From assembly GCA_945862135.1 (NCBI GenBank), contig CAMAYE010000013.1, forward strand, positions 1 to 32,026: a stretch of DNA of 32,026 nucleotides, written 5' to 3'. The translations under genes and the position numbers were made by a program. The DNA comes from Bordetella parapertussis (GTDB lineage Bacteria; Pseudomonadota; Gammaproteobacteria; Burkholderiales; SG8-41). Below are positions 1 through 32,026 of the stretch, one piece after another; the stretch's first letter is position 1; each line of letters starts with the position of its first letter. The notes under the pieces were generated by a model that saw only the letters and a list, made by a program, of their open reading frames with translations, did not search any database and was not told where the DNA came from.

Positions 1-980
1 CCCATCTGTACCAGTGTGGTGTCGATGCGTCCCTGAAGGTGGGTGCCGATCCCGGGCGCCATGGGGACATTGGTCCCGGTTACAAAGGAGTCATCCTGCA
101 AAGCTTTGCCGTAAGCGACCTTGAAATTGCCGTTGGTCGTCGGGGTGAATGCATAGCTGCCGGACAAATGCAGTTGATGTGAATGATTGTCGGGGGGCAG
201 GGCGATCGGGTTAAACGTCGACAGCCCGCCGGCGCCGCCGATGAAATTCAGTCCGTTGTTTTGATTGTTGTACATCGAGCCGTAATAACCACCGGTCATT
301 TGAAGGCTCTTGCCGGTGTAGCTCAAGGTCGCATCCAGTAACCGGATCGTGGAGTCGATGGGCTCGGGTGCAAATTCAAAAAGGCCGGCACCGCCTGTAG
401 AACCGCGCCCCCAAAGTCGTGCACCTTCCTTGGTTTCGTTACGAAAATCGACTTTGGCGCTCCATGCGTCGGAGAAATGCTTGTTGAAACCCATCCCGAT
501 TCGGTCGCGCCGGGTCTGCAGATCAAATGTTCCGGTGCGCCTGGCCGTGGAAGGTATGGTCAGGGTGTTGCCGCCTATACCGCCCACACCGGTGAAGGCC
601 TGGTAGGGTTCATTACGGGGAATCTGGTTGAACTCAAGGTAATAGCCCCAGTTGCCCTGTATTTCGTGTTCAAAGCGCAGCTCCCGGGTGTCTAGACCGA
701 GATTGCGGCCCTTCAGACGCAGCCAGCGTCCATTGCTGTCATCCCGGGAAACCAGATCCAGATCGAGAAGGCCATAAGCACCGGTATCGTTCAGTCCGTT
801 GTATTGGCCAAAGCGGCGAGCTTCGCCGTTCATGTAGCCGAGTCCGAAACTCACCGAACTCTGGGGCTTGGTCAATGCAGCGACCTCGGCGTCTTCGTTT
901 GCTGCTGCGGTGCCGAAGCAGGCCAGCAGCGCTGCGGCGATCGCGGTGGGCATCAGGACATTACGTTTTTGCGGTGTCAT
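1..980 (-). CDS. mtoB: MtrB/PioB-family outer-membrane porin of an extracellular electron-transfer complex (mtoB-like, 3'-truncated by window)
   Basis: About 326 residues are visible from the ATG at 978-980; the C-terminus lies beyond the window. The N-terminus is a Sec signal peptide (MTPQKRNVLMP... to about residue 27). The rest is barrel sequence with alternating aromatic and polar residues and the family-like segments VSFGLGYMNGEARRFGQYNG, LRLKGRNLGLDTRELRFE and YLEFNQIPRNEPYQ. Family members form the barrel that sheathes the decahaem MtrA/MtoA protein and carries electrons across the outer membrane. An AGGAGA ribosome site sits just upstream and the decahaem gene ends 22 bp before the start. 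The visible part lacks the N-terminal CxxC motif described for MtrB of metal-reducing Gammaproteobacteria, which fits the metal-oxidiser (MtoB/PioB) branch. The family call is firm; the direction of electron flow is inferred. Confidence 0.9.
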   Translation of the reverse strand, partial: MTPQKRNVLMPTAIAAALLACFGTAAANEDAEVAALTKPQSSVSFGLGYMNGEARRFGQYNGLNDTGAYGLLDLDLVSRDDSNGRWLRLKGRNLGLDTRELRFEHEIQGNWGYYLEFNQIPRNEPYQAFTGVGGIGGNTLTIPSTARRTGTFDLQTRRDRIGMGFNKHFSDAWSAKVDFRNETKEGARLWGRGSTGGAGLFEFAPEPIDSTIRLLDATLSYTGKSLQMTGGYYGSMYNNQNNGLNFIGGAGGLSTFNPIALPPDNHSHQLHLSGSYAFTPTTNGNFKVAYGKALQDDSFVTGTNVPMAPGIGTHLQGRIDTTLVQM

Positions 981-1002
981 GATCGTCTCCTGTTGGCGCG
1001 AA

Positions 1003-2013
1003 TCAACGCCGGAACGTACGCTCGTTGGAAATATTTGCCGGGTTATTGGTACCGTGAATCTGTGTGTGGCAGTTCAGGCAGCCGCGTGCCATTGCATTGG
1101 CGCCGGTCGAGGTGCCCGTCAGTGATGCAGGGGTTCCCTGGTGCGAAGATGCCTCGTGGCATTGCTGGCACAGGAAGGGCGAGCGTGCCTTCAGGAGATT
1201 GGGCGTGGTGGTGCCGTGCGGATTGTGGCAAATCGAGCAGTCTTCCTGCACAGGCTGGTGGGTGCGCACGAACGGTCCGCGCTTCTCCATGTGGCAGGTG
1301 TAACAGGTGTCATTGACGTTGTCGCGAACCAGGTTCTTAGGTCCTGCTGATCCGTGAGCGTTATGGCAATCCGAACAGGTGACTTTGCCTTCGGGAATCG
1401 GATGGCGTGATGGGCGCAAGATCTGTGCGCGCTGCTCCTTGTGGCAGGTGTAGCAGACTTGTGCCTGTTCGCGTTTGTCACGCACCTTGTCGTGGGTGGT
1501 GTGGACCTGATGGCATGAGGTGCAGGCGACATCGCGGCTGGCATGCATGCTGGTCTGCCAGTGCGTGCGTTTGTCGCCCTGGTGGCAGGACAGGCAGGCA
1601 CCGTTACGATCGGCGACAGGGGTATCGGTTTTTTTGCCGGCAACACCGAAGTAAACATCCACTGGCTGCGCGTCCTGCCGCGCCGGCGGCAGGCCATAGG
1701 TAATCGTGGGTTTCGGCCGTTCCTTGGTGTTGGGCGGACGGTTGATATGGGTTTCGCTGGCGCCGTGGCAGCTGATGCAGGTCGGTGTGCGTTTATCGGC
1801 GACCGTGCCGTGTTTCGTCCTGCCGATCGCGAGTACCGGATACTCCTCATCAACACCGTGGCAGCGTGTGCAGACCGCATCGCCTTTGAGCGCAAGATCC
1901 TTGCGCGGCGCTTTTGCAGAGTCCTGGGCCAGAGCCGGCTGTGCCATGGCGAACAGGCATAGCGCTGTGGTTATGCCGCGCATCAGGACGAGAATCGATT
2001 CGGTTGAAATCAT
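1003..2013 (-). CDS. mtoA: Periplasmic decahaem c-type cytochrome, MtrA/MtoA (DmsE) family
   Basis: This 336-residue protein has ten CxxCH haem-binding motifs, in order CTRCH, CISCH, CLSCH, CTSCH, CYTCH, CSDCH, CYTCH, CSICH, CQQCH and CLNCH. Both the haem count and the length match MtrA/MtoA/DmsE proteins. A signal peptide ends at about residue 29 (AQPALAQ). The ATG at 2013 is favoured because AAGGGAG lies eight bases upstream; an in-frame Met at residue 11 is the alternative. Family members are ten-haem wires that pass electrons through an MtrB-type porin between the periplasm and the cell exterior. The gene lies 39 bp after the CymA/NapC-like gene and 22 bp before the porin gene, as in Mto clusters of iron-oxidising Betaproteobacteria. 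Whether it oxidises Fe(II) or reduces an outside acceptor cannot be read from sequence. Confidence 0.95.
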   Translation of the reverse strand: MISTESILVLMRGITTALCLFAMAQPALAQDSAKAPRKDLALKGDAVCTRCHGVDEEYPVLAIGRTKHGTVADKRTPTCISCHGASETHINRPPNTKERPKPTITYGLPPARQDAQPVDVYFGVAGKKTDTPVADRNGACLSCHQGDKRTHWQTSMHASRDVACTSCHQVHTTHDKVRDKREQAQVCYTCHKEQRAQILRPSRHPIPEGKVTCSDCHNAHGSAGPKNLVRDNVNDTCYTCHMEKRGPFVRTHQPVQEDCSICHNPHGTTTPNLLKARSPFLCQQCHEASSHQGTPASLTGTSTGANAMARGCLNCHTQIHGTNNPANISNERTFRR

Positions 2014-2052
2014 CTGGTTTTCTCCCTTGATCCTGATGTGGGGCTCTGTGTT

Positions 2053-2664
2053 TTATTTCTTTTCGAGCTTCGCGGCCTTCAAATCCTGTGGCGTGGGGCC
2101 GTCAGGTTCCTTGTGCGCAATACCGTAGTGGCATTCAATGCATGTCATTTTTTCCCGGTCCGCCTTGGCGTGGCGGTTGCGGGCTTTTTCGGATTGCAGT
2201 TCGCTGCTCATGGATTCGCGCTTGTGGCAGTTGCGGCATTCCAGTGAATCGGTTTCCAGCATGCGATCCCAGACGCGGTGGGCCAGCATGGCGCGATGTT
2301 TCTCGAATTTTTCCGGGGTGTCGATCACACCTTGGAAGTGGCCGATGAGTTCAAAGGTGGCGCGCATCTTGCGCAGCACCAGCGGAATCGGTTCGCGCGG
2401 TACGTGGCAGTCGGAGCAGATGACATGTACGCCAGTGCGGTTGACGTCGTGGATCGTACCTTTGAACTCGGCATAGACGTTGTCTTTCATTTCGTGACAA
2501 CCGATGCAGAAGTCCTGAGTGTTGGTATAAGCCATTGCGGCCGCGCCAACAGTCATCAGCAAGCCAGCACCGACCAGGGCGATTACCAGCACGCCGGCGG
2601 TCAGTGTTACCCGGGAGCATGTTCGGCACCTGTTCTGCAGGTTATTCCACCATTTGCCGATCAT
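2053..2664 (-). CDS. mtoC: NapC/NirT-family tetrahaem cytochrome, CymA/MtoC-like quinone-linked membrane anchor
   Basis: This 203-residue protein has one N-terminal membrane helix (about residues 20-45) and four CxxCH motifs (CIGCH, CSDCH, CRNCH, CIECH), the standard NapC/NirT pattern. Such proteins sit in the inner membrane with haems facing the periplasm and exchange electrons between the quinone pool and periplasmic cytochromes. GGGAGG lies seven bases before the ATG. The position between a monohaem cytochrome gene and the decahaem gene matches the CymA homologue (MtoC/ImoA) of Sideroxydans-type clusters. In an Fe(II) oxidation pathway it would pass electrons into quinone; in a reductive pathway the reverse. 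NapC or NirT proper is unlikely because no nitrate or nitrite reductase gene is adjacent. Confidence 0.92.
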   Translation of the reverse strand: MIGKWWNNLQNRCRTCSRVTLTAGVLVIALVGAGLLMTVGAAAMAYTNTQDFCIGCHEMKDNVYAEFKGTIHDVNRTGVHVICSDCHVPREPIPLVLRKMRATFELIGHFQGVIDTPEKFEKHRAMLAHRVWDRMLETDSLECRNCHKRESMSSELQSEKARNRHAKADREKMTCIECHYGIAHKEPDGPTPQDLKAAKLEKK

Positions 2665-2707
2665 GTTCTGCCTCCCGGTTATTTATTGTTGTAATTGTTG
2701 GCAGGGC

Positions 2708-3043
2708 TCAGCGGCTCAGGATCCAGTCCACGGCGTTGCGGACTGCCTTGGCATCCTTGGTTTTCACCGCATCGTGTGTTTCTTCGACGCTATCAACCTT
2801 GATTTTTGGATTGGTGGTGATGTGTTTGGTGACCTTGTCGACTCCGTCGGCCTTTCCTTTGTACTTTGCGGCGGTTTCCTTGAAGGCCGGCCCGTCTTTT
2901 TTCTTGTCGACGGCGTGGCATTTGAAACAGCCACTTTTCTTGAGCAGGGCTTCCGCCGCGCTGGCGTCAACGTCTGCTGCATGAGCGGCACCAACGGTCA
3001 CTGCAAAGCTGGCGGCGGCGATAAGCAGATTTCGGGTGATCAT
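2708..3043 (-). CDS. mtoD: Small periplasmic monohaem cytochrome c, MtoD-like
   Basis: The 111-residue precursor has a Sec signal peptide (residues 1-22, ending AAHA) and one haem motif, CFKCH (39-43), in a class I cytochrome c context (EALLKKSGCFKCHAV, then GPAFKETAAKYKGK). The start at 3043 is chosen because the signal peptide begins there and GGAGAA lies upstream; the frame stays open further upstream but encodes no export signal. It is the first gene of the mto run, 43 bp before mtoC. A soluble shuttle between the decahaem complex and terminal enzymes is the expected role. The mature chain has no methionine, so the usual Met axial ligand is missing; His74 or His90 are candidate replacements. 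Confidence 0.88.
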   Translation of the reverse strand: MITRNLLIAAASFAVTVGAAHAADVDASAAEALLKKSGCFKCHAVDKKKDGPAFKETAAKYKGKADGVDKVTKHITTNPKIKVDSVEETHDAVKTKDAKAVRNAVDWILSR

Positions 3044-3254
3044 GTCAGTTGTTCTCCGGGTGATTAAAGAAGCCGCAGTGAAAGCTGCAGGGCTGCTTTT
3101 CAGTGGTTCGATCCGCTGATAGGACTTTTGTGTGCAGTGCACAATCCAAGCCTTTGAATTGGGCAAATCCGGATTGTCTGGTCTTTTCGCACATTGCGTT
3201 ATTCATTCTTTTGTTTCGCCTGCGCAGATTAGCAGTCGCAGTCTTCTGATTTCA

Positions 3255-3268
3255 TTGATTTACATCAA
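3255..3268. promoter_or_regulatory. Perfect FNR/DNR-type operator in the mto-regulator divergent region
   Basis: The site reads TTGAT-TTAC-ATCAA, an exact match to the FNR-family consensus TTGAT-N4-ATCAA. Its centre is at 3261.5. On the minus strand a TAATCT hexamer at 3226-3231 lies within one base of where the -10 of a class II FNR-activated promoter would fall (start near 3220, box centred at -41.5), so the spacing favours activation of the mto genes. No comparable -10 is seen at the matching position towards the regulator gene. Confidence 0.8.
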
Positions 3269-3308
3269 AATGACAGCCTAATTTGGCGTTTCGCTGCCTG
3301 GAATAAAA

Positions 3309-4118
3309 ATGGCGCCATGCTGTAGGGGATTGTCTTCGCGCCTCCCTTTGATCTTCGTCAATGAGCCGCAACGACGTGCAGAGATACTGAAGTCTCGAAA
3401 TATTCTTCAAAGAGGCTCGTCTGTGTGTGCTGCCGTAGCAGAGGTTTTACAGGCGTTTGCGAGCGTCAGTCTGTTTGCAGGTCTTGATCCATTGGCCTGC
3501 AAACGATTGGCCGAAGGGGCGGAACTCCGGGAGTTTTCTGGTGGTGACGTGATTTGCCGCGAAGGGGATCCCGGCACCGGTCTTCATCTTGTGACAAAGG
3601 GGCAGGTGAAATTGCTGCTCCAGGCGGGTAACGGGCACGAAAAAGTGTTTGATCTGATCGGCAAGGGCGCCTGTTTCGGTGAACCATCGTTGTACACCGA
3701 TCAACCCCATCTCGTGACCGCAGAGGCAATTGTCGACACGCAATTGCTGCATGTTCCCCGCGCTGATCTGCTCAAGGCGCTTCGAGATACACCAGAACTG
3801 GCTTTGCGGGTGATCAAGGGGCTGGCGTCGAGGATTTACCGGCGCACCCATGATCTGAAGAGTTACATGCTGATGTCAGGCACCCAGCGGGTTATCTGTT
3901 ACCTGTTGCATGAGGTGCCTTTTGAGGCGGAGGGGCCCGGGGAGGTTTCCGTGACACTGCCGGTGCGCAAAGGGCTTATTGCGTCGCGGCTGAATCTGAC
4001 CCAAGAGCACTTCTCTCGCATTCTCCATGAGCTCGCCGTCGCCACTCTGATCAAGGTGGAGGGGCAGCGGGTGCATATCCGCGATCTGTCGCGGCTGCGT
4101 GCAGCCGCGATGTCGTGA
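3309..4118 (+). CDS. Crp/Fnr-family transcriptional regulator with FNR-type DNA recognition helix
   Basis: The protein has an N-terminal cyclic-nucleotide-binding-type beta-roll (about residues 55-150), a dimer helix and a C-terminal winged helix-turn-helix. The recognition helix (about 221-241) contains TQEHFSRILHEL, giving E233, S236 and R237, the E-xx-SR pattern that reads TTGAT half-sites in FNR. A perfect such site lies 41 bp upstream. Cysteines are scattered (4, 5, 40, 64, 83, 122, 197) without the N-terminal Fe-S cluster pattern of FNR, so a DNR/NNR-like or other ligand-type sensor is more likely. The start is uncertain. The ATG at 3309 gives 269 residues with a weak ribosome site; an in-frame GTG at 3423, seven bases after AAAGAGG, gives 231 residues, closer to family length and perhaps the true start. 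It is divergent from mtoD and probably regulates it. Confidence 0.85.
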   Translation: MAPCCRGLSSRLPLIFVNEPQRRAEILKSRNILQRGSSVCAAVAEVLQAFASVSLFAGLDPLACKRLAEGAELREFSGGDVICREGDPGTGLHLVTKGQVKLLLQAGNGHEKVFDLIGKGACFGEPSLYTDQPHLVTAEAIVDTQLLHVPRADLLKALRDTPELALRVIKGLASRIYRRTHDLKSYMLMSGTQRVICYLLHEVPFEAEGPGEVSVTLPVRKGLIASRLNLTQEHFSRILHELAVATLIKVEGQRVHIRDLSRLRAAAMS

Positions 4119-4133
4119 GCGGTTAAACGCGCG

Positions 4134-4919
4134 TTACTTGAAGCGCCAGGTGACACCCATTGTCAGCTGGGTCGTTTGCGTATCGCCATCGCGGTTGTTA
4201 CGGATGACGCCGAAGGCAAAATCGAGATCCTTGCTGGGCGAGTAGATGGCCCCGACTTCGACATAACCCATCCAGTCTTTTGCGCTGCGATCAGCGTTGG
4301 TCATCGCGCCGGTGTCCAGCGCCAGCTTCCAGCCTTCTGCAACATCCCATACCGGAGCGACAGACAGCCGATATTGCGTGCGACGTTCGGCGGCGTTCAG
4401 CGTGTCATCAGCATAGTTGGCGCGATCCACCTGCAGGTTGGCGAGAAAAGAGCCGAAGCTGGTTTCCTGGGTCATCAGCAATCCGAGACCATAAGACGTC
4501 TTGCCGGTACCCAATCCGCGGGCTTCCTTGCTGTCAGAAACACCGATACTGACCTCAGGTTTTACGGCAAAGCTCAGCTTGCTGGCTTCATTTTCATAAA
4601 AACGCCATTTGGCGCCGATCACCGGATTACTCCAGCCGGATTCGGTTACAGCCGGCGCATCCGGAGCGATGCGTGTGCGGGTGCCGCCGGCGTAGACGTC
4701 GAGTTCATCGGTAATGCCGCGTGTATAAACCAGGGGGATCTCATGCGTGATCGTGCGGCCAGCGGGCGTTTTGTCGGTGGTGCGGTTGTAGCCCGCCTCG
4801 ATCTGGTTCCCGCCTTCACCCTGGGTTCCGGTGTCGTCGGTGATCAATGGCTGAAAAGCGAGGGCTGCTACGGGCATGGCCGCTGCCAACCCCATGATTT
4901 TATTCAATAAACCGCGCAT
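4134..4919 (-). CDS. Outer-membrane beta-barrel protein, phenol-degradation MetA-like transporter superfamily
   Basis: This 261-residue protein has a signal peptide (to about residue 22, AALAF) and an early segment FQPLITDDTGTQGEGGNQIE, followed by alternating beta-strand sequence. It ends in MGVTWRFK, a C-terminal strand followed by one extra residue. The opening motif and length resemble the PF13557-type outer-membrane proteins found near metabolic and electron-transfer genes. The ribosome site AAGGAAA precedes the ATG. The gene ends 15 bp after the convergent Crp/Fnr gene and is preceded by an inverted repeat (4956-4991). Substrate and role are unknown; a link to the mto genes is only positional. 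Confidence 0.7.
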   Translation of the reverse strand: MRGLLNKIMGLAAAMPVAALAFQPLITDDTGTQGEGGNQIEAGYNRTTDKTPAGRTITHEIPLVYTRGITDELDVYAGGTRTRIAPDAPAVTESGWSNPVIGAKWRFYENEASKLSFAVKPEVSIGVSDSKEARGLGTGKTSYGLGLLMTQETSFGSFLANLQVDRANYADDTLNAAERRTQYRLSVAPVWDVAEGWKLALDTGAMTNADRSAKDWMGYVEVGAIYSPSKDLDFAFGVIRNNRDGDTQTTQLTMGVTWRFK

Positions 4920-4955
4920 GATTTTCCTTGTTCAAGAATTCGCAAAATGACTGCC

Positions 4956-4991
4956 CCTAAGTTTAACGGCTATGGGTGCGCAAACTTTAGG
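4956..4991. repeat. Imperfect inverted repeat between PRPP synthetase and the barrel gene
   Basis: CCTAAGTTT (4956-4964) pairs with AAACTTTAGG (4982-4991) apart from one bulged base, across 17 bases. It lies between the stop of the PRPP synthetase gene and the start of the barrel gene, both on the minus strand. No clear U-run follows in the minus direction, so it may be an operator or a weak attenuator rather than a classical terminator. Confidence 0.4.
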
Positions 4992-5028
4992 TCAACTTGC
5001 AGTCTTGCCTCTTGTTCCCGCCCCTGTT

Positions 5029-5928
5029 TTATCTCTGCATTGCAGGAATGGTATGCGCAATTATTCGAAACATGCTGATGCCGTTGGTGGGGTGCGGGAT
5101 GGTGTCGGTGGTAATGACGCTGGCTGCGCCAGCAGCGAGCAGGGCTTTATGGGCATCGCCTGAAAATACGGCATGAACGCCGATGCAGACCGGCGCTTGC
5201 AGTCCTTGCGCCATCACATGCCGTACAGCAGCGACCATTGTGTGTCCTGTTGAAATGATGTCATCGACCAGCACCGGTGTGCGGCCTTGCAGCGCGGCCG
5301 GATCGGGAATGCTGACGGATACATCGCGGTCGCCTCGGCGGATCTTTTCCAGCACTACATGCGGCACGCCGGCAATCTTTGCCACGGCCGATACCCATTG
5401 TTCGCTCTCGCTATCCGGTCCGATCAGCACTGGCGCTGCAACGTTAGCCTTGATCCATTCCGCCAGCAGCGGCGCGGCAGGAACAACGGTACTCGGCACC
5501 GAGTAAATATCCCCGAGTGCATGCCATCGATGCAGGTGCGGGTCCACTGTGACCAGCCAGTCGATGTGGCGCGACAGCAGTTGCGCAAAAACGGCCGATG
5601 TCACCGCCTCGCCCTCCTGAAAGCGTTTGTCCTGCCGCATGTAACCGAGATAAGGCGTGACGAGTCCGACGCTTGTGGCGCCCAGTTCACGAGCGGTCGA
5701 TGCGGCAAACAGCAGCGGCATGATGTTGTCGTCGGGATGATGCAGGCTGCAGGCAAGAATAACTTTACAACCGCTGACAGGCGTATCGAAGCGCAGATAG
5801 GTTTCACCGTCGGGAAAGCGGCGAATGGCCAATGTACCGGCGGTGGCATGGAGTTCCGCCGTCAATGTCGCAGCCAGCGTTTCGTTGCCGGGCAGCGCAA
5901 AAATTGCGGTGTTTACGTTACTGGTCAT
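5029..5928 (-). CDS. prs: Ribose-phosphate pyrophosphokinase (PRPP synthetase), divergent form
   Basis: This 299-residue protein has the PRPP synthetase landmarks: RRFPDGETYLRF near the N-terminus, TPYLGYMRQDKRFQEGEAVT, the loop VTVDPHLHRW, the flexible-loop-like LEKIRRGDRDV, and the PRPP-binding loop VLVDDIISTGHTM. The enzyme makes PRPP from ribose 5-phosphate and ATP. The VDPHLHRW loop and short length depart from housekeeping bacterial Prs (VDLHAxQIQGFF), so this is probably a second, specialised copy. Its ATG overlaps the stop of the upstream phosphorylase gene in an ATGA (5925-5928), indicating translational coupling. With that partner it may work in nucleoside or nucleotide phosphorolysis and salvage. 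Substrate specificity is not determined. Confidence 0.85.
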   Translation of the reverse strand: MTSNVNTAIFALPGNETLAATLTAELHATAGTLAIRRFPDGETYLRFDTPVSGCKVILACSLHHPDDNIMPLLFAASTARELGATSVGLVTPYLGYMRQDKRFQEGEAVTSAVFAQLLSRHIDWLVTVDPHLHRWHALGDIYSVPSTVVPAAPLLAEWIKANVAAPVLIGPDSESEQWVSAVAKIAGVPHVVLEKIRRGDRDVSVSIPDPAALQGRTPVLVDDIISTGHTMVAAVRHVMAQGLQAPVCIGVHAVFSGDAHKALLAAGAASVITTDTIPHPTNGISMFRIIAHTIPAMQR

Positions 5929-7454
5929 TGTCCGTTGGCGATTGCGATGATCGGCGGCTGTGCGTACAGATAGGCCAGCGCATAGGCGAGTTCACCCGGC
6001 GTTTCGGCATGCAGCGTGAACAGCGGCTGGCCGCGTTCAACGCGGGTGCCGACGGGTGTGTGCAGATAAAGCCCCGCGGCCGGAGACTGCGGTGCGCCGG
6101 CGAGTTTGGCGACACGCGCGAGGCGGCGGTTGTCGATGCTGATCACCGGGCCCGCGGTGGGCGCGGTGATTACGTGTGTATGCGCGGCCTGCGGCGGCAC
6201 GCGAAGGCCGCCCTGCGCTTCGCAGATGGCCTGGAATTTGCGCCAGGCCTGGCCGTCATCGATCAGCCCGCGCGCTTTGGCAACGGCGGCCTCCGGCGTC
6301 ACGCTGCCGTCCATTTCAAAAATGCGGCCGGCCAGCGCCACCGCTCGCTCGCGCAGATCCTGCGGGGCATTGGCTTCATTACGCAGCACGGCGAGAACGT
6401 CGCGCGCTTCCAGTGCCGGGCCGATGCCGCGGCCTACCGGCTGGCTGCCGTCAGTCATCAGCACGCTGATCTGCAGGCCGGCGGTCTGGCCGATTTTCAC
6501 CATCGCGGTTTCAAGAGACTTGGCGGCTTCGATGCTGCGGATTTTCGCGGTCGGGCCGACCGGCATGTCGATGACCACATGCGTGGCGCCAGCCGCAGCC
6601 TTTTTCGACAGGATGGAAGCAATCATCTGCCCCTCACTGTCGATATCCAGGGGCCGTTCGACGCGGATCAGTATGTCATCGGCAGGGCTCAACTGCACCG
6701 CGCCGCCCCAGACAATGCAGCCGCCGACCTGTTCGACGACGCGGCGCATCGCCTTGACGTCGAGCGCCACCGGCGCCAGCGTTTCCATCGCATCTGCAGT
6801 ACCGGCGGGGGAAGTGATTGCGCGTGACGATGTCTTTGGCATCGTCAGTCCGGCAGCGACAACGATGGCGACAACGATCGGCGTTGTGCGATTGCCCGGC
6901 AGGCCGCCAACCGAATGTTTGTCCACGATCAGCGGCCGGTCCCACGACAGGCGTTCGCCGACGGCGATCATCGCTCGCGTCAGTGCCCCGGTCTCGGCGG
7001 TGTTGAGCCGGTCGCCGGCGCAGGCGGTGATGAAGGCTGACAGTTCGATGTCGGTGTATTTGCGTGCAGCGATGTCTCTGATGACAGCGTGCATTGCCGT
7101 TTCATCCAGGCGCAGGCCGTAGACCTTTGCACGTACATGGCGCATCGACTCCAGGGGTTCGGGGTGCGACAGCGTAACCACATCGTCGTCTTTGGCATCC
7201 AGCAGCTTCCAGGCGATTTCTGAGAGGCCGATTTCGTGGGTGCCGAGCAACTCGCCGGTGACGATGTTGAGAGTGGTCAGCACGCTGCGCCCGTGCAGGC
7301 TGACCAGCACGCGCGAATGCGACTCAAAGCCTTCTGAGCGGCAGATCGCGCAGTCGCTGCGCATGAACACCACCGGCTCGTAATAGGTGTCGATTCCGAG
7401 GCGGCGCACCTGCAGCACGTTGATGGCGCGGTCATGGGGCTGGAGGTTGTTCAT
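5925..7454 (-). CDS. Thymidine/AMP phosphorylase homologue of the long archaeal type
   Basis: The 509-residue protein is longer than E. coli-type thymidine phosphorylase (about 440) because of an N-terminal domain of about 85 residues, as in archaeal AMP phosphorylases. The catalytic part carries VDKHSVGGLPGNRTTPIVVA, the phosphate-binding region, followed by PKTSSRAITSPAGTADAMET. Family enzymes cleave nucleosides or nucleoside 5'-monophosphates with phosphate; the archaeal branch gives ribose 1,5-bisphosphate from AMP. The gene overlaps the PRPP synthetase start by four bases. Annotation pipelines usually call this a putative thymidine phosphorylase. Whether the substrate is thymidine or a nucleotide is unresolved; the extra N-terminal domain favours a nucleotide. 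Confidence 0.85.
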   Translation of the reverse strand: MNNLQPHDRAINVLQVRRLGIDTYYEPVVFMRSDCAICRSEGFESHSRVLVSLHGRSVLTTLNIVTGELLGTHEIGLSEIAWKLLDAKDDDVVTLSHPEPLESMRHVRAKVYGLRLDETAMHAVIRDIAARKYTDIELSAFITACAGDRLNTAETGALTRAMIAVGERLSWDRPLIVDKHSVGGLPGNRTTPIVVAIVVAAGLTMPKTSSRAITSPAGTADAMETLAPVALDVKAMRRVVEQVGGCIVWGGAVQLSPADDILIRVERPLDIDSEGQMIASILSKKAAAGATHVVIDMPVGPTAKIRSIEAAKSLETAMVKIGQTAGLQISVLMTDGSQPVGRGIGPALEARDVLAVLRNEANAPQDLRERAVALAGRIFEMDGSVTPEAAVAKARGLIDDGQAWRKFQAICEAQGGLRVPPQAAHTHVITAPTAGPVISIDNRRLARVAKLAGAPQSPAAGLYLHTPVGTRVERGQPLFTLHAETPGELAYALAYLYAQPPIIAIANGQ

Positions 7455-7489
7455 GGTTGTTGCTGCACGCAGGCTTTCTGGATAAGACT

Positions 7490-7834
7490 TTATTTTACGG
7501 GATCAATGCTTGTGACAATGTAAGCTCCGCCGCTCTGTTCTGCGGTGAATTTTATTTTGTCCCCGGTTTTGGCCCGGTCAAGCAATGCCGGATCCTTGAC
7601 CTGGAACACCATGGTCATCGGCGGCATGTTGAGATTGTTGATCGGACCGTGACGGATCGTGATTTTCTGTGTGTCGCGATCGACTTTGCGGATTTCGCCA
7701 TCGCTCAGTGCGGACACGGCAGCGGGTGCGGACTGAGGTGAAGCATGTGACGAGTGGTCGGCAGCATTTTGCTGGGCAAATGCAGGCGCTGTCATTGCAG
7801 AGACAATCAGTGCCAGTGTCGGTGCGTATTTCAT
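7490..7834 (-). CDS. cusF: CusF-like periplasmic copper-binding protein
   Basis: This 114-residue protein has a signal peptide (residues 1-20, APAFA), a His-containing linker (DHSSHAS) and a CusF OB-fold domain. The copper motif is IRHGPINNLNMPPMTMVF, giving H62, M70, M73 and M75. Spacing equals that of E. coli CusF (H36, W44, M47, M49), but the copper-capping Trp is Met here. CusF proteins carry periplasmic Cu(I) or Ag(I) to efflux or oxidase partners. It is the last gene of the copper run, 23 bp after the CopG-like gene. No CusA-type pump is adjacent, so delivery to the oxidase and TolC-like partners of this operon, or simple buffering, is inferred. Confidence 0.88.
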   Translation of the reverse strand: MKYAPTLALIVSAMTAPAFAQQNAADHSSHASPQSAPAAVSALSDGEIRKVDRDTQKITIRHGPINNLNMPPMTMVFQVKDPALLDRAKTGDKIKFTAEQSGGAYIVTSIDPVK

Positions 7835-7857
7835 CGTGGTCTCCTTTACTTGGATAA

Positions 7858-8304
7858 TCAGCGCCCGTAGCGGGCATAAACGGAATGGCGACCGCTCTTG
7901 TCCACCAGCAGCACGTCGTACGGTTGGGGTGTGGCGGATTCCATGCCGGGTGATCCCTGCGGCATTCCCGGCACGGCAAGTCCGGTGGCCACCGGTTTTT
8001 CAGCCAGAAGGCGTTTGATTTCACGTGCGGGCACATGGCCTTCGATGGCATAACCTTCAATCACCGCGGTATGGCAGCCGCCGAGTTTTTCAGGAATGCC
8101 GAGGCGTTTGCGCATCACCGCAGTGTCTTCGACTGAAACCGGCTTCACACGGAAGCCGTTGGCGCGCAGATGATCCATCCACGCGCCGCAGCAGCCTCAG
8201 GTCGGGTTCAGGTACACCGTCGCTAACGTGGGCTCCGCCGTCATGGCAGTGCCCGATAGCATCATCGCGGCCATTGCAGTCAGGATTTTGCGTCGGTCGT
8301 TCAT
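7858..8304 (-). CDS. copG: CopG-like DUF411 copper-resistance protein with in-frame UGA, candidate selenoprotein
   Basis: Read from the ATG at 8302-8304 through a TGA at 8197-8199, this gives a complete 148-residue DUF411 protein: signal peptide (1-23), TVYLNPT-U-GCCGAWMDHL, then LGGCHTAVIEGYAIEGHVP and GLAVPGMPQGSPGME. DUF411/CopG proteins carry CxCC, a thioredoxin-fold copper site; here the TGA is exactly the first Cys, so the motif becomes U36-G-C38-C39, with C77 as the further cysteine. Nine bases after the UGA begins a 12-bp stem with a GAU loop, matching bacterial SECIS geometry. AAAGGTG precedes the ATG, which lies 4 bp after the cupredoxin stop. No other lesion is visible. The alternative is a TGC-to-TGA nonsense mutation or sequencing error; translation starting at Met43 would lack both signal peptide and metal motif. 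Family call is near certain; selenocysteine is inferred. Confidence 0.8.
8161..8187 (-). promoter_or_regulatory. Candidate bacterial SECIS hairpin in the CopG-like gene
   Basis: On the minus strand GGCGCGUGGAUG (8187-8176) pairs fully with CAUCUGCGCGCC (8172-8161), 12 bp including two G-U pairs, closing the triloop GAU (8175-8173). The stem starts 9 nt after the UGA and the loop begins after 21 nt. The published general model of bacterial SECIS elements asks for a stem-loop directly after the UGA, an apical loop roughly 16-37 nt away and a G among the first loop bases; all are met. The segment is also coding and GC-rich, so chance pairing must be excluded. Confidence 0.65.
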
Positions 8305-8308
8305 GTCA

Positions 8309-8812
8309 TCACCTTTGCGTTACGTTGATCTTGCCGACCATGCCGGCTTCGAAATGACCCGGCAGCAGGCAGCCGAAGTGGAATTCGCCGCCTTTGCTGA
8401 ACTGCCAGAAAATGGTTTCAGTTTTTTCGGGTGGCACATGCGCCATGTAAGGCTCGTCATGTTCCATGTTCGGGAATTTTTTCATCAGTTCGGCGTGTTC
8501 CATCAGTTCGGGGAGTGTGCCCAGCACGAACTCGTGCATGGTCTTGCCGGAATTGGTGACAATGAACTTTACGGTTTCGCCCTGCTTGATGGTCAGCGTC
8601 GCCGGCGTGAAACGCATTTTGTCGCTCATGTCGACCTTGACCGTTCGCGCGACTTTTTCCGGATCGCCAGCTTTGCCGAATGATTTTTCTTCGTTGCTGA
8701 TCGTGCCGGGCTTGGCGGATTTGGGGGCGTGCGCGTCGCCATGCGCCCAAGCCGGGACGGCGATCAGGCACGCGGTAATACAGGCGACGCTGAGTACTCG
8801 GGCTGCATTCAT
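8309..8812 (-). CDS. Periplasmic cupredoxin (plastocyanin/azurin-like copper protein)
   Basis: The 167-residue precursor has a signal peptide (1-23, VPAWA) and one cupredoxin domain. Type 1 copper ligands are visible as H93 (in KTMHEF) and C148, H153 and M158 in FHFGCLLPGHFEAGM. Between strands lies a Met- and His-rich insertion (about 100-127: ELMEHAELMKKFPNMEHDE) that may bind extra copper. The start at 8812 is chosen because the signal peptide begins there; an in-frame ATG at 8836 would only add eight residues, and upstream extension runs into the oxidase gene. It sits between the multicopper oxidase and CopG-like genes, so it likely carries copper or electrons for them in the periplasm. 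Clean family call; partner unknown. Confidence 0.9.
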   Translation of the reverse strand: MNAARVLSVACITACLIAVPAWAHGDAHAPKSAKPGTISNEEKSFGKAGDPEKVARTVKVDMSDKMRFTPATLTIKQGETVKFIVTNSGKTMHEFVLGTLPELMEHAELMKKFPNMEHDEPYMAHVPPEKTETIFWQFSKGGEFHFGCLLPGHFEAGMVGKINVTQR

Positions 8813-8846
8813 ATTGGCTTCAATAAATATCAACATAATCAATAGC

Positions 8847-10223
8847 TTAGTGTTTGTGTCCGGACGCCGGTTTGCGAGCCTGCAGTAGGTGTTCGCCCGC
8901 GTCCGGCACAGCGGTCGCTGCGCTGGTCGCCGCCGGCGCTGCACCGGTCCACTCGCGTGCAACCGTGCCCGGCGGATGCTTGAACCAGCCCGGGTCTTTG
9001 TAGTCGTTGCGCGCGAGGCCATCACGCACTTTGACCACGCTGAACATGCCGCCCATCTCCAGCGGCCCGAAGGGGCCGCGGCCGGTCATCATCGGCAGCG
9101 TGTTGTCGGGCAGCGGCATTTCCATTTCACCCATGTCCGCCATGCCGCGTTCACTCATCACCATGTAATCGGGCACCAGCTTCATGATTTTTTCGGCGAC
9201 GCCGCGATGGTCGACACCGATCATCGTCGGCACGCCGTGCCCCATGGCGTTCATCGTGTGGTGCGACTTGTGGCAATGGATTGCCCAGTCGCCCGGCACG
9301 TCCGCGGTGAACTCGAAGGCGCGCATCTGACCGACTGCGACGTCCACCGTCACTTCCGGCCAGCGCGCGGACTTCGGCACCCAGCCGCCGTCAGTGCAGG
9401 TGACCTCAAAGTCGTAACCGTGCATGTGCACCGGATGATTGGTCATCGTCAGGTTGCCGAAGCGGACACGCACTTTGTCGCCGGTGCGCACCACAAACGG
9501 ATCAATGCCGGGAAACGCCCTTGAGTTCCAGCACCACAGGTTGAAGTCGAGCATAGTGTTGACGTTCGGAGTTGCTGCGCCGGGTTTGACGTCGAAGGCG
9601 TTGAGCAGGAACACAAAGTCACGATCGACCTTCATGAAATTCGGATTTTTCGGGTGCACCACAAAAAATCCCATCATGCCCATCGCCATCTGCGTCATTT
9701 CGTCGGCGTGAGGGTGATACATGAAGGTGCCGGATTTCTTCATTTCGAATTCATAGACGAAAGTTTTTCCGACCGGAATCTGCGGCTGGGTAAGTCCACC
9801 GACACCATCCATGCCATTGGGCAGCAGGATGCCGTGCCAGTGCATGGTGGTGTGCTCCGGCAGCTTGTTGGTGACGAAGATTCGCAGCTTGTCGCCTTCG
9901 ACGCATTCGATGGTCGGGCCCGGCGACTGGCCGTTGTAACCCCACAGATTGGCGGTCATGCCGGGGGCGATCTGACGGCGCACCGGTTCAGCGATCAGGT
10001 GAAATTCCTTCCAGCCCTTGTTCATGCGCCAGGGCAGGGTCCAGCCGTTCACTGTCACGACCGGGTTGTAAGGGCGACCGCTGGCTGGCATCAATGGCGG
10101 CTGCGTGTCGGGTTTTGATTGCATCGGCGCTTCGGGTACTGCGCCCTGCGCGGCGCGGCTGACCGTCGCGGCGCCAAGCAGTGCGGCGCCGGAGGCGCGG
10201 AGGAAATTGCGGCGGTTATTCAT
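8847..10223 (-). CDS. Tat-exported multicopper oxidase, apparently two-domain, with Met-rich tail
   Basis: This 458-residue protein starts with a twin-arginine signal (NNRRNFLRASGAALLG). Copper motifs are MHWHG (127-131), YHPH (169-172), HPVHMHG (263-269) and HCHKSHHTMNAM (316-327), the last giving the type 1 ligands C317, H322 and M327. Only about 90 residues separate the first and second motif pairs, so it looks like a two-domain enzyme with type 1 copper in domain 2. A tail (about 354-395) is rich in Met (MADMGEMEMPLP). Such enzymes oxidise Cu(I), Fe(II) or phenols using O2. In this operon, Cu(I) oxidation is the likely job; ferroxidase activity is possible given the Mto cluster. The cupredoxin gene follows after 34 bp. 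Confidence 0.9.
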   Translation of the reverse strand: MNNRRNFLRASGAALLGAATVSRAAQGAVPEAPMQSKPDTQPPLMPASGRPYNPVVTVNGWTLPWRMNKGWKEFHLIAEPVRRQIAPGMTANLWGYNGQSPGPTIECVEGDKLRIFVTNKLPEHTTMHWHGILLPNGMDGVGGLTQPQIPVGKTFVYEFEMKKSGTFMYHPHADEMTQMAMGMMGFFVVHPKNPNFMKVDRDFVFLLNAFDVKPGAATPNVNTMLDFNLWCWNSRAFPGIDPFVVRTGDKVRVRFGNLTMTNHPVHMHGYDFEVTCTDGGWVPKSARWPEVTVDVAVGQMRAFEFTADVPGDWAIHCHKSHHTMNAMGHGVPTMIGVDHRGVAEKIMKLVPDYMVMSERGMADMGEMEMPLPDNTLPMMTGRGPFGPLEMGGMFSVVKVRDGLARNDYKDPGWFKHPPGTVAREWTGAAPAATSAATAVPDAGEHLLQARKPASGHKH

Positions 10224-10238
10224 GTCTTGATCCGTTCC

Positions 10239-11651
10239 TTAGTGGCCGGCTTCCGCGGCTGGCGCGGCGGCGCGCAGGCTGCCGCCCGATGCCGCAATGG
10301 CGCCCGGCGACTTGCCGTTGATCGTGAACTGCAGGGTGGTGTCGGCAAGCCAGAAGTCGCGCTGCGCTTCGATGGCGGTGATGACCGCGCTGACCTGCTG
10401 GCGGGATTCGGCGAGCAGTTCAAACACACTCATCAGCATGCCGTTGTAGCGCAGCAGCGTTTCTTCGCTGATGCGCGCCCGCAACGGCACTATTTCGTCG
10501 CGGTAGTGCCTGGCCAGATCGTAGCTGCTGCGCCAGGCGCCGTAGGCTTCTCGCACTTCCGAGCGGGCACGTATGGCGAGGTCTGCTGCTTGGTTTACTG
10601 CCTGCCGGTGGGTGTTTTCGGCCCGCGCCAGTTTTGCCGAGCCGGAATCGAAGATCGGCAGCCGCAGTTCGATTTCGTAACCGGTTTTGCGCGGTTGGCC
10701 GCTTTCGCTGTTGCGGATGTATTTCGCTTCGAAAACGCTGAAATACCCGGTGGCCTTGGTCAGTCCCAGCGAGTTGGCGATGTTTTCGGCATGACGTGCG
10801 GCTTCCTGCACATCAAGCCTCTGCTGCATGGCTTGTCTTTCGATGTCGGTCATGTCGCGCAGCGATGGCGGAAGATCTGGCAGGCGTTCCGGCAGCTTGA
10901 ACGCAATGTCGTTGCCCCACAGTCCGAGAAGCCGGGTCAGCCGCTCGCGTTCTGCCAGCGCCTGCTGACGGGCGCGTGCCAGTTGTGCGGCGGCATCGGC
11001 ATAAAATGCCTGCTCCCTCGCTTGATCGAGTTTGCTGAAATTTCCGGCTTTGACCATGCGCCGCGCCAGTTCGGATGCCGCCTCGGCGGCGCTTTTGACC
11101 TGTTCGGCATAAGTCGCTGATTGTTGCGCAGCGACTGCGCTGATCCAGGCGCGTCGGGTGTCAGCAGCGACCTGCATGATGCTGGCCGCCATGCGGCCCT
11201 GCGCGAGTTCGAAACGTTCCTGTTCCAGTTGCGTTCGTAGCGGCATCGTCAGCAAACCCAGAAGGTCGAAAATGAAGGCCCGTTCATATTCGACATCATC
11301 CGCGCGATGCGTACGGCCAAACGAGAAGCCCGGATTGCGCAGGCGGCCGGCTTGCACCAGGTCGGATTCGGCAATGCCCAGCTCGGCGTATGCGGATTGC
11401 AGTCCGCGGTTGTTGAGCAGTGCAATCTGTACCGCGTTGTCGGCGGTCAGCGGTTGCGCCAGCAGGGCACGTACCTGATCGTCGGCTCGCTTGGCGTCAT
11501 CTTGATTTTTGATCCATGGCACCTGCTGTGTGATGCCGCGTGCGCTCAGGGCGTCATTGACCTTGCGCGTACCGCCTTCTTCGGAAAAGGTGGCGCAGCC
11601 GCCGAGCAGGAACACGACGAAGGCGGCCATGAGCGATTTGACGTTATTCAT
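10239..11651 (-). CDS. TolC-family outer-membrane efflux lipoprotein
   Basis: This 470-residue protein has a lipoprotein signal with lipobox LLGGC (15-19) and then the TolC/OEP pattern of two repeats rich in long amphipathic helices, for example NRGLQSAYAELGIAESDLVQA, followed by a second half ending in LLRYNGMLMSVFELLAESRQQ. Such proteins are trimeric exit ducts for RND or ABC efflux. Its ATG overlaps the stop of the small upstream gene (11648-11651). The operon encodes no pump or adaptor; the nearest are the RND pair at 13574-17846 on the other strand, which in turn lacks its own duct. The duct may instead carry copper-related cargo, as in CusC- and CopB-like systems. The C-terminal Ala-rich tail is low-complexity. 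Confidence 0.9.
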   Translation of the reverse strand: MNNVKSLMAAFVVFLLGGCATFSEEGGTRKVNDALSARGITQQVPWIKNQDDAKRADDQVRALLAQPLTADNAVQIALLNNRGLQSAYAELGIAESDLVQAGRLRNPGFSFGRTHRADDVEYERAFIFDLLGLLTMPLRTQLEQERFELAQGRMAASIMQVAADTRRAWISAVAAQQSATYAEQVKSAAEAASELARRMVKAGNFSKLDQAREQAFYADAAAQLARARQQALAERERLTRLLGLWGNDIAFKLPERLPDLPPSLRDMTDIERQAMQQRLDVQEAARHAENIANSLGLTKATGYFSVFEAKYIRNSESGQPRKTGYEIELRLPIFDSGSAKLARAENTHRQAVNQAADLAIRARSEVREAYGAWRSSYDLARHYRDEIVPLRARISEETLLRYNGMLMSVFELLAESRQQVSAVITAIEAQRDFWLADTTLQFTINGKSPGAIAASGGSLRAAAPAAEAGH

Positions 11652-11944
11652 TTTGCCGCTCCCGGAGCAGACGTCGATGCCGGTTTGACGCCATGTCCGG
11701 CATGGGCGCCGCCGAACATGCCCAGATGGCCGCCGACGCGGGCGACTTCGTCGTTGACTTCGCGCCAGGGCGCGAGTGCATCATCACGCAAGGGCTGATA
11801 GCCGGCAAAAGCCGAGACATAGGCTGGCGCCGGTACCTTTACCTGCGGATCGGTCGGGTCGGTTTGGATGGATTGTTGCGCCGCCGCTGGCGGCAACCAG
11901 AATGCCGCACAAGCGCAGCACAGGACTGCGAGTTTCGACTGCAT
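11648..11944 (-). CDS. Small exported protein of copper/efflux operons, function unknown
   Basis: From the ATG at 11944 this gives 98 residues with a signal peptide (QSKLAVLCCACAAFWLPPAAA) and a short mature part containing YVSAFAGYQPLRDDALAPWR, EVNDEVARVGGHLGMFGG and HAGHGVKP. An upstream Met (11980) would put extra residues ahead of the signal and is rejected. Similar short proteins are familiar beside TolC genes of betaproteobacterial metal operons, but no function is known to me. It is translationally coupled to the TolC-like gene by an ATGA overlap. The GGHLGMFGGAHAGHG stretch has His and Met residues that could bind metal; that is speculation. Confidence 0.75.
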   Translation of the reverse strand: MQSKLAVLCCACAAFWLPPAAAQQSIQTDPTDPQVKVPAPAYVSAFAGYQPLRDDALAPWREVNDEVARVGGHLGMFGGAHAGHGVKPASTSAPGAAK

Positions 11945-12033
11945 AGTGATCCCTATTGCATCAAACGGGCAAAACAGCACCCAAGGCGGCGCAATCGCGT
12001 GATGCGCGATACGCCAATGCAGACTTCAGGGGA

Positions 12034-12405
12034 TCAGGCCCGCGGCGGGCGCTGGGGCAGTTCGGGAATGAAAAGCGTGTTCAGCAGTGCTATGCGAGGG
12101 GTTGCGGCAAGCGGTGCTTCCGGCGGCTGGGGTGTTGTCGCGGATGCGGTGCCGGTAAATACATGATGACAGCAGGCATGGCCACTGGCTTCGTTGGCCG
12201 GTTCATGGTCATGCAACTGCTGATCGACAGTGGAATGGTGGTCAGTAGCCTGCGCGTGGTGACCGGTATGGGCGGCGTGGTGTTGTGTCTGTTGCGCGAC
12301 GACATGTTTGTCGCCGCAGGGCATCAGCGGCGCATAGGCCGCAATGCCCTGCAAGGGCAGGGCCAGCATCAGCAGCCAGGCGGCCAAGAGTCGAACGCTT
12401 TTCAT
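12034..12405 (-). CDS. His-rich exported protein, putative periplasmic metal binder
   Basis: From Met at 12405 this gives 123 residues with an N-terminal hydrophobic segment (VRLLAAWLLMLALPLQGIAA) that is either a signal peptide or an anchor. The mature part is very His-rich (QHHAAHTGHHAQATDHHS, LHDHEPANEASGHACCHHVF), with a Cys pair CC beside two His. Composition suggests binding of copper, zinc or nickel. It resembles DUF2946-type small proteins found near copper genes, but I do not recognise a specific family. It lies upstream of the TolC-oxidase run (89 bp gap) and downstream of the CsoR-like repressor on the same strand, so it may be the first gene of the copper operon. Confidence 0.7.
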   Translation of the reverse strand: MKSVRLLAAWLLMLALPLQGIAAYAPLMPCGDKHVVAQQTQHHAAHTGHHAQATDHHSTVDQQLHDHEPANEASGHACCHHVFTGTASATTPQPPEAPLAATPRIALLNTLFIPELPQRPPRA

Positions 12406-12475
12406 AGGGTGGAATTCTAGGTGCAATCCCCGATACCGGCAATGCAATAAGGACCATTATGCCGGCCAAAGGTTC

Positions 12476-12751
12476 CTAACCGAACTTGGCGAGGAGCGCG
12501 GCGGCGTGTTTGACGCGTTCTTCGGAGGCTCTGGCACTGCCTTTTTTTTCAGGATTGGTCTGGATGGCGCATGCCAGCACGCTGAAAAAGGCCTTGTCCA
12601 GCGCGCGGCGCGCCGCCGACAGCTGTTGGGTGACCTTTTCGCAGTCCGCGCCATCGTCAATCATTCCCTGGATGCCGCGCACCTGGCCTTCGATGCGTTT
12701 CAGGCGCAAGATCAGTTCGCGACGGTGTTGCTGGTCTTTGATGATGGCCAT
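12476..12751 (-). CDS. CsoR/RcnR/FrmR-family metal or thiol-responsive repressor
   Basis: This 91-residue all-helical protein shows the family signature RLKRIEGQVRGIQGMI followed by C37 (GADCEKV) and SAARRALDKAF. Aligned to Mycobacterium CsoR (C36, H61, C65), C37 is kept, but H61 and C65 are Ala62 and Asn66, while a cysteine appears at 61 (VLACAIQ). It therefore lacks the classical Cu(I) site and also the CstR spacing; a two-cysteine sensor with a 24-residue spacing is left. Such a pair could respond to reactive sulfur, thiol oxidants or metal. It is divergent from DUF2892 and thioredoxin 2 genes, and two matching palindromes lie in the shared promoter region. Confidence 0.88.
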   Translation of the reverse strand: MAIIKDQQHRRELILRLKRIEGQVRGIQGMIDDGADCEKVTQQLSAARRALDKAFFSVLACAIQTNPEKKGSARASEERVKHAAALLAKFG

Positions 12752-12780
12752 TGTGCGGCTCCGAATTAAGTGCGGGCAGC

Positions 12781-12796
12781 ATACTCTATGGGGTAT
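12781..12796. promoter_or_regulatory. CsoR-type operator, copy 1 (proximal to the repressor gene)
   Basis: ATACTCTATGGGGTAT is an inverted repeat with arms ATACTCT and GGGGTAT (two mismatches), 29 bp upstream of the repressor ATG. G/C-tract palindromes flanked by ATAC/GTAT are typical of CsoR-family operators, so autoregulation is likely. Confidence 0.6.
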
Positions 12797-12828
12797 ATGA
12801 CTGCAACGGTTGAAACACTTGAATACTG

Positions 12829-12844
12829 ATACCCCTGGGAGTAT
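12829..12844. promoter_or_regulatory. CsoR-type operator, copy 2 (proximal to DUF2892)
   Basis: ATACCCCTGGGAGTAT is a 16-bp palindrome with one mismatch between arms, sharing ATAC/GTAT ends with copy 1. Its centre is 48 bp from that of copy 1 and it ends 50 bp before the DUF2892 ATG, so it is placed to control the plus-strand genes. Confidence 0.65.
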
Positions 12845-12894
12845 ATTGTCAGTGTTGGTTCCGCAGTGGGCGGGACGTTACCGCGGAGGGTTCC

Positions 12895-13113
12895 ATGACT
12901 ACTGAGCGTATTGTGCGCATCGTTGCCGGACTGTTTGTGCTGCTGTCGCTGGGCCTGGGCGTCAAAGGCAGTCCATTGTTTGTAAATGAGAATTTCCTGT
13001 GGTTCACTGCCTTTGTCGGTGTGAACCTGTTTCAGAGCGGTTTTACGCGCTTGTGCCCGCTGGAAGCCATCCTGCGCCGGCTCGGCGTCAAATCAGGCGG
13101 CGCCTGCGCCTGA
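12895..13113 (+). CDS. DUF2892-family small inner-membrane protein
   Basis: This 72-residue protein has two membrane helices (about residues 8-24 and 32-50) and the DUF2892 pattern MTTERIVRIVAGLFVLLSLGLG ... FVGVNLFQSGFTRLCPLEAIL. The TRLCPLE motif with one conserved Cys is characteristic; the same domain is fused to rhodanese in YgaP-type proteins, where it is linked to sulfur metabolism. A GGAGG ribosome site precedes the ATG. It is followed after 9 bp by thioredoxin 2 and is divergent from the CsoR-like repressor. A role in sulfur-transfer or sulfide handling is an inference from these partners. Confidence 0.85.
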   Translation: MTTERIVRIVAGLFVLLSLGLGVKGSPLFVNENFLWFTAFVGVNLFQSGFTRLCPLEAILRRLGVKSGGACA

Positions 13114-13122
13114 GGGGGCATC

Positions 13123-13572
13123 ATGGAATCACAAACCAACGTGGAGTACATGCATGTCGGTTGCGGGCGTTGCGGCACTGAAAACCGTGTCGCAGCAAAA
13201 CGTCTTGGCGAAGGGCCCAAATGCGGCGAATGCGGAGCCCCCTTGCTCCCCGCCGCGTCGGTTGAACTCAGCGATACGTCTTACGATGCGGTGATTGCCC
13301 GAACCGGACTGCCGGTGCTTGTAGATTTCTGGGCGCCGTGGTGCGGCCCGTGCAAGATGATGGGGCCGCAGTTTGAAGTTGCGGCGCGCGAACTGCACAA
13401 GCAGGCGCTGCTGGCCAAGGTGAACACTGATGAGGCGCAGGCCGTGGCGGCACGCGCGGGCATACGCTCGATACCCACGCTGGTGCTGTTCCGCGACGGA
13501 AAGGAAGTGGCGCGGACATCCGGCGCGATGGATGTACGTGGACTGATCCGCTGGTACAAGGAGCAATCGTAA
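13123..13572 (+). CDS. trxC: Thioredoxin 2 (zinc-ribbon thioredoxin)
   Basis: This 149-residue protein has an N-terminal zinc-ribbon with two CxxC pairs (CGRC and CGEC, residues 14-17 and 34-37) followed by a thioredoxin domain with the active site WAPWCGPCKMMGP and the cis-Pro region SIPTLVLF. That architecture defines TrxC, a cytoplasmic disulfide reductase active in oxidative stress. AGGGGG sits five bases before the ATG at 13123; an in-frame ATG at 13150 would give a start closer to E. coli TrxC but has a cramped ribosome site. It shares a promoter region with the CsoR-like repressor and precedes the RND adaptor by one base, so all these genes may be co-transcribed. Confidence 0.93.
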   Translation: MESQTNVEYMHVGCGRCGTENRVAAKRLGEGPKCGECGAPLLPAASVELSDTSYDAVIARTGLPVLVDFWAPWCGPCKMMGPQFEVAARELHKQALLAKVNTDEAQAVAARAGIRSIPTLVLFRDGKEVARTSGAMDVRGLIRWYKEQS

Positions 13573-13573
13573 A

Positions 13574-14623
13574 TTGAATGCCCTGCGAATCGCGTCCGCA
13601 GTTCTCGCGCTGGCCCTTGTTGCAGCCTGTGGCAGCGAGCCGGCGCCGGCGGTGCCGGCAGTGACGCAACTGCCAGCTGCAGTCGTTGAGTCGCGCGAAG
13701 TTGATCTGGATTATTCCGCGGAAGCCGTTGTCGAGGCCGTGCGCCAGTCGACGGTCGCGGCCCAGATTGCCGGCCGCGTGGTTGAACTCCGGTTTGATGT
13801 CGGCGATGCGGTGAAAAAAGGCGAAGTGATTGTGCGGATTGACGAGCGCGCTGCGACACAGGCCGTGGCGGCCAGTGCCGCCCAGGTGCAGGAAGCGCAG
13901 GCGTCATTGGCCAATTCCCGGGCGCAGTACGAGCGGTCCAAACAACTGGCTGCCCAGAAATTCATCAGTGCTGCAGGACTGGAAAAGGCGGAGGCCGAAT
14001 ACAAGGCCGCACAGGCCCGCGTCTCGTCGCTGGTGGCCGGCGCCGGACAGGCCAGCACCGAACGCAGTTTCGCGACCATCGTCGCGCCGTACAGTGGCGT
14101 GGTCTCGGCGCGCCATGTCGAGGTTGGTGAAATGGCCACGCCGGGCAAACCGCTGATGACCGGTTTTGATCCTTCATCGCTGCGTGTGGTGGCCAACCTG
14201 CCGCAGGCGCAACTGGCCGCCATCCAGGCAGTGGGCAAGGCCTGGATCGAGATTCCCGCAATGGGCAAACGCATCGAGGCCAAACAGATCACGGTGGTGC
14301 CGTCGGCCGATCCGCGTACGCATACCACGCGCGTGCGGCTGGAATTGCCCGCGGATGTCAGCGGGATCTACCCCGGCGTGTTTGCGCGTGCACATTTTTC
14401 TACCGGCCGCGTGACGCGGCTGCTGGTGCCGCGCAGTGCGGTGTTCCAGCGCAGCGAAGTGACCGCGGTTTACGTGCTGGATGAGCAGGGGCAGCCGCGC
14501 TTGCGCCAGGTTCGGCTGGGCGCTGCCGGCGACGCCAATGGTGTGGAGGTGCTGTCGGGCCTCAGACCCGGCGAGCGTGTGGCACTGGAGCCGGTGAAGG
14601 CCGGCATCACCCCGGTCCGCTGA
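13574..14623 (+). CDS. RND efflux periplasmic adaptor lipoprotein (membrane-fusion protein)
   Basis: This protein starts at a TTG, with AAGGAG about ten bases upstream, and has a lipobox (LVAAC, 15-19). It then shows the HlyD/MFP order: barrel-sandwich half (TVAAQIAGRVVELRFDVGDAVKKGE), a coiled-coil hairpin (about 95-155, with SRAQYERSKQLAAQKFISAAGLE), the second lipoyl half (ATIVAPYSGVVSARHVEVGEM) and a beta-barrel. Length, 349 residues, is normal for an RND adaptor. The start abuts the trxC stop. It precedes the RND pump gene by 16 bp and would link it to an outer-membrane duct, perhaps the TolC-like protein at 10239-11651. Substrate unknown. Confidence 0.9.
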   Translation: MNALRIASAVLALALVAACGSEPAPAVPAVTQLPAAVVESREVDLDYSAEAVVEAVRQSTVAAQIAGRVVELRFDVGDAVKKGEVIVRIDERAATQAVAASAAQVQEAQASLANSRAQYERSKQLAAQKFISAAGLEKAEAEYKAAQARVSSLVAGAGQASTERSFATIVAPYSGVVSARHVEVGEMATPGKPLMTGFDPSSLRVVANLPQAQLAAIQAVGKAWIEIPAMGKRIEAKQITVVPSADPRTHTTRVRLELPADVSGIYPGVFARAHFSTGRVTRLLVPRSAVFQRSEVTAVYVLDEQGQPRLRQVRLGAAGDANGVEVLSGLRPGERVALEPVKAGITPVR

Positions 14624-14639
14624 CCATGGGCCGCAGCTA

Positions 14640-17600
14640 ATGGGCATTTCCGGGCGCATCGCCCGCTTTTTCCAGGACTCACAGATCACGCCGCTGCTGG
14701 CGCTGGTGGCGTTGCTGCTCGGTTTGTTTGCGGTGGCGGTGACCCCGCGCGAGGAGGAACCGCAGATCGACGTGACAATGGCCAATGTGCTGATCCCGTT
14801 TCCCGGCGCATCGGCCAAAGACGTTGAAAGCCTTGTTGCCACGCCCGCCGAACAGGTGCTGAGCCAGATGACGGGCGTCGATCACGTGTATTCGATTTCG
14901 CGCAGCGGCATGGCCATTGTCACGGTGCAGTTCAAGGTCGGCGTGCCGCGCATAGACGCGCTGGTGCTGCTGCACGACACCATACAGTCCAATCGGGATT
15001 GGGTATCGGCGACGCTCGGCGTCGGTGAACCCGTGATCAAACCCAAGGGCATCGATGACGTTCCGGTGGTGACGCTGACGTTATGGAGTGCCGATGCCGC
15101 GCACGGCGCTTATGAACTCGAGCGCGTGGCACACGCCGCTGAAGTCGAACTGAAGCGCGTGCCGGGCACGCGTGAAGTGCAGACGCTGGGCGGACCGGGA
15201 CGAGCCGTGGTGGTGCGGCTGGATGCCGACCGCCTCGCGTCGTATGGGCTGTCGGCGCTGGATTTGCGCAATGCGCTGCAAGCTTCCAATTCTGCGATGC
15301 CGACCGGGAAATTGACTCGCGACAATCGAGACATTGTGGTCGAGACCGGCGAATTTTTTGCGTCCGCCGCGGATGTCAAAAAGGTAGTCGTCGGCACCTT
15401 CGAAAGCCGGCCGGTTTATCTGGCGGATATTGCCGAAGTGAACGATGGCCCGGACCAGCCGGCGCGTTATGTCTGGACCGGCAGCGGACCGGCAGGTGCG
15501 AAAAAAGGCATCACTGCGCAGGGCGAGCAGCCGGCGGTGACGATACAGATTACCAAGAAGACCGGTGAAAACGCTGTGGAGGTTGCGGAGCGCGTTATGC
15601 AGCGCGCGCAGGCGTTGCGCGGCACGGTGATTCCGGACAATGTGCAGATGACGGTGACGCGCGATTATGGCGCGACCGCCAATGACAAGGCGATGAAGCT
15701 GATCCAGAAGCTGATCTTTGCCACGCTGTCGGTGGTGGTGCTGGTGTTTCTGACGCTGGGCCGGCGCGAAGCACTGATCGTCGGCGTCGCGGTGATGCTG
15801 ACTCTGGCGGCCACGCTGTTTGCCTCGTGGGCCTGGGGCTTCACGCTGAACCGGGTGTCGCTGTTTGCGCTGATATTTTCGATCGGCATCCTTGTCGACG
15901 ATGCCATTGTGGTCGTCGAAAACATCCACCGCCGCATGGTGTTGGACCGAAAGCCGCTGGCCGAGGTGATTCCATTGGCCGTCGATGAAGTCGGCGGGCC
16001 CACGATCCTCGCCACTTTCACGGTGATCGCTGCGCTGTTGCCGATGGCTTTTGTCACCGGGTTGATGGGGCCGTACATGAGTCCGATCCCGATCAACGCC
16101 AGCATGGGCATGCTGATTTCGCTCGCGATTGCCTTTGTGCTGACACCCTGGCTGGCGCTGAAACTGCTTGGCAAGGTCGCCGCCCACCATGATGCCGGCG
16201 GTGGCTGGCTGGAGCGTTTGTTCCAGCGCCTGCTGGGGCCGTTCATTGCAGCCACGAATGCGCCACGTAACCGGCGCTGGCTGCTGTATGTGGTGATTGC
16301 ACTGATCGTGGGTTCAGTGGGCCTGGCTGCAGTCAAGCTGGTGGTGCTCAAGATGCTGCCCTTCGACAACAAGTCGGAATTCCAGGTTGTTGTCGACATG
16401 CCGGCGGGCACGCCGGTGGAAATCACCGCTGCCGCATTGCGTGACATGGGCGCGTACCTCGCGACCGTGCCGGAAGTGACCGACTATCAGGTTTATGCCG
16501 GCACCGCCGCGCCAATCAATTTCAACGGCCTGGTGCGGCAATACTATCTGCGTGCATCGTCTGAACTCGGCGACATCCAGGTCAATCTGGTGGATAAACA
16601 GGCGCGCGACCGCAAGAGCCACGAGATTGCGCAGGCGGTCCGTCCCAAACTCGAAACCATCGCTGCAAAGTGGGATGCCAAGGTCAAGGTGGTCGAAGTG
16701 CCGCCGGGTCCACCGGTGCTGTCGCCACTGGTGGCCGAGGTGTACGGGCCGGACGAGGCCGGACGCATCCGCGTCGCCAAGAAAATGCGCGAAGCATTCG
16801 CTGCGACGCCCGACATTGTCGGCATTGATGATTCGGTTGAAGACCCGGCACCTCGCATCGTGCTGAAGGTTGATCAGGCCAAGTCAGCACTCGCCGGTGT
16901 CAGTCGTCGTGACATTGTTGAAACCATGCGTATCGGTCTCGCTGGCGCCGACATCACGCCGCTGCACGACGGGCAGTCCAAATATGAGGTCCCGGTGCGG
17001 CTGTCGATGCCGGATGCGCGCAAAGGTGATTTGCCGGAAATGCTCAAGCTCACGGTGCGCGGCCCGGGTGGCGCGCTGATCCCGCTATCAGAGCTGGTCA
17101 CAGTCACCCGCGATGAACGCGATCGCGCGATTTATCACAAGGACCTGCTGCCGGTGGTCTATGTCATCGGCGACCAGGCCGGCCGCGTTGACAGTCCGCT
17201 CTACGGCATGTTTGCCGCGCGCGGCAAGGTGGCGGGGCAACCGCTGGACGAAGGCGGCGTGCTCGGTGAATATTTCATCCGCCAGCCGGACGATCCGTAC
17301 CGCGAATATTCAATCAAGTGGGACGGCGAATGGAAGGTGACTTATGAAACCTTCCGCGACATGGGCATTGCCTATGCGGTCGGCTTGATCCTGATTTATC
17401 TGCTCGTGGTGGCGCAGTTCCGTTCGTATCTTGCGCCGTTGATCATCATGGCGCCGATTCCGCTGACGGTGATCGGTGTGATGCCGGGTCATGCGTTGTT
17501 CGGCGCCAATTTCACTGCAACATCGATGATCGGCATGATCGCGCTGGCCGGCATCATCGTGCGCAATTCCATCCTGCTCGTCGATTTCATCAACCTCAAG

Positions 17601-17846
17601 GTAGCCGAAGGCGTGCCGCTGCGCGACGCGGTGATGCAATCGGCCGCGGCGCGGGCAAAACCCATCGTGCTGACCGGCTTTGCGGCCATGCTCGGCGCAA
17701 TGTTTATTCTCGATGACCCGATATTCAACGGGCTCGCGATTGCGCTGATATTCGGCATTCTGGTATCGACGCTGCTGACGCTGGTTGTAATTCCGGTTTT
17801 GTACTATGTCAGTTATCGCAAAAAGCATGAGTTGCGTGCAACTTGA
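14640..17846 (+). CDS. RND-family efflux pump, inner-membrane permease (HAE-type)
   Basis: The 1068-residue protein has the RND layout: N-terminal helix, a large periplasmic loop, a bundle of helices, a second loop and the C-terminal helices. TM4 carries SIGILVDDAIVVVENIHRRM with the paired aspartates of proton-driven drug exporters. The CusA-type heavy-metal signature is not seen, so this is an HAE-type pump rather than a copper pump. The opening MGISGRIARFFQDSQITPLL and VTPREEEPQI are typical of the broad efflux group. The gene follows its adaptor by 16 bp and ends 84 bp before the cytochrome bd gene. The start codon lies in TAATG directly behind a four-codon mini-ORF (14626-14640). Substrate unknown. 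Confidence 0.92.
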   Translation: MGISGRIARFFQDSQITPLLALVALLLGLFAVAVTPREEEPQIDVTMANVLIPFPGASAKDVESLVATPAEQVLSQMTGVDHVYSISRSGMAIVTVQFKVGVPRIDALVLLHDTIQSNRDWVSATLGVGEPVIKPKGIDDVPVVTLTLWSADAAHGAYELERVAHAAEVELKRVPGTREVQTLGGPGRAVVVRLDADRLASYGLSALDLRNALQASNSAMPTGKLTRDNRDIVVETGEFFASAADVKKVVVGTFESRPVYLADIAEVNDGPDQPARYVWTGSGPAGAKKGITAQGEQPAVTIQITKKTGENAVEVAERVMQRAQALRGTVIPDNVQMTVTRDYGATANDKAMKLIQKLIFATLSVVVLVFLTLGRREALIVGVAVMLTLAATLFASWAWGFTLNRVSLFALIFSIGILVDDAIVVVENIHRRMVLDRKPLAEVIPLAVDEVGGPTILATFTVIAALLPMAFVTGLMGPYMSPIPINASMGMLISLAIAFVLTPWLALKLLGKVAAHHDAGGGWLERLFQRLLGPFIAATNAPRNRRWLLYVVIALIVGSVGLAAVKLVVLKMLPFDNKSEFQVVVDMPAGTPVEITAAALRDMGAYLATVPEVTDYQVYAGTAAPINFNGLVRQYYLRASSELGDIQVNLVDKQARDRKSHEIAQAVRPKLETIAAKWDAKVKVVEVPPGPPVLSPLVAEVYGPDEAGRIRVAKKMREAFAATPDIVGIDDSVEDPAPRIVLKVDQAKSALAGVSRRDIVETMRIGLAGADITPLHDGQSKYEVPVRLSMPDARKGDLPEMLKLTVRGPGGALIPLSELVTVTRDERDRAIYHKDLLPVVYVIGDQAGRVDSPLYGMFAARGKVAGQPLDEGGVLGEYFIRQPDDPYREYSIKWDGEWKVTYETFRDMGIAYAVGLILIYLLVVAQFRSYLAPLIIMAPIPLTVIGVMPGHALFGANFTATSMIGMIALAGIIVRNSILLVDFINLKVAEGVPLRDAVMQSAAARAKPIVLTGFAAMLGAMFILDDPIFNGLAIALIFGILVSTLLTLVVIPVLYYVSYRKKHELRAT

Positions 17847-17870
17847 CCTGTGAATTATTGTCGTTATTTA
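17843..17870 (+). promoter_or_regulatory. Possible sigma-70 promoter for cytochrome bd genes
   Basis: TTGACC (17843-17848) and TATTTA (17865-17870) are separated by 16 bases and lie about 60 bp before the oxidase ATG, overlapping the 3' end of the RND pump gene. The match is moderate; transcription could also continue from the pump gene. Confidence 0.35.
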
Positions 17871-17930
17871 GGCACGGAGCGATATTTACAATAGAATTTT
17901 TGCTGCGATTCAATTTTTTTGGAAAACTCC

Positions 17931-19247
17931 ATGGAAGCCACTGAGGCACTATTACTTGCGCGAACCCAGTTCGGCCTGAACATCGCGTTCCATATCCTGT
18001 TTCCCAGTCTGACCATCGCGCTGACGTGGTTTCTGCTGTATTTCCGGGTCCGTTATGAATTGACGCGTGATGTCGCCTGGCTCGCAACCTACAAGCTGTG
18101 GGTCAAGGTGTTCGCACTGAGTTTTGCGATGGGCGTGGTGTCGGGAATCGTCATGAGTTTCCAGTTTGGCACCAACTGGCCCGGCTTCATGAACAAGGTC
18201 GGCAATATTGCAGGCCCATTGCTGGCCTACGAAGTGCTCACCGCTTTTTTCCTGGAAGCGACTTTCCTCGGCGTGATGTTGTTCGGCATGAATCGCGTGC
18301 CGGGCTGGCTGCATATCTTCTCGACGGTGATGGTGGCGGTCGGCACCACGCTATCGGCATTCTGGATTCTGGCCCTCAACTCGTGGATGCAGACGCCGGC
18401 CGGCCACATCGTAGTCGACGGTCAGATCATCGCGGGGGATTGGCTGGAAGTCATTTTCAACCCATCCTTTCCGTACCGCTTCATTCATATGCTTCTCGCA
18501 TCCGGCCTCACGGCGTCATTTGTGATCGCCGGTTTGTCGGCCTGGCGTCTGCTGCGCGCGCCCGATGATGACTCTGCGATGAAAACGCTGCGCGCTGGCG
18601 TGCTTGTTGCCGCGGTGCTGGCGCCGGTGCAGATTTTTGTCGGTGATCTGCATGGTCTGAATACTTTGGAGCATCAGCCGGCCAAAATCGCGGCGATTGA
18701 AGGTATATGGGAAACGGAAAAGGGCGCACCGCTGCTGCTGTTTGCGGTACCCAACGAAGAAAAGCGGCGTAATGATTATGCCGTTGGAATACCAAAAGGC
18801 GCCGCATTGGTGCTGAAGCACGATGCGGATGCCGAACTCAAAGGCTTGAACGAGTTCGAGCCGGACCGGCCGCCGGTAGCGCCGCTGTTCTACGGTTTCC
18901 GTCTGATGGTCGGGCTCGGTGTCGGCATGTTGGTGCTGTCGTGGTTTGGTGTGTGGCGTTTGCGCCGGGGCTCGCCGCCACGTGCGTTGTTGTGGACGTT
19001 TGCGGTGTTTACCTTTTCGGGCTGGATTGCAACGCTGGCGGGATGGATTGTCACTGAGGTCGGCCGCCAGCCCTGGCTGGTTACCGGCGTACTGCGCACG
19101 GCTGATGCGGTCGGTCACATTACCGGGGCGCAACTCGGTGCGAGTCTCACCGGATATGTGCTGACCTATGGTCTGATGCTGCTGGCCTACTTTGTCGTGC
19201 TGACGCATATGGCCGGCAAGGGCGTGAATGTGGAGGCTGCGAAATGA
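17931..19247 (+). CDS. cydA: Cytochrome bd-type quinol oxidase subunit I, cyanide-insensitive type
   Basis: This 438-residue integral membrane subunit is shorter than E. coli CydA (about 520), with the short Q-loop typical of CIO-type oxidases. Landmarks are FGLNIAFHILFP with the haem ligand H21, FPYRFIHMLLASGL, LNTLEHQPAKIAAIEG with conserved Lys/Glu residues, GFRLMVGLG with the Met haem ligand, and GRQPW. The enzyme oxidises ubiquinol and reduces O2 to water with high affinity. Start: ATG at 17931 is preferred over an in-frame TTG at 17919, with GGAAAA in between as ribosome site. The stop overlaps cydB. No CydX-type small gene follows. A terminal oxidase for low O2 would suit a microaerobic metal oxidiser. 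Confidence 0.95.
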   Translation: MEATEALLLARTQFGLNIAFHILFPSLTIALTWFLLYFRVRYELTRDVAWLATYKLWVKVFALSFAMGVVSGIVMSFQFGTNWPGFMNKVGNIAGPLLAYEVLTAFFLEATFLGVMLFGMNRVPGWLHIFSTVMVAVGTTLSAFWILALNSWMQTPAGHIVVDGQIIAGDWLEVIFNPSFPYRFIHMLLASGLTASFVIAGLSAWRLLRAPDDDSAMKTLRAGVLVAAVLAPVQIFVGDLHGLNTLEHQPAKIAAIEGIWETEKGAPLLLFAVPNEEKRRNDYAVGIPKGAALVLKHDADAELKGLNEFEPDRPPVAPLFYGFRLMVGLGVGMLVLSWFGVWRLRRGSPPRALLWTFAVFTFSGWIATLAGWIVTEVGRQPWLVTGVLRTADAVGHITGAQLGASLTGYVLTYGLMLLAYFVVLTHMAGKGVNVEAAK

Positions 19248-20221
19248 CGCTCGATCTTCCAGTGGTCTTTGCCGTGCTGATGGGTGTTGCCATCCTCGCG
19301 TATGTCGTGCTTGATGGTTATGACCTCGGTGTCGGCATGCTGATGCCGGGTGCGACGGCGGAGCAGCAGGATCTGATGGTGGCTTCCATCGGCCCGTTCT
19401 GGGATGCCAACGAAACCTGGCTGGTTCTCGGTATTGGCCTGCTGCTGGTCGCTTTTCCGAAAGCGCATGGCGTGGTGCTCGGCGAGTTGTACCTGCCGGT
19501 GGCGGCGATGCTGATCGGCCTGATGCTGCGTGGTGTTGCATTCGAATTCCGCATGAAGGCCGAAGGCTGGCATGCCGAGTTATGGAATTGGCTGTTCTGG
19601 TTCGGTTCGTTTCTGGCGAGCCTGGCGCAGGGATTCATGCTCGGGCGTTACATCACCGGCTTTGAGTCCGGATTCGGTTACTGGTTGTTTGCCCTGCTGG
19701 TCGGCGCCAGCGTGTGCGGCGGTTATGTGTTGCTCGGTTCTACATGGCTGGTGCTGCGCACCGAAGGTGAACTGCAGCGCAAGGCGCGTGCGTGGGCGAA
19801 ATGGGGTTTGTTGTGGGTTGCGCTGGGTGTCGCGCTGGTGTCACTGGCAACACCGTTAGCCAGCGAGACCGTGCGTTACAAGTGGTTTGATTTTCCGCGC
19901 ACGCTGGGGTTGATGCTGTTGCCGCTGGCAAGTGTTGCTGCAGGCGTGTGGGTGTGGCGCAGCCTGCGCCCTGAAGTTGCCGACTGGAAGGCGTTTGCCG
20001 GCACGGTCGCAATTTATGTACTGGCCTTCCTCGGTCTGGCTTACAGCATTTTCCCGTTTGTCGTGGTCGATCGCATGACGATCTGGGACGCCGCTTCGCA
20101 TGACAGTGCGCTGAAGTTCATGTTCTGGGGCGCTGTCATCGTGCTGCCGTGCATCGCCGGATACACGGTGTTTGCCTATCGCGTGTTCCGCGGCAAGGTG
20201 CGTAGCGCATTGTATAAGTAG
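19244..20221 (+). CDS. cydB: Cytochrome bd-type quinol oxidase subunit II
   Basis: This 325-residue subunit has eight to nine predicted helices and the CydB signature VVLDGYDLGVGMLMP near the N-terminus, then GPFWDANETWLVLG and AFPKAHGVVLGELYLPV. It pairs with subunit I to form the haem-containing oxidase; haem ligands are in CydA. The ATG overlaps the cydA stop (ATGA, 19244-19247), so translation is coupled. The gene ends 17 bp before the convergent barrel gene, with no strong hairpin in between. Confidence 0.95.
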   Translation: MTLDLPVVFAVLMGVAILAYVVLDGYDLGVGMLMPGATAEQQDLMVASIGPFWDANETWLVLGIGLLLVAFPKAHGVVLGELYLPVAAMLIGLMLRGVAFEFRMKAEGWHAELWNWLFWFGSFLASLAQGFMLGRYITGFESGFGYWLFALLVGASVCGGYVLLGSTWLVLRTEGELQRKARAWAKWGLLWVALGVALVSLATPLASETVRYKWFDFPRTLGLMLLPLASVAAGVWVWRSLRPEVADWKAFAGTVAIYVLAFLGLAYSIFPFVVVDRMTIWDAASHDSALKFMFWGAVIVLPCIAGYTVFAYRVFRGKVRSALYK

Positions 20222-20238
20222 TTGTTTTTATTGATAAA

Positions 20239-21546
20239 TCAGAAATACAGCCGAGCCTGCAATTCCAGCCGGCTGCTGTTCACCCGTTCGCCGAATTCGG
20301 TGTATCTGCCGCCGCCCAGGAAAAACGCGCGCGCGCGTAATTCGACGTTGTGGAAACCGGTATAGAGCACTTCCGGCGCCACCGAATAGCTGCGGTCATT
20401 GGCATTGGCAATCAGCGTGATCGCCGGTGTGAAATAAAGGATGTCGAACGGTTCCTTCTGGCTGACGCGCAGGTACAGATAATCGCGGCCCGGGTTCGGA
20501 CGGGCGACACCGGAGCGACTGAGACTGGCGGCGCGTTGCAAAGGAGTCTCGCTGCCCGTGGCAACAAACTGCGCATAGCTCGTGTCAATGTAGCCGTAGA
20601 AATTCTGCATTTCGCTTTCGGTAAAACCGGGGCCGTTGCGGTAATACTCGATAATCCAGGTCATGTCCTGGTCCGTCAGGTAACGCGTGCCCAGCAGATA
20701 GCTTGATGAAGCATTCTGGCGCAGCGTGGTCACGGCACCGGCGGCATTGACGACCTGACGCTGCGTATCGTCGATACGCGCCCATTCGCCGTGGATCTCG
20801 AGGTTGCTGCCGAGATTGCGCGAAAAATCCACGCCCAGACGGCGGCTGCGGCTGCCGTTGCTGAGAAACATGATGTCGATGTCGGTATCGTTGTAGAGCA
20901 GATAAAGTTTGGCGGCGGCGTTGAGGTGTCCGGTGCTGCCGAAATCGTGGTTGACGTCAGCGCTGACCGGTAACAGCACCGGCGTAAACGCGACGGTGCG
21001 CAGTGCGCCGTCGAAGTTGCGAATCCAGTCCGCGGTGAGCATCGTGAAGCCCTGGCGCGCCAGATCCGGATCATTGGGGTCCTTCTGGCGTTCTACAAAT
21101 CCGACTGTGGTCCAGGCGTAGCCCTTGCCCCATTTCAGCGCGATCTTGCCGGCGTCGAGTGTCAATCCGGGATCGGGTTTGTACGATCCGAAGAACTCGT
21201 CGAAACGGAATTCACGATCGAACTGCTGCGTTGCCCAGTCGCCTTCGAGGTGCGCGCGGGCGTTCAGTGTCAATGCGCCGGAGCGCAGCTTGCCCTCCGG
21301 CTTCAGCGTCAGCGTAGTCTGGTCGATGCTGTCACGCGGCTGGTTGTAGTAACCCAGCTTGTACAGCGTGCTGTCCTGGTTGAGGCGCATGTGCTGCTGC
21401 TTGAGTTCGATGTAACCGCTGAACTCGAACGGCTTTTTTTCAAACTCCGCGGCATCAAACGTGAATTCCTGCGCAAACACTGCGCCGGAGGCGAGGAGAA
21501 GGAGGATGCCGGCGGCGAGGGTGCGGAGCGGCATCGGGCGTTTCAT
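20239..21546 (-). CDS. Outer-membrane beta-barrel protein encoded with a Lol-like ABC system
   Basis: This 435-residue protein has a signal peptide (1-25, SGAVFAQ) and alternating beta-strand sequence through to a terminal RLELQARLYF, which ends in aromatic Phe as outer-membrane barrels do. Recognisable segments are FEFSGYIELKQQHMRL, LDAGKIALKWGKGYAW and DYLYLRVSQKEPFDILYF. I do not recognise a named family. It is the last gene of a four-gene minus-strand run after an ATPase, a permease and a LolA-like carrier, 14 bp behind the LolA-like gene. Together they look like an envelope-spanning export line ending in an outer-membrane protein; the cargo is unknown. Confidence 0.75.
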   Translation of the reverse strand: MKRPMPLRTLAAGILLLLASGAVFAQEFTFDAAEFEKKPFEFSGYIELKQQHMRLNQDSTLYKLGYYNQPRDSIDQTTLTLKPEGKLRSGALTLNARAHLEGDWATQQFDREFRFDEFFGSYKPDPGLTLDAGKIALKWGKGYAWTTVGFVERQKDPNDPDLARQGFTMLTADWIRNFDGALRTVAFTPVLLPVSADVNHDFGSTGHLNAAAKLYLLYNDTDIDIMFLSNGSRSRRLGVDFSRNLGSNLEIHGEWARIDDTQRQVVNAAGAVTTLRQNASSSYLLGTRYLTDQDMTWIIEYYRNGPGFTESEMQNFYGYIDTSYAQFVATGSETPLQRAASLSRSGVARPNPGRDYLYLRVSQKEPFDILYFTPAITLIANANDRSYSVAPEVLYTGFHNVELRARAFFLGGGRYTEFGERVNSSRLELQARLYF

Positions 21547-21560
21547 GATGACAGGAGCTG

Positions 21561-22295
21561 TTATTTGCGCAGGTCTTCGACGCGGGACAGGTAATTCAGC
21601 GTGAACACCTCATCCTTGAACTCGCGCTTTTTCAACTGCGAATACAGCATGACTGATTTGTAACCCTTGTACAGCGGGCTGTCGGTCTCGATGGTGGCCG
21701 GCCGACGGATGCCGCCGCCGAAATCCTTGATGTCCTTGAAATACAGCGTCTTGATCAGCAGGCCGCTCGCCGCGTAAGCCTCGATTTTGGTCGGCAAGAG
21801 CAGTTTGCGGTCCACCCACATCTTCAGCTTGTCGTAGGCGACTTCGTTGCTGCGGGCCTTCAATGCAAGGATGTAAGCATCCTTCTGTTCCTCCACGCCC
21901 TCGGCGTTGTATTCGACGGCGTAGTCGACGCGGAGGATGTCGGCATTGTTGAACACGCCTCCAATGATCGACTGCAGGCTGGTGATGCGCACCGGCTTGC
22001 CGACGCTCGGGATGTAAAGCCACATGTTGTCGCCCTCGCGCAGCGTGGCGCGCCCCTTGTCGCTGGCCGGCGCAAGGAAGAGCGCCACCACCTTGTCGCG
22101 GCCTTTTTTCACCGAGTACAGCACGAACTCCTTTTTGTCGCCGCTGGGCTCGATGTTGATCAGCTTGCGGTACATCTCGTAGGACTCGGGTTCGAGGTTG
22201 CGGTCGACTTTTTTGAGGATCTCGTTGCCGTCAGCGGCCATCACCGGCATGGCAATGAGCAGGGCCAGAGCTAGCAGAAGGCGTTTGATGTTCAT
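21561..22295 (-). CDS. LolA-like periplasmic outer-membrane lipoprotein-sorting protein
   Basis: This 244-residue protein has a signal peptide (1-20, MPVMA) and the fold-type sequence of the LolA-like family, with DGNEILKKVDRNLEPESYEM, LFLAPASDKGRATLREGDNMWLY, SVGKPVRITSLQSIIGG and a C-terminal MLYSQLKKREFKDEVFTLNYL. Classical LolA shuttles lipoproteins through the periplasm; this subfamily, usually annotated outer membrane lipoprotein-sorting protein, goes with MacB/LolC-type ABC transporters and RND permeases and may carry lipids. It lies 32 bp behind the permease gene. Substrate not known. Confidence 0.8.
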   Translation of the reverse strand: MNIKRLLLALALLIAMPVMAADGNEILKKVDRNLEPESYEMYRKLINIEPSGDKKEFVLYSVKKGRDKVVALFLAPASDKGRATLREGDNMWLYIPSVGKPVRITSLQSIIGGVFNNADILRVDYAVEYNAEGVEEQKDAYILALKARSNEVAYDKLKMWVDRKLLLPTKIEAYAASGLLIKTLYFKDIKDFGGGIRRPATIETDSPLYKGYKSVMLYSQLKKREFKDEVFTLNYLSRVEDLRK

Positions 22296-22327
22296 GACGT
22301 TTGTTCCCGTTTTCTGTTAATTCGTTG

Positions 22328-23575
22328 TTAAACGTGGCGCAGCGCGGTGATCGGGTCCATGCGCGAGGCTTTCCATGCCGGCTGCAGGCTGGCGAGTCCG
22401 GCGACCACGATCACGATGATCACAATCGTCAGTACATCCGGCGCACTCAGCGAAGGCGACAGCAGCAGGCCTTTTTGCTGGCCGAACGCGTAGGTGATTT
22501 TCCAGACGTTCAGCGCATAGACGGCAGCGAGACTCAATATGACGCCGATGAAGGTACCGGCCACGCCCAGCATCAGTCCTTCGGCGAGGAACATGCCGAG
22601 TATCCGGTTCGGCGGCGTGCCGATGGCGGCAATCGCACCGATTTCGCGGATGCGTTCATACACAGCCATGATCATCACGTTCATGACCGACACCAGCACG
22701 ATGGATATCAGCATGATCTTGATGGCCAGCGTCAGCACGTCGATCATCTTTGCGATGTTTGCGAAGGGGCTGAGGCGCTCCCAGGTATGGAGCTCCAGTG
22801 CATTCTGTCCGGCCTTGTTCTTGACCTCATCCATCACTAATTGCAGCTTGTCGTTGACCCGCTGCAGGCTTTGCGGATCTTTCAGACGGATCGCGATTTC
22901 GCTGACTTCGGCGCCCTGCATGCGCAGCAGTTCACGCGCGTCTTCGATATGGATGTAACCGTCGCGACCGCCCGGCCCGGTGGCGCTTTCCAGCGTGCCG
23001 CGCACCTTGAAGGTCTTGCCGTTGACCGATCCGTCGCGGTTGGTGGCAATCAGCACGATGGTATCGCCGGGGTTGACCTTCAGTCCGCGCGCCACCAGTA
23101 CCGGGATCAGTACTTCGCCGCGCACCACCAGTGGTCCATCACGGACGCCGTCAAGCTGGCGGCCGGCCAGTAGCGGCAGCACGGCGGATTCGGCTTCGGG
23201 CTCGACGCCGTTGATGCGCAGGCTGGTGGTTTCAGTGAAGTTGCTGAACATCGCGCCGAACTTGATGCGCGGTGAAACAGCGGCGACGGCGGGTTCCTCG
23301 CCCAGCATCTTGTTCACTCGCGTGACCATCTGCGGCGTCATGTTCATGTTCAGCGGCAGGCTTTCGATCGAGGCAACATAGCCGCGGCGGTGCACCTGCA
23401 GGTGGCCGAGCATGGAGTCGGTGATCTGCCCGATCATCAATTGCTTGAACGACCCGCTGATCGCCATGAACAGCAGCACTGCAGCGACGCCGATGATGAT
23501 CAGCAGCGAAGTCAGCAGGGTGCGGCGCTGATAACGCAGAAGGTTGCGTGCGGCAAGCTGGATGAGCTTAAACAT
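22328..23575 (-). CDS. ABC transporter permease, LolC/E-MacB (FtsX) type
   Basis: This 415-residue protein has one N-terminal helix (about 22-40, RRTLLTSLLIIIGVAAVLLFM), a long periplasmic domain and three helices near the C-terminus, with AVYERIREIGAIAAIGTPP, the FtsX-family coupling motif. It ends SLQPAWKASRMDPITALRHV, the classic MacB/LolC tail. Such permeases are mechanotransmitters rather than channels and act on periplasmic substrates. The ATG overlaps the end of the ATPase gene by 8 bp. With the LolA-like and barrel genes downstream it forms a dedicated envelope export system. Confidence 0.93.
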   Translation of the reverse strand: MFKLIQLAARNLLRYQRRTLLTSLLIIIGVAAVLLFMAISGSFKQLMIGQITDSMLGHLQVHRRGYVASIESLPLNMNMTPQMVTRVNKMLGEEPAVAAVSPRIKFGAMFSNFTETTSLRINGVEPEAESAVLPLLAGRQLDGVRDGPLVVRGEVLIPVLVARGLKVNPGDTIVLIATNRDGSVNGKTFKVRGTLESATGPGGRDGYIHIEDARELLRMQGAEVSEIAIRLKDPQSLQRVNDKLQLVMDEVKNKAGQNALELHTWERLSPFANIAKMIDVLTLAIKIMLISIVLVSVMNVMIMAVYERIREIGAIAAIGTPPNRILGMFLAEGLMLGVAGTFIGVILSLAAVYALNVWKITYAFGQQKGLLLSPSLSAPDVLTIVIIVIVVAGLASLQPAWKASRMDPITALRHV

Positions 23576-24263
23576 GGAGAGCTCCTGAATTCGCGGCCAG
23601 GCGTCCGTCTTCGAGGGTGTAAGTCACCTCGGCCTCGCGCATGACTTTCGGATCGTGAGTCGAGAACACGAAGGTGGTGCCGAGCTGATCGCGCATTTTT
23701 TTCATCAATTCGATGATGCGGTACGCGGTGTCGTGGTCGAGGTTGGCGGTAGGCTCGTCGGCGAGCACCAGTTTCGAATTGGCAACCAGCGCGCGCGCGA
23801 CGGCGACGCGCTGTTTCTGACCGCCCGACAGCTGATCCGGTCGTTTGTGGGCCTGGTCCGCCATGCCCACGGCATCCAGCATGGCCAGCACCTGGGTGTG
23901 GCGTTTTTCCGGTGCCCAGTTCTGCACCATGATCAGCGGGTATTCGATGTTCTCGTAGGCGGTAAATACCGGAATCAGGTTGAAGTCCTGGAAAATGAAG
24001 CCGATGTGGTTGCCGCGGAAGGTGGCGCTGGCGCGGCGGTCGAGCGACGCGACATCGGTGCCGAGTACCGAAATGTGTCCGCTGGTGGGGTGATCGAGGC
24101 AGCCGATCATGTTCAGCACCGTACTTTTGCCGCTGCCGGACGGGCCGACGAAGGCGACGAACGAGGCCGGTTCAATGGTGAAGTCAACGCCGCGGACGGC
24201 GGGGACATCAACGTCGCCGATGCGGTAGGTCTTGGTGAGTCCTTCGGCGCGGATCAGGCTCAT
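23568..24263 (-). CDS. ABC transporter ATP-binding protein, LolD/MacB type
   Basis: This 231-residue ATPase has Walker A GPSGSGKST, Q-loop FIFQDFNLIP, signature LSGGQKQRVAVARAL, Walker B LVLADEPTANLD and H-loop STHDPKVM, all intact. It belongs to the LolD/MacB/FtsE branch that works with FtsX-type permeases. It is the first gene of the four-gene run and overlaps the permease start by 8 bp. No recognisable regulatory motif is visible in the 118 bp between it and the next minus-strand gene upstream. Confidence 0.95.
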   Translation of the reverse strand: MSLIRAEGLTKTYRIGDVDVPAVRGVDFTIEPASFVAFVGPSGSGKSTVLNMIGCLDHPTSGHISVLGTDVASLDRRASATFRGNHIGFIFQDFNLIPVFTAYENIEYPLIMVQNWAPEKRHTQVLAMLDAVGMADQAHKRPDQLSGGQKQRVAVARALVANSKLVLADEPTANLDHDTAYRIIELMKKMRDQLGTTFVFSTHDPKVMREAEVTYTLEDGRLAANSGALHV

Positions 24264-24381
24264 GGCTTGAAATGTCCGGTGAGGTGTGAGGGGGTCAGTC
24301 TAGGGGGGATGGGCTGCCTGGGATTGATATGGATCAGTACGGCGATAAGCAGAGGTAGCGTTTTGTGATGATTGTCGTTTC

Positions 24382-25605
24382 TCAAGGCTTGGCGGGCTGA
24401 AACACCAGGAAATACTGATTGGGCAGAAACGCATGTTCTTCGCCAAGCTCATACCCAGCCTGTTTCAGCTCGGCCTTGACCTGCTCCGGCGCTATTCGCG
24501 CGGCTTTGGGCGGACCCTCGGGCGAATCCAGACGGAAATCAATCACCGCGAGGCGGCCGCCCGGTTTCAGTGAATTCTGCAACTGGCGGAAATACTGTTC
24601 GCGGTTGTCGACGTGGTGATACACGTCAACAAGGATCACCAGATCAGCTTTCTCGGGCAGTCGTGGATCGCCAGGTTTTGCCTGCACTGCGCTGATGTTT
24701 TTCAGGCCGTCGCGTTTGGCGCGTTCAGCGAGGTACTTCACCATATCCGGTTCGGTGTCGAGGCCGTAGACCTTGCCTTTCGGCAACATGTGCGAAAACC
24801 GAACTGAAAAATAACCTGTGCCCGAGCCGATATCGGCCACCACGGCATCCGGTTTCAGTTTCAGCGCCTGAATGACTTCATGCGGTTTCTGCCAGACATC
24901 ACGTTTCGGGTTGTCGAACACTTTGGCCCACTGCTCGGCGCCGCTGAAACTGTGGTCATGGGTGTGCGGCGTCTGCGTCGCGGCAATGGCCGGTGTCCCG
25001 GTTTGCGCCGTGCGCTGCATCGCGCCACGCGGGCCGTCGGGCCCCATCGCCATGCGCGCGTTCAGGCCGCGGTGAAACGCGGTCGGTCCTTCCTGCACCA
25101 GTTCGGTCACTTCAGTCGCGTGCGCCTGCAGTGCTGCGATGACTTTGGCGTCGCTGGTGGTGCGGGTGACGATGACACCTTTGTCGGTCATCTCCACCAC
25201 GGATTTGATCTTGTCGGCGTTGTCGAAAATCACCGGCAAGGTGGTGCTGAAAATGTTGAATTCCCGGCCGTCCTTCAGGCGGCCCGACATGCTGGCGACA
25301 TGCGCCTTGATGGCCTGCGCTACTTTCGGATCGTCGGACTCGGTGACGGTTTTGATGCCGTCAGGCAAATTGGTCACGGTGCGTTTGATCTTCGTGTTGT
25401 TGTGCACGAGATCCATCACCAGTCCCATGTCCGCGGCAGAGCCGGCGTCCTGCTTGGTCAGCATGCCCACCGGACCTCTCATCATGCCGCCGCCCGCGCC
25501 ATGCTGCATGCCGTGTTGCATACCCATACCCTGTGACTGCGCAAAAACGGCGAAGGGGCCCAGCGCCAGTGTTGTGGCGATGATGAACCGGGCGGCATGT
25601 TTCAT
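24382..25605 (-). CDS. Exported fusion: duplicated small domain plus SAM-dependent methyltransferase fold
   Basis: This 407-residue protein begins with a signal peptide (1-23, AVFAQ) and a Met/His/Gly stretch (GMGMQHGMQHGAGGGMMRG). Residues 73-106 and 133-166 look like two copies of one unit (IKRTVTNLPDGIKTVTES and IKSVVEMTDKGVIVTRTT, each followed by an Asp and a helix ending in AHxxxM/V). After a His-rich linker (TPHTHDHSF) comes a class I methyltransferase domain with motif I VVADIGSGTGYFSVRF (256-270) and DLVILVDVYHHV. Export of a SAM-dependent enzyme is puzzling since SAM is cytosolic. Related exported methyltransferase-fold proteins exist in databases, but the fused N-terminal unit is unusual to me. 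The gene follows a terminator and a CpxP-like gene on the same strand. Confidence 0.85.
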   Translation of the reverse strand: MKHAARFIIATTLALGPFAVFAQSQGMGMQHGMQHGAGGGMMRGPVGMLTKQDAGSAADMGLVMDLVHNNTKIKRTVTNLPDGIKTVTESDDPKVAQAIKAHVASMSGRLKDGREFNIFSTTLPVIFDNADKIKSVVEMTDKGVIVTRTTSDAKVIAALQAHATEVTELVQEGPTAFHRGLNARMAMGPDGPRGAMQRTAQTGTPAIAATQTPHTHDHSFSGAEQWAKVFDNPKRDVWQKPHEVIQALKLKPDAVVADIGSGTGYFSVRFSHMLPKGKVYGLDTEPDMVKYLAERAKRDGLKNISAVQAKPGDPRLPEKADLVILVDVYHHVDNREQYFRQLQNSLKPGGRLAVIDFRLDSPEGPPKAARIAPEQVKAELKQAGYELGEEHAFLPNQYFLVFQPAKP

Positions 25606-25640
25606 GGTGTTCTCCTGGCGTAATCGTTTGCGTCTGTTAT

Positions 25641-25674
25641 AAAAAAAGAACGGGGCGTTTGTTATCGCCCCGTT
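25641..25674 (-). terminator. Strong rho-independent terminator
   Basis: Minus-strand reading: AACGGGGCG (25674-25666), loop of eight bases, CGCCCCGTT (25657-25649), then CTTTTTTT (25648-25641). The stem is a perfect 9 bp and ends 15 bp after the stop of the Met/Gln-rich protein gene, so it should separate that gene from the methyltransferase fusion downstream. Confidence 0.92.
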
Positions 25675-25688
25675 TTACTGCAAGCCGA

Positions 25689-26156
25689 TCAGTTGGCCTG
25701 CGTGGCCGGTGCTGCATTCGGGCCCATGCCGCGACCCTGATGATTGCGGTGCTCCGGCAGTGTGATGCCTTTTTCCGTGGCACGTTTCTGCATCTCGATG
25801 TGGTTGGCTTCCGCGATCTGCTGGCGCTCTTCCGGGGACTGGGCGTTGCGCATTTTGTCGCGCATCGCAGTACGCTCATCCGGCGTCATCAGTTGCTGGC
25901 CGGCCTGCGGGGTGGCGCTCCGGGCTTTCGCACCGTCGCAGCCCTGGCCCTGGTTTTGTCCCATGGCGGCGTGTTTGCCACCGTGGTTCATGCCCTGCAT
26001 GCGGCCTTGGCCCATGTTGCCCTGCATCTGTTGCTGGCAGCCTTGCTGTGCATTCTGGCCCGCGCAGTTGCCCATCTGGCCCGGGTGGGCGTAGGCGACG
26101 GCGGCAACGCCGAGAGAAAGCGCGACTGCGGTGGCGATTTTGTTGATGGTTTTCAT
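25689..26156 (-). CDS. Met/Gln/His-rich exported protein, CpxP-like
   Basis: From the ATG at 26156, with AAAGGAT upstream, this gives 155 residues: signal peptide (1-23, AVAYA), a Gln/Met/Gly/His-rich tract (NAQQGCQQQMQGNMGQGRMQ), then helical sequence with LMTPDERTAMRDKMRNAQSPEERQQI, reminiscent of the LTxxQ/CpxP-Spy-type repeats. Such periplasmic proteins are chaperones or metal binders made under envelope stress. It is divergent from an OmpR/EnvZ-type two-component system 250 bp away, the arrangement of cpxP with cpxRA. Metal binding by the Met/His tract is inferred. Confidence 0.75.
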   Translation of the reverse strand: MKTINKIATAVALSLGVAAVAYAHPGQMGNCAGQNAQQGCQQQMQGNMGQGRMQGMNHGGKHAAMGQNQGQGCDGAKARSATPQAGQQLMTPDERTAMRDKMRNAQSPEERQQIAEANHIEMQKRATEKGITLPEHRNHQGRGMGPNAAPATQAN

Positions 26157-26245
26157 GATGGCATCCTTTGCATGATGGTTATGGAGGTTTACCTTGGAAG
26201 TCCTTGTGCTGCAGTTCAGGTCATTCCGGGCTCTCAAAGTGATTT

Positions 26246-26267
26246 CATTAACGCATTAACCTGTAAC
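26246..26267. repeat. Short direct repeats in the divergent promoter region of the two-component system
   Basis: CATTAAC at 26246-26252 and again at 26254-26260, followed by CTGTAAC at 26261-26267. The period is 7-8 bp, between the CpxP-like and response-regulator genes. OmpR-family regulators usually bind direct repeats; the observed period is short, so this is only a candidate site. Confidence 0.35.
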
Positions 26268-26406
26268 CCAACTGTGTCAGGCAAGCGGCTTTTGGTATCG
26301 CTGCTTTGCAGGTGCAGACCGCTTGATACACTGCGTTACAATTTTCCCGGGCCGATTCCCGCTGAATGACTCGTGTGATACCCGCCGCTCCGGTATAAAT
26401 GAATCC

Positions 26407-27138
26407 ATGGGAGCCATGAACACGCCCGACCACATCCTCGTGGTGGATGACGACACCGAGATTCGCAGCCTGCTGCACGAATATCTGCAGAAGCAGGGTT
26501 ATCGCGTCACTGCGGTGGCCGACGGCAGGGGGCTGCGTACCGCGGTGGCCACATCACACCCCGACTTGATTATCCTCGACCTGATGCTGCCCGGCGAGGA
26601 CGGCTTGACGTTGTGCCGCGACCTGCGCGCCAAATCCGAAATCCCGATCATCATGCTCACCGCACGCGGCGACGAGACCGACCGTATCGTCGGCCTGGAG
26701 CTCGGCGCTGACGACTACATTGCCAAACCGTTCAGCCCGCGTGAACTGCTGGCACGCATCAAGAGTGTGCTGCGGCGCGCACGTGCGCTGCCGGAAAACC
26801 TGAAGACCGAAGAGTCCGGCCTGTTCCGTTTTGCCGGATGGACGCTGGATGCCGCCACGCGCAACCTGACATCACCGCAGGGCGTGGTTGTCGCGCTGTC
26901 GGGCACCGACTTCCGTTTGCTGAAGATTTTTGTCGATCATCCCAACCGCGTGCTGACGCGTGACCAGCTGATCGACCTGATGCTGTCGCGCGACGCCGGC
27001 CCTTATGACCGCGCCATCGATGTGCAGGTCAGTCGCCTGCGCCAGCGCCTCGGTGAAGACGCCAAGGAGCCGGCGATCATCAAGACCGTGCGCGGGCAGG
27101 GCTATGTCTTCGCCGCACACGTTGAGGCGGCATCTTGA
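26407..27138 (+). CDS. OmpR/PhoB-family response regulator
   Basis: From ATG 26407 this gives 243 residues: a receiver domain with acidic pocket VVDDDTE, phosphoacceptor in LIILDLMLPGEDG, conserved Thr (IIMLTARG) and Lys (YIAKPFSPREL), then a winged-helix domain with SGTDFRLLKIFVDHPNRVL and IKTVRGQGYVFA. An ATG at 26416 is equally possible. The upstream extension to 26323 encodes no domain and is rejected. It overlaps the sensor-kinase start by one base (TGATG). It probably controls the divergent CpxP-like gene and itself. Confidence 0.93.
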   Translation: MGAMNTPDHILVVDDDTEIRSLLHEYLQKQGYRVTAVADGRGLRTAVATSHPDLIILDLMLPGEDGLTLCRDLRAKSEIPIIMLTARGDETDRIVGLELGADDYIAKPFSPRELLARIKSVLRRARALPENLKTEESGLFRFAGWTLDAATRNLTSPQGVVVALSGTDFRLLKIFVDHPNRVLTRDQLIDLMLSRDAGPYDRAIDVQVSRLRQRLGEDAKEPAIIKTVRGQGYVFAAHVEAAS

Positions 27139-28547
27139 TGAACCTGCTGCCACGCTCGCTGTTCAGTCGCCTGGTGCTGGTGCTGCTGGGCGGATTGCTG
27201 ACAGCGCAGCTGCTGAGTTTTGCCGTCCACATGCATGATCGCAGCGAATTGTTGATGCAGGCCAGCGGCATGCAATCGGCGCAGCGTATTGCCGACATCG
27301 TCAATCTTCTCGATACGCTGACGCCGCCGGAACGCCAGAAAATCGTCAAGGTACTGGCGGCACCACCAATGGCGGTGAGTCTGGACCGTCCGCCACTGAC
27401 GCCTGCCGATGCGGCCAGTGAATCCGGCGCGCGTGCAGTGTTGTTTGCATCTGTGCTGCGGCGTTTTCTCGGTGAGGATCGCAATGTGGTGGTCGGCATG
27501 GCCGTGGGCGGTCCGTACCCGGGTGGTACCTATCCGGGCGGCGGCGCGATGCGCGGGCCTGGCAGTGCGGGAGAGTGGACTCCACCGATGATGCGTCACG
27601 GCGGTGGCTCCGGCGGTCTCACCTTTATCGCGCAGGTTGCCTTGCGCGACGGCACGAAGGTAACTTTTGATGCGCGCCAGCCGCAGGCCACCGAGAGCTG
27701 GCCCTATCGTGTACTGCTGAGCATCGTGTTGTTGCTGGCAGCGGTGATCGGGGTATCGCTGATCGCGGTGCGCTGGGCGACAAGGCCGCTGAAAACTTTG
27801 GCTGATGCTGCCGATGAACTCGGCAAAAACATCAATCGTCCGCCGCTGGCGGAAACCGGCCCCACCGAAGTGGCGCGCGCTGCGCGTGCCTTCAACACCA
27901 TGCAGTCGCGGCTCGCGGCGTACCTGCGCGAACGCACCCAGGTGCTGGCGGCCATGTCTCATGACCTCAAGACGCCGATCACGCGCCTGCGATTGCGTGC
28001 CGAATTGCTCGACGATGCGCAACTGCGCGCAAAGTTCAGCAACGACCTGCAGGAAATGGAAGCCATGGTGGCTTCGGCGCTGGATTTCCTGCGCGGCATG
28101 GACAATGGCGAACCGGTGCAGCCGGTGGATGTGAACGCGCTGCTCGAAAGTTTGCAGGCTGATCTGCACGAGACCGGTGGTGTGGTGACGATCGAGGGTC
28201 AGGCCACTGGACCTTATCCGGGTCGACCGCAGGCGCTGAAACGCTGCCTTGCCAATCTGCTCGAAAACGCCATCAAGTACGGCCAGAGCGCGCAGGTGCT
28301 TGTGGATGACAATGCCGAACGTTTGCAGATCAGCATTCTTGATCAAGGCCCCGGCTTGCCGCCCGATCAACTGACCAAAGTGTTCGAACCGTTTTATCGC
28401 GTTGAAGGTTCACGCAACCGCGACACCGGCGGCACCGGACTGGGGCTGGCGATTGCGAAGAACGTGGCAGAGCTGCATGGCGGCGACATTGCCTTGCGCA
28501 ACCGTAGCGAGGGTGGATTGGCTGCGCTGCTGACGCTGCCGCGCTGA
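27138..28547 (+). CDS. Sensor histidine kinase, EnvZ/CpxA-like
   Basis: This 469-residue protein has TM1 (about 9-30), a periplasmic loop containing a Gly/Pro-rich stretch (GGPYPGGTYPGGGAMRGPG), TM2 (about 190-212), HAMP (RWATRPLKTLADAADEL), phospho-His in LAAMSHDLKTPITRLRLR, and ATP-binding boxes NLLENAIKYG, ILDQGPGLP and GGTGLGLAIAKN. The start is the ATG in TGATG, next to the regulator stop; a TTG codon lies directly before it. The unusual Gly/Pro/Met-rich periplasmic segment could sense metal or envelope state, which is speculation. It forms a two-gene operon with the regulator. Confidence 0.94.
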   Translation: MNLLPRSLFSRLVLVLLGGLLTAQLLSFAVHMHDRSELLMQASGMQSAQRIADIVNLLDTLTPPERQKIVKVLAAPPMAVSLDRPPLTPADAASESGARAVLFASVLRRFLGEDRNVVVGMAVGGPYPGGTYPGGGAMRGPGSAGEWTPPMMRHGGGSGGLTFIAQVALRDGTKVTFDARQPQATESWPYRVLLSIVLLLAAVIGVSLIAVRWATRPLKTLADAADELGKNINRPPLAETGPTEVARAARAFNTMQSRLAAYLRERTQVLAAMSHDLKTPITRLRLRAELLDDAQLRAKFSNDLQEMEAMVASALDFLRGMDNGEPVQPVDVNALLESLQADLHETGGVVTIEGQATGPYPGRPQALKRCLANLLENAIKYGQSAQVLVDDNAERLQISILDQGPGLPPDQLTKVFEPFYRVEGSRNRDTGGTGLGLAIAKNVAELHGGDIALRNRSEGGLAALLTLPR

Positions 28548-28675
28548 GGGGCAAGGTTCTCGTGGGTGCAGACCTGCGTTATCCTCGGGCACGACTGTAC
28601 CGGCAGTGGTCGGCACGTGACGTAAAAAATAATTTAATAATCAAGTATTTAAAATAATCGCAGAGGAGTATCACC

Positions 28676-29632
28676 ATGAAATCACTGATTGCCGGCATCG
28701 TCGGCGTCACTCTGGCGTTCAGCAGCACTGCATACGCTCAGGAAAAATATCCGACCAAACCCATCCGCATGATCATCGGTTACGCCCCCGGCGGCGGCAG
28801 CGACATCATGGGGCGCTTGATGGCGCCGCAGATCACCGAGGCGCTGGGACAGCAGGTCATCGTCGAGAACCGCGCCGGCCAGGCGCAGAACATTGCCGCG
28901 GAATTCATCGTCCGCCAACCGGCCGACGGCTACACGATATTCCTGAGCTCGGCGGCGCTGGGCGTCAATGCCACGCTGTATCCCAAACTGAACTATGACC
29001 CGGTCAAGGATTTCATCCCGGTCGCGGTATTTGCTTCCAGCGCCAACCTGCTGATGACACATCCGTCAGTGCCGGCGAAAACCGTCAAGGAATTCATCGC
29101 CGTCGTCAAAAAGAACCCGGGCAAGATGAACTACTCCTCGTCGGGCAGCGGCAGCACGCAGCACTTGTCAGGTGAAATGCTCAAACTGTTCATCAAGGGC
29201 GACTTCACCCACATCCCGTACAAGGGTACCGGCCCTTCGCTGACCGCGCTGGCCAGCGGCGAAGTCGAGTTCTCGTTCAGCAACATCCCCGCCGCGCAGC
29301 CGCTGCTCAATCGCTTTCGTGTGCTCGGCATCACCAGTCAGAAACGTTCGACACTGATGCCGGAAGTGCCGACCATGATCGAAGGCGGCTTGCCCGGTTT
29401 CGTCACGCAGACCTGGTACGGCATGCTGGTCACCCGCGGCACGCCGCAGCACATCGTCGATGCACTGAACAAAGTCGCGGTCAACGCGGTGAAACGCGAA
29501 GACTTCCGCAACCGCATCCTGCAGATGGGTTCCGACCCGATCGCCGAATCGCCGGAGTATTTCAGGAAGATGCTGGCGGAGGAGATTGAGCGTTGGGGTA
29601 AGGTGGTGCGGGCTTCGGGGATTAAGCCTTAA
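28676..29632 (+). CDS. Bug-family (TctC) tripartite tricarboxylate transporter substrate-binding protein
   Basis: This 318-residue protein has a signal peptide (1-21, AYAQ) and the Bug hallmarks YPTKPIRMIIGYAPGGGSDIMGRL, VIVENRAGQAQNIAAEFIV, DGYTIFLSSAALGVN, MNYSSSGSGSTQHLSGEML and FTHIPYKGTGPSLTAL. AGAGGAG precedes the ATG. The family is greatly expanded in Burkholderiales, and members bind carboxylates or related solutes. No TctA/TctB membrane subunits are adjacent, so this is an orphan receptor. Ligand unknown. Confidence 0.95.
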   Translation: MKSLIAGIVGVTLAFSSTAYAQEKYPTKPIRMIIGYAPGGGSDIMGRLMAPQITEALGQQVIVENRAGQAQNIAAEFIVRQPADGYTIFLSSAALGVNATLYPKLNYDPVKDFIPVAVFASSANLLMTHPSVPAKTVKEFIAVVKKNPGKMNYSSSGSGSTQHLSGEMLKLFIKGDFTHIPYKGTGPSLTALASGEVEFSFSNIPAAQPLLNRFRVLGITSQKRSTLMPEVPTMIEGGLPGFVTQTWYGMLVTRGTPQHIVDALNKVAVNAVKREDFRNRILQMGSDPIAESPEYFRKMLAEEIERWGKVVRASGIKP

Positions 29633-29636
29633 GCCA

Positions 29637-30341
29637 TTGAAAATAGTTAGCTGGAACTGTAACGGCGCGCTAAGAAAAAAACTTGGCGCGCTGTCTGCTT
29701 TAAAGGCCGACATTTACGTTATTCAAGAGTGCGAGGATCCGTTGCGTTGTCCGGATGCCGAGTACAAAGCTTGGGCCGGCAACCATCTATGGGTTGGTGA
29801 AAATAAGAGCCGCGGCCTCGGTGTTTTTGCAAGCCAGGGGATAACGTTGGAGCGGGTGGTGCTTGATCCCGGGCCGCTGCAACTCTTTCTCCCTTGCATT
29901 GTGGCTAGCCGAATGGCCTTGCTGGCTGTTTGGACTCGAGAGGCGAATTCGCCAACGTTCCGATACATAGGGCAACTCTGGAAGTACTTGCAACTTCACC
30001 AAAATTTTCTACGAAATAAAGAAGATGCAATTCTCATTGGCGACTTAAACAGCAATACCCGATGGGATGTTTGGGATCGTTGGTGGAATCACAGCGATGT
30101 TCTAAAGCATTTGCAAGGGTTGGGTTTGGAGAGTCTGTATCACTTCAATCGATCTGAACCGCAAGGCCAGGAATCAACCCCTACGTTTTTTATGAACAGG
30201 CGGATCACAAAGCCATATCACATTGATTATGCATTTCTTTCATCTAATATTCTGCAGGGCGCATTACTTCAAGTTGGTGAGCCTAATGTTTGGCTTGAGT
30301 ATAGTGATCACATGCCTTTGATAGTGACACTCGCGAATTGA
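29637..30341 (+). CDS. Endonuclease/exonuclease/phosphatase-family protein
   Basis: From the TTG at 29637 this gives 234 residues beginning LKIVSWNCNGALRKK; an earlier in-frame TTG at 29586 would overlap the preceding gene. EEP-fold motifs are visible: WNCNG, YVIQECED (catalytic Glu), ILIGDLNSN (Asp/Asn), HIDYAFLSS and SDHMPLI (Asp-His). Members cleave DNA, RNA or phosphoesters. It is markedly richer in A and T than its neighbours, sits four bases after the Bug gene and is followed by REP-like hairpins and a toxin-antitoxin-like pair, suggesting horizontal acquisition. Real substrate unknown. The TTG start and lack of a clear ribosome site leave the start uncertain. Confidence 0.82.
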   Translation: MKIVSWNCNGALRKKLGALSALKADIYVIQECEDPLRCPDAEYKAWAGNHLWVGENKSRGLGVFASQGITLERVVLDPGPLQLFLPCIVASRMALLAVWTREANSPTFRYIGQLWKYLQLHQNFLRNKEDAILIGDLNSNTRWDVWDRWWNHSDVLKHLQGLGLESLYHFNRSEPQGQESTPTFFMNRRITKPYHIDYAFLSSNILQGALLQVGEPNVWLEYSDHMPLIVTLAN

Positions 30342-30351
30342 GCTTGCGTGG

Positions 30352-30419
30352 CCCGTATGCAACGAAGTGAAATACGGGGTCAAGCGGCGGCCAACCCGTA
30401 ATCCGTTACTCCTTACGGG
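30352..30419. repeat. Two REP-like palindromic hairpins
   Basis: CCCGTAT (30352-30358) pairs with ATACGGG (30372-30378), and CCCGTAA (30395-30401) pairs with TTACGGG (30413-30419). Both are perfect 7-bp stems with loops of 13 and 11 bases, 16 bp apart, sharing the CCCGTA core. They fill the gap between the nuclease-family gene and the toxin-like gene. The layout is like REP/REPIN elements. Confidence 0.55.
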
Positions 30420-30440
30420 CTACACCCCGTTCCGACGCCC

Positions 30441-31046
30441 TCACCGCTTTCTCGATGGCTTCATTCCCGACTTCATCGATTCGATCAATCGGCACGCAAT
30501 GTCGATGGTGTTGCGAACCGGCAGCACATTTCCGACATACGCTTCGAGCGCGGCCTCTGCGCGCTTGCGCAAGGCCTGTGCAGTGATGAGCTTGCGTGCT
30601 GCCAGCAGCAGGATGTCTTCGCGGTCCTGATCTGAAAATCTCGCGAGTTTGGACACGGCCAGATCCAGCGATGTCAGTACACGCACATCAAGCACCTTGC
30701 GGTCGATGCCCTTGATCTCCACGCGTAGTGCATCGCCGTCGGCATCCTCGTGCATCAGGCCAAGTGTGTCGTTATAGTTGCGGTCGAGGTAGAGCAGGGC
30801 CGCGCGGCCGTCTGCGTCGCGGTAGGCGACTTCGATGTCCTGCCCGAGCAGCACGCGCCGCGAGAACGTCGCATCGACATCCTCGGTCACCCGTTCGCCA
30901 GTGTGCAGGTACAACGCCGTGCCGCCGGCAATGACCATGCGGATCGGCAGCGCGGCCTTGTCGTACTGGCGGAATTCACCCTCAATGCGTTTTAGCACTT
31001 CGAGCAGTGCTGCGCCGTAACCTGCGCTGAAGTCGGGCTTGATCAT
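30441..31046 (-). CDS. Nucleotidyltransferase-fold protein, AbiEii/DUF6036-like (probable toxin)
   Basis: This 201-residue protein carries RMVIAGGTALYLHTG, then VTEDVDATFS, the GG(S/T)-x(n)-DxD nucleotidyltransferase signature, and ends with a helical part (LVVSKLARFSDQDREDIL-like, seen as LAVSKLARFSDQDREDILLL). DUF6036/AbiEii proteins are nucleotidyltransferase toxins or housekeeping-like enzymes. Its ATG overlaps the upstream HTH gene stop (ATGA, 31043-31046), the layout of type IV-like toxin-antitoxin pairs. Function is inferred from family and coupling. Confidence 0.75.
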   Translation of the reverse strand: MIKPDFSAGYGAALLEVLKRIEGEFRQYDKAALPIRMVIAGGTALYLHTGERVTEDVDATFSRRVLLGQDIEVAYRDADGRAALLYLDRNYNDTLGLMHEDADGDALRVEIKGIDRKVLDVRVLTSLDLAVSKLARFSDQDREDILLLAARKLITAQALRKRAEAALEAYVGNVLPVRNTIDIACRLIESMKSGMKPSRKR

Positions 31047-31576
31047 GCGAGGCCTTTGCGCTTGCGCGCCATCGGCAGGAAGCGCGCGGCGCGCAGCGGC
31101 GTCATCTGCAGCCAGCGGGCAAACACTTCAGGTGTCGATGCGCCGGGGTGCAGCGATTCGGCGAGGCGCAGATATTTTTCGCGGTCGAATCCGCGGGCGC
31201 CGGCGAGCAGCACCGCGAGACCGCCCATGAAAAACGCTGATCCGTGTTGACGCCATGCGGTGCTGTCTGTGTTGCCGGATGTGGCGAGGTCGAGCAGGCG
31301 TGTTTCCAGTTCGCGCGTGAGTGCGCTCGGAAAGTCTCCGGTTTCGGCGGCCGCTGCCGGCGTCATGGTGATGACGTAGCCCGCCGCCGCGGCGAGCGCG
31401 GCGAGCGTGCGCAGATCACAGGACGGCTGCGACTTCAGTCGCGACAGCGTTTCCTTGGGCACGCCGGCAGCCCGCGCCCAGGCGCCGAGGTTGCCGAATT
31501 GCTGAATCGCCGCGTCCTTCATCTGTTCGAGCAGTAGACCGGGGCTAGTGGATAAAATTGAGTTATTCATCAACAA
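31043..31576 (-). CDS. HTH-domain protein, probable antitoxin partner
   Basis: This 177-residue protein has an N-terminal helix-turn-helix (about 27-72: FGNLGAWARAAGVPKETLSRLK ... LRTLAALAAAAGYVITM, xre-like) followed by an alpha-helical region of unknown type (LEKYLRL-like: FDREKYLRLAESLHPG, then VFARWLQMTPLRAARFLPMARKR). It overlaps the nucleotidyltransferase gene by four bases. Antitoxins of this kind repress their own promoter; inverted repeats lie just upstream (31602-31645). No direct evidence of toxin neutralisation. Confidence 0.72.
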   Translation of the reverse strand: MLMNNSILSTSPGLLLEQMKDAAIQQFGNLGAWARAAGVPKETLSRLKSQPSCDLRTLAALAAAAGYVITMTPAAAAETGDFPSALTRELETRLLDLATSGNTDSTAWRQHGSAFFMGGLAVLLAGARGFDREKYLRLAESLHPGASTPEVFARWLQMTPLRAARFLPMARKRKGLA

Positions 31577-31601
31577 AGAATTACAAAAATTGAGATTATC
31601 G

Positions 31602-31645
31602 TCAACTCTAGGTTGATGGTGATCTACCGGGTAATAAAAATTACC
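31602..31645. promoter_or_regulatory. AT-rich promoter region with two inverted repeats, candidate antitoxin operator
   Basis: TCAAC-TCTAG-GTTGA (31602-31616) and GGTAAT-AAAA-ATTACC (31630-31645) are perfect inverted repeats in the AT-rich gap ahead of the HTH gene. Their position fits binding of the HTH protein to its own promoter. The two repeats have different half-sites, so at most one is likely its site. Confidence 0.45.
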
Positions 31646-31689
31646 AATAAAAACAATTAGTTAATGATTTTCCCGTTAACGCAGGGAGG

Positions 31690-32026
31690 CTAGGGTTCCA
31701 GCAGCTTCAGTCGCTGCACCTTCCCCGAAGGCCCCTTGGGCAGTTCGCTGACAAACTTGATGACCTTTGGCGTTTTGTATTTTCCAAGTTCCTGAACCGC
31801 AAACGCCGTAAGCGTTTCCACAGAACATTCCATCCCCGGTTTCAGAATCACGCAGGCCATGATTTCCTGGCCGTAGTTGGCGTCGGGGATGCCGACGGCT
31901 GCGGCTTCGAGCACGGCGGGGTGTTTGAGCAGGGCTTCGTCGATCTCGCGGGGCGCGATGTTTTCGCCGCCCTTGATGATCAGTTCCTTGATGCGGCCGG
32001 TGACAAACACAAAACCGTCTTCATCC
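31690..32026 (-). CDS. AMP-binding acyl-CoA synthetase, C-terminal part (5' end outside window)
   Basis: The frame is open to the window edge and reads DEDGFVFVTGRIKELIIKGG ENIAP..., with the hinge motif GRIKELIIKGGENI and the C-terminal domain signature FVSELPKGPSGKVQR, whose Lys (SGK) is the catalytic Lys of the adenylation half-reaction. This is the small C-terminal domain of the ANL superfamily. The enzyme activates a carboxylic acid as acyl-AMP and then acyl-CoA. The substrate cannot be read from this part. It ends before the antitoxin promoter region on the same strand. Confidence 0.92.
   Translation of the reverse strand, partial: DEDGFVFVTGRIKELIIKGGENIAPREIDEALLKHPAVLEAAAVGIPDANYGQEIMACVILKPGMECSVETLTAFAVQELGKYKTPKVIKFVSELPKGPSGKVQRLKLLEP

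Follow-up and report, generated by a model that had tools for sequence, protein, structure and literature searches.

The closest described system is the Mto cluster of Sideroxydans lithotrophicus ES-1. It comprises mtoD (Slit_2498), mtoA (Slit_2497), mtoB (Slit_2496) and cymA/imoA (Slit_2495) (PMC4412085), as well as pmcA (Slit_2494) (PMC13390432), and MtrC is missing from the cluster. In the solved structure of Sideroxydans MtoD (4XXL), the haem ligands are His47 and His95 (PMC4412085). A CXXCHXM motif at haem I has been reported to be present in ImoA but absent in CymA; menaquinol oxidation by ImoA is possible in Shewanella (PMC13390432). Dechloromonas aromatica is a nitrate-reducing host of mto, and in the mtoABCD type of D. 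aromatica and Gallionella ES-2 a nonahaem MtoC serves as the partner in the inner membrane (PMC5566968). MtoAB and MtrAB are reversible, and the direction of electron flow is fixed by no sequence feature (PMC8805035).

The stretch of DNA analysed here (the window, 32,026 nucleotides) is the start of contig C13, from base 1 onward, in a betaproteobacterial MAG of 3.52 Mb, 310 contigs and 88% completeness. Four genes lie next to each other on the minus strand. The first, mtoD (2708–3043), encodes an exported monohaem class I cytochrome c of 111 aa with a single CXXCH (PF00034). It is followed by an imoA/cymA-like gene in the mtoC position (2053–2664), whose product is an inner-membrane NapC/NirT tetrahaem quinone–cytochrome oxidoreductase of 203 aa with four CXXCH motifs (PF03264, 201 bits). 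The third gene, mtoA (1003–2013), encodes the decahaem cytochrome that fills the porin (336 aa, ten CXXCH; TIGR03508, 277 bits; cut-off 192). The last, mtoB (3–980), covers the first 326 residues of an outer-membrane beta-barrel porin of the MtrB/PioB family (PF11854, 219 bits; cut-off 23; profile positions 1–283 of 635). The gaps between the genes are 43, 39 and 22 bases. Thus, the profile scores and CXXCH counts confirm the four families named in the original prediction, and their adjacency on one strand with short gaps also holds. All four proteins are above the curated Pfam cut-offs; the family matches of the operon far exceed such cut-offs and hence are not chance matches.

The mtoB gene is incomplete because the window begins at the first base of its contig, and MtoB stays under the TIGR03509 cut-off because half of the porin is missing. 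The remainder of the gene was not found in a search across the same 88%-complete MAG. No relative of MtoB with a solved structure was found by sequence, and the only DNA relatives on plasmids were short NapC/NirT matches. Elsewhere in the window, the region 7490–20221 contains a copper-handling cluster, which encodes a CusF-like protein, a cupredoxin, a multicopper oxidase, an outer-membrane efflux protein and an RND pump, and, after it, cytochrome bd oxidase genes (17919–20221). At 30441–31576, a DUF6036/AbiEii-like nucleotidyltransferase gene overlaps a small helix-turn-helix-like gene, a possible toxin–antitoxin pair.

The best solved relative of the window MtoD is 4XXL (phmmer E 1.2e-24). 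Counted along the alignment, His95 of 4XXL coincides with the histidine in the EETH motif of the window protein, and the proximal His is aligned too; by homology, a bis-His haem is predicted. The haem I motif of the ImoA-like protein is CIGCHEM, that is, CXXCHXM.

An MtoA match was found in 4 of the 21 genomes of the genus, including the genome of the window itself. Two of these, G011 and G018, contain complete operons (L005 and L006, respectively), whose MtoB proteins are 678 and 687 residues long. Like the window, both have the gene order D-C-A-B (mtoD-imoA-mtoA-mtoB), a divergent Crp/Fnr gene and FNR boxes, and the identity of their MtoA to that of the window is 82–84%. In addition, L006 shares the upstream neighbours of the window, namely the Crp/Fnr gene and the genes for an outer-membrane protein, a PRPP synthase and a phosphorylase. 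The fourth genus member (G002:C140; L154, L240) encodes an MtoAB pair of another kind, which is accompanied by neither mtoD nor imoA and adjoined by a divergent Crp/Fnr gene. When the MtoB proteins are compared, the identity of the window protein is 72% with L005 and 48% with L006 (window 3–980 versus L006:8968–11031); within one genus, MtoB diverges far more than the neighbouring genes do. The DNA identity drops at the mtoA–mtoB junction, and L006 is placed differently in the trees of the two proteins. Possibly, the porin was replaced, or it diversified fast.

The order D-C-A-B is common to L005–L009, L014, L021, L022, L024, L026, L040, L050 and L058 and is shared with uncultured Betaproteobacteria. 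The original prediction had equated it with the order in Sideroxydans; however, the locus tags of ES-1 read mtoD-mtoA-mtoB-cymA/imoA-pmcA, so the two orders differ, and the second monohaem gene was not seen beside the window operon. Gene order is a variable trait and does not define Mto biochemically. At other loci, such as L060 and L028, a protein of 650–690 aa with eight haems and a cytochrome b561-like part adjoins the operon.

On the 3′ side of mtoB, both L005 and L006 carry a Rieske gene with a Tat signal, sodC and another conserved gene; a multihaem MtrC is absent there. The Tat-Rieske protein is SoxL2-like by TIGR03171, although under the cut-off of this profile, and has no Pfam match. 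Its gene (L005:11098–11811, L006:11170–11883) represents a genus-wide Tat-exported Rieske-like protein (SoxL2/SoxF/AioB-like) encoded next to sodC. This gene was considered as a new member of the operon and rejected, as it is present in 15 of the 21 genomes, the majority without mtoA. Elsewhere in the genus, the slot upstream of it is occupied by a gene for a large regulator-like protein or by cytochrome-maturation-like genes. Since the Rieske gene mostly occurs without mtoA and its upstream slot holds other genes, the mto operon acts like an accessory module whose site varies. G020 has no mtoA; there, a gene at L228:179–1921, upstream of the Rieske gene, encodes a protein with seven haems and a cytochrome b561-like region.

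The MtoA tree was built from 80 rows, one of them the S. baltica MtrA sequence of the 6r2q alignment. Rows were called Shewanella-type by gene context and clustering with S. baltica MtrA, and the label DmsA denotes, from its context, a protein of roughly 800 residues with a Tat signal that adjoins the pair. The window MtoA groups with L005 and L006 (100/99) inside an MtoD-associated clade (100/100), and a 98/96 split separates it from S. baltica MtrA and the rows located beside Shewanella-type MtrC or DmsA. The same two halves are separated in the MtoB tree. These trees, in which Gallionella L080 and Dechloromonas L081 stand in for verified Mto and which contain neither verified ES-1 MtoA nor PioA, place the operon with MtoAB and away from Shewanella MtrCAB and DmsEF, in agreement with the Mto-type identity proposed originally. 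MtrC-bearing operons (L062, L197) also nest within the MtoA clade of the window, where gene contexts are mixed.

A CxxC near the MtrB N-terminus was looked for in the window protein and is absent, as had been noticed in the original prediction. It is present in the MtrB partners of the gammaproteobacterial MtrCAB and DmsEF rows, whereas none of the rows L005–L084 has it, including L062, where MtrB is encoded beside an MtrC-domain protein. The further claim that its absence favours the oxidation of Fe(II) or another donor does not survive this last case, and CxxC was rejected as a marker of electron direction. Because it is missing from all these rows, MtrC-adjacent L062 included, and present in the gammaproteobacterial ones, its absence signals the lineage and says nothing about the direction. 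Together with the distal His of MtoD and both trees, the missing CxxC supports the assignment of the operon to the Mto type. The title of TIGR03508, the family matched by MtoA, is DmsE, which would fit a DmsEF-type or Shewanella-type MtrCAB conduit taken for Mto. The chance of this is very slim given the 98/96 split from the DmsA-linked and Shewanella MtrC-linked rows, the absent CxxC, and the presence of neither DmsA nor MtrC in the syntenic relatives; such an identity is refuted as far as L005 and L006 represent the missing end of the operon. An MtrC gene directly after mtoB was searched for in these two relatives, as the contig of the window ends inside mtoB, and was not found. With the TIGR03507 profile, the MtrC/OmcA family had no match in the window's own genome (88% complete) or in six relatives.

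An FNR-type box, TTGATTTACATCAA, with an exact TTGAT-N4-ATCAA pattern, lies upstream of mtoD (3255–3268). The divergent gene on the plus strand (3309–4118) encodes a Crp/Fnr-family regulator (PF00027, PF13545), the same neighbour as in L005 and L006. Judging from L006, its true start is probably near 3421, and a second FNR-like box, TTGATCTTCGTCAA (3348–3361), is located upstream of this probable start; L005 and L006 also have a second box. Near the L006 operon, there is an Fnr-family gene (PRK11161, 278 bits against a cut-off of 228). Boxes equivalent to TTGATTTACATCAA precede mtoD in L005, L006, L008 and L009. Of 79 regions upstream of mto, 18 contain the TTGA-N6-TCAA pattern, and of 188 other intergenic regions of the promoter type, 10 do (Fisher p 6e-5); in this count, the window is one of the loci, and related loci are not independent. 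Putative FNR-type boxes are thus conserved in the relatives and enriched before mto operons. Along with the narG and RuBisCO results below, this is new here; among the papers searched, none links MtoA with FNR.

Fe(II) oxidation is usually linked to autotrophy. In the 21 genomes of the genus, no RuBisCO was detected, and a Sideroxydans-like lithoautotrophic use of the operon is therefore unlikely. The narG gene exceeds its cut-off in 14 of these genomes, and the genome of the window has a narG fragment (1032 bits) at a contig edge. All 21 lack a menD match above the cut-off and thus show no sign of the classical route to menaquinone; we attribute the weaker matches to other members of that enzyme superfamily.

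These features also bear on the opposite direction, in which respiratory electrons would pass outward to Fe(III), humics or an electrode once oxygen and nitrate are exhausted, with a surface-exposed MtoA replacing MtrC. FNR-type boxes and nitrate reductase suggest an anaerobic programme, RuBisCO is undetected, and ImoA is able to oxidise menaquinol in Shewanella (PMC13390432). However, no MtrC family protein was found in the genome, menD above the cut-off is absent, haem I is of the ImoA-like CXXCHXM rather than the CymA-like kind, and the periplasmic carrier is of the MtoD type. Export is a rather unlikely reading, albeit the strongest of the alternatives. Less likely still is a redox-balancing, reversible conduit with no dedicated donor and a direction set by conditions: the mixed gene contexts within the MtoA clade and the demonstrated reversibility of homologues (PMC8805035) fit it, but no specific sequence feature favours two-way use.

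We consider the operon to be a Mto-type conduit for electron uptake that is controlled by low oxygen and delivers electrons to the quinones of a nitrate respirer lacking the Calvin cycle, with a probability of roughly 60%. This reading is supported by the high scores of the four families, the distal His of MtoD, the CXXCHXM at haem I, the MtoA and MtoB trees, the missing MtrC/OmcA match, the syntenic operons ending with MtoB, the lack of menD above the cut-off, the FNR boxes and narG. In this conduit, MtoB would thread decahaem MtoA across the outer membrane, and the extracellular donor might be Fe(II), an Fe(II) mineral or reduced humic matter. Electrons would pass from MtoAB to the periplasmic bis-His MtoD, then to the tetrahaem ImoA-like protein in the inner membrane and on into the quinone pool (ubiquinone), with nitrate or traces of oxygen as the sink. 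An FNR-type regulator probably turns the operon on at low oxygen. As RuBisCO is undetectable in the genus, the accessory module would supplement other growth. Several observations stand against uptake: MtrC operons occur in the same clade, RuBisCO is missing, the window's own operon is incomplete, and homologues of the conduit are reversible (PMC8805035). FNR control is compatible with either direction and would suit export to an extracellular acceptor, too.

Whether Fe(II) oxidation by nitrate-reducing heterotrophs is enzymatic or due to nitrite chemistry alone is a long-standing question. The compact Mto operon, preceded by FNR boxes and belonging to a genus that respires nitrate and has no detectable RuBisCO, offers a genetic handle on enzymatic versus nitrite-driven Fe(II) oxidation; the presence of mtoAB alone is no proof of lithoautotrophic iron oxidation. 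Tentatively, the whole D-C-A-B branch could be an FNR-controlled anaerobic module, through which nitrate respirers that lack RuBisCO gain additional electrons from minerals or Fe(II), which would amount to mixotrophic nitrate-dependent iron oxidation by way of a defined enzymatic conduit; we regard this extension as possible, though somewhat doubtful.

When compared with the known systems, the operon resembles the ES-1 Mto in its monohaem MtoD, for which bis-His ligation is predicted, decahaem MtoA, porin MtoB and NapC-type tetrahaem ImoA/CymA, and differs from it in gene order and in belonging to a genus without detectable RuBisCO. With the mtoABCD of D. aromatica and Gallionella ES-2 it has MtoA, MtoB and MtoD in common, whereas its inner-membrane partner is the four-haem NapC type instead of the nonahaem MtoC. 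The MtrA/MtrB architecture is shared with Shewanella MtrCAB (MtoA matches 6r2q chain A with E 1.3e-59); unlike that system, the window has no MtrC/OmcA match in its genome and no MtrB CxxC, and falls in a separate clade. DmsEF is set apart by the trees, and no DmsA-type gene adjoins the L005 and L006 operons. The operon is thus real, well placed and of a known kind; its gene order is a variant, and its regulatory and metabolic context departs from the Sideroxydans model.

Follow-up and report, generated by a model that had tools for sequence, protein, structure and literature searches.

The window (the whole stretch of DNA that was analyzed, 32,026 nucleotides, taken from a draft assembly of 310 contigs) carries on its minus strand a DUF411 gene encoding a CopG-type protein. 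The reading frame extends from an ATG at 8304-8302 to a stop codon at 7860-7858 and contains a single internal TGA as codon 36 (8199-8197), around which the product reads NPT-U-GCCGAW. The earlier note had placed this TGA at the first cysteine of the CxCC motif in an otherwise intact gene, and translation together with homology on both sides confirmed the assignment. The signal-peptide-like start and the 112 codons 3' of the TGA were intact as described; the gene also has a ribosome-site-like stretch, AAAGG, and lies 4 bp from the upstream cupredoxin gene. In a profile search, the product matched PF04214 with 92.2 bits (cut-off 27) over residues 75-121, and CopG of known structure (PDB 6wis) matched residues 24-146 with 112 bits and an E value of 2e-31. 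As judged from these alignments, homology to CopG is clearly present on both sides of the UGA. The features of the locus are compiled in Table 1.

Table 1. Features of the copG locus and its neighborhood
Feature	Position in window	Strand	Details and basis
copG (DUF411) gene, predicted Sec form	7858..8304	-	148 aa, Sec36, stop TGA; translation with TGA=U, PF04214, 6wis E 2e-31
In-frame UGA, predicted Sec36, first position of C/U-x-C-C motif	8197..8199	-	column recurrence across genomes
Putative signal peptide, residues 1-23	8236..8304	-	direct sequence reading
Cys38-Cys39, other cysteines of UGCC motif	8188..8193	-	Cys38 invariant, Cys39 at least 90% (67-sequence alignment)
Cys77, followed by His78 (CH invariant)	8074..8076 (Cys77)	-	67-sequence alignment
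Met114, candidate Met ligand	7963..7965	-	invariant column; presumed equivalent of a residue of the CopG two-Met set (PMC7558416)
Met121, candidate Met ligand	7942..7944	-	invariant column; presumed equivalent of a residue of the CopG two-Met set (PMC7558416)
SECIS-like RNA element from UGA; upper hairpin 8161-8187, G at first loop position	8152..8199	-	folding, synonymous-site selection, covariation
CusF-like periplasmic copper-binding protein, next gene downstream	7490..7834	-	PF11604 E 3e-28; near copG in 26/45 family loci
Plastocyanin/azurin-like cupredoxin, next gene upstream	8309..8812	-	PF00127 E 5e-9; near copG in 23/45 family loci
Multicopper oxidase	8847..10223	-	PF07732, PF07731; in 19/45 family loci
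TolC-type outer-membrane efflux protein	10239..11651	-	PF02321 E 1e-22

The upstream cupredoxin gene itself stops with TGA (8311-8309), four bases before the copG ATG. Copper genes adjoin the Sec form of copG in the betaproteobacterial family to which the window belongs. An acidobacterial locus likewise has a multicopper oxidase beside the gene, but copper neighbors are few in the other phyla, and the substrate is therefore less certain there. Elsewhere in the window, two multihaem cytochrome-like genes with many CxxCH motifs lie at 1003-3166, with a small cytochrome-like gene beside them at 2708-3166.

A search of the window's genome for the selenocysteine machinery recovered every component sought: a tRNA-Sec with anticodon TCA, SelA and SelB encoded on one contig, and SelD. 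The selD gene (contig C170, L045) carries an in-frame UGA of its own in the context SHGGG-U-GCK; GGG-U-GCK is where SelD usually has its Sec. Sec-containing SelD is a positive control for UGA recoding inside this genome. On contig C103 (L040, 2-4999), selA, selB, a gene for a thioredoxin-reductase-like FAD protein, a gene for an unknown protein of 182 residues and the tRNA-Sec gene follow each other in a single run; a connection with selenium is possible for the reductase-like gene, which stands between selB and selC. In many genomes, FdhA is the principal selenoprotein. The best match to formate dehydrogenase alpha in the window's genome (contig C39, L214) lacks an in-frame TGA and looks like a Cys form, implying that the use of Sec in this lineage is independent of that enzyme.

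To assess recurrence of the codon, 74 genomes of the window's family were searched in six frames, and a homologue was found in 46. All loci were fetched, and 43 of the 46 genomes have TGA at the residue-36 column; 42 family genomes other than that of the window, independently assembled, thus share it. Three family copies (L022, L061 and L066) have TGC instead, one genome (G054) contains both forms, Sec and Cys, on the same contig, and a few partial copies end short of the column. Extra broken or partial DUF411 copies were seen close together at L068 and L070 (genomes G036 and G002), some having the TGA in the column and a frame that breaks further on. Of the 43 TGA-form genomes of the family, 41 had a SelB above the cut-off.

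A wider scan with the degenerate pattern [P/A]-x-U-G-C-C-x-x-W-x-x-[H/Y] covered one genome for each of 84,980 prokaryote species; the pattern itself requires the TGA and the motif, and its matches show the spread of the Sec form, not its share of DUF411 proteins. At least 119 places matched, of which 80 were fetched. A profile built from the family identified 76 of these as DUF411 genes with TGA at the residue-36 column, distributed over about 10 phyla, three of them being cut short after about 30 codons. The other four were chance matches that the family profile did not recognize. Among the matches listed, the Sec form is carried by Beta- and Gammaproteobacteria, Acidobacteriota, Gemmatimonadota, Rokuibacteriota, Methylomirabilota, Chloroflexota, Actinomycetota, Deltaproteobacteria/Myxococcota, Desulfuromonas, Tectimicrobiota and Helicobacter brantae. 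The last of these, strain MIT 04-9366 (L106), is a named isolate that has both Sec-CopG and SelB, so Sec-CopG extends beyond uncultured lineages. Relatives with UGA at the same column, which the earlier note had proposed to look for, are therefore numerous. SelB was found in 43 of 50 TGA-form genomes of other lineages, and the seven without detectable SelB are drafts that may be incomplete.

When the order and the phylum were sampled evenly, the Cys form was far commoner than the Sec form outside the window's family. In all 57 other homologues in which the column was read, Cys (TGC or TGT) was the sole alternative residue. Among the hits outside the family, 8 from the order sample and 5 or 6 from the phylum sample had been flagged as containing one TGA; their column encodes Cys (TGC or TGT), and the counted stop was terminal or elsewhere. 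Among 250 genomes sampled from the order, SelB occurred in all 6 TGA-form genomes and in 22 of 83 Cys-form genomes, related genomes being counted as independent. A plasmid collection held 3453 DUF411 records, each less than 60% identical to the window's copG product.

The coding sequence beyond the TGA has been maintained. In 120 pairs compared within the genus, the median dN/dS 3' of the TGA was 0.20; these codons are under purifying selection. In a tree of 155 homologues calculated with the U/C column masked, at least eight Sec/Cys changes were needed and well-supported branches forced at least two, the alignment offering few columns and the tree having many open forks; we are unsure of the direction of these changes. 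A recent change from Sec to Cys is likely for one species nested inside the genus (G022, locus L022), which has TGC for TGA and a hairpin that is still mostly intact. SelA and SelB were not found in this genome, which is 74% complete, so their absence is only suggestive.

The RNA following the UGA was then analyzed. The 48 nt starting at the UGA of the window's copG fold at -28.2 kcal/mol (z -5.3 versus dinucleotide shuffles), and the apical loop G-A-U begins 21 nt past the UGA, a geometry that, as we understand it, fits the published bacterial SECIS consensus. Constraint on the RNA was separated from constraint on the protein by shuffling synonymous codons within each gene. Among 101 Sec genes, windows starting at the UGA or three codons later were stabler than their shuffles (mean z -1.12 and -1.17, respectively; SE 0.13), and windows elsewhere in these genes had z values near zero. 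The same test revealed no structure signal at synonymous sites in 23 Cys homologues. Pairs 18-34, 19-33 and 22-30 were enriched at synonymous positions. Base 22 and wobble base 30 covaried in Sec forms as G-C or A-U with an odds ratio of 19 (p 8e-10), and in the genome-scan subset with an odds ratio of 5.4, relatives being counted as independent in both cases; the association was absent in 56 Cys forms (p 0.75). Individual folds of distant members gave a weaker or differently shaped hairpin, and an Rfam search of the window found no RNA family. These comparisons point to a SECIS-like element directly 3' of the UGA that is selected at synonymous sites.

The earlier note had read the TGA as a candidate selenocysteine codon and had named a nonsense mutation or read error as the main alternative. 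The reading as Sec is supported by the sel genes, the recurrence in the column, the constraint downstream and the SECIS-like element. A nonsense mutation, a pseudogene or an assembly error that happened to hit the first cysteine would require just one base change from TGC or TGT, and the genome is, as stated, a draft. The same column holds TGA in well over 100 loci from about 10 phyla, however, the sequence past it is constrained, and nearly all copies are free of other internal stops and frameshifts. Because the independent assemblies of the 42 family genomes and 76 of the 80 scan loci share the TGA, chance and read error were dismissed, and with the recurrence and the downstream dN/dS taken together we regard this explanation as practically negligible. 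It is also conceivable that the UGA is decoded without selenium, as Trp, Cys or Gly, by an altered code or near-cognate readthrough. Insertion of Cys ought to be tolerable, given that homologues carry it, and the Sec machinery can insert Cys under selenium shortage. The last codons of the Sec genes (68 TGA, 30 TAA and 17 TAG) contradict a reassigned code: TGA ends many of these genes as an ordinary stop, and UGA has thus not been reassigned. In addition, tRNA-Sec, SelA, SelB and Sec-containing SelD are present, the codon tracks the presence of SelB, and the hairpin signal was confined to TGA forms. Decoding as another amino acid is accordingly extremely unlikely. A third idea retains selenium and assigns the UGA a function as a conserved regulatory stop, at which a short peptide would be released and the full protein made only when selenium is available, tying copper handling to selenium supply. 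Every Sec UGA is a conditional stop, and the frame 5' of this one comprises only the signal peptide plus 12 residues. Against this, the short peptide is without evidence of function and the C-terminal part of the protein is strongly conserved; we hold it very unlikely as the purpose of the codon, and it supplements the reading as Sec without replacing it. The in-frame TGA at 8197-8199 is genuine; it almost certainly encodes selenocysteine, and Sec is very probably inserted at residue 36 of the CopG-type protein, as far as genome data can indicate.

What Sec36 does depends on the fold and on the residues around it. In an alignment of 67 sequences, U/C36, C38, C77, H78, M114 and M121 were invariant and C39 was at least 90% conserved. 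The AlphaFold model of the window's CopG reached a pLDDT of 95.6, and its best Foldseek matches were the CopG structures 6wis and 6wje (TM 0.92-0.93, 46% identity). With high confidence, therefore, the product is predicted to fold like CopG. CopG is a periplasmic thioredoxin-like protein that holds a tetranuclear copper cluster by its CxCC motif and two methionines, and it has been proposed to oxidize Cu(I) and to hand copper to multicopper oxidases (PMC7558416). Of the four cysteines conserved at this site, Sec36 would replace the first. By analogy with CopG, we rate the chance that Sec36 is a direct copper ligand as even or slightly better.

The main alternative to copper binding by Sec is a redox function of the selenoprotein. 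Sec36 and Cys39 might form a UxxC redox pair of a thiol-disulfide or copper-ion reductase or oxidase, Sec then being no stable copper ligand. In a thioredoxin fold, U-G-C-C is UxxC at the place where thioredoxins carry CxxC; redox functions are assumed for most bacterial selenoproteins (PMC13188914), and the genomic context is not always copper-related. Retention of all four Cys/Sec positions and both methionines as in CopG speaks against this proposal, as does the solved structure, in which the CxCC motif and two methionines hold the copper cluster (PMC7558416). We consider a purely redox-active pair a possibility of some substance, albeit a doubtful one. The two functions are mutually compatible.

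The likeliest mechanism, in view of the kept ligands, the matching fold, the described role of CopG and the neighboring genes, is CopG chemistry with one selenolate ligand. SelB and tRNA-Sec, guided by the hairpin just past the UGA, would insert Sec at position 36. The protein would be exported, as its putative signal peptide suggests, and would then fold like CopG. Sec36, Cys38, Cys39 and Cys77 would form the copper site in the thioredoxin fold together with the two invariant methionines. Together with the neighboring cupredoxin, CusF-like protein and multicopper oxidase, the protein might bind periplasmic copper and perhaps alter its redox state, to judge from CopG and the operon. Selenium chemistry suggests that a selenolate in place of a thiolate would be a softer ligand for Cu(I), would allow quicker redox exchange and would ease rescue from over-oxidation.

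The author of the earlier note had known of no described Sec-containing CopG, and none came to light in the sources consulted. Neither DUF411 nor CopG nor PF04214 figures among the 119 families of prokaryotic selenoproteins inventoried in 2026 (PMC13188914). No NCBIfam model (June 2026) was passed by Sec-CopG, glutaredoxin matches being sub-threshold only. The searchable full-text literature yielded no Sec-containing CopG, DUF411 or COG3019 protein; preprints, supplements and subscription papers were outside its coverage, and an earlier mention is possible. From the genomes, many environmental bacteria, the source of the window among them, appear to make CopG with selenium for sulfur at the first copper-binding residue. 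We see an even chance that Sec36 ligates the CopG copper cluster in a natural copper-selenolate site and that Sec-CopG is, at the same time, a widespread, overlooked selenoprotein family and one user of the Sec machinery in a lineage where the best formate dehydrogenase match carries Cys. The well-studied biological sites in which selenocysteine binds a metal contain nickel, molybdenum or tungsten; a copper-selenolate site, if true, would to our knowledge be the first biological copper center with selenocysteine. The bacterial selenoproteome would gain a family across about 10 phyla, members of which standard annotation would truncate at the UGA or call pseudogenes. Selenium supply would be linked to periplasmic copper resistance, and Sec-CopG and Cys-CopG would offer a natural pair for probing the effect of selenium at a multinuclear copper site.

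Sec-CopG resembles CopG (PF04214; 6wis, 6wje) in fold, motif cysteines, the Cys-His pair, the methionine positions, the signal peptide and the copper-operon neighbors. It differs in that a UGA (Sec) codon takes the place of the first CxCC cysteine, that a SECIS-like hairpin follows and that the gene is linked to SelB. Bacterial selenoproteins with roles in metal handling have been described, namely MerT-like proteins (C/SxxU), a cation ATPase (UxxC), the SO_0444 Cu/Zn efflux transporter (UxC) and a CopZ-like 2Fe-2S protein (PMC13188914). Like these, Sec-CopG was predicted by genomics to have Sec for a metal-binding or redox cysteine. These proteins belong to other folds and families, however; none is a DUF411/CopG protein, and none has Sec as part of a known multinuclear copper site. 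With the UxxC selenoproteins of the thioredoxin fold (Trx, Grx, DsbA/DsbG-like proteins and the UXX-star glutaredoxin-like family NF041212), Sec-CopG shares the fold and U at the first active-site position. Unlike them, it also has Cys38, Cys77 and the methionines known from CopG, and in the NCBIfam profile search NF041212 scored 14.8 bits against it, far below the cut-off of 66.
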